Below are positions 1 through 64,000 of a stretch of DNA of 64,000 bases, in pieces. The translations under genes and the position numbers were made by a program. Source of the stretch: Actinospica robiniae DSM 44927 (GTDB lineage Bacteria; Actinomycetota; Actinomycetes; Streptomycetales; Catenulisporaceae); contig NZ_KI632511.1 in assembly GCF_000504285.1 (NCBI RefSeq), positions 6,554,154 to 6,618,153 of the forward strand, written 5' to 3'. Under the pieces are notes generated by a model. It worked only from the letters and a program-made list of their open reading frames with translations. It did no database searches and had not been told where the DNA came from. The number at the start of each line of letters is the position of its first letter. The stretch's first letter is position 1.

Positions 1-1
1 G

Positions 2-751
2 CCGTTGCCCGAGCTCGGACTGCTGGACACCGGGGCCACGATGTTGCAGGCAGTCCCGCACGAATTGGCCGGGATCAGTGCGTTACGCCAAGCAGCGGGG
101 CTCGACGTCGCCGCCGGCTCCGGCGGGACGTCCGACTCCGGGTCCGGGTTTGGCTCCGATTCCGACCGTGCCGCCACGGCCGCGCCCGCTGCCACCGACG
201 TCGTCTCTGCTTACCGTGCCGCCGCGGCCTGCTTCGATGCCGCCGCCAAGTGCTGGGCCCCCTACCACCGCCGAGGCGAGCTCCGCTGCCTTTGGGCCGC
301 CGCAGACGCCCTGCTGAGGGCGGGCGATACCGCAGAGGCGAAGGAGCGCCTGCTCTCGGTCGAGGACCGGGCCCGCGAACGCAGCATGATTCCGCTGTGC
401 GGCCACATCGCCCGGTCGCTGCGCTCCGCGGGCGTCCGCCGCAGCGCACCGCGCGTTCCGCGCGAGCAGCAGCCGCCCTTCGTCGACGCGGCTCCGGGCA
501 CACGATCATCTGATTCCGCTGCGGCCTCCACGCTCACCTCGCGTGAGCGGGAAGCGCTGCGCTGCGCCGGCCGCGGTTTGTCCGACGCGGCGATCGGCGC
601 GCAGCTGGGGGTGTCCGCGCGCACGGTGGAGACGCTGATCACGAACGCTCGTCGCAAACTCGGCGCGGCCAACCGTGCCCAGGCGGCCGCGATGCTCGCG
701 GGAGACCCAGGGATATCGGAGGCCTTCGCCGACGGGGCTGGTTCGGTTTGA
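2..751 (+). CDS. LuxR/LAL-type transcriptional regulator, C-terminal part (5' end outside window)
   Basis: The reading frame is open from the first bases of the window, so only the C-terminal ~249 residues are present and the true start lies upstream. The visible middle part is an Ala-rich helical stretch (AAACFDAAAKCWAPYHRRGE, then ALLRAGDTAEAKERL) typical of the TPR-like region of large LuxR (LAL/MalT-like) regulators. Residues ~178-235 form a LuxR helix-turn-helix: TSREREALRCAGRGLSDAAI followed by LGVSARTVETLITNARRKLG. The family binds DNA through this C-terminal domain and often carries an N-terminal ATPase, which would be outside the window. The ligand and targets cannot be inferred. The HTH assignment is firm; the LAL assignment is an inference from the helical region. 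Confidence 0.85.
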   Translation, partial: PLPELGLLDTGATMLQAVPHELAGISALRQAAGLDVAAGSGGTSDSGSGFGSDSDRAATAAPAATDVVSAYRAAAACFDAAAKCWAPYHRRGELRCLWAAADALLRAGDTAEAKERLLSVEDRARERSMIPLCGHIARSLRSAGVRRSAPRVPREQQPPFVDAAPGTRSSDSAAASTLTSREREALRCAGRGLSDAAIGAQLGVSARTVETLITNARRKLGAANRAQAAAMLAGDPGISEAFADGAGSV

Positions 752-787
752 GTGAGCGACCGGTCAGGTTGCGGGTGCGTTGTGTCT

Positions 788-1006
788 CTAGCGGCGGGAA
801 TTGAAGCGCCGGGTGGGCCCGCTGCCCAGAAGCACTTCGATCTGGACGTACGAGGCCCCGGTGAGGCCGAGAGCCGAGCCGGTCTGGCCTCTCGGGGACG
901 TGATGTCCACGGGACCTGCGCCCGTGACCTGGAACACGATGGGTGCGGCGGCGGTGCCGGACGAGGTGACGTCGACAGGGCCTGTTCGCGCTCGTCGTGC
1001 AGACAA
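788..1006 (-). pseudogene. Remnant of a right-handed parallel beta-helix (pectate-lyase-like) protein
   Basis: A 72-codon minus-strand frame in an otherwise gene-free stretch (752-1119) encodes SGTAAAPIVFQVTGAG, PVDIT and LTGASYVQIE. This pattern resembles the first coils of secreted actinomycete beta-helix proteins, where SGTAAAPI is followed by a short strand and SYV.I. There is no signal peptide, no further coils and no catalytic residue, and the reading frame ends after one turn. I read it as a decayed fragment rather than a working gene. The rest of 752-1119 shows no supported gene. The family match is by eye. Confidence 0.4.
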
Positions 1007-1119
1007 CAGTGGCGTACGCCGGGTTCGGTTCGTTGCCCTGTGGAGCGGCCCTCGGGCTGCTCGCCGCGTCGTGGTGAATGACCCCGGCCCGGCCCCGCGC
1101 CGCCGGTAGGCTCACCCTC

Positions 1120-1704
1120 ATGGCCCGCCGCGCATCCCGGATCGCCCCCGGCGATATCGAATACGTCCCCACCAGCGCCGCCGAGCAGGTCGCGCACGCC
1201 GACGCTCTGCGCCGACACGGCCAAGATCACCCGGACCATCGCGCCCAGGACTTTGCCGAGGCCGCCGAATACTACGCTTTCGCGGGAGACCACGAGACGG
1301 CCGAGAACCTGTTCCGCGCAGCCCTGGCCGACGGCGGCCGCGTCGCAGGCAGCCTCCATGGCTACTACGCCGACTTCCTCTTCACCCGCGATCGGCCCGA
1401 CGAGGCGCTCGCCCTGATCGAGACCGCGCGCAAAGCGCGCCCCGATGACCCAGACGTGTTCGTCATCATCGGCGAGACCCTCGACGAGCACGGCCACCAC
1501 GAGCAGGCCGCCCGCTGGCTGACCACCGGCCTGGTCCGCTACTACGGCGACCTCGCCGAGATCACCGTAGACGACCTCGAAGACGACCCGGACGGCCAGA
1601 TCATGGCCGCCGACCGCCTACGCGCCCGCCGCAACGCCGAACTCGCCCCCGACCACATCGACAACCTCATCGCAGCAATCATCGAGAACACCGACGAGCT
1701 CTGA
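1120..1704 (+). CDS. Tetratricopeptide-repeat protein, leaderless start
   Basis: Encodes 194 residues. The central part alternates short helices with TPR-like spacing: AAEYYAFAGDHETAENLFRA, then LHGYYADFLFTRDRPDEALA and VFVIIGETLDEHGHHEQAAR. This suggests two to three TPR units in a cytosolic protein-protein interaction scaffold. A GTG/ATG-rich upstream extension is possible, but I chose ATG 1120 because TAGGCT lies just before it, a -10 box at the distance expected for a leaderless actinomycete mRNA. The C-terminus is acidic. There is no signal peptide or membrane segment. The partner and process are unknown, and no neighbour is clearly co-transcribed. Confidence 0.8.
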   Translation: MARRASRIAPGDIEYVPTSAAEQVAHADALRRHGQDHPDHRAQDFAEAAEYYAFAGDHETAENLFRAALADGGRVAGSLHGYYADFLFTRDRPDEALALIETARKARPDDPDVFVIIGETLDEHGHHEQAARWLTTGLVRYYGDLAEITVDDLEDDPDGQIMAADRLRARRNAELAPDHIDNLIAAIIENTDEL

Positions 1705-1727
1705 CGCCGGGGGGACCCGCAACAAGA

Positions 1728-1787
1728 TCAGCGCCGGAACCGAAACTCGTGTCCGCCTACAGGTGGCCCGCCGGACCCCGGCGCTGA
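1728..1787. repeat. 10-bp perfect inverted repeat bounding 60 bp
   Basis: TCAGCGCCGG at 1728-1737 is matched by its exact complement CCGGCGCTGA at 1778-1787. It lies 23 bp after the TPR gene stop and about 100 bp before a transposase remnant. It could be the ends of a tiny non-autonomous element or a long-loop terminator. The rest of 1705-1883 shows nothing else I can support. Confidence 0.4.
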
Positions 1788-1883
1788 CTGATGCGCTGGT
1801 CGAGATCGCTCTGTCTCCGGCCTGTCGTCCCGGATCGCGTCTGACGAGAAAGCTCGCCATGCCGTGCTCCCGTGACGTGCTGA

Positions 1884-2243
1884 TCAGGCTGATCCGGGCA
1901 TGACCTGTGCCGGAGAGCGGGTGCGGGCCGCCGCCCTGCTTCGGGCGAGCGCCGCGAACGTCGCGGGCATCACCGGAAGACTCAGCCCGGCATGCTGTGC
2001 TCGTGGTATCACCGCCAGCAGCGCCGCGATCAAGGCGCGGTCAGCCCAGTCCAGCTTCGGACGGGTGGTGCTGCGGCGTTCGAGCAGCGCGACATGGTGG
2101 CGCAGCAGAAGGATCTCGGCGTCCTTGCACGCCATGGACCGCCGCGACAGCCTCAACCACGTCGGCACACGCAGGGCCAGAAGGAACAGAAGGCGCAGGC
2201 ACAGAGCCGATGATCTTCGCGGAGTCGATACCTGGGTCGCCAC
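1884..2243 (-). pseudogene. Truncated IS transposase/integrase N-terminal remnant
   Basis: The 119-codon frame contains KDAEILLLRHHVALLERR followed by RPKLDWADRALIAALLAVIP. These are hallmarks of the N-terminal HTH region of actinomycete IS transposases with a C-terminal rve (DDE) integrase core. After about residue 85 the similarity stops (ALARSRAAARTRSPAQ), and no integrase core or DDE triad follows on either strand. The element is therefore broken and inactive. It lies about 100 bp beyond the 3' end of jetD, so it marks one edge of the Wadjet block and hints at past transposition there. No terminal inverted repeats or target duplications could be assigned. Nothing else is seen in 2244-2346. 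Confidence 0.65.
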
Positions 2244-2346
2244 CTCCCATGTAGCTGACCTGCATGGATGCCATTATCGGCAATCGCAGGTTGGAGGCGG
2301 ATTCTAGTTCGGCCGCAGTGGTCCCGGCGCTCCGCATGGCGCCGGC

Positions 2347-3675
2347 TTAGGCACTCGCTCTCGACGGCCGGTATGTGGAGCCGTCGAGGTCTGCGAGCAG
2401 GTCCTCGATGACGTGCTCTTCCTCGACCCGGACGGCGTGGGTGGAGATCGCTTCGCGCAACTGCGAATCCCATGAGGCGTCGCATGGCGCGCCGGTGTCC
2501 AGCCGGCTGCCGTGGCCGCGCCCGATCGCCTTGAGGTAGTCGTGGTGCGAGAAGCGCCAGGGTGCGGCGTCGATGAGGGCGAAGACGGAATTCGCGATGC
2601 GCAGGCCGCCCCAGTCGAAGTCCCCGTGGTAACGCAGGCACGCGCCGTGCTCGCACAGGGCGCGCAGGAGGGCTCGCGCGGCGACGGAGAGGTGGCCTTC
2701 GACGCAGACCAGCGCCGGGCAGTCCGGCCCCATCCGCTGGGCGGCTGCCTCGAGGACGGCGGGGTTCTCGCAGACGAACACCTCTCCCGCGCCGACACCG
2801 TACACGTCCGAGTCTGCGTCTGCGGCACCTTGGCGGATCTGGCGCAGGGTGAGAGCGAGGGGTTCGCCGTGTTCATGGGCGATCGCGAGGAGCGGTCCGA
2901 GGCTACCCGGGCTGCTTCCGTTGCCGGGTAGGCCGAGAGTGAGGACCCGCGAGGAGAGTTCGTCGAGGCTGACGCCGAGCTCCGCCCATTGTGCGCGGCG
3001 CTGTTCGGCCTTGGGCAGAACGAGCGCCTCGGGGTTGGGTGAGAGTGAGCGGGCCCAGTGCTCGGTGGCGGCGAGGACGAGTCTGCCCAGTGGCTGGTCG
3101 GTGTCCAGCGCGTGAGCGTCTCCGGTGGCGCGGGCGGCGAGGATGGGCAGTGATAGGCCGTCGGACGGGAGGTAGGCGAGGACTGCGGCGGTCTGCTCGG
3201 CGAGCGACCGCGCGGCGGACGGGTCGCCGCCGGCCAGCCGTTTGAGCGTGGCACGCGCGTGGGGCCGCCTCCACCAGCTCTCGAGGTAGGCGTTGGCGCA
3301 GGTAGCTGCCTCCAACGGCTCATTCGCGTACTGCCACGCCTGCGCGTCGGCGAGCGCCTTCGCCCTGTTGTCCGGTACGGGGCCGGTGAGTTCCTCCACT
3401 GCGGCGCGTAGGCCGTCGGGGTGGATGCCCGCGGTGCGCAGGAGGGCGTCGAGTTCCTCCATGCGCACGCTGAGCGAGGTGCCCCGGCTGGGGGCCCGGC
3501 CGAGCAGTGCGTCGATGGCGCGGCGCTGCGCGGGCGTGGCGGAAGCCAGCGTGAGACTGCCGATGAGCGGTCGTCCTTCGGCCGCGCGCTTGCGCACTCG
3601 CTCGATGAACCACGCTGTCTCCGGGGTACCCAGAACGCGGGTGAGGCGTGTTGCGTCCGTATGGTCGGAGGTCAT
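2347..3675 (-). CDS. jetD: Wadjet type I nuclease subunit JetD (TIGR02679 family)
   Basis: Encodes 442 residues, the usual size for type I JetD. The N-terminal half matches the DUF3323-type region and the C-terminal half is a DUF2399 Toprim-like domain. The metal-binding residues are visible: Glu326 in LVCVEGH and the DxD pair Asp352/Asp354 in HGDFDWGGLRIA. In characterised Wadjet systems JetD is the endonuclease that cuts closed circular plasmid DNA after JetABC has extruded it. The start ATG overlaps the jetC stop (ATGA), so it is translationally coupled as the last gene of the operon. No key residue is missing. Downstream lies only an IS remnant. Confidence 0.95.
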   Translation of the reverse strand: MTSDHTDATRLTRVLGTPETAWFIERVRKRAAEGRPLIGSLTLASATPAQRRAIDALLGRAPSRGTSLSVRMEELDALLRTAGIHPDGLRAAVEELTGPVPDNRAKALADAQAWQYANEPLEAATCANAYLESWWRRPHARATLKRLAGGDPSAARSLAEQTAAVLAYLPSDGLSLPILAARATGDAHALDTDQPLGRLVLAATEHWARSLSPNPEALVLPKAEQRRAQWAELGVSLDELSSRVLTLGLPGNGSSPGSLGPLLAIAHEHGEPLALTLRQIRQGAADADSDVYGVGAGEVFVCENPAVLEAAAQRMGPDCPALVCVEGHLSVAARALLRALCEHGACLRYHGDFDWGGLRIANSVFALIDAAPWRFSHHDYLKAIGRGHGSRLDTGAPCDASWDSQLREAISTHAVRVEEEHVIEDLLADLDGSTYRPSRASA

Positions 3676-6600
3676 GAGACAAGGGTCTCCTGCGTGTGGT
3701 TCGGTGCGCCGCCGGCTGAGTCAGGCTCGGCCGCACTGGCGAACGCGCCACCACGCGGTGCGCGGCGGCGTTCGCGCCCGTCCCAGATCCACGGGGTCAC
3801 GAGAACGGCGTCGATGCCTTCGCGGCGCGAGAGCTGGGCGATGGCGATGCCGGGCACGGTCGGGTAGCAGGCCCATTCGCGCTCGCTGGTCATCACGACG
3901 TCGAGGTCGAAGGAGGCGAGCAGGCCCAGGCACTTGGCCCGCGAGTCGTCATCGACTCCTGCGAACGCCTCGTCGAGTGCGATCAGGCGCGGCGCGCTGG
4001 CGCGCCCGGAGGAGTAGTGCGAGGACGCCGCGGCGAACAGCGGGATGGATACCGCGAGGACTCTCTCGCCGCCGGAGGCCGGTCCGGTGGCTGGGCGCCA
4101 CTGGCCGTCCTGGCGGCGCTGGATGGCGAACTCGTGCCAGGCCCGGTAGTCCAAGGCCCGGGAGAGCTGGTCCGCCCACGAGTCGCCGGGGTGCTCCTCG
4201 CGGTCGGCGGCGATGCGCGCCTGAAGGAACTGCCCGACCAGGGCGCGGTCGGCCGGACTCCAGACGTCTGCGGATGTGCGCAGCAGCCTGCCGCGCACCG
4301 CTTCGAGCCCTTCGGGCGCGGCCTTGGCGGGGTTCCACTGGAACCGCAGAAGCATTCCGGTCGAGGTGGGGCGCTGTTCGAGATCCTTGTTCATCTCGAG
4401 CACCTGCTCTTCCGCGGCCGCGATCAGCTCTTGCAGCGCCCCGGCCACTTCGCCGACGAGATGGTTCTCGAGCAGCTCGCGCTCTCTGGCCGTCAGCAGC
4501 CGGCCGCGCTGCTCGACGTCTTCGGTGAGCGAGGCCGCGAGAGCGGGTACGTCCCGTGAGCGGCCTTGGTAGACCACGTCGACGTGCATGAGCCCGGCAT
4601 GCGGGGTCATCCCGACGCTGTGTCCATGGCGTCCGAGCGCGTCGGTCAGGGTCTTGATCTCCTGGGCGACGCGCTGCTGGATCAGTTCCCAGGCGCGCTC
4701 GCCTTCGTCGGTCTCGTCGAGTTCCTGGTTGATGGAACGGGCCAGGGCGACCGCCGGCGTGGGCAGCCACTCCGCATCCGCGGCGGGATGTTCGAGATCG
4801 GGCAGCGCGGTGGCGAGCAACCCGGTACGGGTGAAATCGCGCAGGGCGCGCACCGCCGCATCGCGCTCGTCGACCGCGGCCCCGATCTGCCCGCGCAGCA
4901 GTTCGCGGCGTCCGTCGGCGCGCTCGCGCTCGCGCATCGCCTGGTCATACGTGTCGCGGGTCTCCTCCTCAGCTCGGTCTCGCTCCGCTCCCGCCACCTC
5001 GGCCTCGCGCAGGCGGCGGAAGAGTTCCTCCACACTGGCACCGATGGTTTCTTGGAGCACTCGGCGGCGTTCTTCGGCTCCCGCCGCCTCACGTGCGGCG
5101 CGATCGGCCTCATCCGTCGCGGTGACGAGGACTTCGGCTGCCGCCTGCGCCTCCGTCTGCGCGTCGTGGAGCTCACCGGCTGCCTCGGCCGCGGCCCGCG
5201 AGGCAGGCCAGAACGCTGCGAGCGCCGTGCGGTAGTCGTGTACCGCTTCCCGCACGTCGGCGAGGACGCCGCGCTGCGTCGGCAGTGCCGTGTCCCGTGC
5301 GAACTGCTCCGCCTCGGCCTCGGCGGCTTCGGCGGTCCGCTGGCGTTCGGCCGCGGCGCATTGCGTCTCCCCCGCGCGCTCGATCAAGGTGCGCAGCAGT
5401 TCGTTGCGCACCGTCAGGCGTGAGTGCGCGTCGCGCAGGGCCAGGTCGGAAGGCTGGGCATGCAGATGCTCGGTGAGAGCCCTGACGAGCGATTGTACGT
5501 GCTCGATGTCGCGCGCCGACTCGTCGAGCTCGGCTTGGATCTCCCAGCGCAGGCCTGCGAGTTCGGCCAGTTTGGCGCGGCGGGCCGCCTCGCGCGCGCC
5601 CTCTCCGATGTGGCATGCGGCTTCCTTGCTCCATCGGCCCCGCAGCACACCGAGGCGGTAGTGCCCGTCGACGCCGACCCAGGCGGGGTGATCCGACTCG
5701 TCCACGCCGATACAGGCGAGCAGGTACGTCACCGCTTCGTCGGTCAGCGCTGCGGCCGCCTGGTCGTCACGATCGATCACGGGGCGCAGCAGCCCGGTCA
5801 GACCTCCGTTCGGCGCGGGAGCGGCAGTGGCGGTCACCAGAGTGTCACCGGTTCCGAGGCCGTACAGCGTGCCGTCGGGGCTGAGCCAGGCATCGAGGAT
5901 GCCTGCGGCCTCGAGCGCCGCTTCCAGCCCGGCGCGGTCCGCCTCACTCACATCGGCGGCGAAGTCGACCGCGTGCCAGAACGCCGCGCCCGGTCGGTCC
6001 ACACGGGCCAGCGGATCGCGGGTATGGGACGGTGCGGGAGCCTGGTGGCCGCCCGCCTCGAGCCGCGCGATGTCAGCGGTGATCTGTGCGAGCTGCTCGG
6101 AAGCGGCGGCGCGCCGACGCTCGAGACCGCTCTCCCGCCTGGTCAGCTCGGCCGCAGCCCGCTGACAGGCCTCGCGGGCCGTGGTCGCGGCCGGGTCGGC
6201 GCCGTCGAGCGTCTCAGTCCACAGTTCCAGGCGGGCGAGGAGAGCTTCCGGCTCGGGCCGGCGCGTCGCCGGATGGGCATCGAACCACACGCGGTAGTCC
6301 TCGACCAGCTCCGCGCCGGCTTCGAGGATCAGGGCTTGAGCGGCGGCGGCCCGTTCTTGGCCGGCGACGCGTTCCTCGGCCGCGCGGGAAGCCTCACCTT
6401 TGGCGGCCCTGGCGCGCTCGTGCGCCCGATCGGCCTCGTCGAGCAGGGCTTCGAGGCCGGAGATCGCCTGGGTGCGGCGTGCCACAGCGCGCTCCCCGGC
6501 ACGCTGAGCCTGCGGGTAGGGCGCGGCCTCCCGGTCGGCTTCGATCCGAACGGCGTCGTGGTCGATCCCTGAGCGCCCGGCGGAATCCTGCGCCCTCGCG

Positions 6601-7802
6601 TCGGCGTCCTCGAGAGCCGTGGCGTCACGCTCCCGCCGGATGTGCGCGGCCGCGACCCGGCGATTCCAGTTCTCCCCTTGGATACGAGCACGATCCCGCG
6701 CCGCTGTGCGGTCGGCGGCGACCTCGGCGAGAGTACGCGCGATTCCGCCCGCCTCCTCGAGGCCGCGCGCCGCGTCCATCTCGGGGCTGCGGTTGAGGGC
6801 GTCGTGGGCGGCGGACAGCCGTTCTCGCTCGGAGGCCAGTTCGCCGAGCCGGGACTTCGCCACTGCCAGCCGTTCGGTCGCCGCCTCGAAGGCGGTGTCC
6901 TCGTCACCGAGATCACGGCCGAGGTGCTCGTACTTGCTGTGCGCCAGGCGCAGCACGGCCGCCTGCCGCTTCGCGGCGGTACGCGCGTAGCGGCGGTAGT
7001 GGCGAAGGAAGAGTTCTGCCGCGCGGGCCGTCTCCTGCAGCCCGAGCAGCGCCTCGCGCTCCTCGTCCAGACCGCGGAAAGCCTCGGCGACCTCGGTGAT
7101 CAGCCCCTGGTCGAGCGGCGGCAGGGCCTCGGTGAGCGCCTTGGAAAGCAGCTTCTCGTCAGGCCTCTTGGACAGCTGCGGCTGGCGCAGCTGGATCAGC
7201 AGCCCCACCAGGGCTTCATAGCGTTCTCGGCCGAGGCCGAACATCGCCTCGTCCACAGCACGCCGGTACTCGGTCGCGGTGTCGTAGACCAGGCCGCGGT
7301 CGCCGAGCGCGTCCTTGAGGCGCTCGCGAGTGGACGGGATACGGGTGGCGGACATCAGCGCCAACTCCGGGCCGACGCGGCGGTCGGTGACGAAGAACCA
7401 GTGCCGCGCGATGCCTTTGCCCTTGACCGCCTTGAGACCGCAGCCAACGGTGCAGTACAGCTCCCGGCCGTCCTCGTCGATGCGGCCGAATTCCAGCCAG
7501 GCGTATCCGGTCCGCTCGTCGTGCGGGTGCCTGCCGCCGAGCAGCAGGTTCCACTCCATCCGCTTCGCCCGGTCCCCGTCCGGCTCGACCCGGCTCGGCG
7601 TGAGCTCGCCGTCGAGCAGGAACGGCAGGGTCAGCGCGAGCACCTTCGACTTCCCGGTGCCGTTGTTGCCCCGCAGCAACAACCGTCCGTCGTGGAAGCG
7701 GAACTCCTCGTCGTCGTAGTAGAAGATGTCCACCAGTCCGGTGCGAAGCGGTTGCCAGCGCGGACGGATCGGACGGGGCAGATCAGAGTGCGAAGCGATC
7801 AT
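3672..7802 (-). CDS. jetC: Wadjet type I SMC-like ATPase JetC (TIGR02680 family)
   Basis: Encodes 1376 residues, full length for JetC, the MukB-like motor of Wadjet. Walker A is GNNGTGKS at residues 45-52. The ABC signature SGGE starts at about residue 1243 and Walker B is LIALDEAF at 1273-1280. Between them lie long Ala/Glu/Arg-rich coiled coils, interrupted near the middle by a globular hinge-like segment (around GAAFWHAVDFAADVSEADRA). The family forms an ATP-driven DNA loop extruder with JetA (kleisin) and JetB (KITE). The start overlaps the jetB stop by 4 bp and the stop overlaps the jetD start by 4 bp. All ATPase motifs look intact, so it is probably active. Confidence 0.96.
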   Translation of the reverse strand: MIASHSDLPRPIRPRWQPLRTGLVDIFYYDDEEFRFHDGRLLLRGNNGTGKSKVLALTLPFLLDGELTPSRVEPDGDRAKRMEWNLLLGGRHPHDERTGYAWLEFGRIDEDGRELYCTVGCGLKAVKGKGIARHWFFVTDRRVGPELALMSATRIPSTRERLKDALGDRGLVYDTATEYRRAVDEAMFGLGRERYEALVGLLIQLRQPQLSKRPDEKLLSKALTEALPPLDQGLITEVAEAFRGLDEEREALLGLQETARAAELFLRHYRRYARTAAKRQAAVLRLAHSKYEHLGRDLGDEDTAFEAATERLAVAKSRLGELASERERLSAAHDALNRSPEMDAARGLEEAGGIARTLAEVAADRTAARDRARIQGENWNRRVAAAHIRRERDATALEDADARAQDSAGRSGIDHDAVRIEADREAAPYPQAQRAGERAVARRTQAISGLEALLDEADRAHERARAAKGEASRAAEERVAGQERAAAAQALILEAGAELVEDYRVWFDAHPATRRPEPEALLARLELWTETLDGADPAATTAREACQRAAAELTRRESGLERRRAAASEQLAQITADIARLEAGGHQAPAPSHTRDPLARVDRPGAAFWHAVDFAADVSEADRAGLEAALEAAGILDAWLSPDGTLYGLGTGDTLVTATAAPAPNGGLTGLLRPVIDRDDQAAAALTDEAVTYLLACIGVDESDHPAWVGVDGHYRLGVLRGRWSKEAACHIGEGAREAARRAKLAELAGLRWEIQAELDESARDIEHVQSLVRALTEHLHAQPSDLALRDAHSRLTVRNELLRTLIERAGETQCAAAERQRTAEAAEAEAEQFARDTALPTQRGVLADVREAVHDYRTALAAFWPASRAAAEAAGELHDAQTEAQAAAEVLVTATDEADRAAREAAGAEERRRVLQETIGASVEELFRRLREAEVAGAERDRAEEETRDTYDQAMRERERADGRRELLRGQIGAAVDERDAAVRALRDFTRTGLLATALPDLEHPAADAEWLPTPAVALARSINQELDETDEGERAWELIQQRVAQEIKTLTDALGRHGHSVGMTPHAGLMHVDVVYQGRSRDVPALAASLTEDVEQRGRLLTARERELLENHLVGEVAGALQELIAAAEEQVLEMNKDLEQRPTSTGMLLRFQWNPAKAAPEGLEAVRGRLLRTSADVWSPADRALVGQFLQARIAADREEHPGDSWADQLSRALDYRAWHEFAIQRRQDGQWRPATGPASGGERVLAVSIPLFAAASSHYSSGRASAPRLIALDEAFAGVDDDSRAKCLGLLASFDLDVVMTSEREWACYPTVPGIAIAQLSRREGIDAVLVTPWIWDGRERRRAPRGGAFASAAEPDSAGGAPNHTQETLVS

Positions 7803-9076
7803 CGGGAAGCGTCCTTGCGCATGGTCTTGGAACCGGATCTCACGACGCGCGGTGCGGCCAGGGCGTAGCGGTGGATTGCGGGCTTCGCGGCGAACAGCTC
7901 GCTTTCACCCTCACCTGATACCTCGACGAGGTCCAGTGCGACCAGCCGCCGCAATGCGGCATCCGCCAGATCGCCCGAGGCGGCCGGGTCCGTGGCGGAC
8001 TTGCGCCAGTACTTCCCGTGTTCGCCGGCCAGCGAGCGCACCAGGCGTGCCGCCTCGAGGCGCGCGAGCGGTCGCGCGCTCCCGGCCAGGTGCGCGGCGA
8101 TCAGCAGCGTGACATGCCCCTCGGTGCCCTGTTCCGGCATCCGCACATCGGTCAGCTCGTCCTGCGGATCGACCATCGCCACGCCCTCGGCCCGCAGTTC
8201 GGGCACCAGCCCGGTCAGGGCATGGATACGAGCCGCGATGGCTTGGCGCTGGCGAACCAGATAGTCGCGTTCGTCCTCGTCCAGTTCGGCGTAGTAGACG
8301 ACGGGATCATCGAGCAGGCGCCGCGTGAGCCGATGCCGCAATCCGCGCAACCGAGACTCGTCGGTGTCCGGACGCGGCTCGAACGTGAGCTCGGCCAGGC
8401 GTCGCTCGAAGCCGGCGGCCGAGACGCTCGACGGGCTTCGCGTCGTAGCCAGCAGGCCGGAGAGCAGCTTGCGCTTGACGTCGTAGAGCACGTCGTTCTC
8501 GGCCTGCGCGACGAACCCCTCCTCGTCGCCGTGAACCCGATCGAGCACACCGAACTCCAGCAGCAACCGCACGACGGCGACAAGGTCGGAGCGCTCCTCC
8601 CGGCGCTCCAACCGGAACTCGACACCCGCGTCGGCCAGTGCCGGATCCGCCACGCCCGTGATCACCCCGTCGGCGAGCCGGCCCAAGGTGATCTGGCTGT
8701 CCGCCCGTTCCAGCACCGCGAGCGCCAGGCACAGCAGAACGTAGCGACGGCGGGTGAACGGAGCCTTCGTCTTCGGGGCTACCGCGGGCCTGGTCGCGTC
8801 GTCCAGCCGCGCCGGGGTCTTGAGCAGGCGCGCGCTCTGCACGTCCACGACCAGCCGCCAGCCCGTCTCCGCGGCGAACCACGCCGTCAGTTCCGCAGCA
8901 TACTTGCGTGCCAGGCGGAACTCCTCGCCCCCGGGCCTGAGCAGAGGCCGAGCCAGCAGCGCGCGTGCCGCCGTAGCGCGCTCGGCCTGGGCATCGGCGA
9001 GGAGCGAGGCAGCCCTCGGATCGACATCGGTATCGGCTTCGAGGAGGCCGTCGCCCGTCAGATCGTCGATCGTCAC
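7799..9076 (-). CDS. jetB: Wadjet type I subunit JetB (TIGR02678, DUF2398)
   Basis: Encodes 425 residues from GTG 9076. This start is chosen because it overlaps the jetA stop as GTGA, matching the other junctions of this operon; the frame stays open further upstream, but that part lies inside jetA and reads as Arg-rich shadow sequence. Family features include FRLARKYAAELTAWFAAETGW, APFTRRRYVLLCLALAVLER and DERDYLVRQRQAIAARI. By homology JetB is the MukE-like KITE protein with winged-helix folds that bridges the kleisin JetA and DNA. Its 3' end overlaps the start of jetC by 4 bp (ATGA), implying coupled synthesis in fixed stoichiometry. Confidence 0.94.
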   Translation of the reverse strand: MTIDDLTGDGLLEADTDVDPRAASLLADAQAERATAARALLARPLLRPGGEEFRLARKYAAELTAWFAAETGWRLVVDVQSARLLKTPARLDDATRPAVAPKTKAPFTRRRYVLLCLALAVLERADSQITLGRLADGVITGVADPALADAGVEFRLERREERSDLVAVVRLLLEFGVLDRVHGDEEGFVAQAENDVLYDVKRKLLSGLLATTRSPSSVSAAGFERRLAELTFEPRPDTDESRLRGLRHRLTRRLLDDPVVYYAELDEDERDYLVRQRQAIAARIHALTGLVPELRAEGVAMVDPQDELTDVRMPEQGTEGHVTLLIAAHLAGSARPLARLEAARLVRSLAGEHGKYWRKSATDPAASGDLADAALRRLVALDLVEVSGEGESELFAAKPAIHRYALAAPRVVRSGSKTMRKDASR

Positions 9077-10707
9077 CGGACACCTCCGGCGCGGGCCAGG
9101 TCCACGATCTCGATGATGTGCTCTGGCCCCGACAGAACCCCGTCCTGCGTCGGGATCTCGACGATCGTCGAGGCGTCCACGAGCTTCAGGCGCACCTCCA
9201 TGGTGCCGTCTCCGGTGGTGGCCGAGCACTCCGCCTCACCGGGTATCCGCGCCGCCAGAGCGTCCCCGAGCACGGCCAGGAACAGCCGAAACGCCTGCCG
9301 ATCCAGCCCTTCCGGCCCGCCGAGCTCGGACAACAGCGTCGGCCCGTCGGTGGCCAGCCGCGACCTGGCCGAGGCCGTCTGCGCCGCCTCGGCCTCGGCC
9401 TGCTCGGCCAGCAAGACCCGCGCCGCGGACCGGTCCGCGACCTTGTTCGGGGAGCCGCGCCGCTCATACGAGCCGGTCTCCCGCAACCGAGGGCTGATCA
9501 GCAACGGCGGCGCCTGCTCCCACGGCGTGCCCGGCGAAGGCGGCTGCTGCGACCACAGTTCCTCCGTCTCCGCGTCCACGCTCAGATGCCGCGCCGGGGT
9601 GAGCGCGAACGCGGCCCGCCACAGCCGATGGGCGTCCTCGTCGGAGGGGGCCTCGGCGAAGAATCGCGCCAATGCGCGGAAATCCGCGGACCGGTCCACC
9701 CGCCCGCCGCGACGCTCGTTGAGCGCCGAGACCGTGTTCACCAGATTCGTGATCGCGCTCACCGCGCTCGCACGCAACAGCTTGGCCTGTGAAGGATGGT
9801 GCGCGTCGCGGGAGACGAACCAGTCCGTCAGGCCCCGCCAACGGTTCTCCCATCCCGCGAGTACGGCAGCGGGCGCGGCCGTGGCCGGAGCAGCTCCCGC
9901 GCCGGAGGCTGCTTCTGCGTCCTGCGCGCCGGACCCTTCACCATCCGGGACCGCGTCGGCGGCTTCGCGCTGCGCGGCGAGGGCGAGCAAGCGCGATACA
10001 CCGGATGAATTCAACTGACCGAGCAGCTCCGCGATCTGCGCCCCGCGGTTGGCGAGATCGGCGATGAACCGCTCGATGTAGCCGATCAGCCGGTCCTTGT
10101 ACGCGATGAACCCGTCCTCATCCCCGTCCTGGAAGTCGATGGTCCGCCGCAGCGAGGCCATGAACGCCTCCGCATTGTCGGCCAGCGAGGTGAACCTGTC
10201 GACGAGCCCGAGCAACGCGAGGTGCGCTTTCGCCGGGTCCGGGTCCGGGTTCAGCGAAAGCACGAGCAGAGCGGCGAGCTGCTCGACGATGTCCTCCAAC
10301 GCCACCGCCTGCAACTGGCCGCGATGGCCCAGTGCCTGCTCGTACGCCACGATCGCCGCCACCGCGGCCTGCCCGTGCCGGGTGAGCTGGTAGAGATAGC
10401 GGGCGCGATGGAAATCCTCGACCGTCGTGACCCGCCCCGTGTCCGCGTCAGCGCGCAGATTGCCCCACGCCTCCAACTGCTCGAGAGCGCCTGAAACCGG
10501 CTCGATCGCGACTGCCGCGATGCCCGCGTCCCGGCGCAGCTCGGCGAGCACGTCCTCCGGCCGCAGATGCACGGTGAACCGCGCCCTCGCCTGGGCGAAG
10601 ACACGCAGCACCTGGCTGTAGAGAGCGGCATTCGGGGTGCTGAGGTAGGCGAACGGCTGTGGCTCAGCTGTTGCGGCCGACGAAAGACGGGATGAGGCGC
10701 GGCTCAT
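9073..10707 (-). CDS. jetA: Wadjet type I kleisin-like subunit JetA (TIGR02677, DUF2397)
   Basis: Encodes 544 residues. The N-terminal PFAYLSTPNAALYSQVLRVF and the ARYLYQLTRHGQAAVAAI segment fit the DUF2397/JetA family, the MukF-like kleisin that closes the JetC ring and nucleates the complex. It is the first gene of jetABCD. The ATG at 10707 is preceded on the minus strand by GGAAG about 10 nt upstream. The 183-bp gap to the gene behind it (10708-10890) presumably holds the operon promoter, but I could not assign a convincing -35/-10 pair. An Ala-rich linker (GAGAAPATAAPAAVLAG) interrupts the middle. Otherwise the family pattern is intact. Confidence 0.94.
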   Translation of the reverse strand: MSRASSRLSSAATAEPQPFAYLSTPNAALYSQVLRVFAQARARFTVHLRPEDVLAELRRDAGIAAVAIEPVSGALEQLEAWGNLRADADTGRVTTVEDFHRARYLYQLTRHGQAAVAAIVAYEQALGHRGQLQAVALEDIVEQLAALLVLSLNPDPDPAKAHLALLGLVDRFTSLADNAEAFMASLRRTIDFQDGDEDGFIAYKDRLIGYIERFIADLANRGAQIAELLGQLNSSGVSRLLALAAQREAADAVPDGEGSGAQDAEAASGAGAAPATAAPAAVLAGWENRWRGLTDWFVSRDAHHPSQAKLLRASAVSAITNLVNTVSALNERRGGRVDRSADFRALARFFAEAPSDEDAHRLWRAAFALTPARHLSVDAETEELWSQQPPSPGTPWEQAPPLLISPRLRETGSYERRGSPNKVADRSAARVLLAEQAEAEAAQTASARSRLATDGPTLLSELGGPEGLDRQAFRLFLAVLGDALAARIPGEAECSATTGDGTMEVRLKLVDASTIVEIPTQDGVLSGPEHIIEIVDLARAGGVR

Positions 10708-10890
10708 ATTGTCACATTCTTCCGTATCGACGCGCCTGGCATGCCGTATTCCGCAGATCGGCGCCGAGGCGCTGTGGAACGGGGCGGGATTCGACCAGCA
10801 CGGGTGTGTCCACGACTCGCAGCCGAGCGGATCAAGCTCGATTCACTTCTCCAGCGCCACAGGCCGGCCCTGAACGTACCTTCCCCCGCG

Positions 10891-12627
10891 CTACGGAAGC
10901 GTCAGGCCGGGTGAGAGCGTCGCGCCGCAGCCGCTGCGGCCGTGGTCCTGTTGCCAGGTCTCGGCCGGCAGGATCGTCGAGGCCGTCAAGGCCCGCGCTT
11001 GGGCGAGTAGCCCGGGGTCGGTCACGTCGGCTGCGCGGACCCAGTTGCCGCTGGCACCGCCGTCGTTGTCGAGCGGGAGGTAGCCGTTGGCGAGCAGCAC
11101 TGATGATCGCAGGCCACTGGTATCGATCCACGAGCCGGCGACGTGGATGAACGTCGGGCGGGCCACGGTGAATACGTAGGTGCGCAGGGCGGCGGGTTTG
11201 CCGTGCTCGTAGTCGTCGGCGATCGCGGGGTCGGTCAGGCCGGCCAGATCGTACACGCGCAGGTCGCTGGTGAGCAGCGTGCCGCCGAGATCGGGAGTCA
11301 GCAGGCTGCCGTCGGTGACCCGCAGTATCCGGGCATACTGGTTGAACGGGGGGCCGTCGATGGCGACGACCTCGCACAGCGGTACGGTCGGATACCTCAG
11401 GAACCGGTGGAACTGCTTGCGATCGGCGAGATACCCGAAGGCGAGCGACAGCGCCAGCGCGCAGGCGATGACTCCGCGCATGCGGATACGCGAGCACTCC
11501 CAGAGCGAGACGACCGAGAGCGCCAGGGCGAAGGAACCGAGGACCCATACGGGCGTGGCGAAGCGGTAGAGCGGCATCCAGTCCGGGATGAGCACCGCGA
11601 AGGCGACGATGGCCAGCCCGAGTGGGACGAGCACCGGAACCAGGGCCCGCCGTTGGCGCTCGCCGAGACCGCAGGCCATGCCGATGCACGCGGTGCACAC
11701 CAGTGCGGCCGGCCAGCCGATGAAGTGCAGCAGGTCCTGCCCGTGATTGAGGTCGAGCACCGTGGGAGTGCTCTGGCTCTTGGCGACGGCGGTGTTCGAG
11801 ACCCATCCGCCGAACTCGGCGTGCCGCCAGAGCAGGAACGCACCGAACGGCACGGCGAACGTGAGACACGAAATGGCGACGGCTTTGACCGACTCCCGCC
11901 ATCGCGTCCGCTCGGTGAGGAAGACCACGGTTACCGGGAAGACGGCGAGATAGATCAGCCCGTCCGGTCGGGTGAGAGCGGCGAGCAGGGCCAGCAGTCC
12001 CGCGCAGCTCGCGGTGCGGCGCGTGGTCAGCGTGCCGGAGGCCGTGGCGCAGACCATGAGGCTGGCCAGCGCGGCGAGCGTGAGCCCGTAGAGCGGGTTC
12101 TCCAGCCCCGAGAAGCACCAGGCGACCAGGGACATGTTGACCGCGAAGAGGCCGCCGACGAGCGCGGTCACGGCCCAGGCCCGCCGGGGCAGCACGGCCC
12201 GTGCCGCGAGGTTGACCGCGACGAGCATCCCGAAGACGCACGCGAGCGCCAGCAGCTTCGGATAAAGCACGACGTCGGCGATGCCGAACCAGGACCCGTG
12301 GTCGAATACCCCGAGCCAGCGCCCGATCACCAGCAGCGCCAGCCAGCTCGGGTCGGAATAACCCTCCACCGGCGTCGCGCCGGGCTGCTGCACGGGCCCG
12401 TGCCCTGTCGCGACACTGCGGGCGTAGGCGAATGTGACCCCGGCGTCGTCGACGATCCAACGGCCGAGCCGGGATGCCTGAAGCGCCACGGCCGCCGTGC
12501 CGGCCAGTACCGCGGCCTTCTCCGGCCAGTTGCGCAGCACCCGGTCGAGCACGGTCCGGCGTGACGGGGACAGGCTCTCGGGCCGCTCGGACGTGTCCGG
12601 GGCGACGGCAGTCTGAGCAGGCACCAT
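10891..12627 (-). CDS. Polytopic GT-C-type membrane glycosyltransferase-like protein (AftB-like)
   Basis: Encodes 578 residues with about ten hydrophobic segments between residues ~35 and 430, followed by a soluble C-terminal domain. The first periplasmic loop carries the acidic motif IVDDAGVTFAYARSVATGHG followed by PVEGYSDPSWLALL. This is the DDA...FRYARN..GHG...EGYT pattern of GT-C enzymes such as mycobacterial AftB, which use polyprenyl-phosphate sugars outside the membrane. The Asp pair is retained. The C-terminal part (residues ~430-578) resembles the extracytoplasmic domain of the same group. It likely decorates a cell-envelope glycan; donor and acceptor are unknown. It lies upstream of jetA on the same strand but with its own spacing, so I see no functional link to Wadjet. 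Confidence 0.75.
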   Translation of the reverse strand: MVPAQTAVAPDTSERPESLSPSRRTVLDRVLRNWPEKAAVLAGTAAVALQASRLGRWIVDDAGVTFAYARSVATGHGPVQQPGATPVEGYSDPSWLALLVIGRWLGVFDHGSWFGIADVVLYPKLLALACVFGMLVAVNLAARAVLPRRAWAVTALVGGLFAVNMSLVAWCFSGLENPLYGLTLAALASLMVCATASGTLTTRRTASCAGLLALLAALTRPDGLIYLAVFPVTVVFLTERTRWRESVKAVAISCLTFAVPFGAFLLWRHAEFGGWVSNTAVAKSQSTPTVLDLNHGQDLLHFIGWPAALVCTACIGMACGLGERQRRALVPVLVPLGLAIVAFAVLIPDWMPLYRFATPVWVLGSFALALSVVSLWECSRIRMRGVIACALALSLAFGYLADRKQFHRFLRYPTVPLCEVVAIDGPPFNQYARILRVTDGSLLTPDLGGTLLTSDLRVYDLAGLTDPAIADDYEHGKPAALRTYVFTVARPTFIHVAGSWIDTSGLRSSVLLANGYLPLDNDGGASGNWVRAADVTDPGLLAQARALTASTILPAETWQQDHGRSGCGATLSPGLTLP

Positions 12628-12887
12628 GGGATGAGCCCCCCGGTCTTGACGCCAAGGATGCTAGTGGCCCGGATCTTGGCGGAGTCGTCTCAGTTTTCTT
12701 ATGAGATGCGAGAAGAGGATATGAGAGAAGCGGCAGAGCGGTAAGCCCGCCACGGCCCCTGAGGCCATCGTTGCGTAACCATGACGATACTGGGGCGATT
12801 CTCGGAAATTTGCTCAGCGCGCCGGCGCCCGGACCATCGCCTTCGCGGCACAGCCCCCGGAAGCCCCACGGACTCCCGCCCTCGGGG

Positions 12888-13079
12888 ATGGCTGTCGTGG
12901 ACCCGCAAGATCAGCCGGATGCTTATGCGATCGAGGTGCACACCGAGAGCGGGCGCGTACAGAACCGCCCCGCCCCGCTTGAGTTGCGCACGCTTCTTTC
13001 GTCGCTGGGCTGCTCGGGCGGGCGCGACGCCGTGGTCGGGCCGATCACCTGGTGGAAGCGGTTGCCTGCAGCCTCCTGA
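12888..13079 (+). CDS. Small hypothetical protein (63 aa)
   Basis: ATG 12888 follows a GGGG-rich stretch and opens a 63-residue frame with ordinary amino-acid composition: an acidic start (VVDPQDQPDAYAIEVHTESG) and a compact C-terminus (LRTLLSSLGCSGGRDAVVGP). It is one of few plausible frames in the 629-bp gap 12628-13256. It is not recognised and carries no signal peptide or membrane helix. Its stop lies inside the tandem 11-bp repeat ahead of the GTPase operon. It may be a truncated gene or a real short gene. The rest of the gap shows nothing I can support apart from that repeat. Confidence 0.3.
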   Translation: MAVVDPQDQPDAYAIEVHTESGRVQNRPAPLELRTLLSSLGCSGGRDAVVGPITWWKRLPAAS

Positions 13080-13096
13080 CAGTCACCTGACAGCCA
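13075..13096. repeat. Tandem 11-bp direct repeat upstream of the GTPase operon
   Basis: CCTGACAGTCA (13075-13085) is followed directly by CCTGACAGCCA (13086-13096), ten of eleven bases identical. A period of 11 bp places both copies on one DNA face, as in direct-repeat sites for some actinomycete activators. It lies about 160 bp before the GTG of the dynamin-like gene. A regulatory role is inference. Confidence 0.4.
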
Positions 13097-13256
13097 CCGC
13101 AGGCTTCGCCGCGGGTCTTCGTTGGCCGTTGCTGACCGATATCTACGAATCGGGTGCGTAAGCGGCTACGGTGTGTCATACTCGCCGCGGGAATCAGCAT
13201 CCGTGGAAACAGTCCCACGGTATTCGCATCTGCGCACGTCCTGGGGAGGGGCGCCC

Positions 13257-15575
13257 GTGGAGGGCATCTCAGACCGCATCAACGCGGTCTTGGCAAACCG
13301 GCGCATCGTACAGCCGCTCATCGACGCCGAACTGGCCATGTGGGAGCGCATTCAAGACAGTCTGGGCGCCGTGCGCACCGCGCTCGCGGCGGCGCAGTCC
13401 TCCGAGGTGGAGCTGGCCGGGCTGGCCGACTTCGATGTGGACCGTCTCGCCCGACTCGCCGCGGACTCGATCGCCGCGCTGGCGTCGGTGCGGGCGCGGG
13501 TGAGCCGGCGCACCGTCAACATCGGCGTCAGCGGGCAAGCCCGCAACGGCAAGAGCACGCTCTTGCAGGCCTTGTCCGGGCTGGGCAACGAGCAGATTCC
13601 GGCGCGCGGCGGTGGCGCGGTGACGGCGGTGCGCAGCCGGATTCTGCATTCGGCGACGCAGCGCGAGGCGCTGTTGACGATGCACACCGAGGCGTCCTTC
13701 TGCACCGAGGTCTTGGCGCCGTATGCCGCGGCGCTCGGGCTGGAGGGCCGGCTGGACACGCTCGACAGCTTGGCGGGGTTCCGGTACGCCGACCATCTCG
13801 CGGTGATCCGGCAGCGGGAGGACTTCCCGGTGCTCGGCCCGATGCTCAAGCGGGTCCAGGAGATGGCGTCCGCGGTCAGCGGCTTCCGCCCGCTGTTGAC
13901 CGGCGAGACCCGGCGGATAGACCTGGACGAGCTCTACCCCTGGGTCGCCTATCCGCCGGAGAGCACCCCCGACGCGGACCGCCGCTACCTCGCCGTGCGC
14001 GACGCGGTGATCTCCTGCCTCTTCCCGCTCGAGGAGGTGGTGCACTTGGGCCTGATCGATCTGCCGGGGCTCGGTGAGCTGCTGCCCAGCGCGGAGCAGC
14101 GGCATCTGTCCGGCCTGCAGAACGACGTCGACTTCGTGCTCGTGGTCAAGTGGCCCCGCGAGACCAACACCCTGTGGTCGCAGGCGGACGCTCGTTCGCT
14201 GGAGTTGATCGGGCAGGCTCGGGGAGCCGCCGGAGTGCGGGACTTCGCCGCGATCCTGATCAACACCGGCTTGTGCACGTCGGAGAATCTCAAGGCGGTC
14301 GAGGACGATGTCCTGCACCGGCTCAACGACGGCCAGGCGGACTCGGTCTACCGGGTGATCCGGGCGGACGCGGCCGACCGGGAGCAGGTGCGGGTCGACG
14401 TACTCGAAGTGCTGCTCGCCCACCTCGCCGAGGCCCTGCCGCGGATGGATGCCGCCGCGCTGGAGCAGGCTCGCGCGGTGTGCGCCGCGAACGCCGACCT
14501 GGTGCGGGTCGAGGTCGGCACGGCGCTGTCCGTGCTGCGCTCGGTGATCACGGCTACCCCCACCGAACTCCTGGTCGCGCGCGCCGACGGGCTGCGCACG
14601 GATCTGGCCGGGGCGCTGCGGCGGTGGGTTGACGGCTTGGCCGCTCGTGCCGCAGCCGACAGCACGTACGAAGACCACGAGTTCCTCGCCCGAGCCGAAG
14701 AGATCCGCGACGGTATCCGCGATTGGGTCATCGCGGGCTTCGGCGAGGGAGTCGAGAGCTGGGCGAATCGCGCTCTGGACAGGATGAACATCGACGCGAG
14801 CGCCGCTCCGTTCGCCGTGCAGTCGCTCAACTCCGTGCGCGTCGAGATCGCCGAGCAGTTCGCCGGCATCGACACCGTGCTCATGGCCCGGCGGGACGAG
14901 TTCTGGCAGGGGCTGGCGGACGCGCTGGCAAGCCGGCTGGCCCCGCTGCTGCCCGAAGGTGGCACGCCCGGGGAGGCGCTGCAGCGGCTCGCCGACCTGC
15001 TCGGCGACGCCGAGGACCCGTGCCCGACGCTGCGCCGGGCGCTCGAGTTCATCCTGGACGTGCGGCTGGACTACCGGACCCGCACGCTTCCCCGGTTGCG
15101 GCAGTCGCTCTACCCCCTGCAGGCCGAGTCCGCATCGGGTGACGAAGGCGCGCTGGCCCGGCTGCTGCCGGTCGCCCGCACTCAGGCGGGGGCCGAGGAG
15201 CTGCACCGGAGGATGGCGCAGTTGGCCCGGCAGACGGTCCACGATGCCAGCGGCATCCTGGTCGACGAACCCGCCATCATCGCTCAGGTCCTCTTCGCCT
15301 ACGGCGAGCAGTTCGAGGACTCCTTCATCCGCTCGAAGGCGGCCGAGGCGGAGTTCCGCCGGGTCGCGGAGGCCTTCCGCGATCAGCTGTGGAGCCGGCA
15401 GGACAGCACGCCCGGCGGCGGCCTGGCCAACATGCGCATTCAACGCGTGCGCAAGTCGTTGGCCGACGTCAAGGCCGCCCTCGCCTCCGCTCCGACATCG
15501 TCCGCCGCCGTATCCGCCATACCCGCCGTATCCGCCGCATCGACGCCCCGAGCGGGCTGGGAAGGGGGCGCGTGA
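13257..15575 (+). CDS. Dynamin-like GTPase (first gene of six-gene operon)
   Basis: Encodes 772 residues from GTG 13257, chosen because GGGGAGGGG lies just upstream; the frame is open further 5' but that part is unlike protein. The P-loop is GQARNGKST at residues ~93-101, a possible switch I threonine lies in GGGAVTAVRS, and G3 is DLPGLG at ~268-273. The canonical N/TKxD is not obvious (ILINTGLC occupies the region). The remaining ~450 residues are predicted mostly helical, like the stalk and assembly parts of bacterial dynamin-like proteins that remodel or sense membranes. No membrane helix is seen. Its stop shares one base with the next start (TGATG), so the next gene, also a GTPase, is probably coupled. 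Its biochemical function is not established. Confidence 0.8.
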   Translation: MEGISDRINAVLANRRIVQPLIDAELAMWERIQDSLGAVRTALAAAQSSEVELAGLADFDVDRLARLAADSIAALASVRARVSRRTVNIGVSGQARNGKSTLLQALSGLGNEQIPARGGGAVTAVRSRILHSATQREALLTMHTEASFCTEVLAPYAAALGLEGRLDTLDSLAGFRYADHLAVIRQREDFPVLGPMLKRVQEMASAVSGFRPLLTGETRRIDLDELYPWVAYPPESTPDADRRYLAVRDAVISCLFPLEEVVHLGLIDLPGLGELLPSAEQRHLSGLQNDVDFVLVVKWPRETNTLWSQADARSLELIGQARGAAGVRDFAAILINTGLCTSENLKAVEDDVLHRLNDGQADSVYRVIRADAADREQVRVDVLEVLLAHLAEALPRMDAAALEQARAVCAANADLVRVEVGTALSVLRSVITATPTELLVARADGLRTDLAGALRRWVDGLAARAAADSTYEDHEFLARAEEIRDGIRDWVIAGFGEGVESWANRALDRMNIDASAAPFAVQSLNSVRVEIAEQFAGIDTVLMARRDEFWQGLADALASRLAPLLPEGGTPGEALQRLADLLGDAEDPCPTLRRALEFILDVRLDYRTRTLPRLRQSLYPLQAESASGDEGALARLLPVARTQAGAEELHRRMAQLARQTVHDASGILVDEPAIIAQVLFAYGEQFEDSFIRSKAAEAEFRRVAEAFRDQLWSRQDSTPGGGLANMRIQRVRKSLADVKAALASAPTSSAAVSAIPAVSAASTPRAGWEGGA

Positions 15576-16735
15576 TGACGCCCGCGTTCAAAGTCTCGGT
15601 CGTCGGCCCCTCCCGGGTGGGCAAGACCAGCCTGTTGACCGCCGTGTTCGCCGACACCGAGCTCAAACTCGCCGGCACCTCGCTCGAGGTCGTGCTCGAC
15701 GAAGTGACGGAACGACGGGTGAACAAGCACAACAAGGAGCTGCGTTCGGCGATCGAGGCGAAGGAGTTCAGCGCGGCGGCCCTCGCCGGGACGAACACCA
15801 TTGAGAACTACCAGATCGCGCTGCGCTCCGTGGACGATCCGGACCTGGTCGTGCCGTTCGACCTGCAGGACTACCCCGGCGGCTGGCTGGACCCGCAGAA
15901 CCGGGCGGCGAACAACGTCGCCCCGGAGCGCTGGCGCCAGTGTGAGAGCCACATCCGCGGCAGCATCATGCTGCTGATCCCGATCGACGCCGCCGTTCTG
16001 ATGGAGGCCCGGACCCCGTCACAGCGCGCCGCCGCGCTGAACCTGCTCGGCATCGTCGACGTCGAGAAGGTCGTGCGGATGTGGGTGAGGTCCCGCAATC
16101 TGGAAGAGAACTGCGACGAGCCCGCAGTGCTCATGTTCGTTCCGCTCAAGTGCGAGAAGTACTTCGACCCGCACCGCCCGGCGGACTCCGACGCGGCCGC
16201 GCTGACCGCGCGCGTGAAGGAGGCCTACGGCACCGTCACCGAGATCGTGCGGAAGGAAGCCACTCAACGGTCCGTGCGAGTCGTATATAACCCAGTGGAT
16301 ACTTACGGCTGCGTGGAGCTGTACGAGGGGCTCTGGAAGCAGGCCGGTGACGCGGCGGCGGGGCAACTCGATTTCACCGGGTACTACCACTTCCGGGGCA
16401 ACCCGCCGACGGTCCAGGTCCGTGCGGCGGGCGTCGTGATGCAGGAGCTGTGCCGTTGCGTCCTGGCCGGCCAGGAGAACCTGGAGCGGCTGGCTCAGGC
16501 CGCGCATCAGGAGGATCACGACCGGTTGGCGGCCCGCCGCGCCGAGGCGAAGGGGTTCTGGGGAACGATCACGTTCTATATCAGCGGCGAGGCGGGCGAG
16601 AACGCGGCCGGGATGCAGGGCGCGCGTTCTGCCATCGGCACGGCCCAGCGGCGACGTTATCGGATGCACTCGGACATCGCCCGGCTCGCGCAGTTGGCCG
16701 ACGACGCACGCACCCAGGATTGGACGGGGCGATGA
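15575..16735 (+). CDS. Small GTPase-domain protein (possible DO-GTPase type)
   Basis: Encodes 386 residues. It opens at once with a GTPase fold: KVSVVGPSRVGKTSLL (P-loop residues 11-18), then G3 as LQDYPGGW (Asp99-Gly102), and PLKCEKYF near residues 190-197 at the place where a (N/T)KxD base-recognition motif is expected. The C-terminal third is helical and ends with an Arg-rich region. The layout resembles the GTPases that computational studies of conflict systems place beside partner proteins, but I cannot assign a named family with certainty. The start overlaps the dynamin-like gene by one base and the stop overlaps the next gene as ATGA, indicating coupled translation. The pairing of two different GTPases in one operon is notable. 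Confidence 0.75.
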   Translation: MTPAFKVSVVGPSRVGKTSLLTAVFADTELKLAGTSLEVVLDEVTERRVNKHNKELRSAIEAKEFSAAALAGTNTIENYQIALRSVDDPDLVVPFDLQDYPGGWLDPQNRAANNVAPERWRQCESHIRGSIMLLIPIDAAVLMEARTPSQRAAALNLLGIVDVEKVVRMWVRSRNLEENCDEPAVLMFVPLKCEKYFDPHRPADSDAAALTARVKEAYGTVTEIVRKEATQRSVRVVYNPVDTYGCVELYEGLWKQAGDAAAGQLDFTGYYHFRGNPPTVQVRAAGVVMQELCRCVLAGQENLERLAQAAHQEDHDRLAARRAEAKGFWGTITFYISGEAGENAAGMQGARSAIGTAQRRRYRMHSDIARLAQLADDARTQDWTGR

Positions 16736-17544
16736 GGGCTTACGTACAGACGCGAGGCACCGCCCGGCGCATGGACTATGCCTTCCTGGTGCGTCGACCG
16801 AAGGATCAGTGGTGGGACCGGCTGGCCGACGCCAGCGTGATCTTCACCGACGGCCTCGAAGTGGCGGTGAAGGGCGCAGGCGACGGCTGCGAGGTGATGA
16901 TTTGCGGTGTGCCGTCGAAACGGCGGGACGCCGTGGGCACCGCGATCCGCTACACGCTGTTGCTGGAATTGGGCATCGCCGACAGCTCCCTCGCGGCGCC
17001 CTTGGTCCGGTGTGCGCTCGGCGACGCGAGTCGTGCGGATCTGGGAGCCGGCCTGGACGAGTTGTTCGACGCAGAGACGGTCGACCGGATCCTGAGCGCG
17101 CAAACCGCCGGGGATGAGGTTCTGCTCGACCGCGCGGGCGAGGCGGTCGCCGAGATCGTGAACAGAGCGGCGGCGGCGGAGTCGAACACGGCACGCGGTG
17201 GTGTTCCCGGGTCTCCATGGGCGGGCTCGGCGGAGGATGAGACCAGCGTCGACGCCTTCCTCGGCTACGTCGCCGAAGTGGCGCATGGCGGAAAGGGTCT
17301 GGCCTTCACCTCCCACGCGGTACAGAGCCTCGACCGTGCCCGGCAGGTGGCACAGCAGTTCGGGCCGGACCTCGTCCTGCTGGTCGCGGACGCGCCGTTC
17401 GAAGGAATCAAGCCCCTGGGAAAAGCGGAGGGGTCGGCGGACATCGAGAAGCCGGCCCCGATCAGTCGAGTCGGGATCCTGGGCTTGGCGCTCTGTGGCC
17501 TGATAGTGCTGCTGTTGATTATCTGGTGGGTACGTCGGGCCTGA
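16732..17544 (+). CDS. Tail-anchored membrane protein of the GTPase operon
   Basis: Encodes 270 residues. The N-terminal ~90 residues look like an alpha/beta domain (MDYAFLVRRPKDQWWDRLAD, then TDGLEVAVKGAGDGCEVMIC). The middle is acidic and helical. A second small alpha/beta part (around LAFTSHAVQSLDRARQVAQQ and DLVLLVAD) precedes a single hydrophobic segment, residues ~246-267, ending in WWVRRA. With no signal peptide and a C-terminal helix followed by arginines, it should be tail-anchored with its bulk in the cytosol. It may dock the two GTPases at the membrane; this is inference from operon position. Its start overlaps the preceding stop by 4 bp. I do not recognise the family. Confidence 0.75.
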   Translation: MRAYVQTRGTARRMDYAFLVRRPKDQWWDRLADASVIFTDGLEVAVKGAGDGCEVMICGVPSKRRDAVGTAIRYTLLLELGIADSSLAAPLVRCALGDASRADLGAGLDELFDAETVDRILSAQTAGDEVLLDRAGEAVAEIVNRAAAAESNTARGGVPGSPWAGSAEDETSVDAFLGYVAEVAHGGKGLAFTSHAVQSLDRARQVAQQFGPDLVLLVADAPFEGIKPLGKAEGSADIEKPAPISRVGILGLALCGLIVLLLIIWWVRRA

Positions 17545-18110
17545 CCAGCCTTGGCTCGGCCGAGGTCAGGCTGACCGCTCGTGAACGCCACTGGTCCGGC
17601 ACGGTGTATCTCGACCCGCCGCTGCTGTTCGGACGGGTCGTGGCGGACACAGGCGACCAGGAACTCCTCACCGGTTATTACGCCGTGCCGGCGCTGCCGA
17701 GCTGTCGGGCTTCCGGGTACGTCCCCTTGAAGACGCGGGTGCGCTGGCGGCTGGGAGAAAACGAAGTCCAGAAGAGTGTGATGGACACGGCGGCGGTGTG
17801 GCCGTTGATCGAGCAGGCGACGCTCTCCGCGTGGAGACGCCTCAGCGATCTGGACCGGCGCTCGCAGGGCGGCTCGGGGCGCTCGCCATCCGAATGGGCC
17901 GACGCGGCGGCGGCGTACATCGATCTCGGGCGGCTCGATCTGGCGGAGGCGGCCGTGCGAAATCTCGCCCGGGGAACGCTCCTCGAGCGATTCGGCGAGT
18001 TCCGGAACCCGCAGGTCCGCCGTCGCCTGATCGACCACTTCCGCCGGCTCGATTGGCTTGTCAGAGAGGACCCGGCGCTGACGCGAGCACTCGACGTACT
18101 AGGCCGATGA
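17526..18110 (+). CDS. Unknown protein of the GTPase operon (194 aa)
   Basis: GTG 17526 begins inside the last 19 bp of the preceding gene; there is no strong ribosome site, so coupled re-initiation is likely. The N-terminal half is beta-rich (HWSGTVYLDPPLLFGRVVAD, then ASGYVPLKTRVRWRLGENEV). The C-terminal half is helical and TPR-like (AAAAYIDLGRLDLAEAAVRN, then RRRLIDHFRRLDWLV). There is no signal peptide, membrane segment or recognisable catalytic motif. Strand and overlap make it part of the dual-GTPase operon, where it could be an adaptor; that role is a guess. Real-gene status is supported by its non-biased amino-acid composition and tight packing. Confidence 0.65.
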   Translation: MGTSGLTSLGSAEVRLTARERHWSGTVYLDPPLLFGRVVADTGDQELLTGYYAVPALPSCRASGYVPLKTRVRWRLGENEVQKSVMDTAAVWPLIEQATLSAWRRLSDLDRRSQGGSGRSPSEWADAAAAYIDLGRLDLAEAAVRNLARGTLLERFGEFRNPQVRRRLIDHFRRLDWLVREDPALTRALDVLGR

Positions 18111-18200
18111 AGTCGCTTTCAACCCGAGCAGTGGGGGGAGGCGATCCGGGGCCGAGCCCCGTACTCAACGGTTATCGCCTTCGAGAACACGAGGATGCCC

Positions 18201-19646
18201 GTGACCGCAGACTTCGATCTCGCTCTGAGTACCGTCGCCCACTACCGTTGGGGCTCGCTGGCCGTATCTTTCGACCGCACGCGCATCCGCAACCGGGCCC
18301 TCGTCGACGCGGCAGGGCGTGAGCAGGATCTCGACTACACCGTCGAGAACACCACCGAAGCCGCGGAGGTCGTCGCCTTTCTCCATGAGCTCGTCCACTA
18401 TGCGCAGGACCTGACCACAGGTGTCGGGCACTGGGACGACCAGCTGAGGCGGCGCTGGTTGCCCGAATGCCTGGTCAACCTGCGCGGGCCCGGCTCCCAC
18501 CCGAGACCGGCCCTGCCGTTCGCCGAAGACTACGACGATGACGAGCAGCTGACGGGGGACGTGTCGTACACCCGGACGATCCATGAAGCATTCATCGGCG
18601 ACCAACAGATCTTCCGGAGAGACAAATCGTTTCCGGCCGCACGCGCCCAAGCCATCGCCGACATGGTCAACCGGGATCTCGGCACCGACCACACTCCGGA
18701 TCAGACGCTCAGCCTCCGGCCGGAGGCGTTGTTCGAGGGCGAGGCGGCCGCCACGGTCCAGAGCCTGATGCTCAAAGGGAAGATCGACACCAGTCGCAGG
18801 GGCGCCCTCGACGACGTCGCGAACCTGTGGGACTTCTACCGGCAGCCCGAGTCCTACCAGGCTTCCTTCCGGCTGTTCCTCTCCGCCTTCGACGCCCTGC
18901 CTGAAGACCCCGAGTGGCGGGCGGAGACCGCATTCGACTGGTTCACCACGCTCATCGACCTCGCCTGTGCGTACCCGGACCCGGACTGGCTCGCGCGACA
19001 CCCCCGGGTGGAGCGCACACACTTCGAGCCCGGGGTGAAGTTCCTCCGCCTGACCCGTGCGATCACTGGAAACGCCCGAGCGATCGAGCGCGTCGTGGAT
19101 GATGCGGAGGCAGTGGAGCGGATCCTGCTGGACGCGATGCCGTTCCGGTACCCAACGGCGCGGAAGGTCTATGCCGGCTGGGCGGATTGGTTCGACCGGA
19201 AGATCCGTACCGAGTCGGTCGGCGAGCCCGTACTCACCGTGCGCCGAGACAGCGCCCGCCGTCGCGCCGACGGGAATCCGATCCTGCCGACGAAGACGCC
19301 GATGCGCATGATCACCGCCCAGCTGCCGCTGATGATGTTCGACCGGCAGGGCCCGCATCAGACGTGGCACGGCGAGATGCTCGCGGACTCGGAGCGGCAG
19401 AGCGCCGTCCTCGCCGACAGCCTCTACGACTCCACTCTGGCAGAGCTCGTCGGCGCCATGGTGGAGACCGGTCGCTTTCGTTGCCCGCTCGGCCTGACTG
19501 GATTCTGCCGCTCCGCCCAGGACCGCTGCCGGAAGATCACCGACCTGCGGCAACTGCCGCCGCTCCCCGGCTGCCACGTGCGCGGCATGCTCGAAGCGAA
19601 CGAGTTCCGCATCGCGACCACGGACCCTGCCACGCCGGGCGTCTGA
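18201..19646 (+). CDS. HExxH metallopeptidase-like protein of the GTPase operon
   Basis: Encodes 481 residues from GTG 18201, preferred over ATG 18195 because GAGG sits 6 nt upstream. Residues 62-66 form the zinc motif HELVH in VAFLHELVHYAQDL, and EALFEGEAAATVQS (Glu179/Glu181) offers the downstream glutamate ligand expected of a gluzincin-like peptidase. A cysteine group near the C-terminus (CPLGLTGFCRSAQDRC, then PGCHV) may bind a structural metal. There is no signal peptide, so the action is cytosolic. In the operon with two GTPases and two membrane proteins it is the obvious candidate effector, perhaps triggered by the GTPase module; this is inference. The substrate is unknown and no named peptidase family could be assigned by eye. 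Confidence 0.7.
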   Translation: MTADFDLALSTVAHYRWGSLAVSFDRTRIRNRALVDAAGREQDLDYTVENTTEAAEVVAFLHELVHYAQDLTTGVGHWDDQLRRRWLPECLVNLRGPGSHPRPALPFAEDYDDDEQLTGDVSYTRTIHEAFIGDQQIFRRDKSFPAARAQAIADMVNRDLGTDHTPDQTLSLRPEALFEGEAAATVQSLMLKGKIDTSRRGALDDVANLWDFYRQPESYQASFRLFLSAFDALPEDPEWRAETAFDWFTTLIDLACAYPDPDWLARHPRVERTHFEPGVKFLRLTRAITGNARAIERVVDDAEAVERILLDAMPFRYPTARKVYAGWADWFDRKIRTESVGEPVLTVRRDSARRRADGNPILPTKTPMRMITAQLPLMMFDRQGPHQTWHGEMLADSERQSAVLADSLYDSTLAELVGAMVETGRFRCPLGLTGFCRSAQDRCRKITDLRQLPPLPGCHVRGMLEANEFRIATTDPATPGV

Positions 19647-19663
19647 GAGAGAAGAGGGTCACC

Positions 19664-20077
19664 ATGTCTCAACTGCTTGACCGCGCCGCGATCGAGGATG
19701 AAATCGCCACCGTCGCCGCCGCATTGAGCGAGGACGACGACCTGGACGATGATGGTCAAGATCTTGGTATTCCGGGTGCCGAGACGATCCTGATTCTGGT
19801 CGCGAGCAAGCTCATCCTCCCGGTGTTCACCGGACTGATGGGCAAGGCGGCCGGTGCGAAGTACCGCGAACTTCGCACCCGCCGGGACATCGACGCTGCC
19901 ATCGCGGAGCTTGACGGCGCACCCGTGGCAACCGCACACGAGGCCGTCGACCTCTCGGCGTTGCACCGGGAAGTGGTGGCCATGGCCGTGGCGGAGGGTG
20001 TCGATCCGCGGTTGGCCGAGGCAGTCGTCGGAAAGACGGTCTCCCGCCTGCACGAGCGATACTTCCGCGCCGAGTAG
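19664..20077 (+). CDS. Small membrane-associated protein closing the GTPase operon
   Basis: Encodes 137 residues; ATG 19664 has a good ribosome site (GAAGAGGG, spacing ~6) 17 bp after the peptidase gene. The N-terminus is acidic (SEDDDLDDDGQD). A hydrophobic helix follows (ETILILVASKLILPVFTGLM, residues ~39-59), then a charged tail with VDLSALHREVVAMAVAEGVD and ending KTVSRLHERYFRAE. It could be a membrane anchor, an inhibitor kept near the peptidase, or a small effector. The family is not recognised. Its position as the last gene, with its own ribosome site, would suit independent dosage control. Confidence 0.65.
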   Translation: MSQLLDRAAIEDEIATVAAALSEDDDLDDDGQDLGIPGAETILILVASKLILPVFTGLMGKAAGAKYRELRTRRDIDAAIAELDGAPVATAHEAVDLSALHREVVAMAVAEGVDPRLAEAVVGKTVSRLHERYFRAE

Positions 20078-20117
20078 CGAGACGCGGGGTGCCCGGCGCC
20101 GGCGGGAACGACCCTTA

Positions 20118-21140
20118 TCAACCCTCGCTGTCGACGCTTTCGTCCGAGCCGGAGCCGGTGCTGTCGGCGGTGGCAGCGCTGACGCGGTGGCGTCGGCCGA
20201 GCGCGATGAAGCCGCCCAGTGCGAGCACGGCGAGCAGGATCAGGCCCAGCGTGGCGGACGTGCTGAACCCGGAGGCTGCGGCCGTGTTCCGCACGGCGAC
20301 GTCCTGAGCCCCGACCGCGCTGCTGGGGCTTGGGCCGGCTGCCACGACGGCCGTGCTCGGCTCGGATGCCGACGCGGCTGCGCTGGGGGTCGGCTTGGGC
20401 GTGCTGCTGCTCGGGGTCGACTTGGCCGACGTGCTGCTGTGTGTCGTGGCTCCCTTGACCGAGCTCGAGCTGCTGCCCGACGTGCTGCCCGACTTGCCGC
20501 TCGAGCTGCTGCTCGACGAACCGCCGCTGCCGCTGGAGCCGGCTACCGAGGATGGGCCGTCAAAGGCTGCGTCTACGTAGCCGTCGCCGTACGAGCTGAG
20601 TTCGCCGCCCAGCGAGCACCTGTCGGCATCGACATAGACATCGGCGCCGTAAGCGCCGTAGAGGTCACCCTTGGCGAAGGTGAAGCTGACCTCGATCTTG
20701 TGGGTGCCGGTCGTCAGCGTCCCGGCGGCCAGGTCGGGTCCCAGCCAATACGGATCGCCGCTTGCGGGAGTGGTCCATGACACCTGGGGATTGTGCCAAG
20801 CGCCGCCGTCGAGGCTCCATTCGATGTTCGGCAGCGGCGGCTGTTTCGTCGCTCCCTGCATCTCCGGGATGATCTGCGTGCGGATCTCGGCGCGGGGTAT
20901 GACGCCGACTTTGTTCGTGATCACGGTCGTCGAGTACACCGTGTGGCCGGGCGTGGGGGTCTGGCTGTAGAACAGGTTGGTGTTCTGGGTCATCGAGATC
21001 TGACCGTCGGGGCCGCAGGTCGTGCTCGTGCTCGAACCGGCCGTGGGTGTGGCCGCGGCGGCGGCGCCTGCGGGTACGGTGCAGGCCAAGGCTGCCGAGG
21101 CTGCCGCACCGGCGACGACTGTTCGCAGCGACCGCCGCAT
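20118..21140 (-). CDS. Secreted, Ser-rich, C-terminally membrane-anchored surface protein
   Basis: Encodes 340 residues: a signal peptide (residues 1-~30, RRSLRTVVAGAAASAALACT, then AGAAAA), a globular beta-rich ectodomain to ~190 with a few cysteines, a long Ser/Gly/Thr low-complexity linker (~195-260), a single hydrophobic helix near residues ~292-312 (TLGLILLAVLALGGFIALGR) and a short Arg/Ser tail. The layout is that of a sortase-type or membrane-tethered wall protein, but no LPxTG or LAxTG motif precedes the helix, so membrane anchoring is more likely. The ectodomain is unrecognised. It converges with the GTPase operon and is divergent from the toxin operon at 21411, with a 270-bp shared gap. 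Confidence 0.8.
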   Translation of the reverse strand: MRRSLRTVVAGAAASAALACTVPAGAAAAATPTAGSSTSTTCGPDGQISMTQNTNLFYSQTPTPGHTVYSTTVITNKVGVIPRAEIRTQIIPEMQGATKQPPLPNIEWSLDGGAWHNPQVSWTTPASGDPYWLGPDLAAGTLTTGTHKIEVSFTFAKGDLYGAYGADVYVDADRCSLGGELSSYGDGYVDAAFDGPSSVAGSSGSGGSSSSSSSGKSGSTSGSSSSSVKGATTHSSTSAKSTPSSSTPKPTPSAAASASEPSTAVVAAGPSPSSAVGAQDVAVRNTAAASGFSTSATLGLILLAVLALGGFIALGRRHRVSAATADSTGSGSDESVDSEG

Positions 21141-21410
21141 GAGTCCCTCCCGAAGTCAATCGTCGTACAGACGATGGCGATGACACTGCCGCGGTCGATC
21201 TGCCGTGGCTTCAGGCCGGCCCGACCGCCGCTACTCGTGCCAGTCGTTTGCCAGACGTCGGAAGCACGACACGCGGTTGCCGTCGGCGAGCGGCACTGCC
21301 ACGAAAGCGACGACGCCACGGGCCCCTCTTGCCGTGCTCTCGCATGCGTGAAAAACTTCTGATTCGCTACGTCGGACAGGGGTCAGGGCGCAGCCGAGGG
21401 GGAGAAACGG

Positions 21411-22217
21411 GTGAGTATAGAACTTCCGGGCGATGTCGTATGGGTCCTCGGCGTCCTCGGGTTCCAGTGGGTGAACATCGACGAGGACAAGGTCCGTTCG
21501 GCGGCGCAGTCGTATCGGACGCTGAGTTCGGACCTCTCCGCGGCCAAGGCGCGCGGGGACTCGGGGGCGCAGTCGCTCATCGAGGTCAACAAGGGGGAGG
21601 CGGTCGACGCCTTCGGCGCGGCGTGGGAGAAGCTTTCGAACTCGCACGTCAAGGATCTGATCACGGCCTGCGACGTGTTCGTCGACGTGCTCGAGGGGGT
21701 CGCGGTCGCCGTGGAGGTGGCCAAGGGGATCATCCTCGCCCAGGTGCTGATCGCGGCCGCGGCTTTCGCTGAGGCGGCGGCGACGGCGATCTTCACGCTG
21801 GGGCTTTCGGGGCTCGCCGATCTCGCGGTGACGCAGGGCATCAAGGAGCTCATTCGCGTCGCGCTCAAGGATCTGGAGCACGCGCTCATCCAGCAGGCGA
21901 AGATGGTGGCGGAGCAGGAGGTCCTCTCGGTCCTCGAGGCCGTCGCCTCGAACATCATCGACCAGGGGCTCGGCGACGCGCTCGGGGTGAGCCACGGCTT
22001 CAGCGTCGGGGCGGCCGCGAGCGCGGGTTGGCAGGCGGGCGTCGACAACGCGAAGGGTCTCGCGGCGGCTTACACGGATCCGACGTTCCTGGCCGAGGAT
22101 GCCGCGGGGATGCTCGCCTCCTCGGCCGTCGGCGGAGTCCGCAGCAAGGTCGGCGGCGGCGGATCCGAGGAGACGCCGAGTGCGACCGCGAGCGCGAGTG
22201 CGGGTGAGGGCGAGTGA
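21411..22217 (+). CDS. WXG100/CpnT-N-like T7SS substrate-type protein
   Basis: Encodes 268 residues from GTG 21411 with GGGGGAG upstream. The N-terminus (IELPGDVVWVLGVLGFQWVN, then EDKVRSAAQSYRTLSSDLSA) is the hallmark of the WXG100-like/CpnT N-terminal domain found at the start of actinobacterial polymorphic toxins exported by type VII secretion. A long Ala-rich amphipathic helical region follows (residues ~95-220), ending in an Ala/Ser tail. Unlike typical family members it has no toxin domain of its own: the frame stops and the deaminase toxin starts in an overlapping GTGA. It therefore probably acts as export partner of the next protein. No T7SS apparatus genes are in the window. Confidence 0.8.
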   Translation: MSIELPGDVVWVLGVLGFQWVNIDEDKVRSAAQSYRTLSSDLSAAKARGDSGAQSLIEVNKGEAVDAFGAAWEKLSNSHVKDLITACDVFVDVLEGVAVAVEVAKGIILAQVLIAAAAFAEAAATAIFTLGLSGLADLAVTQGIKELIRVALKDLEHALIQQAKMVAEQEVLSVLEAVASNIIDQGLGDALGVSHGFSVGAAASAGWQAGVDNAKGLAAAYTDPTFLAEDAAGMLASSAVGGVRSKVGGGGSEETPSATASASAGEGE

Positions 22218-23068
22218 GCGGCGAGGTCTCGGCCACCGACACCGAGAACATGATCCAGAACGCCTCGACGATCGGCGGCGCTTCGGCGGACGCGGGCGAG
22301 GCGGTGAGCCAGCACATGTCGCGTCTCCAGAGCCTCGGCGACTTCCTGTCCAATGATCAGTACGGGCAGGTGTTCAAGGCGGTGTACGACCCCGTCAACG
22401 ACACGACCGTGAAGGCGGGCAGCGCGGCCGGCCAGGCGCTGGCCGGCACGGCCGTCAACATCGGCAATCATGCGGCGCGCGTGATCGAGACCGACACCAC
22501 GCTCGCGACCGAGATGCAGAAGCTGCACGACGAGTTTCCCAACGACTATCCGGTCGTGGTGGTCGGCAAGCAGGCCGATCTGCAGACTGCGCTCTCCGAC
22601 AAGTACCCCGGGGCGGGCAAGTCGAGCGACGACAATCCGGGTCTGTTCGGAACCAAGCTCGAGGGCGATCCGACCGACACGGAGCTCGGTCGAGCCGTGG
22701 CCAAGGCGCGCGCGGCGAACGGCGACACCAGTGGCGTGAACTACGCGGCGTTCAAGTGCGTCGACGCCCAGGGGAACACCTTCGTGCTGGCGGGTCCGAG
22801 TGCGGGCATGCACTCGGAGAGGGTGGTCGGCATCCCGCTGATCGGCAGCGACGTCAACGTCACGGACATCTACTCCGAGCGCCAGCCCTGCGATCGCAAC
22901 TCGAGCTTCTGCGCGACCTGGCTGCAGAAGTACTTCGGGACCTCCAACAACGGCCAAGCGCCGAATGTGACGTACAGCGAGCCGTACGAGACGACGAAGG
23001 ACAACTATCCGGCGACGAAGTCGATCACCGAGCGGGCCAGGGGTTTGCTTGCCGGGAGCAAGGAGTGA
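22214..23068 (+). CDS. ESX-like protein with C-terminal nucleic-acid deaminase toxin domain
   Basis: Encodes 284 residues. Residues 1-105 are an ESX/WXG-like helical hairpin (TENMIQNASTIGGASADAGE, then HAARVIETDTTLATEM). Residues ~150-284 match polymorphic-toxin deaminases: HxE as GMHSERVVG (His200, Glu202) and Cys226-x6-Cys233 in YSERQPCDRNSSFCATWLQ, the zinc and proton-shuttle residues of the cytidine-deaminase fold. The CxxC spacing of classical deaminases is widened to Cx6C, as in some toxin clades (XOO_2897-like is my best guess). It likely deaminates bases in a rival cell. The start overlaps the WXG gene; SUKH-type immunity genes follow. Its catalytic residues appear intact, so it should be toxic without immunity. 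Confidence 0.85.
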   Translation: MSGEVSATDTENMIQNASTIGGASADAGEAVSQHMSRLQSLGDFLSNDQYGQVFKAVYDPVNDTTVKAGSAAGQALAGTAVNIGNHAARVIETDTTLATEMQKLHDEFPNDYPVVVVGKQADLQTALSDKYPGAGKSSDDNPGLFGTKLEGDPTDTELGRAVAKARAANGDTSGVNYAAFKCVDAQGNTFVLAGPSAGMHSERVVGIPLIGSDVNVTDIYSERQPCDRNSSFCATWLQKYFGTSNNGQAPNVTYSEPYETTKDNYPATKSITERARGLLAGSKE

Positions 23069-23119
23069 CCGATCGTATGATGGTGTCTGCCGCCGTCGAC
23101 GACCAGGGCTGGAGCGCAA

Positions 23120-23848
23120 ATGCCGAGTCATGACGAGGTTCGCGATCTGCTGTTCCGGGCTTTCGGGGAGTGGACGATCCGACGCTCCGAGCCGGCCTGG
23201 GCGACGCGCGCGGTCGCCGATGCGGATGCGCGCGGCTTCCTCACGGACGTCGGTCTGCCTGTGCAGGCTCTGAACCTGTTCAGCCTTGATCCGGCGTTCG
23301 GCGAGGCTCCGGTCACCTTGGCGGACCGCCTTTCCGACCTACCTCCGTCCGCCGGTGTCAGCACGACGATCCTGGACGCGTACGGCCAGCTGATCTACCT
23401 GGGCAGCCTGCCGGATCTGGGCGCCTTCCTCGATCCGGCGACCGGTCGGGTGCTCAGCTTCGTCAGCTGGTCGGACCCTCCGTTCGTGGTCAACGGCGGA
23501 ATCGCCGAGTTCGCCTACTTCCTCGCCTACGTCGAGACGCACCGCCGAGCGAACGGTGTCCTGCTCGACGATCTGGAGACGGAGGAGGGTTATGAGGCAG
23601 CCGCGGTCGTCGCCGCGCATCTGATGGGCGTCGATCCCGCCGCGTTCGCGGATGCGGATGAGAACATCTGGCCGGTCTGGATGGACGACGGCTTCGCTAT
23701 CGGCCTGTTCCAGGATTGGGCTTGGGACCACTACGCGGTCGAGTACTTCCTCAGCCGCGGAATCGACCCGACCGTGCGTGAACCGAGCCGGCCATTGCCG
23801 CGGCGGATGAACGGCTGGCCCGCGGCAGACGGCGGGGCCGAGGCGTGA
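23120..23848 (+). CDS. SUKH-4-like immunity protein
   Basis: Encodes 242 residues starting 51 bp after the toxin. ARGFLTDVGLPVQALNLFSL, GQLIYLGSLPD and GAFLDPATGRVLSFVSWSDP fit the SUKH-4 superfamily, a common immunity fold in contact-dependent and T7SS toxin loci. It presumably binds the deaminase domain of the preceding protein and blocks it in the producing cell. It is cytosolic, with no signal peptide. The next gene, also SUKH-4-like at its N-terminus, overlaps it by 4 bp (GTGA). The function is inferred from fold and position. Confidence 0.8.
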   Translation: MPSHDEVRDLLFRAFGEWTIRRSEPAWATRAVADADARGFLTDVGLPVQALNLFSLDPAFGEAPVTLADRLSDLPPSAGVSTTILDAYGQLIYLGSLPDLGAFLDPATGRVLSFVSWSDPPFVVNGGIAEFAYFLAYVETHRRANGVLLDDLETEEGYEAAAVVAAHLMGVDPAAFADADENIWPVWMDDGFAIGLFQDWAWDHYAVEYFLSRGIDPTVREPSRPLPRRMNGWPAADGGAEA

Positions 23849-24714
23849 CCTCGCTCGCCGAAGCCCTCGCCGCGCAGTTCGGGGCGGCCGGGCTGCGTAC
23901 ATTCGATGCCGGGCGACTGGACGGCCTCACCGTTTCCGCGAGCGCGGCCGAGCTTCTGTCCGTCACCGGGCTCCCCGCCAGGGTCGGAACGTACTTCACG
24001 GCTGCCGGCCCGGGTGGCCCTCTGAGGATTGTCGCGGAGGACGGACAGCCGGCGTGGCTTCTGCTCGGGGGCGATCAGGGCGCGAGCCTGGCGGCGGATC
24101 TCGACGGTGCCGTCCATGCTCTGCTCCGGCCGTCCTGGGGGCGGTCACGGCCGGTGAACCGGAGCATCGAGCAGCTGGCGGCAAGCCTGGCGATGCTCGA
24201 CCGCTACCTGCCCCTGCTCGCCGCCGCGGCGCAGAGCGAGCAGATCGGCCCGCTGTGGAACAAGCTTCGCAGTGCCCTGGCCTACATCGATCCGGACGCG
24301 CAGGCTGATCCGGAATGCTGGTGGGCGCTGGTGCTCGAGGACATCCGGCACGTCGTCAGCTTCCCCTTCAGCGCCGCCGCGAAGTTCGTGCGAGACGGGC
24401 AGGAACCCCAGGTGTTGACGGCGAGCGCCGTTCTCGGACTGCCGCATCCCGAGCTGCAGCTCGCCCGACGCCTCGCAGAGCTCGGGGTGGACCGGTCCTC
24501 CGTCACTGAGCTCTACACGGAACTCCAGGCCTGTCGGATGCCCGGGCACTACTGCGGGCTGCGGGCGGCCGTGGCGTTCCCGCGCGCGCAATACACCTAC
24601 GCCTTCCCTTACGGGGAGGACGCCCAGGAGCGTCAGGAATCAGTGAACGCCGCAGCCCTGGCCGCCGCCACAGCTGCCACTGCCGCCACCGCCGCGGAAG
24701 CCGGCGATCGGTAG
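23845..24714 (+). CDS. SUKH-4-like domain fused to an altered deaminase domain
   Basis: Encodes 289 residues. The N-terminal ~170 residues resemble SUKH-4 (ASAAELLSVTGLPARVGTYF, then IRHVVSFPF). The C-terminal part resembles the deaminase domain of the neighbouring toxin: HxE is His201-Pro-Glu203 in LPHPELQLARRLAE, and the zinc cysteines are Cys230-x6-Cys237 in LYTELQACRMPGHYCG. The proline normally before the first cysteine is replaced by alanine (PC to AC). The chain ends in an unusual Ala/Thr tail (AALAAATAATAATAA). It may be a decoy-type immunity protein that mimics the toxin, or a second weak deaminase carrying its own immunity domain. The fusion is seen; the role is inference. Confidence 0.7.
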   Translation: MTSLAEALAAQFGAAGLRTFDAGRLDGLTVSASAAELLSVTGLPARVGTYFTAAGPGGPLRIVAEDGQPAWLLLGGDQGASLAADLDGAVHALLRPSWGRSRPVNRSIEQLAASLAMLDRYLPLLAAAAQSEQIGPLWNKLRSALAYIDPDAQADPECWWALVLEDIRHVVSFPFSAAAKFVRDGQEPQVLTASAVLGLPHPELQLARRLAELGVDRSSVTELYTELQACRMPGHYCGLRAAVAFPRAQYTYAFPYGEDAQERQESVNAAALAAATAATAATAAEAGDR

Positions 24715-24754
24715 CCTCGCCGGACGGCCCGTTGTCGCACAGAGGGGAGGGAAC

Positions 24755-26455
24755 ATGTTGATGACCGGCACCGAAACAGTTGACGTGGATACGGCAGGCG
24801 GACACGCGATCGCGTGGCTTCGCGACCGCCGCAGCTCCCGGCTCCTGCTGTTGACCGGGCCTGAACAGAGCGCCCCGACGCTCTTGGCCGCGGTACTGGT
24901 AACGGCCGCCGCCGAACTGCCCGCCGACGCCCGGATCCATGCCCAGGCCTCCGCGCGCGGCCTGACCCCGCGTGTTCTGGCCTGGGTGCTGGCAGCGCAG
25001 CTCGGCCGGTGCGTTGCCGAACCAGGTGACCTCGCACGGCAACTGGCGGCCGACCGTCGGCCGGTCACGCTGCTGATAGCCGAACTCGACGCCGCCGTCC
25101 CCGGCCACGACGGTTTCGGCCGGGACGCGCTCCTCGACGAGGTTCTTCGCCCACTGCTCAGCCTCGAGCACGTGCGGCTCATTCTGGCCACCGGCAACGT
25201 GGCAGACGTCGCGCCCGAAGACGTACCGGCGACCATCCTGGCCGTCGAGCCGGAGCCGGACCCCGACCCCAACGCCAGCGCCGCTGAGCAATCTCAGCCG
25301 GAGCGACGTCGGGCGCTCGACGGAGTCGCGTCGGATCCGCGGATGCTACTGACCGCGCCGCCGGTCGATCTCGCCGTCGCGGCGGAGCTCGCCTGGCCGG
25401 ATCTGGCGCCGGCAAGCCGGATGCAGTGGACGAGTTTCGGCCAAGCCGTCACGGTGGCTAGCCTCACCCAGCCCGAGCGCGCCGCTCTCTGGCACGCCGC
25501 AGCGGTCGCCACCGGCGACGACGCGCTCGCCACCGCCCTTTCCCCGTACCTGACGGGTGCGACGTTCACCGCTCGGTGGGCACGCTGGCGGCCCACCGAG
25601 GCCCCAGCCGAACTCGATGCCGGATCAGGTTGGATCGGACCGGTCCTCGCACTCGCGGCACCCCGCCGTTCCGATGACGGCCAAGTCCTTGCCGCCGACG
25701 CTCTCGGCCGCATGCATGCTCTGGATTCGGCGACCGGCAGCGAAAACGGTGTCCACGAGGCTCCGTCCCAGTCGAGTGGCGCGCTCGTCTGCATGGACAC
25801 GGGAGCCCTGCTCGCGGTGAGTCCGGACGGGGCCGTGATCCTTCACGAGCAGACCGCAGCAGCCGAGGACGAGGGCCGGATCGCCGACATCCTCGCCCCC
25901 GACCGCTCGCCGGCCGCCCACATCCGCACTGCGGTGACGGCGCCGAGGGAGCAGATCACCACATCGGCCACCTCTCTGGCCGCAACCTCCGACGGCAACA
26001 CCCTGGTCGTGGGGGATGCCGCCGGAGGCATTCACGTGTTCGACCTCGCCAGCCGCCGATTCACGTCACAGCTGCTGCAGCGGCACGTCGGACCGGTCAC
26101 CACGGTGAGCGCGATCCGTATGGCGGACACCGGCGACCTCGCCATCATCTCCGGCGCGCGGGACGGCCGCTTGGAGCTGAGCACGTTCGGCGCCGGGCCG
26201 GGTGGTGGCACGGTCGCGCAGCGGGGCACACCGGTGACTGCTGTCAGTGCGTCGGAGTCCGCTTACGGACCGGTCGTCGCCTCGGCCTGGGCCGATGGCA
26301 TGATCCTGCTTCACTCGCTCACCACTCGCCGACAGCTCGCCGCCATCCCACTCGGCTGGGCACCCACCTGCGTACTCGTCACCGGGGACGGGGCGATCAT
26401 CGTCGGCGGGCCGATGGGCTTGCTCTGTCTTGATCTGCCGAGGCTGCCGGCTTAA
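24755..26455 (+). CDS. Degenerate NTPase plus beta-propeller (WD40-like) protein
   Basis: Encodes 566 residues, with GGGAGGGAAC just before ATG 24755. The N-terminus looks like a P-loop NTPase that has lost its Walker A (LLLLTGPEQSAPTLLAAVLV lacks GK[ST]), with a Walker-B-like strand VTLLIAELDAA. The C-terminal ~280 residues alternate strands such as LAATSDGNTLVVGDAAGGIH, VFDLASRR and SGARDGRLELSTFG, consistent with a WD40-like propeller. It lies in the same orientation as the toxin-immunity genes, 40 bp after the SUKH-deaminase gene, so it may belong to the immunity region as a sensor or scaffold. Its stop overlaps that of the convergent gene by 4 bp. A named family is not assigned. Confidence 0.6.
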   Translation: MLMTGTETVDVDTAGGHAIAWLRDRRSSRLLLLTGPEQSAPTLLAAVLVTAAAELPADARIHAQASARGLTPRVLAWVLAAQLGRCVAEPGDLARQLAADRRPVTLLIAELDAAVPGHDGFGRDALLDEVLRPLLSLEHVRLILATGNVADVAPEDVPATILAVEPEPDPDPNASAAEQSQPERRRALDGVASDPRMLLTAPPVDLAVAAELAWPDLAPASRMQWTSFGQAVTVASLTQPERAALWHAAAVATGDDALATALSPYLTGATFTARWARWRPTEAPAELDAGSGWIGPVLALAAPRRSDDGQVLAADALGRMHALDSATGSENGVHEAPSQSSGALVCMDTGALLAVSPDGAVILHEQTAAAEDEGRIADILAPDRSPAAHIRTAVTAPREQITTSATSLAATSDGNTLVVGDAAGGIHVFDLASRRFTSQLLQRHVGPVTTVSAIRMADTGDLAIISGARDGRLELSTFGAGPGGGTVAQRGTPVTAVSASESAYGPVVASAWADGMILLHSLTTRRQLAAIPLGWAPTCVLVTGDGAIIVGGPMGLLCLDLPRLPA

Positions 26456-27684
26456 AGCCCGTGCCGAGCGATCAGGGGGAGGAAGGTGGACGCGCCTGAC
26501 GGAGCGGGCGTGCCCGCGGTGTTGCCGACGACCCAGAACCCGCCGCCGGGGATCGCTGCTGCGGCGTCGAGGCTGCTGCCTTCGGCGCTTACCGGGACCG
26601 GGGCGTTCACCCAGCCCGTGGGAGTACGGCGCAGCAGGTCCATCGTGTAGGTGGGCTGGGCCGGGGAGTAGGTGTCGCCGACGGCCCACTGGTCTTGGTC
26701 GGCCGTGGTCGTCAGCCCCATGAGTTCGCCCGGGCCGGCGGGCACGGCGGTGCTCGTCCACGTGTGGCCGTTCCAGTGCAGGGCCAGGGGAAGCCGGTTC
26801 TGGTCGGGGTCGTCACTCGCCTTGCCCCAGCCGACCACCCAGACGCTGTCCTGGCCTTGGATCTGCAGACCGGTGACGCGGTTGGTGGCGTCTCCGGTCG
26901 CGGGCTGGGTGGTGCGGGTCCAGGACGTCCCGTCCCAGTGCAGCAGGATGAGCTGCTCGGGCTGCGGGGAGTCCGCGAGGTCGCCGGTGTAGTCCGTGCC
27001 GGCCACCCAGACGTCGTCCGGGCCCTGCGCGTCCACGGCGTCGAGTGAGTACTGGGCGCCGAGGTCGGGAGTGGGCACCCTGGTCCACCGCCGGCCGTTC
27101 CAGTGGTCGATGAACGCGCGCATGTCCCCGGTGGCCGCGTCGTAGGTGGAGCCGGCCATCCAGGCGTCGTTCGGCCGGTCGGCCACGACGGCGCCGTTCT
27201 GCGGCTGCTGGGAGTTCGCCGGGACGGCGTAGGACACGATCGTCCAGCGCGTGCCGTCCCAGTGGATCAGCCCGCAGTCGGCGGAGGCCCAGACGTCCGC
27301 CGGGCTCGAAGCGGACATCGCGTTGATGCGGCCGAGGTCGGGCACGGTCACCTGATGCCAGGCGTTGCCGTCCCAGTGCAGCATCAGGGCGTCGAGCGTC
27401 CCGACGTTGATGCAGTCGCTCGATGCGCTGGGGGAGTTGCCGAAGTCGATGGTGAAACCGGCGGCCCACGCGTCGTCGCGGGCGGGGGCCACGACGGCGT
27501 CGAGGACGGCCGGCCCGGAGACGCCGGCGTCGTAGAGCTTCCATGCCGAGGAGCCGGCGGCCGGATCCGACGTGGTGGCGGCCGTGGCGGCCGTGGCGGC
27601 CAGCGGTCCGGCCGCGAGGGCCAGGCAGGAGAGCACGCTCGCCGCGACGGACCTGCGTAGGGTGAAGATTCGCCTGGTGAACAC
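26452..27684 (-). CDS. Secreted beta-propeller-like repeat protein
   Basis: Encodes 410 residues from GTG 27684, chosen for the AAGGA ribosome site 7-8 nt upstream; the upstream frame is not protein-like. A signal peptide precedes Ala repeats (RRSVAASVLSCLALAAGPLA, then ATAATAATT). The mature part repeats blades of the form LHWDGNAWHQVTVPDLGRIN and ASSPADVWASADCGLIHWDG (DDVW..G...LL.HWDG..W), a propeller pattern of exported actinomycete proteins of unknown function. It lies back to back with an ECF sigma factor gene (200-bp gap), so it could be a target of that factor; this is inference. There are no catalytic residues to point to. Confidence 0.7.
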   Translation of the reverse strand: MFTRRIFTLRRSVAASVLSCLALAAGPLAATAATAATTSDPAAGSSAWKLYDAGVSGPAVLDAVVAPARDDAWAAGFTIDFGNSPSASSDCINVGTLDALMLHWDGNAWHQVTVPDLGRINAMSASSPADVWASADCGLIHWDGTRWTIVSYAVPANSQQPQNGAVVADRPNDAWMAGSTYDAATGDMRAFIDHWNGRRWTRVPTPDLGAQYSLDAVDAQGPDDVWVAGTDYTGDLADSPQPEQLILLHWDGTSWTRTTQPATGDATNRVTGLQIQGQDSVWVVGWGKASDDPDQNRLPLALHWNGHTWTSTAVPAGPGELMGLTTTADQDQWAVGDTYSPAQPTYTMDLLRRTPTGWVNAPVPVSAEGSSLDAAAAIPGGGFWVVGNTAGTPAPSGASTFLPLIARHGL

Positions 27685-27884
27685 GGGTGATTCCTTCCGT
27701 TCAGTACGGTGGACCTTCCGCTCCTCATCACCCGAAGTCCCGCAGAAGGTTCGCAGGGCATTCATGCAGCGGTCCGCCGGGCCGCTCGCAGCACCCTGCG
27801 GAACTTCGGCCGTGAACCCGGATCCGCGATGCGGGTGATACCGGATGACCAGGTCGTCAACCCCCCTGTTCGAATGGAGCCGGA

Positions 27885-28496
27885 ATGACAGCACCACCAC
27901 GGGGCAGTGTGGACGCGGAACACGAGGTGGATGACGCGGCTCTGATCGAGCGGTCCTGGCGGGACGCCGAGGCGTTCGCAGGGCTCTACGACCGGCATGC
28001 CGCGCACATCCACCGCTACATCGCCCGAAGGCTCGGGATGGAACCGGCGGACGACCTCGTCGCCGAGACCTTCCTGGCCGCCTTCCGCCGACGCCGCAGC
28101 TACGACCCGAGCCGGAGCGACGCGCGCCCCTGGCTCTACGGGATCGCCGCCAACCTCGTCGGCAAGCACCGCCGGGCCGAGGTCCGGATGCTCCGGGCCC
28201 TGGCCCGGACCGGGGTGGATCCGGTCACCGAGGGCCACGCCGAGCGGGCCGATAGCCGGGTGGCCGCGGGCGCGGTCCGCCGGGAGCTGGCGGCGGCCCT
28301 CGCCCGGCTGTCCGCGGGCGACCGCGACGTGCTTCTGCTGATCGCCTGGGCCGACCTCTCCTACGAGGAGACCGCGACGGCGCTGCGGATACCGGTGGGG
28401 ACGGTGCGATCCCGACTCAACCGCGCCCGGCGCAAGGTGCGTGCCGAACTCGGCGGCCAAGACCCCACTTCCCTGCGTGAGGAGCTCTCCCGATGA
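27885..28496 (+). CDS. ECF-family RNA polymerase sigma factor
   Basis: Encodes 203 residues with GGAG six to eight bases before ATG 27885. Region 2 is seen as AFAGLYDRHAAHIHRYIARR, then DDLVAETFLAAFRRRRSYDP and RPWLYGIAANLVGKHRR. Region 4 is LARLSAGDRDVLLLIAWADL, then SYEETATALRIPVGTVRSRL. It is a cytosolic alternative sigma factor that directs RNA polymerase to its own promoters. The next gene overlaps its stop (ATGA) and encodes a membrane-spanning partner of the CU044_5270 family, which may restrain it. The length is typical. Confidence 0.93.
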   Translation: MTAPPRGSVDAEHEVDDAALIERSWRDAEAFAGLYDRHAAHIHRYIARRLGMEPADDLVAETFLAAFRRRRSYDPSRSDARPWLYGIAANLVGKHRRAEVRMLRALARTGVDPVTEGHAERADSRVAAGAVRRELAAALARLSAGDRDVLLLIAWADLSYEETATALRIPVGTVRSRLNRARRKVRAELGGQDPTSLREELSR

Positions 28497-29515
28497 GTGA
28501 GATCGATGTGGTGCGCGAACTGCGCGCCGAGTCCGGGCTGTCCGGTCCGGAACGACTGGCCGCCGGGCGTGCCCGGCTGTCGGCGGCCATCGCCGAGGAG
28601 GCGGGCCGCAGTGTCCGGCGGACGGCCGGCAGGCAGCGGCTGTTCCTGAAGGTCGGCGTGGGGCTGCTCGCGACCGCGGCGGTGGCGGCCGTGCTGGCGG
28701 AGCCGGCGAAGGCTCCGCCCGCTCCGCCGGTGCACGAAGCGTCGAAGGGCCCGGACACTCCGCCGATGCAAGAGGCCGCCGCGGTGCAGCTGCTGGAGGC
28801 CGCCTCGGTGACCGTGGCCGCGCATACGGGCAGGGAGCCGGGGAATCACCAGTGGATCTACAGCCGGTCCGTCGACGCGGAGCAGGGGCAGCCGACCGTG
28901 ACGGACGACGAGTGGATCACCTTCGACGGCAGCCAGAGCGCATACCTGGTCGACGGCAAGTTGACGCTGCACACGTCCCCTGCACTGCCTCCGGGCAGCG
29001 ACACCTCACCACTGGGCCTGTACGAGCAAAACACCACCCTGGAGACCGCCTACAACGCGCTGGCGTCACTGCCTTCGGATCCTGAAGCGATACTCGCCGA
29101 CATCCGTCCGTGGCTGACGAAGCTCGGTCCGGACACGGCAGAGCTGGACGGCTCCGGCTCCGCGACGGCCAAGGAACACATCGAGGAGTTCGACTACCTC
29201 TCCCAGCTGATCTGGAACGCGTACGCGGCCGCGCCCGGCAGTGCGCTGGCCGCGGTGTTCAAGACGATGGCCGCCATCCCCGGGATCACCGTCGAGCAGG
29301 GGGTGAAGGACGTCGTGGGGCGGCCTTCGGTGGGCGTGTCGAACAACGGCGGGACCGACGAGCTTCTGCTCGACCCGACGACGTACCAGGTGGTCGGCAT
29401 GCGGGTACTGAGTCAGGTCCCGAAGGGGGACGCCAACGGGCCGGACGAGGCCACGGTGCGCGAGTCGCTGGCGTGGACGCAGGTCACCATGGTCTCCGAG
29501 CCGGGGCGGAAGTGA
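28493..29515 (+). CDS. CU044_5270-family membrane protein (putative anti-sigma partner)
   Basis: Encodes 340 residues. A short cytosolic N-terminus (SEIDVVRELRAESGLSGPER) precedes one membrane helix (LFLKVGVGLLATAAVAAVLA, ~residues 59-78), a proline-rich spacer and an extracellular domain. This arrangement and the helix-flanking pattern match the CU044_5270 family, which is commonly coupled to ECF sigma factor genes in actinomycetes. The N-terminus is too short for a zinc anti-sigma domain with HxxxCxxC, so any anti-sigma role would be non-canonical. Its ATG overlaps the sigma-factor stop as ATGA. The gene is convergent with a MarR gene. Confidence 0.8.
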   Translation: MSEIDVVRELRAESGLSGPERLAAGRARLSAAIAEEAGRSVRRTAGRQRLFLKVGVGLLATAAVAAVLAEPAKAPPAPPVHEASKGPDTPPMQEAAAVQLLEAASVTVAAHTGREPGNHQWIYSRSVDAEQGQPTVTDDEWITFDGSQSAYLVDGKLTLHTSPALPPGSDTSPLGLYEQNTTLETAYNALASLPSDPEAILADIRPWLTKLGPDTAELDGSGSATAKEHIEEFDYLSQLIWNAYAAAPGSALAAVFKTMAAIPGITVEQGVKDVVGRPSVGVSNNGGTDELLLDPTTYQVVGMRVLSQVPKGDANGPDEATVRESLAWTQVTMVSEPGRK

Positions 29516-29543
29516 GCCGCGTGTCCGGCTGAGTCCGGCTGAA

Positions 29544-29993
29544 TCAGGCCTCTGCCTGCTCGACCGCCTTGCGGACCTTCCCCAGCAGTTCGCGCAGCTG
29601 CCGGCGCTCTTCGGTGCTGAGAGTGCCGGTGGCCTCGGCGAGAGCCCGGGTGTCGATCGCCTCGGCCTGTTCGTAGTGCGCGCGGCCGGCGTCGGTGAGG
29701 GTCAGCAGGAACGCCCGGCGGTCGTCGGTGTGGCGGACGCGCTCCACCAGGCCGTCCTGTTCGAGGCTGTCGACGACCGTCGTGGTGGTCCGGGCGGCGA
29801 CGCCGAGCAGCTCGCTCAGGTCGCGCATGCGCAGGGGGACGCCCTCGCGGGCGAGCATGCGCAGGGCGCGCAGGCGGGCCACCGAGGCGCTGATCGGGCG
29901 CAGCCTGCTCTCCGCGAAGGAACGCAACACGATCGTCGTGTCGAAGAGTTCGTCCACCAGGGCGTCGCTGCTCCCGTGACGCTGCCGTGACAT
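29544..29993 (-). CDS. MarR-family transcriptional regulator
   Basis: Encodes 149 residues with GGAG about 7 nt before ATG 29993. The winged helix is visible as RALRMLAREGVPLRMRDLSE, then LLGVAARTTTTVVDSLEQDG and LVERVRHTDDRRAFLLTLTD, the latter containing the DxR wing motif (HTDDRRAF). MarR proteins are dimeric repressors released by small ligands. It is divergent from an MFS efflux gene (57-bp gap) whose promoter holds the palindrome TGAGTATACTCA, so it probably represses that transporter and itself. No unusual feature is seen. Confidence 0.92.
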   Translation of the reverse strand: MSRQRHGSSDALVDELFDTTIVLRSFAESRLRPISASVARLRALRMLAREGVPLRMRDLSELLGVAARTTTTVVDSLEQDGLVERVRHTDDRRAFLLTLTDAGRAHYEQAEAIDTRALAEATGTLSTEERRQLRELLGKVRKAVEQAEA

Positions 29994-30032
29994 CAGGTCG
30001 CTCCTTAATCCATTTTCTGAGCTCGCTCATAG

Positions 30033-30044
30033 TGAGTATACTCA
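30033..30044. promoter_or_regulatory. Palindromic operator overlapping the -10 box of the MFS gene
   Basis: TGAGTATACTCA is a perfect 12-bp palindrome in the MarR/MFS divergent gap. It contains TATACT (30037-30042), a near-consensus -10 box located 8 bp before ATG 30051, which has no ribosome site, so the transporter mRNA is probably leaderless. MarR bound here would block RNA polymerase directly. The site is seen; its occupant is inferred. Confidence 0.7.
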
Positions 30045-30050
30045 GTAACC

Positions 30051-31547
30051 ATGTCCGTCCGTGACACTTTGTCATCCCGCGCGCCCAGTCCGCTCCGCAA
30101 CCAACGCGTCGTCGTCCCGATCATGGCGGTCTTCACCGTCTTCATGGTGATCGTGGACGGTGCGATCACCACCGTGGCGCTGCCGTCGCTCGGCCGCCAG
30201 TTCCACCTGTCCGCCGCCGCCCTGGACAGCGTCGTCGTGGTCTACCCCGTCTGCCTGGGCATGGTCATCCCGGCTTCGGCCTGGCTGCTCGAACGCCATG
30301 ACGGGCGACGCGTGCTCCTGCTCGGCCTGGCCGTGTTCACCCTCGCTTCCGGGTTGTGCGGTGCCGCCGAGAACCTCCCGCAGCTGGTCGCCTTCCGCGC
30401 GCTGCAAGGCCTGGCGGCCGGGGCGCTGACCCCGGTCTCGCAGGGGCTCATGCTCCGGACCTTCACGCAGCGCGAGCAGATACGGCTGTCCCGGATCATG
30501 ATCATCCCCCAGCAGCTCGCCCCGGCCGTCGCGCCGCTCGTCGGCGGTTCGCTCGTCGTGGCGTTCGACTGGCGCTGGGTCTTCTACGTGAACGTGCCCG
30601 TCGGTCTCGCTGCCGTCGCGTTCGGACTGGTCTTCCTCGGCGAGCACCGCGAGCATCGCGACACCCGGCTGGACGTCGTCGGGCTGGTACTCAGCGCCGC
30701 CGGGATGGGTTCACTGATGTACGGGGTCTGCGCCGGACCGGATCGAGGGTGGGCGACGCCGCTCGTTCTCGTCTCTTTGCTGTCCGGCGTCGTGCTGCTC
30801 GCCTTCGCCATCCTGCACCAGTTGCGCACGGACCAGCCCGCTCTCCGGCTCCGGCTCTTCACCGACCGGCTTTTCCGTAAGGCCTGCCTGGCCAACCTCG
30901 TCGGGCTGACCCCGACGATGGGCACGATGTTCCTGGTTCCGCTGTTCCTGCAGCAGTTGCAGGGGCGCGACGCCTTCGTCTCCGGCAGTACGACCTTCAC
31001 CGAGGCCTTCGGCGTGCTGCTGACGATGCAGCTGGTCGGCGTCCTCTACCACCGGGTCGGCCCCGGACCGATCGTCGGGACCGGGCTGCTCGGCGTGGCC
31101 TTCGTCGAGCTGCTGTTCGCGACCTGCGACGCGCACACCGGGCTGTGGACGATACGGCTCTACATGTTCCTGCTCGGCGTGATGATGGGGGCGTTCTTCA
31201 TGCCGGTCGGCGCCGCCTCGATCACCACGATCGACCGCGCCGACTCGGCCCAGGCCGCGACGCTCGGCTCGGTCGTCCGGCAGACCGGCAACGCGCTCGC
31301 GCCGACCGTGGTGGGCGCGGCTCTGGTCCTCGGCTCCAGCCACCGACGCAACACGACCGCCGGCGCGCTGCCGCCGGCATCCGCCTACCATGACGCGTTC
31401 CTCGTCCTCTTCGCGATCGCGCTGTTCGCTTCGCTCTACTCGTTCACCCTGGGTCGCACGCGCCAGATGCCGGAGGCCGAGATCCCCGGTCGGAAGGCCG
31501 CGCCGCCGGCCAGGGGGAGGTCGAGGCCGGCGTCGACGGCTTGCTGA
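30051..31547 (+). CDS. MFS efflux transporter, DHA2 (EmrB/QacA) type
   Basis: Encodes 498 residues with about 14 hydrophobic helices, the DHA2 count. Seen are MVIVDGAITTVALPSLGRQF (helix 1, motif D1 region), SAWLLERHDGRRVLLLGLAV (motif A, loop 2-3), FRALQGLAAGALTPVSQGLM and VGGSLVVAFDWRWVFYVNVP (motif C/after helix 5 region). The family exports cationic or hydrophobic compounds with proton antiport. Expression is likely controlled by the divergent MarR gene through the palindrome at 30033-30044, with a leaderless start at ATG 30051. The substrate is unknown. The C-terminus ends in an Arg/Pro-rich cytosolic tail. Confidence 0.92.
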   Translation: MSVRDTLSSRAPSPLRNQRVVVPIMAVFTVFMVIVDGAITTVALPSLGRQFHLSAAALDSVVVVYPVCLGMVIPASAWLLERHDGRRVLLLGLAVFTLASGLCGAAENLPQLVAFRALQGLAAGALTPVSQGLMLRTFTQREQIRLSRIMIIPQQLAPAVAPLVGGSLVVAFDWRWVFYVNVPVGLAAVAFGLVFLGEHREHRDTRLDVVGLVLSAAGMGSLMYGVCAGPDRGWATPLVLVSLLSGVVLLAFAILHQLRTDQPALRLRLFTDRLFRKACLANLVGLTPTMGTMFLVPLFLQQLQGRDAFVSGSTTFTEAFGVLLTMQLVGVLYHRVGPGPIVGTGLLGVAFVELLFATCDAHTGLWTIRLYMFLLGVMMGAFFMPVGAASITTIDRADSAQAATLGSVVRQTGNALAPTVVGAALVLGSSHRRNTTAGALPPASAYHDAFLVLFAIALFASLYSFTLGRTRQMPEAEIPGRKAAPPARGRSRPASTAC

Positions 31548-31566
31548 TATTGGCCTGAGGGGCCTG

Positions 31567-32301
31567 TCACGGTTCTGGCACGCCGGCGAGGAAGCCGTGC
31601 ACGATCGTGTTGAACACCTTGGGCTGGGTGACCGGGAACGAGTGGCCCACGTGCGGCACGATCAGCGGCGTGGAGTTCGCGATCGCGTCGGCGATCGGCT
31701 GGGTGTCGGCGAGGCAGCCGCGGTCGCGTCGGCCGCAGAGCACGAGCGTGGGCGCCTGGATGCGGGGGAGGACGTCGGTCAGGTCCGTCCGCTCGACCTC
31801 GTCGACCATCCGCAGCAGCGCGGACCTGTTCGGCAGGTCGGAGAACACCTTCATCAGCCACCATCCGCGCCGGGAGCGGTAGAAGGCCATCTGGCGGCGT
31901 CCGGACTCGGCCGGCTTGACGTTCCCCGCGCAGAGGATCAGGCGCCTGATGCTCTCGGGGCGGTCAGCGGCGACCCTCGCGGCGACGAACGCGCCCATCG
32001 AATAGCCGCACAAGTGGGCTGGACCGACGCGTTCCACGAGCGCCGCGACGGCTTCCGTCGCGGCGTCGAGGCTGACCGGGCCCGGCGATCGCCCGAAGCC
32101 GGGCAGGTCCGGGGCGAGCAGGTGGTACCGGTCGGCGAGGCCGGAGAACTGCTGCTTCCAGGTGCGCGACGCAGCGCCGCCCCCGTGCAGCAGAATCAAA
32201 GCGGGACGGCCCGGATCGCCGTGAACCTCGGTGTGGAGACTCCCCGTCACAGCCTCAGTCTCGCACGCGGCGGCGTCGGCCGGGACGGCGGCTCGCGACA
32301 T
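31567..32301 (-). CDS. Alpha/beta-hydrolase
   Basis: Encodes 244 residues from ATG 32301; a later GTG (around VTGSLHTEVHGDP) is also possible. Fold signatures are the oxyanion region PALILLHGGGAASRTWKQQF, the nucleophile elbow LCGYSMGAFVAARVA (Ser101), the acid in TLVLCGRRDRG and the histidine in VPHVGHSFPVTQP. Together they give a Ser-Asp-His triad of a cytosolic esterase, lipase or C-C hydrolase. The substrate cannot be told from sequence alone. The gene converges with the MFS transporter 19 bp away. There is no signal peptide. Confidence 0.88.
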   Translation of the reverse strand: MSRAAVPADAAACETEAVTGSLHTEVHGDPGRPALILLHGGGAASRTWKQQFSGLADRYHLLAPDLPGFGRSPGPVSLDAATEAVAALVERVGPAHLCGYSMGAFVAARVAADRPESIRRLILCAGNVKPAESGRRQMAFYRSRRGWWLMKVFSDLPNRSALLRMVDEVERTDLTDVLPRIQAPTLVLCGRRDRGCLADTQPIADAIANSTPLIVPHVGHSFPVTQPKVFNTIVHGFLAGVPEP

Positions 32302-32466
32302 CCGAGATGAGGGGCGTGTGCATCGTCACACTCGGCTGCGCCGCAGGTGGCAGGGCTGTCGGTGAAGTCCAGGGCATCAGTTCGCGTTCAGCGGTTACCA
32401 GACCCGAATGGGCATCGCGAGACGTCGGTCGGCAGTGTGCGTCCGGTTGTCATGGAAGGCGGGCGC

Positions 32467-34206
32467 ATGATGGGCGAGGAGACGCCGGACACAGGACGGG
32501 CCGTGGTGGCTGCGCTTCAGGCCGCCGCGTACCTGGTGGACGACCGGGGTTGCATCGTGACCGTCAACGCGCCGGCCGAGGAACTGCTGGGCTGGCCGAC
32601 GGCGGAGCTGCTCGGTCAGGACGCGCACGAGATGTTGCACCGCAACCGGTACGGCGCGCCGCTGCCGCGAACCGTCTGCCCGTTCCGCGAGGCCATCCTG
32701 AGCCGGCGTACGGCGCAGGGGACGGACCAGTGGCTGGAGCGCGGCGACGGCGCGCTGCAGCCGGTGTCGTGGCTGTCCACGCCGTTCGACTACGGTGCGC
32801 CGCACCTGGGGACGTTGGTGATCTTCTGGTCTCATCACGCACCGGAGCTGCCGGGGGCGTGGCCGAGACAGCTCATGTCCTCGCTCACCGAACTCGAGCG
32901 CCTGGCACTGCTGGCCGAGACGACCACCCGGCTCAGCTCCACGCTGGACATGGAGGAGGCGCTGCACAGCCTGGTGAAACTGGTGGTGCCGCGGCTCGCG
33001 GACTGGGCGGTGGTCGACCTGATCACCGAGCGCGACGAGGTCTGGCGTTTCGCCGTCGCGCACGCCGAGGGCGGCAAGCTGGTGCATCGGGACGACCTGG
33101 AGGGGCCGATGCCGCCGGTGACGGAGGAGTCGCCCATGCCGCTTTCGCGGGCGCTGCGCGGTGCGGCGGCGACGTTGGCGGGGCCCGAGACGTATCAGGG
33201 GCCGCCGGACGCGGGGATCGCCGTCGAGCAACGCCGGTTGTTCAACGCGACCGGCATGCACTCGGCCATCATCGCCCCGATCCGCAGTCATCGCAGAACC
33301 CTGGGAGCGCTGACTCTGGGCCGCTCCGAACAGCCGGAACGGTTCACCGCGGCCGACCTCGCGCTGCTGGAGGACATCACGCGGCGTGCGGGGCTGGCCG
33401 TCGACAACGCGCTGCTCTACGACCGCCAGCGCAAGGTCGCCGAGACGATGCAGCGGCACCTGCTGCCCCGCCTGCCCCGGATCAAGGGCTTGGCGATGAC
33501 CTCGCGCTATCTGCCCGCCCCGGACGCCTCGCAGGTCGGCGGCGACTGGTACGACGTGTTCATGCTGAGAGACGGCGGCACGGCCCTCGTCATCGGGGAC
33601 GTGGTCGGCCACGATCTGGAGGCCGCGGCAGGTATGGCGCAGCTGCGCAACATGCTGCGGGCTTACGCCTGGGTGCAGGAGGAGTCGGCGCCCAGCGAGG
33701 TCGTCGACCGGCTCGACCGGGCTTCCCGCGCGATCGCAGAGGCCTCCATGGCCACGCTGATCTTCGGCCAGCTCACCGCCCGGGAAGACGAGTGGGAGCT
33801 GTGCTGGACCAACGCCGGCCACCCGCCGCCGCTGCTCGTCACGCACGACGGCGTGGCCCGCTACCTGACCGAGGGCCACGGCATTCTGCTGGGGCTCGGC
33901 ACGGGCCGGGTGCGCTACGACGCGACGGCGACGCTGCCGCGTGGCTCGACGCTCGTGCTGTACACCGACGGCCTGGTCGAGGCCCCCGGCCAGTCGATCG
34001 ACGAGGGCTTGGAGAACCTGCGCCGGCACGCGGCTTCCCTGGCCCGGCGCCCGCTCGAGCCGTTCGCCGATCTGCTGCTGGAGCGTGCGCGCCCGGTCCG
34101 CAACGAGGACGACGTGGCTCTCCTCGCCGTCCGCGTGCCGGCCGAGCCCGATCCGGACGCGGAGTTGGTCTCGGAGTTGGCGCGGGCGAAATACGCCGGG
34201 CTCTGA
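32467..34206 (+). CDS. PAS-GAF-SpoIIE (PP2C) serine phosphatase
   Basis: Encodes 579 residues from ATG 32467, chosen because GAAGG lies 8 nt upstream; ATG 32452 and GTG 32347 are alternatives. A PAS domain at residues ~15-110 (AAYLVDDRGCIVTVNAPAEE) is followed by a GAF domain ~130-315 (RLSSTLDMEEALHSLVKLVV) and a PP2C domain ~325-575 (QVGGDWYDVFMLRDGG, then VIGDVVGHDLEAA, ELCWTNAGHPPPLLV, LVLYTDGLVEAPG). The metal-binding Asp residues in GGDWYD, GDVVGHD and TDGLVE are present. Such enzymes dephosphorylate anti-anti-sigma factors in partner-switching stress networks. No partner genes flank it, so it probably works in trans. Confidence 0.92.
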   Translation: MMGEETPDTGRAVVAALQAAAYLVDDRGCIVTVNAPAEELLGWPTAELLGQDAHEMLHRNRYGAPLPRTVCPFREAILSRRTAQGTDQWLERGDGALQPVSWLSTPFDYGAPHLGTLVIFWSHHAPELPGAWPRQLMSSLTELERLALLAETTTRLSSTLDMEEALHSLVKLVVPRLADWAVVDLITERDEVWRFAVAHAEGGKLVHRDDLEGPMPPVTEESPMPLSRALRGAAATLAGPETYQGPPDAGIAVEQRRLFNATGMHSAIIAPIRSHRRTLGALTLGRSEQPERFTAADLALLEDITRRAGLAVDNALLYDRQRKVAETMQRHLLPRLPRIKGLAMTSRYLPAPDASQVGGDWYDVFMLRDGGTALVIGDVVGHDLEAAAGMAQLRNMLRAYAWVQEESAPSEVVDRLDRASRAIAEASMATLIFGQLTAREDEWELCWTNAGHPPPLLVTHDGVARYLTEGHGILLGLGTGRVRYDATATLPRGSTLVLYTDGLVEAPGQSIDEGLENLRRHAASLARRPLEPFADLLLERARPVRNEDDVALLAVRVPAEPDPDAELVSELARAKYAGL

Positions 34207-34220
34207 CGGGCTTGCCGGAG

Positions 34221-35684
34221 CTATCCCCGTAGCAGGGAACGAAGACGCTCGGTGTCGCCCTGTGCGGAGACAGCCTGCGCCACGACCTCGGCGACATCGA
34301 GCAGCTCGCCGTCGGGTCCGGTGAAGATCCACTCGCGATAGGGGTCCAGCTGGTGCATGTCCCGCCCCTCGATGGCGGCGATGAGGAGCGCAGCGAATAT
34401 CGCGCCGCGGATGAGGCCGCCGTCCGGAGTCTCATCGTCCATCTCGCTCTCATCGAGCATGAATTCGGCCAACTCCCAACCGCGGCCCTGCTGGAACAGG
34501 TCGACCACCTCGACGCGGTCCGCCGGACGCTCAAGGAGCGTGGACGCGGCGCGGATGACGGCCGTTTCGTCGCTGACGGCTTGCTCGTAGACGCACGTGA
34601 CGTCGATGGCGCTGCCCTCGACGGCGCGGATGACCTTGGTGGACGGGGACATCCGCTTGGCGACCTCCTTCGCGAGGCGCTTGGCCAGGTCGGGGCTGAC
34701 GACGGCGGCGGCCGCCATGCCCTCCTGCCCTCTCCGCAGGCGGCTGATATGCGCCGGGAGTCCGTCTGTATCGAACGCTCCGAGCGCACCGTGCTCGTAG
34801 CGGAAGGCTTCGACCGGGTAACGGGTGAGGTACTGCACCCATTCCGGGTCGGCCGTCCACTGAGTGAGCCAGCCTGCGTGGATGGAGCCGGGTACCCGCC
34901 TCTTACGCGCGATGAGGTCGTGGAATCGCGCGATGTACCGGAAGAAGTCGAGGCTGACGGTCAGTTCGTCGTAGAGCGCGCGGGCCGCCGCGTCGGCTGA
35001 ACCGGCCGCCGTCATCGCTGCCTGGTCCGAGTGCCGGCGCACGTTCTCGGCGAAAGGCTCGGTCGCGGCCAGGAAGGCGCGGATCCGCCGGGCCTCGCGG
35101 GACGAGGACCTGCCGCGGGCCCGGAGGGTCGCGTCGCGGTCTTCGAGCGCGCCTCGCTTTTTCCACAGTTTCTGCGCCGACACCGGATACGCGGTGACCT
35201 GACCGACGGCCAGGGCGTTGGCGGCGAGGACGGGCAGGTGGCCGCTGGGGACGGCGAGTAGTTGCGGCAGCGCGACGTAGAGCCGCACGCGACGCCGGGG
35301 AAACGAGGAGAAGCGCGAGGCGGTGACTCCTCGCCCGGCGAGTCGGATCTGGTCCGGGATCGGCAGCCCCGCCGCCGCCAGCCCGTCCCGGATCGCGCGT
35401 ACCGCCTCGGGACTGACGCTCTCCAGCCGCAGAGCCCTGTTTTCTTTGATCGCCGGTACCAGAGCCGCCAGGATGGCGACGACGATGAAAGCGGCCGGTG
35501 CGATCAGGGCGGGAACCCACGAGTGGTCGGCCGCGGCTTGTGCGGCGCCGCGTGCTTCTCCGATCGCGAAGATGACCAGCCAGGCCACGCACGTGAGCCG
35601 ATTCCATGCGCGTAGGCGCAGGCGCAGCAATTGTCCGCGGGTCATGCGCGGGTCGGGCATGCCGGCAGGCACGGATATGGACAC
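34221..35684 (-). CDS. Membrane protein with degenerate M48-like peptidase domain
   Basis: Encodes 487 residues with two N-terminal helices (~31-48 and 57-80). The central part follows the M48/Ztp pattern: RLYVALPQLLAVPSGHLPVL aligns with the conserved helix before the zinc site, but the HExxH position reads ANALAV (residues 155-160), so both histidines and the glutamate are gone. The downstream segment SDQAAMTAAGSADAAARALY resembles the third-ligand helix (EADRLAA...) but also lacks the glutamate. It should therefore be catalytically dead and might bind peptides or partners. The C-terminal ~200 residues are helical and acidic. It converges with the phosphatase gene 15 bp away. The M48 relation is by eye. 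Confidence 0.6.
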   Translation of the reverse strand: MSISVPAGMPDPRMTRGQLLRLRLRAWNRLTCVAWLVIFAIGEARGAAQAAADHSWVPALIAPAAFIVVAILAALVPAIKENRALRLESVSPEAVRAIRDGLAAAGLPIPDQIRLAGRGVTASRFSSFPRRRVRLYVALPQLLAVPSGHLPVLAANALAVGQVTAYPVSAQKLWKKRGALEDRDATLRARGRSSSREARRIRAFLAATEPFAENVRRHSDQAAMTAAGSADAAARALYDELTVSLDFFRYIARFHDLIARKRRVPGSIHAGWLTQWTADPEWVQYLTRYPVEAFRYEHGALGAFDTDGLPAHISRLRRGQEGMAAAAVVSPDLAKRLAKEVAKRMSPSTKVIRAVEGSAIDVTCVYEQAVSDETAVIRAASTLLERPADRVEVVDLFQQGRGWELAEFMLDESEMDDETPDGGLIRGAIFAALLIAAIEGRDMHQLDPYREWIFTGPDGELLDVAEVVAQAVSAQGDTERLRSLLRG

Positions 35685-35946
35685 ATCTAGATTGAAGGTG
35701 AGCCGAGGCCGCTACGACAACGGTGCGGCGTTATCAATATGGTTGCAACGGCAAGCCGGGTGAGCCGATCGAGTGACCGCTCCGCCGATCGAGCGAAGGC
35801 GAGGCGACGGAGAGTCAGCATACGGAGGCGATGTGCTGCGCGTTTCTGATGCTGCGTCAGTTCGAGTGAGGGCCGCCGTGCTCCATATGTGCTACTTGCG
35901 ATCTTAGTACGAATATGTCCGGCAATCCCCTGGGTACCACTGGACC

Positions 35947-36567
35947 ATGATCTCAAGGTTCCAGAAGCCCAGTCAGATAGCAGACGGCCGGCCTGCCGGA
36001 CCCGCTCAGGACACCGTGCGAAACGGCGGCGGGGAGATCGGGGGCAAGAGGTTCCGGGTGCGCTTCGACAATGCGTTCATCCGGCCCAGTCATCGCAAGA
36101 GACATAAGAACATGTTGATCGCGATGGTGGCCGGGTGGACGGTGGCGCTCTCGGTGAGCGTCTACAGCCTCACGACCAGCTCGCCGGACCGCGACACGGT
36201 CGCCTCGGTGTGCGACGCGAGCGCGGACGGCGACGCCTCGGGGACCATGGCGATCGCGCACGGGCCCACCAACTTCAACCTCAACGTCTTCAACTCGACG
36301 GACAGGTCCTCGTTGGCGGCCCGGACGGCGGCGCAGCTGCAGTCGCGCGGCTTCGTCATCGACATGGTGTCCAACGACCCGCTCAAGTCCAATCTCACCA
36401 TCCCGGCGCAGGTCTGGGGCGCGAAGGAGGACATGAGCGAGCTGCGCACGGTCGCCGCCGAGGTGCCCGGAGCCCAGATCATGACCGACAACCGGACGGA
36501 TCCGAGTGTCGATCTGATCCTCGGAGCCGGCTTCACCGCGCTCGCCAAGCCTTCCGAAGCGTGCTGA
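35947..36567 (+). CDS. LytR_C-domain membrane protein
   Basis: Encodes 206 residues: a basic cytosolic N-terminus (~1-55, RPSHRKRHKN), one helix (MLIAMVAGWTVALSVSVYSL, ~56-75) and an extracellular C-terminal domain with NLNVFNSTDRSSLAARTAAQ, then LQSRGFVIDMVSND. This is the LytR_C pattern found alone or at the end of LytR-CpsA-Psr ligases that attach glycopolymers to peptidoglycan. The catalytic LCP domain itself is absent, so it is probably an accessory wall protein. The 262-bp gap before it (35685-35946) is AT-richer than its surroundings; no site could be assigned. It is followed after 9 bp by a 70-aa gene. Confidence 0.85.
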   Translation: MISRFQKPSQIADGRPAGPAQDTVRNGGGEIGGKRFRVRFDNAFIRPSHRKRHKNMLIAMVAGWTVALSVSVYSLTTSSPDRDTVASVCDASADGDASGTMAIAHGPTNFNLNVFNSTDRSSLAARTAAQLQSRGFVIDMVSNDPLKSNLTIPAQVWGAKEDMSELRTVAAEVPGAQIMTDNRTDPSVDLILGAGFTALAKPSEAC

Positions 36568-36576
36568 TGGAGTTCC

Positions 36577-36789
36577 ATGACGACTTCACCGCAGGAGCCG
36601 ACCGCACGGCCGGCGAAGGGCTACGTGCTGCGTGGCGGGCCGCTTGACGCGGTGGTCGTGCGAGAGCGGCGTCCGGCCTTCCTCCACATCGAGCACTACA
36701 ACGGCGATGGAGACGCCTACCGGCCGAGCGGCCATCCCGATGCGGAGCATCCGGGCCTCGAACGGTACGACTTCTCCGCTGCCGGATGA
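36577..36789 (+). CDS. Small hypothetical protein (70 aa)
   Basis: ATG 36577 lies 9 bp after the LytR_C gene stop and opens a 70-residue frame. The N-terminus is Pro/Ala-rich; the core GYVLRGGPLDAVVVRERRPA, FLHIEHYNGD ends in LERYDFSAAG. It looks like a real small beta-rich protein, probably co-transcribed with the preceding gene and ended by the hairpin at 36824-36847. There is no signal peptide or recognised domain. Confidence 0.55.
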   Translation: MTTSPQEPTARPAKGYVLRGGPLDAVVVRERRPAFLHIEHYNGDGDAYRPSGHPDAEHPGLERYDFSAAG

Positions 36790-36823
36790 CGAACGCGCTG
36801 TTGCGAGCGCCACTACGCGGGGC

Positions 36824-36847
36824 CCCGAGTCCGCCATCGGACTCGGG
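36824..36847 (+). terminator. 10-bp stem hairpin after the LytR_C transcription unit
   Basis: CCCGAGTCCG (36824-36833), loop CCAT, CGGACTCGGG (36838-36847): a perfect 10-bp GC-rich stem 34 bp beyond the small gene's stop. No U-run follows, which is common for actinomycete terminators. Direction is inferred from the upstream genes. Confidence 0.6.
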
Positions 36848-36871
36848 CCCTGTGCACCCACCCACTCAAGA

Positions 36872-36887
36872 TGAGTACACATACTCA
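36872..36887. promoter_or_regulatory. Inverted repeat TGAGTA-N4-TACTCA upstream of the vanY-like gene
   Basis: TGAGTA (36872-36877) and TACTCA (36882-36887) form a perfect palindrome with a 4-bp centre, 35 bp before the start of the DD-carboxypeptidase-like gene. The half-sites TGAGTA/TACTCA equal those of the MarR/MFS operator at 30033-30044, only spaced wider. It is probably an operator; the binding protein is unknown. Confidence 0.45.
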
Positions 36888-36922
36888 GGCCCGGGGCGTC
36901 GCGACTGCGCGATCTTGTTCTC

Positions 36923-37540
36923 ATGCTTCCTGTTCTGACGCTGACCGCGCCGGCGATATCGCGTGAGAGCGTGTCCCTCACTCCCGCGACGCGTCGGCGC
37001 GACGGCGTGTACCGTGCGGCCACGCGGCTGCTCTCGGTCGCACTGCTGCCGGTGGCCTTCGCGGCGGCGCCACGTCGAGCACGGCACCTGGCGTGCCACT
37101 GGGCGCTCTCGGCCCGATTCCCGGCGGAGAATTTCGACGGGTTGAGTCCGGCCGCCAAAGCCTCGTTCGAGGCGGCGCGGACGGAAGCGCTGTGGCACCA
37201 CGGCGAGCTGATCGGGCTGACCGACGGGCACCGCGACGCACACGTGCAGGCCCGGCTCTTCGCCGAGGCGGTGCGCCGGACCGGTTCCGCGCGGCTCGCG
37301 CTCGAGTGGATCCTGCCGCCGCACGAGTCGCGTCACGTCACGGGAACCGCTTTCGACGTGCGGCCGGCCGAAGGCGCCCGCTGGCTCGAGCGGCACGGAG
37401 CGCGCTACCACCTCTATCGGGTCTACGAGAACGAATGGTGGCATTTCGAGTACCGGCCGGACGGCCGGCCGCCCCGCTTCTCCCATCCCGGCGCCTCCCT
37501 CCCGTCGAGCGCCTGCGGGATGCCCGAGGATCAGCCATGA
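36923..37540 (+). CDS. VanY/M15-type D,D-carboxypeptidase-like protein
   Basis: Encodes 205 residues. After a weak signal-like N-terminus (~30-50) it shows the M15 LAS motifs: GHRDAHVQARLFAEA, ESRHVTGTAFDV (SxHxxGxAxD with His138 and Asp145) and YENEWWHFEYR (catalytic Glu171, His174). All zinc ligands and the catalytic glutamate are present, so it should trim terminal D-Ala from peptidoglycan stems or act on wall peptides. Its stop overlaps the next start as ATGA, and it heads a three-gene unit with a sensor kinase and its response regulator. The context suggests wall turnover coupled to signalling. It is shorter than many VanY proteins. Confidence 0.85.
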   Translation: MLPVLTLTAPAISRESVSLTPATRRRDGVYRAATRLLSVALLPVAFAAAPRRARHLACHWALSARFPAENFDGLSPAAKASFEAARTEALWHHGELIGLTDGHRDAHVQARLFAEAVRRTGSARLALEWILPPHESRHVTGTAFDVRPAEGARWLERHGARYHLYRVYENEWWHFEYRPDGRPPRFSHPGASLPSSACGMPEDQP

Positions 37541-39588
37541 TTCCGGGCATGAACATGTTCAGCGGCCCGATACCCGCCGGGCCCGAGCCGTCGCCCGCAC
37601 CCGTGCCCGAAACCGGATCCGGCGCGCGGCGGCTCTCACCGGCGATCCTGGGCGGGCTGGCCGGTGCCGTGTTCCTCATGGTGGCCACGTCGTTCGCGTC
37701 CTATGGATCGCCCTCGGGCTATCTCGACCTGCCCGGGTTCGGCAGCGTCTCCGATCCCGGGAATCTGCACTGGCCGCTGCTCATCGCGCCGGCGGTGGCG
37801 ATCGCGCTGGGGCTCTGCCTCCTGCGCTGGTGGCCCTACCTGCTCATGGCCGCCGTGGTCATGCTCGTCCCGACCATGCTGGAAGACTTCCAGATCTCGA
37901 TCCTCCACGACCCCTATGCCGTAGTCGTGCTCCAGTACGGGGGTTACTACCTCGCGATCGTCGCGCTGCTCGGCTGCGCGCAGGGTCTGGTCGGCACGAT
38001 GCGGGCTTGGGGAGCCGTCATCGCGGCGCTGGCGCTGGGTTCCCGCATGGCCGGCAGCCTGACCGATCAGTACGGCAATTGGCTCTACTCCTCGAGATCG
38101 ACGCTCGTCTGGCACGTCGTGCTGGTGGGACTGGCCGCCGCCGCGTTGATTCCGGCGGTGTGGCGATACCGACGGGGTGATCCCGCCGTCGCCTCGGTCG
38201 TGGGCGGATGGTCGTGGCGGCGGGGGCGCGTTCTGGTCGCGGGCGTGTTGGCCGCATGCATGCCCATTCCCGTGGCGTTCCTGACGACCGACCGGGTGGC
38301 CGCGCTGCTCGGGGTCTCCGAGTCGGCGGTCTTCCGGCACAGCGACGCTCAGACGGCGATCATCGGCCTTTTCATCCTGCTGACAGTGGCCGTGCTCGCC
38401 GGTATCGCAGGCCTCTGGTCGCTCGGCGGGGCGCTGACCGCCGCGGTGATCCAGGTCGCGATCGCGGCGCCGATGCTGCTCGCCGCCTCGGCGCTGGTGT
38501 CCGACAACCCGGTGCGGTGGGCCGCGGCCCTCGGGGGAGCCGCGCTCGGTGCACTGGCCGCGGCCAGCCGGTGGCGCTTCCACCTGGCCGCGTCGCTGAC
38601 CCTGCTGGCGGTGGTCACGCTGTTCATCGCGTACGGCGCGACCACTGGCGATCCGGAGAAGCTGGCACAGCAGCACACGGTGATCCCGGCGGTACTGATC
38701 CTGGTGCTCTGCGTCGCGTCCGCCGGTGCGATCACGGGTGCGATAGCTCCGGTGCTCGGTTCGCGCGGCACGCTGCCGATCGTGCTCGGGCCGCTGGCCG
38801 AGTTCATGGCCGTGGGCGCGCTGGACACGACGGCGGCGGCCAACGGCGTGTCGGGTTCTTACGTCACGACGGAGAAGATGATCATCGCGGTCGTCCTGCT
38901 GCTGCTCTCCGGCGCGGCCGTCAGCGGGCTGGGCTTCGCGCAGCTGCTGGCCACGCGGCGGGCGGAGCGCAAGCATGCCGAGCAGATCCGGCTCGAGGCG
39001 GCAGCCGCCGAGCGGGACCGGCTGGCCCGGCCGATCCACGACGGGGTGCTGCAGGTGCTGGCGCTGGTGCAACGGCACGGCTCCGAGCTCGGCGGCCAGG
39101 GCAGCGAGCTGGCGGCGCTCGCCGGGGAGCAGGAAGTGGCGCTGCGCAGCCTGCTGGCCGGGGGGAAGAGCAACGTCCGTGCGGGTGCCGTGGATCTGCG
39201 CACGCCGCTGCAGGCGCTGGCCACCTCGGTCGTCGACGTGGTCACGCCGGTGCAGGCCGTGGCGTGGCCGGCCGACGCTGCGGCAGAGCTGCTGGCCGCG
39301 GTGCGGGCCGCGCTGGACAACGTCCGCCAGCACGCCGGAGCCGAGGCCAGGACGTGGATCCTGCTGGAGGAAGAGCCGGACGGGGTGCGGGTGACGGTGC
39401 GCGACGACGGGGTCGGGTTCCCGCCGCAGCGGCCGGCCGAGGCGGCCGAGGCCGGACGGCTCGGGATCACCCAGTCGATGCGGGGCCGGATCGCCGATCT
39501 CGGCGGCGACACGACGATCGAGAGCCGGCCCGGCGAGGGCACCGAGGTGGAGTTCTGGGTGCCGCGGGAACGCTCCGGCAAGCGGTAG
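37537..39588 (+). CDS. NarL-type sensor histidine kinase with multi-pass membrane N-terminus
   Basis: Encodes 683 residues. A Pro-rich cytosolic start precedes about 12 membrane helices (residues ~35-475), a possible sensor or transport-like domain. A HisKA_3-type dimerisation helix (AAERDRLARPIHDGVLQVLA) carries the phospho-accepting His in IHDGVLQ, and an HATPase domain shows ALDNVRQHA, DDGVGFPP and GLGGDTT-like elements (LGITQSMRGRIADLGGDTTI). Start and vanY stop overlap as ATGA; the response regulator follows 61 bp later. It belongs to the two-component HPK7 group. The large membrane region is unusual for this group. The ligand is unknown. Confidence 0.92.
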   Translation: MIPGMNMFSGPIPAGPEPSPAPVPETGSGARRLSPAILGGLAGAVFLMVATSFASYGSPSGYLDLPGFGSVSDPGNLHWPLLIAPAVAIALGLCLLRWWPYLLMAAVVMLVPTMLEDFQISILHDPYAVVVLQYGGYYLAIVALLGCAQGLVGTMRAWGAVIAALALGSRMAGSLTDQYGNWLYSSRSTLVWHVVLVGLAAAALIPAVWRYRRGDPAVASVVGGWSWRRGRVLVAGVLAACMPIPVAFLTTDRVAALLGVSESAVFRHSDAQTAIIGLFILLTVAVLAGIAGLWSLGGALTAAVIQVAIAAPMLLAASALVSDNPVRWAAALGGAALGALAAASRWRFHLAASLTLLAVVTLFIAYGATTGDPEKLAQQHTVIPAVLILVLCVASAGAITGAIAPVLGSRGTLPIVLGPLAEFMAVGALDTTAAANGVSGSYVTTEKMIIAVVLLLLSGAAVSGLGFAQLLATRRAERKHAEQIRLEAAAAERDRLARPIHDGVLQVLALVQRHGSELGGQGSELAALAGEQEVALRSLLAGGKSNVRAGAVDLRTPLQALATSVVDVVTPVQAVAWPADAAAELLAAVRAALDNVRQHAGAEARTWILLEEEPDGVRVTVRDDGVGFPPQRPAEAAEAGRLGITQSMRGRIADLGGDTTIESRPGEGTEVEFWVPRERSGKR

Positions 39589-39618
39589 GCCTGGCTCGAG
39601 ACCCGACCGTGCCATAAC

Positions 39619-39642
39619 CCTTATTCCCTCCTGGGGATAAGG
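39619..39642. promoter_or_regulatory. Near-perfect inverted repeat before the response regulator
   Basis: CCTTATTCCC (39619-39628), TCCT, GGGGATAAGG (39633-39642): nine of ten positions complementary. It lies between the kinase stop and ATG 39650, overlapping the likely ribosome-site region (GGTGGTGG). It could be the NarL-type regulator's own operator or an mRNA hairpin tuning regulator translation. Confidence 0.5.
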
Positions 39643-39649
39643 TGGTGGC

Positions 39650-40300
39650 ATGTCGGTGCGCGTCATGGTGGTGGACGACCACCCGATCTGGCGTGACGCG
39701 GTGGCCCGGGACCTGAACGACGCGGGCTACGAGGTCACGGCGGCGGTCGGGGAGGGCGGTCAGGCGGTACGGGTGGCGCCGGCCGCGCGGCCCGAGGTCG
39801 TGGTGCTCGACCTGCAGCTGCCCGACCTGTCCGGGGTGGAGGTCGTGCGCCGGCTGATCGCGATCGACCCGTCGATCAGGGTTCTGATGCTTTCGGCCAG
39901 CGGCGAGCAGCAGGACGTGCTCGACGCGGTGAAGGCCGGCGCCCTGGGCTACCTGCTGAAGTCGGCCGGCCGCGCGGAACTGCTCGACGCGGTGGCCCGC
40001 ACCCACGCGGGGGACGCGGTCTTCACGCCGGGCCTGGCCGGGCTGGTGCTCAGCGAGTACCGCCGGCTGGCCGCGGTGCCGGCGGCGCCCGCCGACACCC
40101 CGAGCCTGACCGGCCGGGAGACCGAGGTGCTGCGGCTCGTGGCCAAGGGGCTGACCTACCGGCAGATCGCCGAGCGGCTGGTCGTCTCGCACCGGACCGT
40201 GCAGAACCACGTCCAGAACACGCTCGGCAAGCTGCAGCTGCACAACCGGGTCGAACTGACCCGGTACGCGATCGAGCAGGGCCTCGACCAGGACGCCTGA
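39650..40300 (+). CDS. NarL/LuxR-family response regulator
   Basis: Encodes 216 residues. The receiver domain (~1-120) has VMVVDDHPIWRDAV, the phospho-acceptor Asp in VVVLDLQLPDLSG (residue ~54) and the conserved Lys in LKSAGR. The output LuxR HTH (~150-210) reads LTGRETEVLRLVAKGLTYRQ, then VVSHRTVQNHVQNTLGKL. It is the natural partner of the kinase just upstream and may act on the inverted repeat at 39619-39642 and at the vanY promoter. The targets are inferred. Its stop is 2 bp from the convergent DUF2804 gene. Confidence 0.95.
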   Translation: MSVRVMVVDDHPIWRDAVARDLNDAGYEVTAAVGEGGQAVRVAPAARPEVVVLDLQLPDLSGVEVVRRLIAIDPSIRVLMLSASGEQQDVLDAVKAGALGYLLKSAGRAELLDAVARTHAGDAVFTPGLAGLVLSEYRRLAAVPAAPADTPSLTGRETEVLRLVAKGLTYRQIAERLVVSHRTVQNHVQNTLGKLQLHNRVELTRYAIEQGLDQDA

Positions 40301-40301
40301 G

Positions 40302-41318
40302 TCACAGGCGCGCCCGCATGCTCTCGCAGACGCCGTGCACGCCCTGCACCTCGTAGCTGCCCTCGGCTCCGCGCACGACGCCGCGGTAGGTGCCGAACAT
40401 CTGGAAGTAGTCGATCGCGAACAGGCCGAGCTGGCGCTTGACCTCCTTGCGCCCCTCGGGCGTGAACTCGACCTCGAGGCGGCCGTCCGCCGAATGCATG
40501 CGCCAGGGCGCGTCCGGGTCGGCCGGCTCCGCCGGCTCGAAGACGACGTCGTCGAGCGGCTCGCACGCCGTCGGCGTCCACACGCAGGATTCCTCGGCCT
40601 CCCCGGTGATCTCGGGGCGGTCCACGAAGTTCGCGCCGACCACTCCGCCCTCGGCGCGCATCGCGAAGGTGCCCCACAGCCAGGTGGTGCGATAGGGCAG
40701 CAGAGAGCGGTGCTCGTCCAGGATGGCCAGGTCCCGCTCCGGCCGGTAGACGATCTCCCGGTCGCCGACGCGCAGCACCCCGCCGGCCGGGAAGATCGCC
40801 TTGTGCGTGTACATCCGGCTGCGGCGGCCGGGCAGGCGGGAGCTGACCGAGAGCGGCCGCCCGGCGTGCGCGGCGTCGAGGTGCAGCTCGCCGCTGATCG
40901 CGGGCGCCGTCGCGGTCTCGGCGATGTCGATGGCCAGCACGTGCCGGCCGTCGGTGTCGTCGAACTCGTACTCGATCGAGTAGTCGCCGCGGTGGGCGGT
41001 GTAGCGGTGGCCGAACAGCGCGGAGGGCATGGGCATGGAGCCGCTGCGCATGGTGACCGCGTGCTGGTGCAGCGCCGCGGCGGCGCGATCGTAGGCGTAG
41101 ATCTCCGAGCTGGCCAGGTAGTGCGCGTCCTGGATGATCAGCGAGGAGTACCAGTCCGGGTGCAGCAGGGTGAAGCCGATCCACTCCTTGAGCCTGAGCC
41201 CGCGCAGCCGCCGGGACAGACCGGAGAACTCGTCCAGCGGGTTGACGTTCGAGGGCCGGGCCTCAAGGCGACCGTAGCGCCGGGCCCAGCCCTCGACGAG
41301 GCTGTTCGGATTCGACAT
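40302..41318 (-). CDS. DUF2804-family protein
   Basis: Encodes 338 residues from ATG 41318. Motifs KEWIGFTLLHPDWYSSLIIQ, LWGTFAMRAEGGVVGANFVD and KRQLGLFAIDYFQMFGTYRG fit the DUF2804 family. It looks like a two-lobe beta-rich, lipocalin-type domain, possibly binding a hydrophobic ligand or lipid; that is inference. No signal peptide or catalytic residues are recognised. It follows a lipoprotein gene on the same strand (56-bp gap), so the pair may be read together. No strong ribosome site was found. Confidence 0.8.
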   Translation of the reverse strand: MSNPNSLVEGWARRYGRLEARPSNVNPLDEFSGLSRRLRGLRLKEWIGFTLLHPDWYSSLIIQDAHYLASSEIYAYDRAAAALHQHAVTMRSGSMPMPSALFGHRYTAHRGDYSIEYEFDDTDGRHVLAIDIAETATAPAISGELHLDAAHAGRPLSVSSRLPGRRSRMYTHKAIFPAGGVLRVGDREIVYRPERDLAILDEHRSLLPYRTTWLWGTFAMRAEGGVVGANFVDRPEITGEAEESCVWTPTACEPLDDVVFEPAEPADPDAPWRMHSADGRLEVEFTPEGRKEVKRQLGLFAIDYFQMFGTYRGVVRGAEGSYEVQGVHGVCESMRARL

Positions 41319-41374
41319 GGCAGGACCGTAGTGATCGCGCCCGCGCACGTCAACGGTTTCTATCCAGCGGTGTG

Positions 41375-41956
41375 CTAACTCGCCGACGCGTCGAGTTGGG
41401 GGACGTGGACGTAGAGCTTGATCGGCTGCGAGGAGACCACGAACGGCTGGTCTGTCTCCACCAGCGTGCCGGAGGCGGTGAAGAAGAACACGCCGTTCTC
41501 GCCGCCCTCCTCCGGGCCGTAGGAGCCGTCGTCGCCGATCGCGTCGAGCACGCATCCGCCCTGGTTGCCGCAGTCGGAGGTGATCTGGGTGGCGGTCATC
41601 TGGGAGCCGGTCGAGGAGACCTTGCCCTTGATGACGTAGTAGCCGATCGGCGTCGGGGAGCCCCAGGCGAAGATGTAGACGTAGTTGGTGTCGCCGGCCG
41701 AGTTGTACATCTTCAGCCGCGCGGCCAGGTTCTGCCGCTCCAGCGGGTCGGACGGCGCGGCGGCGGTGTACGGGTAGGGGACCGCGAGGTTGAACTCCTT
41801 GTACGTGTTCTCCGACTGGGTGTTGCCGCCGGAGACCTGGTTGCCCGAACCTCCGGTGCAGGCGGCCAGCGTGACCAGGCAGATCGCGCCCGCGACGATG
41901 CTCAGGGCGAAGACGCGGATGCGGCGCCGGTGCGCCCGGGGCTGTTTGGGCGTCAT
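41375..41956 (-). CDS. Predicted lipoprotein
   Basis: Encodes 193 residues. The N-terminus is a lipoprotein signal: Arg-rich start, hydrophobic core (VFALSIVAGAICLVTLAAC) and lipobox LAAC at ~residue 33, followed by a Gly/Ser linker. The mature part has YKEFNLAVPYPYTAAAP and a paired cysteine segment SDCGNQGGCVLDAIGDDGSY that may form a disulfide. It is membrane-tethered outside the cell. The start overlaps the stop of the coiled-coil membrane gene upstream (ATGA), so the two products are likely partners. The family is not recognised. Confidence 0.78.
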   Translation of the reverse strand: MTPKQPRAHRRRIRVFALSIVAGAICLVTLAACTGGSGNQVSGGNTQSENTYKEFNLAVPYPYTAAAPSDPLERQNLAARLKMYNSAGDTNYVYIFAWGSPTPIGYYVIKGKVSSTGSQMTATQITSDCGNQGGCVLDAIGDDGSYGPEEGGENGVFFFTASGTLVETDQPFVVSSQPIKLYVHVPQLDASAS

Positions 41957-42411
41957 GACTTGGAGACCTCGCAGACGGTGGTCGGGTAGGAGGAGGGCAG
42001 GCCGCTCGGGAGGTATCCGGAGGCCATGATGGTGCGCACGTCCGCGTTGTACGCGGCGACGTCGGACGCGCAGTTGAGCTCCAGGCCCTGCAGGTCGAGC
42101 TTGTCCTGCTGGGTGCTCTGGTCCGCCGCGAGCACCTGGATCTTCTGCTGGTCGGAGACCACCGTGGCCTGGTCGCCGAGCAGCTTCGTGTTCTGCGCCA
42201 CCTGGTTCTGGCCGGAATTGTGCTGCCGGGTCACCGAGGCGTCGCCGCGGGGTCCGGAAGTGGCGGTCCACAGCCAGGCCGCGACCGCGATCAGCGCGGC
42301 GATCAGGAACAGGCCGATGAACAGCAGCGGCGTGGTCAGCGCGACCCCGCGGCCGGCGGTGCGGTAGTCGTCGCGCAGTGTTCTTCGTTTGGAATCGCCG
42401 GAAGACGGCAT
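41953..42411 (-). CDS. Single-pass membrane protein with extracytoplasmic coiled coil
   Basis: Encodes 152 residues from ATG 42411, supported by GGAG about 7 nt upstream. A short cytosolic N-terminus precedes one helix (LLFIGLFLIAALIAVAAWLW), then a Gln/Asp-rich heptad-like coil (QNTKLLGDQATVVSDQQKIQ) and a tail with two cysteines (LNCASDV, TVCEVSK). It overlaps the downstream lipoprotein gene by 4 bp. Together with the flotillin gene upstream it may belong to a membrane-organising group, but the 248-bp gap to the flotillin makes that uncertain. Confidence 0.72.
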   Translation of the reverse strand: MPSSGDSKRRTLRDDYRTAGRGVALTTPLLFIGLFLIAALIAVAAWLWTATSGPRGDASVTRQHNSGQNQVAQNTKLLGDQATVVSDQQKIQVLAADQSTQQDKLDLQGLELNCASDVAAYNADVRTIMASGYLPSGLPSSYPTTVCEVSKS

Positions 42412-42659
42412 GTCGATGCTCCAGGAATGAGTGAAATCGAGAGGGCGTGAGGGCACGACGGCGGGGCGGGCGGCCGCATCGCCGGACCCGCTTGCCGTCT
42501 AGCCAAAAGAAAGAAAGAGGACGTAGCGAGCAGGCGTCGCCGGGACCGGGTGCCCCGATGCCGTACCGGAACCGGCGACGTCGCTGTGCTCGTTACCGCG
42601 TCAGTGCTTGTTACCGCACGCGCGCTCGTCCTGCGCTACTTCGTGTACTGCGTCACCCG

Positions 42660-44126
42660 TCAGCCGATCGGGACCTGGTGCGCCCGGTGGTTGTCCGTCG
42701 CCTCGGCTCCGGCTTCGACGGCGGTGCCGTCCTGCTTCATCGAGGCGAGCAGGTTGCGGGCCAGGCCCAGCCCGGTGCCGCCCATCGTCAGGGCCTTGGC
42801 CAGCATGTCGTTGACGCCCTCGGCGCCGTTGAGCACGACCATGTGGTCCACGCCGGCGAAGGCCTCGGCCCCCGCCTTGACGATCGCCGGCCAGTTCTCC
42901 GCGAGCTGCTGGGCGATGACCGCTTCCTGGTTCTCGGCCAGCGCCGCGGCCCTGGCCTTGATCGACTCGGCCTCGGCCAGACCGAGCGCGCGGGCGGCCT
43001 CGGCCTCGGCCAGACCCCTGGCCTGCGCCGCGGCCGCCTCGGCTTCACCGGTCGCCCGGGTGGCCTCGGCCTGGGCCAGACCGCGGGCGCGGGTGGCGGC
43101 GGCCTCGGCTTCGGCCGCGGCCTTCACCCGCATCGCGTCGGCGACGGCCCGCAGCTCCGTCTCCTTCGCAGCGGCCTCGGCCTCGTGCACCTTCGACTCG
43201 CGCTGCGCCTGAGCGATGGTGACGGTCTTGTACGCCTCGGCGTCGGCGGGCTTGCGCACGTCGACCTGGAGCTGCTGCTCGCGCTTGTACGCCTCGAGTT
43301 CGGCGACCTTGGTCTCCTGCACGACGACTTCCTGCCGCGCGTTCGCCTCGGCCAGCGGACCGGCCATCTTGGAGCGGGCCTGGGCGTTGTCCACCTCGGC
43401 CTGGTAACCGGCCTGCTGGATGTTGGCGTTGCGGATCGCCTCGGCCTTGCGCGCGTTGGCCTCGGCCTCCGCCTCGGTCGCCACCCGCTCGGCCTCGGCC
43501 TGGGCGATGCGCGCGTCCCGCTGCACGGCCGCGGTGTGCGGCGCGGCCAGGGCCTTGATGTACCCCGTGGGGTCGTCGATCTCCTGGATCTGCAGGGAGT
43601 CGATGGTCAACCCCAGCTTCTCCATCTCGTGTCCGCTGGTGGCCCGGGTCTGCTCGGTCAGCCGTTCCCGGTCGCGGATCATCTCCTCCACGGTCAGGCT
43701 GCCCACGATCGAGCGCAGGTGGCCGGCCAGGATGTTGTCCACCCGGGTGTTCATGTGCTGCTGCTGGTCCAGGAACCGCCGGGCCGCGTTGGCGATCGAC
43801 ACCCGGTCGTCGCCCACCTTGAAGATCACCACACCCTTGACGTGCACCGGGATGCCCTGCGCGGTCACGCAGTCCACCGCCAGGTCGGCTTCGTTCAGGT
43901 CCAGCGAGAGCTTGCGCACCGCCTGCACGCCCGGGATGACGAAGGTGCCGCGACCGGTCACGATCCGGAACCCCATCCCCTCCTCCACCCCGTCGGCGCG
44001 GTGCTTCGCTCCGGAGATCAGCAGAGCCTGGTTCGGCTCCGCCACCCGCCACATCGCTTTGAAGACGGCGACGAGGATCAACACCCCGCCCACCGCGATG
44101 ACCGCGGTCATCAGTGCCAGAGGCAC
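42660..44126 (-). CDS. Flotillin-family SPFH membrane protein
   Basis: Encodes 488 residues. It has one N-terminal helix (MTAVIAVGGVLILVAVFKAM), an SPFH/band-7 domain (~30-190, PNQALLISGAKHRADGVEEG, then VHVKGVVIFKVGDD) and a long Glu/Ala-rich coiled coil (EAEAEANARKAEA repeats, ~205-420), ending in a conserved C-terminal region (HMVVLNGAEGVNDMLAKALT). Flotillins scaffold membrane microdomains. An NfeD-like small gene lies upstream on the same strand (120-bp gap), the usual partner. The coil carries repeated Glu-Ala units also visible as repeats in the DNA. Confidence 0.92.
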   Translation of the reverse strand: MPLALMTAVIAVGGVLILVAVFKAMWRVAEPNQALLISGAKHRADGVEEGMGFRIVTGRGTFVIPGVQAVRKLSLDLNEADLAVDCVTAQGIPVHVKGVVIFKVGDDRVSIANAARRFLDQQQHMNTRVDNILAGHLRSIVGSLTVEEMIRDRERLTEQTRATSGHEMEKLGLTIDSLQIQEIDDPTGYIKALAAPHTAAVQRDARIAQAEAERVATEAEAEANARKAEAIRNANIQQAGYQAEVDNAQARSKMAGPLAEANARQEVVVQETKVAELEAYKREQQLQVDVRKPADAEAYKTVTIAQAQRESKVHEAEAAAKETELRAVADAMRVKAAAEAEAAATRARGLAQAEATRATGEAEAAAAQARGLAEAEAARALGLAEAESIKARAAALAENQEAVIAQQLAENWPAIVKAGAEAFAGVDHMVVLNGAEGVNDMLAKALTMGGTGLGLARNLLASMKQDGTAVEAGAEATDNHRAHQVPIG

Positions 44127-44246
44127 TTGAGGTCACTTCCCCCTGCATGTGATGGAACTCGTGGCCCGATGCCGCGAGCCCATCCACTGGTGTACACCCG
44201 GCGCGAACCGGACGCGAGAGCCGGGGAAGTGTCCTGCGTCACACCG

Positions 44247-44456
44247 TCAGAACGCTGAAACGTAGACGGTGCGCGGGGCGTGGTAGTCCATCACCACCAC
44301 GATCGTGCCCACCGCTATCTCCTCCCCGGGATCGGCCGCGTAGGCCATGAACGCCTCGGCCCCGCCGCGCACCCGCACCATCACCTCGCCGACCAGACCG
44401 GGTGCGATCCGCCCGGTCACCCGCCCCTGCAATCCGACCACCGACGACCTCCGCAT
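44247..44456 (-). CDS. Small NfeD-like C-terminal (OB-fold) protein
   Basis: Encodes 69 residues: RRSSVVGLQGRVTGRIAPGL, then VGEVMVRVRGGAEAFMAYAA and IAVGTIVVVMDYHAPRTVYV. This is the pattern of the soluble NfeD C-terminal OB-like domain (G..G.v...l.P.G.v.v.g....a.s....i..G..V.V......l.V). The membrane and protease parts of full NfeD are absent. Its position upstream of the flotillin on the same strand strengthens the match, since NfeD and flotillin act together. It is cytosolic. Confidence 0.65.
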   Translation of the reverse strand: MRRSSVVGLQGRVTGRIAPGLVGEVMVRVRGGAEAFMAYAADPGEEIAVGTIVVVMDYHAPRTVYVSAF

Positions 44457-44617
44457 GAGTGCTGACAGGGGCCATTACACACCCGGCGCGCCGGTCGGCG
44501 ACGCGCGCGGGCGCCGCTCGCCCAGTGAGACGGACGGGGCCGCGAGGAGGGGAACCGCTAGGGTTTTCGTCACCCGTGGCACCCGCCGCCTACCGCCGCC
44601 GAGGGGCAGGAGAGACG

Positions 44618-45007
44618 ATGAGCGAGCAGAGCGAGCCGACCGAGGACGATCGTTCCGGACAGCCGCGGGCCGGGGTCGGGCACGAGCGCCAGGCGCCGGA
44701 GGGGGTCGCCGGGGAGCTGCGGCTGCTGCGCGACAGCATCGACAACCTCGACGCCGCGCTGGTCTTCGTGCTCGCCGAGCGGTTCAAGTGCACCCAGAAG
44801 GTCGGGCAGCTCAAGGCCCGGCACGAGCTGCCGCCGGCCGACCCGGAGCGGGAGGCGCAGCAGATCAGGAGACTGCGCCGGCTGGCCGAGGAGTCGCAGC
44901 TCGAGCCGCAGTTCGCCGAGAAGTTCCTGAACTTCATCGTCGAAGAAGTGGTGCGCCATCACAAGTTGATCGCCGCCGCCGCTTCCCCGCAGGGGCCTGC
45001 CGACTGA
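44618..45007 (+). CDS. AroQ-type chorismate mutase
   Basis: Encodes 129 residues with GGCAGGAG before ATG 44618. After a ~35-residue polar N-terminus the AroQ helices follow: LRLLRDSIDNLDAALVFVLA, ERFKCTQKVGQLKARHELPP and EREAQQIRRLRRLAEES. Conserved Arg (helix 1), Lys (VGQLK, the active-site lysine) and Glu residues of the fold are present. The enzyme converts chorismate to prephenate in Phe/Tyr synthesis in the cytosol. It is a stand-alone monofunctional form; no other shikimate genes are nearby. Confidence 0.88.
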   Translation: MSEQSEPTEDDRSGQPRAGVGHERQAPEGVAGELRLLRDSIDNLDAALVFVLAERFKCTQKVGQLKARHELPPADPEREAQQIRRLRRLAEESQLEPQFAEKFLNFIVEEVVRHHKLIAAAASPQGPAD

Positions 45008-45080
45008 TTCTTCGCGGCACTTCGCCATTCGGCGGATTCCGTTATTCCATAAGGACACCCGGCCCTGGCATCATTCAGCC

Positions 45081-45575
45081 ATGGCTTACCAGTTGCGCGG
45101 GGTGATCGGCCGTATATCGGCCGCGCAAGGCGTGGCGGCTGAGCTCGGGTCCGTGGCCTCGGTGGTGCCGCTCGAGCAGGGGTTCGCATTGGTTCCGTAC
45201 ACCACTGCCGTGTACGACGCGTTCGTCGCGGCGGGGCGGGCGTCGGAACGGATGAAGCCGTTCTGGTGGTTGGGCGAATCTCTCGCCGAACTGTGCGCGG
45301 CGGCTTCTCGGGACTCGCCTCTGGTGTACGTGGAGGCGGAGTATTTCGGCGGTGCCGGAGACCAGAAGGCAGTGCTCTGGAAGGGCGGCGCGATCGCGTT
45401 CGGACCGGTGACCACGGGCCGGCTCTCGGCCAGCGGGCACGGCCCGGGCCAGACCGCGATCTCGCAGGCGCTGGCCGGGCTCGGGGTCGTCGGGACGGCC
45501 CCGGAGCGCGACGAGTTCCTGGTGCTGGGCCTGGACCGGCACCGGAACTGGGAGGACTGGGGCGGAGCCGGCTGA
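45081..45575 (+). CDS. Conserved hypothetical protein (164 aa)
   Basis: ATG 45081 opens a 164-residue protein (AYQLRGVIGRISAAQGVAAE, then LVYVEAEYFGGAGDQKAVLW and QALAGLGVVGTAPERDEFLV). The pattern reads as a compact alpha/beta protein and resembles an unnamed actinomycete family; its role is unknown. There is no signal peptide, membrane helix or known catalytic motif. The gene stands alone, with 73 bp to the gene before it and 183 bp to the one after. Confidence 0.7.
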   Translation: MAYQLRGVIGRISAAQGVAAELGSVASVVPLEQGFALVPYTTAVYDAFVAAGRASERMKPFWWLGESLAELCAAASRDSPLVYVEAEYFGGAGDQKAVLWKGGAIAFGPVTTGRLSASGHGPGQTAISQALAGLGVVGTAPERDEFLVLGLDRHRNWEDWGGAG

Positions 45576-45758
45576 GCGTGCGCCGCGCGGCGCACGCGCG
45601 CGGCTCTCGGCCGATCGGGTGAGGCGACTGACCAGGCCGTTCGCCGAAAACCAGAACAAAAGGTGCATAGGGTTCAGGGGTGAATTAGCGTGGCCGGTCT
45701 CAGGCCGTGCAGCCGCGCGGCCGTCGCGCACGCCCGTCACCGGAAGGAAGTGAACCCC

Positions 45759-45974
45759 ATGCCCGATCTCGACGAGTCGAAGAACCAGGCCATGGATTCC
45801 GACCAGCAGGACCAGGGCCAGGCCGGTCAGTCCCCGTCCTCGAAGGACAAGATGATGGACCAGGCCAAGAAGAGAATGGACACCGACCAGGACGGCAAGG
45901 TGGACTCCGACGAGGCCAAGAAGTCCGCCGGAGACGCCGTCAACAAGGTGAAGGGCCTGTTCAAGAAGAGCTAG
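45759..45974 (+). CDS. Small EF-hand-loop stress-type protein (71 aa)
   Basis: Encodes 71 residues from ATG 45759 with AAGGAAG upstream. It is strongly charged: MPDLDESKNQ, a Gln/Ser/Asp-rich stretch, then Lys-rich helices. Residues 41-52 (DTDQDGKVDSDE) match a canonical EF-hand calcium loop at positions 1, 3, 5, 6, 9 and 12. One loop in a 71-residue protein suggests Ca2+ binding by a dimer or an unpaired site. The C-terminus resembles small antitoxin or stress-type proteins (SAGDAVNKVKGLFKKS). A strong terminator follows at 46041. Ca2+ binding is inferred from the motif. Confidence 0.7.
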   Translation: MPDLDESKNQAMDSDQQDQGQAGQSPSSKDKMMDQAKKRMDTDQDGKVDSDEAKKSAGDAVNKVKGLFKKS

Positions 45975-46040
45975 CCGCTTGCCGCTTGACGATCGGCGCG
46001 AGCGGATTGCGACCGCTGCGCGGTAGCGCTACCCGGCGCT

Positions 46041-46080
46041 GGTCCCGGCCGACGCGAAGGCGTCGGCCGGGACCTTCTCG
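46041..46080 (+). terminator. 15-bp perfect-stem intrinsic terminator
   Basis: GGTCCCGGCCGACGC (46041-46055), tetraloop GAAG, GCGTCGGCCGGGACC (46060-46074), then TTCTCG and TTT. It lies 67 bp after the small EF-hand gene and is oriented to stop plus-strand transcription; the convergent GH1 operon ends 118 bp further on. Confidence 0.85.
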
Positions 46081-46197
46081 TTTCATCCGCCGCCCGGGCG
46101 AGTGCGGCGCCCGGGCGGCGGAGCCGCCCGCCTGCGGATCAGATCCCCGTGCGTACGGTGGGCGGGGGCGCGATCACCGGCCCGCGGGCCGGGTGCG

Positions 46198-47718
<1,521 letters not shown>

Positions 47719-47719
47719 G

Positions 47720-48831
<1,112 letters not shown>

Positions 48832-48835
<4 letters not shown>

Positions 48836-49800
48836 AGCGTCTCTCCCTCAGGGTCCTGGGCCAGAGCGGGGACGAGTTCGACCGCCTCGCCGATGACCGG
48901 GGTGAAGCCGACCCGCATCCGCAGCCGGCGGCCGGAGGCGGTCTTGATCCGGGCCGGGCCGCTGGAGCGCAGCCGCGGGTTGACGAACTCGTCGATGCCG
49001 AAGTTCAGCAGCGCGAGCCCGGAGCCGAGCAGCGCGATGGCCAGACCGGCCGGGACGAACCACCACCAGGCGTTCTGGGCCAGCGCGTCCTGGCTCTCGG
49101 CCCAGTAAAGCACGGTGCCCCAGTTCCATTCCGAGACGCTGATGCCGACGAACGCCAGGGTGATCTCGGTCAGGATGGTGAACACCACCGTGCCGACGAA
49201 GCCGGAGGCGATGATCGCGGTCAGGTTCGGCAGGATCTCGAACACGATGATCCGCCAGGTGGACTCGCCGGTGGCCCGGGCGGCCTCGATGTAGTCGCGG
49301 CGGCGCAGCGAGAGGGTCTGCGCCCGCATCAGCCGCGCGTTCCACGCCCACGAGGTCAGGCCGATCACCAGCACCACGATGGCGCTGTTGTTCTGCTGGG
49401 TCGAGGTGATGATGATCAGCAGCGGCAGGGCCGGGAGTACCAGGAACACGTTGGAGAGCACGGACAGGCTCTCTCCGCCGCGTCCGGGCAGGTAGCCGGA
49501 GGCGATGCCGATCAGCAGCGAGAGCGCGGTGGCGATCGCGCCGGCCAGGAAGCCGACGACGACCACGCCGCGGGTGCCGACCAGCAGCTGGCTGTAGATG
49601 TCGCGGCCGAGCTGGTCGGTGCCGAACCAGTGCGCCGACGAGGGCGCGGCCACCGGCAGTTCGCCGGTCGCGTCCGGGCTGTACGGCGCGATCCAGGGTC
49701 CGATCACCGCGAACACGATGAAGAACAGCAGGATCAGGGCGCCCACGGCGGCCTTGCGGTTGCGCAGGAAGCGGGGCGGCCGGATTCGGGTCAGGCGCAT
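48832..49800 (-). CDS. ABC transporter permease (DppC/OppC-like)
   Basis: Encodes 322 residues with an N-terminal helix (~20-42) and five core helices. The family elements are HWFGTDQLGRDIYSQLLVGT (typical DppC start) and the EAA-like loop YIEAARATGESTWRIIVFEI, followed by LPNLTAIIA. It forms the membrane channel with the DppB-like subunit encoded just upstream (3-bp gap). Its stop overlaps the next gene by 4 bp. Confidence 0.92.
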
Positions 49801-49803
49801 CGG

Positions 49804-51860
<2,057 letters not shown>

Positions 51861-51881
51861 ATGCGTTCCGTTTCTGGTCTA

Positions 51882-51911
51882 GGGCCCGCCGCGGGAAGGA
51901 GGGGCGGGCCC
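51882..51911 (-). promoter_or_regulatory. Intercistronic hairpin after the binding-protein gene
   Basis: GGGCCCGCC (51882-51890) and GGCGGGCCC (51903-51911) form a perfect 9-bp stem with a 12-nt loop between the binding-protein stop (51969) and the ATPase start (51860). It likely protects the upstream mRNA or lowers downstream expression, giving more binding protein than transporter. Confidence 0.55.
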
Positions 51912-51968
51912 CGGAAGCCGGCGCGGCGCGTGGCCGGCCGGCTCCCGGAGTTCTTCAGGGCGAAGGGT

Positions 51969-53654
51969 TTACGAGCCGGAGGCCGGCTGCAGGTGCTCGA
52001 TGATGTCGAGCGAGTTGATCAGGGTCGGCTGGGCCGGGGCGTACGGGTTGGAGTCCGAGGGCCAGCCGGTCCAGTCCTTGGTGCTGAACTCGCCGCCGGC
52101 GTTGGCCGCCATGATCGGGATGATCGGCATGTCGTTGACCATGATGCCCTCGAGCGTGCTCAGCGCCGTGTTGCGCGCCGAGTCCGTGGCCGCGGAGGCG
52201 TAGGCGTTGAGCGCGGCGGTGGCGGCCGGGTTGTTGTACCGCTCGAAGTTCTCGTTGGCGGTCTTGCCGATCGGCGCGTACTGCGCGCCGTCCAGGATCG
52301 ACTCGTAGATGTCGTACGGGGTCGAGCCGCTGTTGGTCCAGTGCAGCACGGCCTGGAAGTTGCCGTTGGCCACGTCCGTGGTCCAGGTGTTGGCGTTCGG
52401 CTGCGAGACGGTGGCCTTGATGCCGATCTGGGCCAGGTCGTTCTGGATCAGCGTCAGGTCGGTGTCGTAGTCGGACCAGCCGGCCGGGTCGGACAGGTTC
52501 AGCGTGACGGCCTTGCCGTTGTACATCAGGTTCGAGCCGCTGTAGGTGAACCCGGCCGTGCCGCTGATCAGCGCCTTGGCCGCGTTGACGTCCACGTTCG
52601 CGTTGGCGCTGGTGTACGCGCCCTGGATGAACGAGGTGCCGGCCGGGGTCGGGATGCCGGTGTTGCTGGCGACGGTCGGGTAGAAGTAGCCGTCCTCACC
52701 GGTCTTCACGATCGTCTGACGGTTGATCACGTCGTTGATCGCCTTGCGCAGGTTGGCGTTGTCGAACGGCTTGATCGTGGTGTTGATCCACAGGCCGTGG
52801 ATGCCGAGCACCGCCGGGAACCACAGCTGCAGGTGCTTCGCGTCCTTCGCGGTGTAGGTCACCGAGGGGTTCGGGATGAACTCGAAGGTCCAGTCCGAGT
52901 CCCCGTCGGTCATCGCGCTCAGCTGCGTGGTGTTCGACGAGTACGAGGTGTAGTTCAGCGTCTTCGGCGCCGGCAGGGTCTGCCAGTAGCTGGCGCGCCG
53001 GGTGAGGGTGACCGTCTGCGAGGTGAAGTGGGTCAGCGTGTACGGGCCCGAACCGATCGGGTTGGTGTCCGCGTCGGTGGCCGGGTTCGACATCTTCGAC
53101 CAGATGTGCTGCGGCACGATGAACTGGCTGATGATGTGCGTCTGGTACACGTACTGCGACGACGGGAAGGTCAGCGTGACGGTGTTCCCGCTGGTGGTGA
53201 TGTCGCCGAAGTGGATCGCGAACGAGTTCAGCGCGGCGTTGCCCTTGATCAGGTTGAACGTGTAGGCCACGTCCGCGGCGGTCAGCGGCTGGCCGTCGGA
53301 CCAGGTCACGCCGTTGCGGATGGTCAGCACGAGCTTCTGGTAGTTGTTCGACCAGGTCCACGCGGTGGCCAGCCACGGCTTGCCGGCCTGGGCCGGCTGC
53401 ACCACGTTGGTCATCACGAGGGGTTCGTAGATGACGTTCTTGTAGCCGAGGGAGTTGGCGGCGGCGGAGCTCAGGAACGGGTTGTTGTTGTCACTCTGCG
53501 GACCGTTCGGCATGCCTATGTTCAGCACGCCGGAGGAGGAGCCGCCGGACGCGCCGGACTTGGCCGACGAACCGGAGGAGCCGCCGCAGGCGGTCAGGCC
53601 GCCGGCCGCCAGGATAGCGGAGGCTATGGCCGCTATAGTTCTCGATGTACGCAT
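51969..53654 (-). CDS. Extracellular solute-binding lipoprotein (SBP_bac_5, oligopeptide type)
   Basis: Encodes 561 residues from ATG 53654 (AGGG about 5 nt upstream). The lipoprotein signal ends in GGLTACGG (lipobox LTAC), followed by a Ser/Gly linker. Family motifs are WSDGQPLTAADVAYTFNLIK, then FDNANLRKAINDVINRQTIV and GSGPYTLTHF. The class binds oligopeptides or, in several actinobacteria and Thermotoga, beta-oligosaccharides. Because a GH1 beta-glucosidase and a LacI gene share this operon, a carbohydrate ligand is my inference. It is tethered outside the membrane by its lipid. Confidence 0.9.
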   Translation of the reverse strand: MRTSRTIAAIASAILAAGGLTACGGSSGSSAKSGASGGSSSGVLNIGMPNGPQSDNNNPFLSSAAANSLGYKNVIYEPLVMTNVVQPAQAGKPWLATAWTWSNNYQKLVLTIRNGVTWSDGQPLTAADVAYTFNLIKGNAALNSFAIHFGDITTSGNTVTLTFPSSQYVYQTHIISQFIVPQHIWSKMSNPATDADTNPIGSGPYTLTHFTSQTVTLTRRASYWQTLPAPKTLNYTSYSSNTTQLSAMTDGDSDWTFEFIPNPSVTYTAKDAKHLQLWFPAVLGIHGLWINTTIKPFDNANLRKAINDVINRQTIVKTGEDGYFYPTVASNTGIPTPAGTSFIQGAYTSANANVDVNAAKALISGTAGFTYSGSNLMYNGKAVTLNLSDPAGWSDYDTDLTLIQNDLAQIGIKATVSQPNANTWTTDVANGNFQAVLHWTNSGSTPYDIYESILDGAQYAPIGKTANENFERYNNPAATAALNAYASAATDSARNTALSTLEGIMVNDMPIIPIMAANAGGEFSTKDWTGWPSDSNPYAPAQPTLINSLDIIEHLQPASGS

Positions 53655-53797
53655 GTATCCCTCACTTGAGTGTTCGTACTCGCGGATGACGTGCGGTGGA
53701 TCGGCACACGCGGGAACGTGGGCCGGTCCTTGTTCCACCCGGCCCACCTCTTCGTGCGGTGGGCCGGACTGTTGTCGGGGGCGTGTGGTGCGGCCGG

Positions 53798-54820
53798 TCA
53801 GCTCTCCGCGCTGCGGGCCTGGGGATGCGAGGATCCCCGCACCACCAGCTCCGTCGGGACGATGAACGGCTCGTCCGGCAGTTGGTCGCCGGAGTCGAGG
53901 TGCGTCATCAGCAGCCGGGCCGCCGCCTCGCCCATCGAGCGCATCGGTTGGCGCACGGTGCTCAGCGGCGGATTGGTGTAGGCGGCCAGCGGAACGTCGT
54001 CGAAGCCGACCACGGCGACGTCCTGCGGCACCCGCAGTTTGGCCTCGGCCAGCGCCTGGAGCACGCCGGCGGCCGAGAGGTCGTTGTGCGCGAAGACGGA
54101 GTCGAACTCGAACCCGGCCTGCAGCAGCCGGACCGTCGCGCGCAGACCGCCCTCGAAGGTGAAGTCCCCGCCCTGCACCAGCCGCGGATCGAGCGGGTGG
54201 CCGGCCTCGGCCAGCCGGGTCCGGAAGCCGGCCAGGCGCTCCCGGGTGCACCCCCAGCGCACCTCGCCGGTGATCACGGCCGGCCGGCTGCGGCCGAGCG
54301 CGAGCAGGTGCTCGGCCGCGCTGGCGCCGCCGATCCGGTTGGTGGTGGCCACCGAGGGGAAGCGCGGGCGGTGCTCCCGGTCGTCGATCAGGATGACCGG
54401 CAGCCCCTGCTCGTGCAGGGAGTTGATGTAGTCGAGGGTGCCTTCGGGCTCGATCACCAGCAGTCCGTCGAAGGACTTCGCGGAGACCTGGCCGGCGAAC
54501 TGGCGCATCGACTGGTCGCCCTGGTTGCAGGTGAAGAGCATCAGCCCGTATCCGGCGGATTCGACCACGTCCACGGTGCCTTGGAGCACCTCGCCGATCC
54601 ACGGCCAGGTGAGTGAGGGCACCAGCATGCCGATGACGCGGGTGCGGCCGCGGGCCAGGCCCACCGCCCCGGCCTTCGGAACGTAGCCGAGCTCGGCGAT
54701 CACCTGGCGCACTCGGGCGGCGGTGGCGGCGTCGAGCTCGCCCTTGCCGTTGAGCACGCGCGAGACCGTGGTCTTACTCACGCCGGCGCGCGTCGCTACG
54801 TCGGTGATGGTGATCGGCAA
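53798..54820 (-). CDS. LacI-family repressor of the GH1/oligopeptide-type ABC operon
   Basis: Encodes 340 residues. The HTH reads ITITDVATRAGVSKTTVSRV followed by LNGKGELDAATAARV, and the effector domain is type I periplasmic-binding (AVVGFDDVPLAAYTNPPLST near the C-terminus). It heads the minus-strand sugar operon, and its promoter has a 12-bp-per-half palindrome at 54839-54862, so autoregulation and control of the operon are likely. The inducer is unknown, probably a beta-glucoside. Confidence 0.93.
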   Translation of the reverse strand: MPITITDVATRAGVSKTTVSRVLNGKGELDAATAARVRQVIAELGYVPKAGAVGLARGRTRVIGMLVPSLTWPWIGEVLQGTVDVVESAGYGLMLFTCNQGDQSMRQFAGQVSAKSFDGLLVIEPEGTLDYINSLHEQGLPVILIDDREHRPRFPSVATTNRIGGASAAEHLLALGRSRPAVITGEVRWGCTRERLAGFRTRLAEAGHPLDPRLVQGGDFTFEGGLRATVRLLQAGFEFDSVFAHNDLSAAGVLQALAEAKLRVPQDVAVVGFDDVPLAAYTNPPLSTVRQPMRSMGEAAARLLMTHLDSGDQLPDEPFIVPTELVVRGSSHPQARSAES

Positions 54821-54838
54821 CGCTGCCTCCTCGCCTCC

Positions 54839-54862
54839 GGTACCGGTTCCGTAACCGGTACC
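54839..54862. promoter_or_regulatory. LacI-type operator palindrome
   Basis: GGTACCGGTT (54839-54848), a CCGT spacer, and AACCGGTACC (54853-54862) give a palindrome centred on CG, the usual LacI-family centre; 11 of 12 positions per half match. It sits 18 bp upstream of the first LacI start. It is the likely site of this repressor, though the second LacI gene is divergent and could share it. The remainder of 54863-55054 shows no further site I can support firmly. Confidence 0.7.
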
Positions 54863-55054
54863 GTGCGAGAAAGTAAAGCCTGGGGCCGGATTCTCGTCAA
54901 TGAACCCCGTATAACGAAACGAACATGCCTGCTCATGGCCCTGTTACGAAACCATCATGTTCCGGTACTCGGGCAATCCGGACGAATTCTTCGCCGGGTG
55001 CCGGAACAAACCCGCGCGCGGCGGAACGCAAGAGATCGAAAATCCCGCAACATT

Positions 55055-55081
55055 CTTGCACCGAGATGCCGTATACTTGCA
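55055..55081 (+). promoter_or_regulatory. Leaderless promoter with CTTGCA direct repeats of the second LacI gene
   Basis: CTTGCA occurs at 55055-55060 and 55076-55081, 21 bp (two turns) apart. TATACT at 55072-55077 is a -10 box 7 bp before ATG 55085, so the mRNA is probably leaderless. CTTGCA repeats resemble the direct-repeat sites known for Streptomyces MalR/Reg1-type LacI regulators, suggesting autoregulation. Confidence 0.55.
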
Positions 55082-55084
55082 GGC

Positions 55085-56107
55085 ATGCCAGGCAAACTCT
55101 CCGATGTGGCCAAGAAGGCCGGCGTCAGCGAGGCCACGGTCAGCCGGGTCCTCAACGACAAGCCGGGAATCTCGGCGGCCACCCGCGCGGCGGTGCTCAC
55201 CGCGCTCGACGTGATGGGCTACGAACGGCCCACCCAGCTGCGGGGCGAGCGCGCCCGGCTGATCGGCCTCGTCCTGCCCGAACTGCAGAACCCGATCTTC
55301 CCGGCCCTGGCCGAGGTGGTCGGCGGCGCGCTCGCGCAACGCGGCTTCACCGCGGTCCTGTGCACCCGCACCACCAGCGGGATGTCAGAGGCCGACTACG
55401 TGGACATGCTGCTGGAACGGCAGGTGTCCGGCATGGTCTTCGGCGGCGGCCAGTACGCCGAGGCGGACGCCCCGCACGGGCACTACCTGCGGCTGCTCGA
55501 ACTGCGGCTGCCGGTGGTGCTGGTCAACGCGGCCAGCGAGAACCTCGACTTCCCGCGCGTCTCCACGGACGACGCGGTGGCCGTGGAGCAGGCCTTCGGG
55601 CACCTCGTCTCGCTCGGCCACGAGCGGATCGGCCTGATCCTCGGCCCGCCCGACCACATGCCCTCGCGGCGCAAGCACGAGGCCTTCCTCAACGCCGCCG
55701 CCCGGGCCCAGCTGACCTCCCCGCCCGAGTTCGTGGAACACACCATGTTCTCCACCGAGGGGGGCCAGGTGGCCGCCTCCCGGCTGCTCAAGGCCGGGGT
55801 GACCGGGATCGTGTGCGCGAGCGACCCGATAGCCCTCGGCGCCGTGCGCGCGGTGCGCCGGGCCGGGCTGCGGGTGCCGCAGGACGTCTCCGTGGTCGGC
55901 TACGACGACTCGGCCTTCATGAACTGCACCGACCCGCCGCTGACCACCGTGCGCCAGCCGCTCGAGGCGATCGGCCGGGCCGCGGTGGCCATGCTGGTCG
56001 GGCAGATCGACGGCTTCCCGGTCACCGCCGAGGAGCTGCTGTTCGAGCCCGAGCTCGTGGTGCGCGGCTCCACCGCCCCGGCCCCGCCGTCGCCGCCGGC
56101 CGGCTGA
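55085..56107 (+). CDS. LacI-family regulator of the sugar-importer/GH13 region (MalR-like)
   Basis: Encodes 340 residues. The HTH is KLSDVAKKAGVSEATVSRVL followed by NDKPGISAATRAAV; the hinge and periplasmic-binding core follow (SVVGYDDSAFMNCTDPPLTT). The start ATG 55085 lies just after TATACT and needs no ribosome site. It is convergent with the CUT1 permease genes, while CTTGC-like motifs also occur ahead of the binding protein and the GH13 gene, so it is the probable local repressor, as MalR is for malEFG in Streptomyces. The inducer is unknown, probably an alpha-glucoside. A 17-bp near-repeat (56104-56137) starts at its stop codon. Confidence 0.92.
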   Translation: MPGKLSDVAKKAGVSEATVSRVLNDKPGISAATRAAVLTALDVMGYERPTQLRGERARLIGLVLPELQNPIFPALAEVVGGALAQRGFTAVLCTRTTSGMSEADYVDMLLERQVSGMVFGGGQYAEADAPHGHYLRLLELRLPVVLVNAASENLDFPRVSTDDAVAVEQAFGHLVSLGHERIGLILGPPDHMPSRRKHEAFLNAAARAQLTSPPEFVEHTMFSTEGGQVAASRLLKAGVTGIVCASDPIALGAVRAVRRAGLRVPQDVSVVGYDDSAFMNCTDPPLTTVRQPLEAIGRAAVAMLVGQIDGFPVTAEELLFEPELVVRGSTAPAPPSPPAG

Positions 56108-56159
56108 GCATGACAGTGGGCTGAGCGTGCCAGTGGGCTGAGAAAGCCCGCAAGCGGAG

Positions 56160-56201
56160 ATCGCCGCCGCCCTCCCCCTCGCGGGGCAGGACGGCGGCGA
56201 T
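56160..56201. terminator. Bidirectional terminator between convergent LacI and permease genes
   Basis: ATCGCCGCCG (56160-56169) and CGGCGGCGAT (56192-56201) form a perfect 10-bp stem with an inner CCCC/GGGG pairing, between the convergent stops at 56107 and 56263. It could end transcription in both directions. Confidence 0.7.
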
Positions 56202-56262
56202 TCGTTGTCCGCGCTGACTTAACCGATCCAGCCGGGGGCCGACCTCGGTCGCAGCCGGGTGC

Positions 56263-57156
56263 TCAGCCCTTGAGGCTGCCGGCGGTCAACCCGGCCATGA
56301 TGTTGCGCTGGAAGATCAGGAAGAACACGATCGTGGGCACCGCGGCCACCGCCAGCGAGGCCATCTCGATGTTCAGCGGAATCCCGTCCCCGGTCAGGTT
56401 CAGCAGGCCGACGTTGATGGTCATCTTCGAGGTGTCGTTGATCACCAGCAGCGGCCAGAGCACGTCCTTCCACACCGCGACCATGGCGAAGATGGAGACC
56501 ACCGCCAGGATCGGCCGCGACATCGGCAGCACGATCGAGCGCAGCGCGCGCAGCGGACCGGCCCCGTCGATCGCCGCCGCGGCCATCAGCTCCTCCGGGA
56601 TGGAGTCGAAGAACCGCTTGAGCAGGAAGATGTTGAAGCCGTTGGCCACCGACGGCAGCCAGATGGCCATCGGGTTGTTGATCAGGTTCCAGTGCAGCAC
56701 CGGCACGTTCACCGCGGTCAGGTAGTTCGGGATCACCAGGACCGTGGCCGGGATCATCAGCGTGGCCAGCATCAGGCCCAGCACCACGTTGCCCAGCACC
56801 GGCCGCAGCTTCGAGAGCGCGTAGGCGGCCGCCACGTCGAAGACCAGCTGCAGCACCACCGCGCCGAAGGCGTAATAAGCGGTGTTGAAGATGAAGCGGC
56901 CGAGGTCGTAGCTGGACCAGGCGGTGGAGAAGTTGCTCCACTGCCAGGAGTGCGGGATCAGCGTCTGCGGGATCTGCTCCACCTCGGAGGCCGACTTCAG
57001 GCCGCTGGAGAAGAGCCAGTAGAGCGGGAAGAGGAACAGGAACGCGAACACGACGATCGAGACGACCAGCGCGGTCCAGTACAGCCGGCGCGCCAGCGGG
57101 CGGTTGAGTTGCGTCCGCGAGATCAGCGTCCGGGTATGGGTGTCGAAAGCAGTCAT
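56263..57156 (-). CDS. Sugar ABC transporter permease (CUT1, MalG-like)
   Basis: Encodes 297 residues from ATG 57156 with GGAGG nearby. Six helices are seen, and the EAA loop is MAAAAIDGAGPLRALRSIVL followed by PMSRP, the MalG-type coupling site. It pairs with the MalF-like gene (2-bp gap). There is no ATPase gene in this operon; CUT1 importers of actinomycetes usually borrow a shared MsiK-type ATPase. The final gene ends in the bidirectional hairpin. Confidence 0.92.
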   Translation of the reverse strand: MTAFDTHTRTLISRTQLNRPLARRLYWTALVVSIVVFAFLFLFPLYWLFSSGLKSASEVEQIPQTLIPHSWQWSNFSTAWSSYDLGRFIFNTAYYAFGAVVLQLVFDVAAAYALSKLRPVLGNVVLGLMLATLMIPATVLVIPNYLTAVNVPVLHWNLINNPMAIWLPSVANGFNIFLLKRFFDSIPEELMAAAAIDGAGPLRALRSIVLPMSRPILAVVSIFAMVAVWKDVLWPLLVINDTSKMTINVGLLNLTGDGIPLNIEMASLAVAAVPTIVFFLIFQRNIMAGLTAGSLKG

Positions 57157-57158
57157 TT

Positions 57159-58127
57159 CTATTCCTCCGCCACTCGACGGCTCACGTAGAGGTAGGCCCC
57201 GGAGAAGATCGCGAGCACGATCAGCAGGACCGAGCTGATCGCCGCGGAGCCGCCGAAGTTCCCGAAGTTGGTCGCGTCCTGATACACCTGGTAGACCAGC
57301 GTCGCGGTCCCCGGCTCGCCGCGGGTCAACGCCAGCGACTCGGTGAAGGTCTGCATCGTGGCCACGATCTGGGTCAGCAGCATCAGCGACAGGATCAGCC
57401 GGGTCTGCGGGACGGTCACGTGCCAGATCCGCTTGAAGATGCCGGCTCCGTCGAGCTCGGCCGCCTCGTAGAGCTCGCCCGGGATCCCCTGCAGCGAGGC
57501 CAGGTAGATCAGCACGCCGCTGCCCATGTTGGACCAGGTGGAGAAGATCACCATGCAGAGCACGACGAAGGTGTTGTTCGGCGATTGCAGCCATTGCGAA
57601 GTAGGCAGGTGCAGGAAGTGCAGGACCGTGTTGAAGAACCCGGAGCCGTCCGGCGCGTAGAACCACCGCCACAGGAACGCCGCGGCCACGGGCGGCAGCA
57701 TCACGGGTAGGTAGACCAGGAGCCGGAAGAAGCCCTGCGCGTGCCGGAACTCGTTGAGGCCGACCGCGAGCAGGAAGGGCACCGCGTAGCCGAAGATCAG
57801 CGCGAGCCCGGTGAACACGAGCGTCACCCGGACCGAGGTCCAGAAGCTCGGGTCGTGGATCATGTTCTGGTAGTTGCGCCAGCCGCGCCAGCCCTCGGTC
57901 TGCCCGAACTTGTTCAGGTGCTGGAAGCTGAGCACGAACTCGTGCACGATCGGGTACCAGGAGAACACCAGGAAGCACAGGATCGCGCCGATGAGGAAGG
58001 CGTAGCTCACCAGATTGCGCCGCACCCGTCGGCCCAGCGGGGCTTTGCGGCGGCGCGCGGACGGGGCCGGCCCGCCCTCCCTCGGCAGTCCCCGCGCCCT
58101 GGCGTGGGAAACGTTGATGGTCGCCAT
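57159..58127 (-). CDS. Sugar ABC transporter permease (CUT1, MalF/UgpA-like)
   Basis: Encodes 322 residues. A basic N-terminus precedes six helices. The EAA loop is YEAAELDGAGIFKRIWHVTV followed by PQTRL. FRLLVYLPVMLPPVAAAFLW and LALTRGEPGTATLVYQVYQD are typical of the family. It forms the channel with the MalG-like protein. Its mRNA begins after the malE-side hairpin at 58196-58234, which may lower its level relative to the binding protein. Confidence 0.92.
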   Translation of the reverse strand: MATINVSHARARGLPREGGPAPSARRRKAPLGRRVRRNLVSYAFLIGAILCFLVFSWYPIVHEFVLSFQHLNKFGQTEGWRGWRNYQNMIHDPSFWTSVRVTLVFTGLALIFGYAVPFLLAVGLNEFRHAQGFFRLLVYLPVMLPPVAAAFLWRWFYAPDGSGFFNTVLHFLHLPTSQWLQSPNNTFVVLCMVIFSTWSNMGSGVLIYLASLQGIPGELYEAAELDGAGIFKRIWHVTVPQTRLILSLMLLTQIVATMQTFTESLALTRGEPGTATLVYQVYQDATNFGNFGGSAAISSVLLIVLAIFSGAYLYVSRRVAEE

Positions 58128-58195
58128 CGGATCTACACTTCCGCTCTTTTCGAAATGCCCGTCGGTGGGCGGCTCGGGGGGGATGGGGTGGCGGC

Positions 58196-58234
58196 GGCGC
58201 CGTCCCCGCCGGATCGGCCGGCGGGAACGGCGCC
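58196..58234 (-). promoter_or_regulatory. Intercistronic hairpin between binding-protein and permease genes
   Basis: GGCGCCGTCCCCGCCGG (58196-58212), loop ATCGG, CCGGCGGGAACGGCGCC (58218-58234): 16 of 17 positions pair. It lies 13 bp after the binding-protein stop and could stabilise that mRNA or attenuate the permease genes, as the E. coli malE-malF intercistronic element does. Confidence 0.65.
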
Positions 58235-58247
58235 GCGGGTAGTGCTC

Positions 58248-59615
58248 TTACTGGTTCTGCAGGATCTCGTTCGCCGCGTTCTGGAACGTGTCCAGCAGCT
58301 GCTGCAGGTTCGCGTTCGGGTTGGTCAGCACGGCGTACATCATCTTGTCGCCCTGGGCGTAGATCGCCTGCGCCTGCGGCGGTTCGATCTCCAGCTTCAT
58401 CGAGCCCAGAGCCTGGGTGTAGGCGCTGAAGTTCGCCACCGGCAGGTTGGCCGAGGAGCTCTCGTCCGTGGCCGCCTGCTGGTCGGCGGCGGATCCCGCG
58501 GTGAACAGGTCCGGCTCCGGCAGGCCGACCGGCTGGCCCTGCTGCGCGGTGCGGGTGTAGTCGAACTGGCCCTTGCCGGGGGTGAGGAACTCGTAGTTCA
58601 GGAACTTGATGCCGGCCTGGATCTGCGCCGGCGTGTCCTTCTTGTTGAACATGTAGCCGTTGCCGCCGAGCAGGGTCGCGGTCGGCGAGCTGGCGCCGGG
58701 CAGCGGCGCCATGGCTATGTTGTCGTACGGCGTGTTGTACGTCGAGTGCAGGTTGGTGACCGTGTCCGGCGCGCCCATGTAGATGCCGAGCTTGCCGGTG
58801 CTCATCAGCTGCTGCGGGTCCGACCAGGCCAGGCCCTGCTTGGTGCCCATGTCGTTGTCCACGAAGCGCATCTGGTGCAGCATCTGGAGCACGGCCAGGC
58901 CGTTGCTGTCGTCGAAGGCGGCCTTGGCGCTGTTGCCGGTGCCGGTGACCATCTGGCCGCCGCGCGAGAACACCTCGGCGGCGAAGTGCCAGCCGCCGGT
59001 GTTCTGGGCGCTCAGGTCCACGTAGCCGATGTAGCCCGGGCCCAGCGCGCTGATCTTCTTGGCGTCGGCCTCGACGTCGTCCCAGGTGGCGGGCGGCGAG
59101 GTGATCCCGGCCTTCTGGAACAGGGTTTTGTTGTAGACCAGGCCCTCGTCGTAGTTGTTCACCGGGATGCCGTACAGGTCGCCGGACCCGTTGTTCTTGT
59201 ACACGGCCTGCAGGCCCGGCAGGATGCTGCTGTAGTTCGCGATCTGGCTCACGTACGACTGGATGTTCGCGGCCTGCCCCGCCGAGATCACGTTCTGCGC
59301 GTCGGTGAAGTACGTGTAGAAGACGTTGTCCTCGGTGCCCGCGGCCACCTGCGCCGTGAACTTCGCGGGATCGTCGCAAGGGTTCGCGTCGTCGCCCTTG
59401 ACCGTGATGTTCGGGTTGAGCTTCTCGAAGGCCGCGATGTCGTCCAGGAACATCTGGCGCTGCGCCTTCTGGGTCGTGGGCGGTTCACATCCCACCGTGA
59501 TGGTGACCGGCCCGGTACTGGCGGCAGTCGGCGTACCGGAGTGACTGCTGGAGCATCCGGTTGCAGCCAACGCCATACCAACGGCGGCGGCCACTGCGGC
59601 CTTGCGATGTTTCAT
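58248..59615 (-). CDS. Extracellular sugar-binding lipoprotein (SBP_bac_1)
   Basis: Encodes 455 residues. The lipoprotein signal is KAAVAAAVGMALAATGC with a lipobox of the form AATGC (Cys ~21). The mature part shows family-1 binding-protein features: AAFEKLNPNITVKGDD, GIPVNNYDEGLVYNKTLFQK and LLGGNGYMFNKKDTPAQIQA. It delivers an oligosaccharide to the CUT1 permeases. Given the divergent GH13 enzyme and the MalR-like regulator, an alpha-glucoside is the likely ligand (inference). Confidence 0.9.
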   Translation of the reverse strand: MKHRKAAVAAAVGMALAATGCSSSHSGTPTAASTGPVTITVGCEPPTTQKAQRQMFLDDIAAFEKLNPNITVKGDDANPCDDPAKFTAQVAAGTEDNVFYTYFTDAQNVISAGQAANIQSYVSQIANYSSILPGLQAVYKNNGSGDLYGIPVNNYDEGLVYNKTLFQKAGITSPPATWDDVEADAKKISALGPGYIGYVDLSAQNTGGWHFAAEVFSRGGQMVTGTGNSAKAAFDDSNGLAVLQMLHQMRFVDNDMGTKQGLAWSDPQQLMSTGKLGIYMGAPDTVTNLHSTYNTPYDNIAMAPLPGASSPTATLLGGNGYMFNKKDTPAQIQAGIKFLNYEFLTPGKGQFDYTRTAQQGQPVGLPEPDLFTAGSAADQQAATDESSSANLPVANFSAYTQALGSMKLEIEPPQAQAIYAQGDKMMYAVLTNPNANLQQLLDTFQNAANEILQNQ

Positions 59616-60275
59616 AACGACGGATCCCTTCCGGAATGTGCCGCGAACCAGGGCTCATTCGCTCTGGATGCGCTGGTCAATAAGCGGATCTCTGCACTGA
59701 GCGGATCTCTGGGCTGGCCGCAGCGCCCGGACGGGCTTCCGGTACTTCGGCTGCCGAAAACATACAGACGCGAGCTGAACTTAGCAAGAGGTCGATCTAA
59801 CTTGTGCAAAAAATCAACTCTTTCTGACCGGGCATGCGTCAGTCCCCTCCCTGGTACCGACCCCGGGAGCGCTCTCCGGCGCGGCTTGACCTCGGCCGGG
59901 CCGCGGCCGGGCCGCGGCCGGCCGCGCGCAACCGGCTCGCTCCGCGCCGATCCGGACGGCCCGGCCGAGGTGCGCGGCACTCCGGGGCGCTGCAACCTTT
60001 TCGTGACCGGAAGGCGACGTCCGATCGACCCGGCCGGCGCCGGATGTCCTCGCTCAACCGGCCATCCCCGCTCGGGCCGCGCTCGACACCTCGCCCGGCG
60101 TGGGCCCGTCGGGCGTCCGGGCGGTAGCGCCGGTGAAGGCACCAGCGCGTTTCTCTCACGTACCCGGCAATGAGTGATCTAGTTTTTGCAGAAGAAACGT
60201 AGATCTCTTGCGTAGCTGTGTGCGGCTATGTATGTTGTGCGCAACCGGCACGTGACAGAGAAGGAGCCGACCGAC
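59616..60275. promoter_or_regulatory. Divergent control region of importer operon and GH13 gene
   Basis: No protein-like frame is supported in these 660 bp. Near both ends lie AT-richer islands with CTTGC-type motifs: TTAGCAAGAG (59781-59790) and CTTGTGCAAA (59801-59810) on the importer side, and AGTTTTTGCA (60181-60190) and ATCTCTTGCGTAG (60203-60215) on the GH13 side. These resemble the CTTGCA repeats at the MalR-like promoter and could be its operators. The middle is very GC-rich and contains two perfect tandem copies of GGCCGGGCCGC (59894-59915), of unknown meaning. Confidence 0.45.
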
Positions 60276-61991
60276 GTGACTCTCCATCAGACCGCTGCGC
60301 AGCGCCCGACCCTCGTGGCGCCAGCCACGCAGGAAGCGGCGACCCGCGGCCTCGCCAGCGGGCCCTGGTGGCGCGATGCGGTCACCTATCAGGTGTACGT
60401 GCGCAGCTTCGCCGACGGGAACGGCGACGGCGTGGGCGATCTGCAGGGAATCCGGGACCGGCTGCCCTACCTGGCCGACCTGGGCGTGGACGCGATCTGG
60501 CTCAACCCGTGGTACCCCTCGCCGCTCGCCGACGGCGGCTACGACGTCTCCGACTACCGGGACATCGACCCCGTGTTCGGCACCCTGGCCGAGGCCGACG
60601 CACTGATCGCCGAGGCGCACGCGCTCGGGATCCGGACCATCATCGACGTCGTGCCGAACCACGTCTCGGATCAGCATCCGTGGTTCCGGGCCGCGCTCAC
60701 CGCCACGCCCCGTTCGGACGAGCGGGCCCGGTTCTGGTTCCGGCCCGGCCGCGGCCCCGGCGGCAACGAGCCGCCGAACAACTGGGTCTCGCACTTCGGC
60801 GGCCCCGCCTGGAGCCGGACCGTGGAGCCGGACGGCACCCCGGGCCAGTGGTACCTGCACCTTTTCGCCGCCGAGCAGCCGGACCTGAACTGGGAGCACC
60901 CCGCCGTGCGCGAGGAGCACCTGGACATCCTGCGGTTCTGGTTCGACCGCGGCGCCGACGGAATCCGCATCGACTCGGCCGCGATCCTGGTCAAGGACCC
61001 GTTCCTGGCCGACATGGACCCGAACGCCCCCGCCGACGCCCCGCACCCCTACAGCGACCGGGACGGGATCCACGAGATCTACCGGGAATGGCGGGCGGTG
61101 GCCGACTCGTACGACGAGCCCAGGGCCCTGATCGGCGAGGTCTGGCTGCCGGACCCGCAGCGGTTCGCGATGTACCTGCGCCCCAACGAGATCCACACCG
61201 CGTTCAACTTCTCGTTCCTCTCCTGCCCCTGGGACTCGAACGAACTGCGCCGGGTGATCGACGACACCCTCGCCGCGCACCTGCCGGTCGGTGCCCCGGC
61301 CACCTGGGTGCTCTCGAACCACGACGTCACCCGGCACGTGAGCCGCTACGGCCGGGCCGACACCAGCTTCGATTTCGCCACCCGCCGCTTCGACACCCCG
61401 CTCGACCTCGAGCTCGGCACCCGCCGCGCCAGGGCCGCCGCGCTGCTGAGCCTTTCGTTGCCCGGGTCGGCATATATCTATCAGGGTGAGGAGCTCGGCC
61501 TGTGGGAGGTCGAGGACATCCCGGACGAGAACAAGCAGGACCAGATGTGGTCGCGTACCAACGGGAAGGACCCCGGCCGCGACGGCTGCCGGGTGCCGCT
61601 GCCCTGGTCCGGCAAGGAGCCGCCGTTCGGCTTCAGCCCCGAGGGCGCCACCGCGCAGCCCTGGCTGCCGGAGCAGCCCGAGGCCTGGAGCCGGATGACC
61701 GTGCAGGCGCAGACCGGCGAACCGGGCTCGATGCTCGAGCTCTACCGCGAAGCCCTGCGCGTGCGCCGCGCCGAGCCGGGACTGCGCAGCGAGCGTGAGT
61801 CGCTGCGCTGGCTGAACTCGGACCCCGAGGTCCTCGCCTTCCGCCGCGGCGACGGGTTCGCCGCCGTCGTCAACTTCGGCGCCGAGCCGGCTCCGCTGCC
61901 CGCCCACTCCGCGATCCTGCTGAGTTCCGGTCCGCTGACCGAAGACGGCCTGCTGCCCGCGGACACCGCCGTCTGGCTCCGGCTGGTCTGA
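60276..61991 (+). CDS. GH13 alpha-glucosidase (oligo-1,6/AglA-like)
   Basis: Encodes 571 residues from GTG 60276, chosen for AAGGAG at 60261-60266. The GH13 motifs are TIIDVVPNHVSD, DGIRIDSAAI (nucleophile Asp233), ALIGEVWLP (acid/base Glu288) and VLSNHDVTRHV (Asp350). The gene is divergent from the importer operon and probably controlled by the nearby MalR-like regulator, as aglA is in Streptomyces. It hydrolyses maltose- or isomaltose-type oligosaccharides in the cytosol. All three catalytic residues are intact. Confidence 0.93.
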   Translation: MTLHQTAAQRPTLVAPATQEAATRGLASGPWWRDAVTYQVYVRSFADGNGDGVGDLQGIRDRLPYLADLGVDAIWLNPWYPSPLADGGYDVSDYRDIDPVFGTLAEADALIAEAHALGIRTIIDVVPNHVSDQHPWFRAALTATPRSDERARFWFRPGRGPGGNEPPNNWVSHFGGPAWSRTVEPDGTPGQWYLHLFAAEQPDLNWEHPAVREEHLDILRFWFDRGADGIRIDSAAILVKDPFLADMDPNAPADAPHPYSDRDGIHEIYREWRAVADSYDEPRALIGEVWLPDPQRFAMYLRPNEIHTAFNFSFLSCPWDSNELRRVIDDTLAAHLPVGAPATWVLSNHDVTRHVSRYGRADTSFDFATRRFDTPLDLELGTRRARAAALLSLSLPGSAYIYQGEELGLWEVEDIPDENKQDQMWSRTNGKDPGRDGCRVPLPWSGKEPPFGFSPEGATAQPWLPEQPEAWSRMTVQAQTGEPGSMLELYREALRVRRAEPGLRSERESLRWLNSDPEVLAFRRGDGFAAVVNFGAEPAPLPAHSAILLSSGPLTEDGLLPADTAVWLRLV

Positions 61992-62052
61992 ACCATCTCA
62001 CTGCTCAGTCCATCCGGGCGCGCGAGACCTTATTTCATGGAGGGGGAAGTCC

Positions 62053-62373
62053 GTGCCTCGAGCACGTCTACGTCGCGGCCTCCCCTGCGCCGCCCCGCAT
62101 CGGCGATCTCGGGACGTCTATCAGGTGGCTGCGCCGACCGGACGGCTCGCGCACACGATCTCGGTGCCGCGTGGGGAAGTCGACCGGACCGGAGCGGCCG
62201 GCTCTACAGCGGCGTTCGCGGCTGCCGACTACGCCGCGAACGCCGCGCACGAGGTGTTTCGGGTGTCCGCGGGCGACTTCGCGATCACCGCGCCGGCAAT
62301 GCTGTCTGCCGGCACTGCTCACCGACTTCTCGCCGCAGATCCGTGGGCGAGTCCGAGATCGAGCGCTGACTGA
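62053..62373 (+). CDS. Possible small protein with own ribosome site and terminator
   Basis: GTG 62053 follows GGAGGGGGAA (about 6-8 nt spacing) and opens a 106-residue frame ending 17 bp before the strong terminator at 62390. The N-terminus is Arg-rich (PRARLRRGLPCAAPHRRSRD), the middle Ala/Val-rich (AAFAAADYAANAAHEVFRVS). No family is recognised. The good ribosome site and adjacent terminator support a real gene, the composition less so. It lies in the 569-bp gap after the GH13 gene; aside from the terminator and the two parS-like sites nothing else is supported there. Confidence 0.35.
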   Translation: MPRARLRRGLPCAAPHRRSRDVYQVAAPTGRLAHTISVPRGEVDRTGAAGSTAAFAAADYAANAAHEVFRVSAGDFAITAPAMLSAGTAHRLLAADPWASPRSSAD

Positions 62374-62389
62374 GGGTACGCGCTCGACA

Positions 62390-62454
62390 GGGAGTGCCGG
62401 ACCCGGCCCTTCGCCAGACCGCACTCTGGCCGGCCGGGTCCGGCACTCCCTTTT
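62390..62454 (+). terminator. 19-bp perfect-stem intrinsic terminator
   Basis: GGGAGTGCCGGACCCGGCC (62390-62408) pairs exactly with GGCCGGGTCCGGCACTCCC (62432-62450), with a 23-nt loop (which has an inner stem), followed by TTTT at 62451-62454. It stops plus-strand reading from the GH13 or small gene. Confidence 0.88.
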
Positions 62455-62477
62455 CTCCGTCTCACGGCTTGCGACGA

Positions 62478-62493
62478 TGTTCCACGTGGAACA
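62478..62493. other. parS-like ParB-binding palindrome, site 1
   Basis: TGTTCCACGTGGAACA is a perfect 16-bp palindrome and fits the parS consensus TGTTNCACGTGNAACA exactly. It lies in a convergent intergenic gap with no promoter-facing gene, which disfavours an operator role. ParB binding is an inference from consensus. Confidence 0.7.
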
Positions 62494-62513
62494 CTATGCA
62501 TTACTCTGCATGA

Positions 62514-62529
62514 TATTCCACGTGGAACA
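62514..62529. other. parS-like ParB-binding palindrome, site 2
   Basis: TATTCCACGTGGAACA differs from the parS consensus at one base (second position A instead of G) and keeps the 12-bp core TTCCACGTGGAA. It lies 36 bp (centre to centre) from site 1; an ATGCA/TGCAT inverted pair lies between them. Confidence 0.6.
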
Positions 62530-62560
62530 TCGCTGACCACGCTCCGAACCGCGTGGATCC

Positions 62561-64000
62561 TCAGTCTGCGGCGGCGATCTCGCCGGCCATCCGCTCCGCG
62601 ATCATCAGGGTCGGCAGATGCACATTCGCGCTCGGGATCACCGGCATGATCGACGCGTCCGCGACCCAGAGCCCGTCGACGCCGTAGACCCGGCCCTGCG
62701 GATCGACGACCCCGCCCGCCTGCGGATCCGGGCCCATGGCGCAGGTTCCGCATGCGTGGTGATAGGTCCACACCGCGCGGCGCAACGCGTCGGCGAGTTC
62801 GGCCGGTTCGTCCGCTCCGGCGCCGAGCCACTGCTCCGGCCCGCCGGCCAGGTCCTTGAGCGGCCCGCGCGTACCGACGTGCCGGGCCGAGCGCACGCCC
62901 TCGATCATCGCCGCCAGATCCTCGACCTCGGCCAGCAGATTCAGCGTGATCCGGGGCGGGCGCAGGGGATCCAGCGTCGCGAGCCGCACCCGGCCGCGCG
63001 AGCGCGGGTTCATCACCGTCGCCGAAACCCAGAACATCGTGGGGGTGGAGGCGGGCATGTGCTGCAGCCACGGTCCATCGCCCGCGGCATGACCCGGCGA
63101 TCCCTGCGTCGCCACGACCTGGAAGCGCGGCCCGTCCGGCATCTCCTCGGCCAGTGGCCAGATCACCGAGATCCCCGGATGCTCCTGCAGATTCGCGCCG
63201 ACCCCGGGCAGATCCGAGCGGCACGGCAGCCCGAGCACCGCCAGATCATGGGCCGGTCCGATGCCCGTGCGCAGCAGCACCGTCGGTGAGCCGTACGTCC
63301 CGGCGGCCAGCACCACCCGGTCCGCGCGCACGGTCCGGCCGTTCGCCAGCCGCACTCCGGTCACTCTGCCGCGTTCCAGCAGCACCCGGTCCGCCTGCGC
63401 GTTCGCCAGGATCCTGAGATTCGCGCGATCCCGGGCCGGCCGCAGATAGGTCGCTGCCGCGCTCATCCGCACCCCGGCGATGGTGTTGACCGGCGCCGGT
63501 CCCACGCCGAGGACGCCCGGCCGGTTGTGGTCGTCGACCTCCGGGAACCCGGCCTCGATCAAGGCCTCGAACGCCGCAGCGTTCACCGCGGTCAGTTCCT
63601 TGGGCCCGTAGCGGCGTATCGGCACCGGACCGTGCTGCCCGTGCCAGACGTCGGTGAAGTCGAGGTCTGTCTCGAGTCGCCGGAAGGCCGGCAGCACCTG
63701 CTCGAAGGACCAGCCCGGATTGCCCAGCCGGGCCCAGCCGTCGAAGTCCGCGCTCGCTCCGCGCAACGCGACCGTGCCGTTCGTCGCGCTGCAGCCGCCG
63801 ACCACCTTCGCCCGGGCCACCGGCGTGCCGGTCCGCTCGTCCGTCAGCCCCCAGTCGTGGCTGCCCGCCGAACGCCAGCCGGAACGCAGATCCTCAGGCA
63901 GCGCCTCGGGATCCGGGTAGTCCGGACCCGCCTCGATCAGCGCCACCGTCCGGTCCGGCTGCTCGGTCAGGCGCGCGGCCAGCACACAGCCGGCCGCCCC
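62561..64000 (-). CDS. GMC-family FAD oxidoreductase (5' end outside window)
   Basis: 480 codons are present; the N-terminus continues beyond the window edge (the visible start is GAAGCVLAARL, inside the FAD-binding region GxGxxGC). Further GMC motifs are GTPVARAKVVGGCSATNGTV (GGxSxxN signature), ADRVVLAAGTYGSPTVLLRT and the C-terminal LWVADASIMPVIPSANVHLP with HHACGTCAMG holding the active-site His. It oxidises an alcohol or choline-type substrate with FAD; the substrate is not determinable here. It is convergent with the parS-like region. Confidence 0.9.
   Translation of the reverse strand, partial: GAAGCVLAARLTEQPDRTVALIEAGPDYPDPEALPEDLRSGWRSAGSHDWGLTDERTGTPVARAKVVGGCSATNGTVALRGASADFDGWARLGNPGWSFEQVLPAFRRLETDLDFTDVWHGQHGPVPIRRYGPKELTAVNAAAFEALIEAGFPEVDDHNRPGVLGVGPAPVNTIAGVRMSAAATYLRPARDRANLRILANAQADRVLLERGRVTGVRLANGRTVRADRVVLAAGTYGSPTVLLRTGIGPAHDLAVLGLPCRSDLPGVGANLQEHPGISVIWPLAEEMPDGPRFQVVATQGSPGHAAGDGPWLQHMPASTPTMFWVSATVMNPRSRGRVRLATLDPLRPPRITLNLLAEVEDLAAMIEGVRSARHVGTRGPLKDLAGGPEQWLGAGADEPAELADALRRAVWTYHHACGTCAMGPDPQAGGVVDPQGRVYGVDGLWVADASIMPVIPSANVHLPTLMIAERMAGEIAAAD

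What the first reader, a model, noticed from the sequence alone, without database searches (positions are those of the whole stretch)
2347..10707. Complete type I Wadjet system with four-base coupling at every junction
JetA, JetB, JetC and JetD are all full length with intact ATPase (GNNGTGKS, SGGE, Walker B) and Toprim (Glu326, Asp352, Asp354) residues. Every start overlaps the previous stop by 4 bp (GTGA, ATGA, ATGA). This is a known anti-plasmid defence, and it anchors the neighbouring unknown operon as a possible defence island.
Basis: partly seen in the sequence, partly recalled or inferred. Interest (0 to 1): 0.5.

Follow-up and report, generated by a model that had tools for sequence, protein, structure and literature searches.

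The report
Intact type II Wadjet anti-plasmid operon
An actinomycete carries a complete, ordinary four-gene system that very probably finds and cuts invading circular plasmids; it belongs to the less-studied type II, not type I as first thought, and one of its active-site residues had been misassigned.

Summary
The four genes, 4-bp overlaps and ATPase motifs are real, but the typing is wrong: DUF2397, DUF2398, TIGR02680 and DUF3323+DUF2399, with PADLOC scores far higher for type II. This is a type II Wadjet. Glu326 is not the Toprim glutamate: it is E in 14 of 87 relatives, while Glu303, Asp352 and Asp354 are in 87 of 87; in the predicted structure Glu303 directly follows the first Toprim strand. 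Four-base overlaps are common here (9 of 33 same-strand pairs). The defence island is unsupported: 20 flanking proteins gave no specific PADLOC match, and the neighbouring GTPase operon does not accompany Wadjet in the other loci examined. Likely function, inferred from other Wadjets: an SMC motor plus nuclease that cuts circular plasmids. Extras: the operon is in 12 of 14 family genomes and under purifying selection; DNA similarity mostly ends at its edges. Its gene tree matches rpoB only in part. A second copy in the genome is broken. Known kind; low interest.

The parts
9073..10707 (-). jetA (type II), 544 aa, predicted kleisin subunit, DUF2397/TIGR02677
   Evidence: PADLOC JetA2 638 bits, no JetA1 hit at E<=0.001; PF09660 E 4.2e-153; TIGR02677 512 bits; phmmer to JetA of 9qe0 E 3.9e-22
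7799..9076 (-). jetB (type II), 425 aa, GTG start overlapping the jetA stop by 4 bp, predicted KITE subunit, DUF2398/TIGR02678
   Evidence: PADLOC JetB2 456 bits, no JetB1 hit at E<=0.001; PF09661; TIGR02678 354 bits; match to JetB of 9qe0 only marginal, E 0.034
3672..7802 (-). jetC (type II), 1376 aa SMC/MukB-like ATPase, TIGR02680, 4-bp overlap with jetB
   Evidence: PADLOC JetC2 1438 bits against 50.2 for JetC1; TIGR02680 1254 bits; phmmer to JetC of 9qe0 E 1.3e-95
2347..3675 (-). jetD (type II), 442 aa, DUF3323 + DUF2399 Toprim nuclease, 4-bp overlap with jetC
   Evidence: PADLOC JetD2 438 bits against 18.7 for JetD1; PF11796 and PF09664; model pLDDT 91.3 matches MksG 8b7f, JetD 7til and topoisomerase VI-A 1d3y
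7647..7670 (-). JetC Walker A, residues 45-52 (GNNGTGKS)
   Evidence: G45, G50, K51, S52 in 88 of 88 relatives, partly circular because of the search pattern
4065..4076 (-). JetC ABC signature, residues 1243-1246 (SGGE)
   Evidence: 88 of 88 relatives
3963..3986 (-). JetC Walker B, residues 1273-1280 (LIALDEAF)
   Evidence: L1276, D1277 and E1278 in 88 of 88 relatives
2767..2769 (-). JetD Glu303, the conserved Toprim glutamate right after strand 298-302
   Evidence: 87 of 87 relatives; position in the model
2698..2700 (-).
   Evidence: E in 14 of 87; lies after strand 322-324
2614..2622 (-). JetD Asp352-x-Asp354, Toprim DxD after strand 346-349
   Evidence: 87 of 87 relatives; model
2416..2424 (-). 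JetD Glu418-420, conserved acidic cluster; candidate counterpart of MksG Glu349/Glu351 (by spacing, inferred)
   Evidence: E in 82, 84 and 84 of the 84 relatives with residues there; 3 of 87 have gaps; MksG residues from PMC10123090

Best explanation
The locus is a complete, probably functional type II Wadjet (JetABCD) operon of an Actinospica-type actinomycete. JetA (kleisin), JetB (KITE) and JetC (SMC ATPase) would form a dimeric motor that loads on DNA without sequence preference and reels it in by ATP hydrolysis. On a closed circle extrusion runs to completion, and the JetD Toprim nuclease (Glu303, Asp352, Asp354, perhaps with the Glu418-420 cluster) then cuts the DNA, which destroys incoming plasmids while the chromosome escapes. 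Shown here: gene content, type, open frames, conservation of active-site residues, predicted JetD fold, purifying selection. Inferred from published work on other Wadjets: loop extrusion, circle sensing and cleavage. Being type II it is expected to have a channel-less hinge and one JetB per JetC2JetA unit, as in the N. vireti complex; this was not tested.
For: Type II models win for all four subunits. JetC and JetA match JetC and JetA chains of 9qe0/9qe1; that these entries are the published N. vireti type II complex is recalled and not confirmed by a call. SGGE and Walker B residues are the same in 88 of 88 JetC relatives, and Glu303, Asp352, Asp354 in 87 of 87 JetD relatives. The JetD model ranks C. 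glutamicum MksG, P. aeruginosa JetD and topoisomerase VI-A first in Foldseek, with Z 14.6, 12.3 and 15.7. dN/dS is 0.15-0.29 in five gene comparisons with two congeners. nvJET, a type II Wadjet, cleaves naked circular DNA and differs from type I in stoichiometry and hinge (PMC12647877, passages). Subunit roles: PMC10586767 (passages). MksG E236A and D279A have drastically impaired nuclease activity (PMC10123090, passages).
Against: No activity was measured. The JetB match to the solved structure is marginal. JetD has no relevant sequence match in the PDB copy, alone or as a profile, and its whole-chain Foldseek TM-scores (query-normalised) are low, about 0.3, with rmsd 9.5-15.5 over the first four rows, so the nuclease assignment rests on family models, the fold and conserved residues. 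In the congener G002 the JetD frame is split, and the genome's own second copy is broken, so loss is tolerated at times. The promoter and terminator scan found no clear signal before jetA or after jetD; such consensus scans suit this kind of genome poorly.
Confidence: 0.93

Rival explanations
1. Type I Wadjet.
For: Same gene order and general architecture; weak cross-hits to JetC1 (50.2 bits) and JetD1 (18.7 bits).
Against: JetA and JetB hit only type II models at E<=0.001; JetC2 1438 and JetD2 438 bits; DUF2397/2398/3323/2399 and TIGR02677-02680 all over their curated cut-offs.
Confidence: 0.02
2. The operon serves mainly chromosome maintenance (a condensin-like housekeeping role) in this family, with plasmid restriction secondary.
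For: Over-cut-off JetC in 12 of 14 genomes of the family against 6 of 45 in another family of the order (Fisher p 1.2e-6 without correction for relatedness); JetA in 12 of 14; the JetA tree matches rpoB for the Actinospica trio; purifying selection.
Against: The nuclease JetD keeps its active site. Wadjet is reported in 42% of Actinobacteria (PMC10482375, passages), common but not universal. G004 and a Streptantibioticus copy break the family pattern, and inside the larger genus JetA and rpoB disagree. Only 14 genomes are held.
Confidence: 0.06
3. A decaying, inactive remnant, like the second copy elsewhere in this genome.
For: The second type II copy (G000:C1 about 4.51 Mb) has JetB in two frames and JetC in two frames with about 180 residues missing.
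Against: The window copy is open throughout with all motifs and low dN/dS.
Confidence: 0.03

Closest known systems
Type II Wadjet of Neobacillus vireti LMG 21834 (nvJET); PDB 9qe0/9qe1 taken to be this complex (recalled, not confirmed by a call)
   Same: JetC E 1.3e-95 and JetA E 3.9e-22 by phmmer; same subunit names in the entries
   Different: JetB match only E 0.034; JetD has no sequence match in the PDB copy. The primary paper is not held; facts come from passages of PMC12647877.
Type I Wadjet (E. coli GF4-3, P. aeruginosa PA14 JetD 7til)
   Same: SMC-kleisin-KITE-Toprim logic (PMC10586767, passages); JetD fold
   Different: JetA and JetB of another family by PADLOC; type I has two JetB per unit and a hinge channel (PMC12647877, passages)
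C. glutamicum MksBEFG (MksG 8b7f)
   Same: JetD model is closest to MksG by Foldseek; metal-binding Glu and Asp with similar spacing (E236-D279 against E303-D352)
   Different: 14% identity; the C. glutamicum control genome matches TIGR02680 only under its cut-off

Membership tests
Wadjet type II | Four genes in the order jetA-jetB-jetC-jetD | tested here: met
Wadjet type II | JetA of DUF2397 / JetA2 | tested here: met
Wadjet type II | JetB of DUF2398 / JetB2 | tested here: met
Wadjet type II | JetC of TIGR02680 / JetC2 with ABC-type ATPase motifs | tested here: met
Wadjet type II | JetD of DUF3323+DUF2399 / JetD2 with Toprim acidic residues | tested here: met
Wadjet type II | Cleavage of circular DNA and reduced plasmid establishment | not testable with these tools
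   needs expression and assay
Wadjet type II | Channel-less JetC hinge, one JetB per JetC dimer | not tested
   no complex or hinge was modelled; expectation from PMC12647877 (passages)
Wadjet type I | JetA and JetB of the type I families (PADLOC JetA1/JetB1) | tested here: not met
   no JetA1 or JetB1 hit at E<=0.001
Defence island | Other known defence genes beside the operon, or recurrent linkage | tested here: not met
   no specific PADLOC match among 20 flanking proteins; neighbours mostly not shared between genomes. Genes from 26452 onward were not scanned, and a 2023 library cannot exclude unknown systems.

The most novel reading that the evidence does not exclude
In this actinomycete family a type II Wadjet has become a near-core operon rather than an accessory defence: it persists as an exact four-gene cassette, with DNA similarity ending about 20-65 bp before jetA and, where the contig shows it, at the jetD end in four of the five genome pairs compared, while the surrounding genes turn over, even between species of one genus. 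That would make plasmid exclusion (or an added chromosomal role) a lineage trait. (Odds lowered from 0.3 in my draft, because on recheck the JetA and rpoB trees disagree inside the larger genus.)
Probability: 0.25. Interest if true: 0.4.

Novelty: new member of a known kind. Interest (0 to 1): 0.2.

Why it matters
It corrects the system type, which matters because a type II complex differs from type I in stoichiometry, hinge and ability to pass obstacles (PMC12647877, passages), and it corrects the catalytic residue: a Glu326 mutant would probably have shown nothing, while Glu303 should matter. An intact operon kept across this group of actinomycetes is also a practical explanation to test for poor plasmid uptake.

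Tried and rejected
Type I assignment: rejected. Glu326 as Toprim Glu: rejected. A linked fifth gene: none found; my called flanking genes are not shared among the 11 family loci of up to 20 kb, except between G008 and G009 and a few hits at 29-46% identity between other pairs. The neighbouring operon as a partner: rejected. Carriage of similar JetC on plasmids or phages: one plasmid record of 72,556 (Cupriavidus, 43% identity over 50% of the query; E<=1e-50) and no phage record of 50,697 (E<=1e-20). Empty-site search with both flanks of the G003 operon: no clean empty site; one flank is mostly absent elsewhere and the other hits many places. A TPR gene beside the window operon also lies on the G001 contig with another Wadjet copy, which looked like a common site, but apart from it only a short JetC stretch matches. 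A search of the family's 14 genomes with one JetC1 model gave matches of at most 51 bits, in 9 of 14 genomes, the best at type II JetC places; not exhaustive for type I. Promoter and terminator scan: uninformative. Rfam: nothing at gathering scores. The first tree is invalid because minus-strand loci were misread; it was redone, where the G013 row is still misread (its locus begins at a contig start) and is disregarded.

Full report
What was checked. The four minus-strand reading frames at 2347-10707 are open and full length, and each gene starts inside the stop of the previous one by 4 bp. Such overlaps are ordinary: among my own gene calls for the window, 9 of 33 same-strand neighbour pairs overlap by exactly 4 bp, 6 of them elsewhere. 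In 89 loci (window, 12 loci from unnamed relatives, and 76 of the 80 named best hits after dropping 4 duplicates) a 4-bp overlap is possible at A/B in 78 of 86, B/C in 81 of 87 and C/D in 53 of 88. The 80 named loci are the best of 479 found.

Type. PADLOC gives JetA2 638, JetB2 456, JetC2 1438 and JetD2 438 bits; type I models appear only as JetC1 50.2 and JetD1 18.7 bits. Pfam gives DUF2397, DUF2398, SbcC_Walker_B, DUF3323 and DUF2399. NCBIfam gives TIGR02677, 02678, 02680 and 02679, all over cut-off. So it is type II. JetC and JetA match chains of 9qe0/9qe1 (JetA also has one chance-like hit at E 0.25); JetB is marginal and ranks below an unrelated chain; JetD has no relevant match. I take 9qe0/9qe1 to be the N. 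vireti type II complex cited in PMC12647877; that link is recalled.

Active site of JetD. Across 87 relatives Glu326 is E in 14, otherwise Q, N, G, S or H. Glu303, Asp352 and Asp354 are in 87 of 87, and Glu418-420 nearly so, 3 rows having gaps there. One of these rows, G002, is only part of a split JetD. The AlphaFold2 model (mean pLDDT 91.3, 30-row alignment) has strand 298-302 followed by Glu303, helix 305-318, strand 322-324 followed by the loop with Glu326, helix 331-342, and strand 346-349 followed by Asp352/354: the Toprim order with the glutamate after the first strand and DxD after the third (this order is recalled). Structure comparison gives MksG, JetD and topoisomerase VI-A first, only the first two at E<=0.001 and with query-normalised TM-scores near 0.3; with VIA-align their Z is 14.6, 12.3 and 15.7 at rmsd 7.5, 11.9 and 5.7. 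In MksG the metal residues are E236 and D279, and E349/E351 are proposed nucleophiles (PMC10123090, passages); the equivalence to Glu303, Asp352 and Glu418-420 is inferred from spacing and conservation.

JetC motifs. The ATPase residues tested (of Walker A, signature and Walker B) are the same in 88 of 88 relatives. For Walker A this is partly circular, since RGNNGTGK was one of the two patterns that found the named loci; for SGGE and Walker B it is not.

Organism and distribution. The window lies in a 9.92-Mb single-contig genome. Over-cut-off JetC is found in 12 of 14 genomes of the family (own included), 6 of 45 of another family of the order (f2; 12 of 45 have some match at E<=0.001) and the one genome of a third family. 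JetA gives 12 of 14 too. Fisher p for 12/14 against 6/45 is 1.2e-6, without correction for relatedness. The two misses are G010 (77% complete) and G012 (90% complete, where rpoB is also missed); rpoB is missed in G013 as well, which has the operon's JetA, JetB and JetC.

Trees. With an rpoB fragment as yardstick, the Actinospica trio has the same branching in both trees and the larger genus (g2) is one clade in both. Against vertical descent: JetA of G004 pairs with an f2 copy (G049), and inside g2 rpoB joins G005 with G007 (starred) while JetA joins G005 with G011 (starred). In the quick 89-row JetC tree the family label needs 3 changes, with G004 among Streptomycetaceae and a Streptantibioticus copy beside Actinospica. 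So descent is partly vertical, with some transfer.

Neighbourhood. DNA similarity between the window and G002 covers 2381-10726 in two pieces; beyond the operon there is only one 518-base match about 20 kb away. With G001 it covers 2381-7756 and 7771-10772 on two contigs. In G003/G006 and G005/G011 it also stops about 45-60 bp before jetA (the G005 contig ends inside JetD, so that side is not seen). G008/G009 are the exception and share more upstream sequence. The second-lineage copies of G006 and G007 share 19 kb at 99%, so shared flanks are seen where genomes carry near-identical copies. Gene 10891-12627 next to jetA occurs in 5 of 13 family relatives, all of g2, on contigs other than those of their window-like Wadjet operons. 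Whether the operon moves or its neighbours are replaced cannot be told; no clean empty site was found.

Defence island. Of twenty flanking proteins scanned with PADLOC (one of them, 1900-2307, a doubtful frame), three had hits: a LuxR-type DNA-binding protein (CARF3, E 3.6e-6), a WD40-like protein (HEAT-ARM_XIII, E 7.1e-7) and an ABC transporter (mad3 E 4.9e-30, mad8 E 3.8e-11). Pfam shows the first and third to be a GerE/LuxR domain and an ABC transporter, and the second to have beta-propeller-like matches below cut-off, so I read all three as shared common domains. No gene of the neighbouring operon 13257-20077 was found in the 11 family relatives' Wadjet loci. Its first gene occurs in 12 of 293 genomes of the order, own included. 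In the 11 other loci its first three genes go together in 8, and no JetA or JetC lies within the 15-20 kb fetched.

Second copy. The same genome has another type II copy near 4.51 Mb: JetA 71% and JetD 53% identical and open, JetB in two frames, JetC in two frames with query residues 564-741 missing. This supports the window copy as the working one, but shows that loss occurs.

Mechanism. From published work, JetABC extrudes DNA and JetD cuts when extrusion is complete; nvJET (type II) cleaves naked circles, has a channel-less hinge and did not pass a tethered obstacle (PMC12647877, passages). Purifying selection makes the window operon likely functional: dN/dS 0.15-0.29 in five comparisons (JetA, JetB, JetC with G002; JetC, JetD with G001; G002 JetD left out as split, G001 JetA and JetB not computed). 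Wadjet is reported in 42% of Actinobacteria against 7% of other bacteria (PMC10482375, passages), so its presence here is ordinary.

Verdict. A new member of a known kind, mis-typed and with one misassigned residue; low interest, with a modest lead in its near-core status in the family.

Noticed in passing
window 13257-20077 (+): Six-gene operon led by a dynamin-like GTPase (772 aa; Dynamin_N E 6.9e-4, under its cut-off), a second P-loop protein (386 aa, by eye) and a 257-aa protein with a C-terminal hydrophobic stretch (by eye). These three travel together in 8 of 11 other loci of the order with varying genes after them; the fifth gene here has an HELVH motif. In layout it resembles the GTPase-centric conflict systems of PMC7159879 (passages), but it has no Pfam family over cut-off and no PADLOC match.
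   Followed up: partly
window 21411-24714 (+): WXG100-like protein, XOO_2897-type deaminase protein, SUKH-4 immunity protein, and a protein with SUKH-4 and deaminase matches: looks like a polymorphic toxin and immunity cluster.
   Followed up: partly
L033 (G000:C1 4505000-4524500): Second type II Wadjet copy in the same genome with broken JetB and JetC but open JetA and JetD.
   Followed up: yes
L036 7834-9196 (G002): JetD of the congener operon is split into two frames; draft assembly, so error or real damage cannot be told.
   Followed up: no
window 1120-1704 (+): TPR gene beside jetD has two copies (84% and 83% identical, the second partial) on the G001 contig that carries a different, distant type II Wadjet.
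   Followed up: partly
L034 8249-11403 (upstream of the window): ABC transporter and a protein with a sub-cut-off RimK-like ATP-grasp match (19.4 bits, cut-off 21) side by side on one strand; function not pursued.
   Followed up: no
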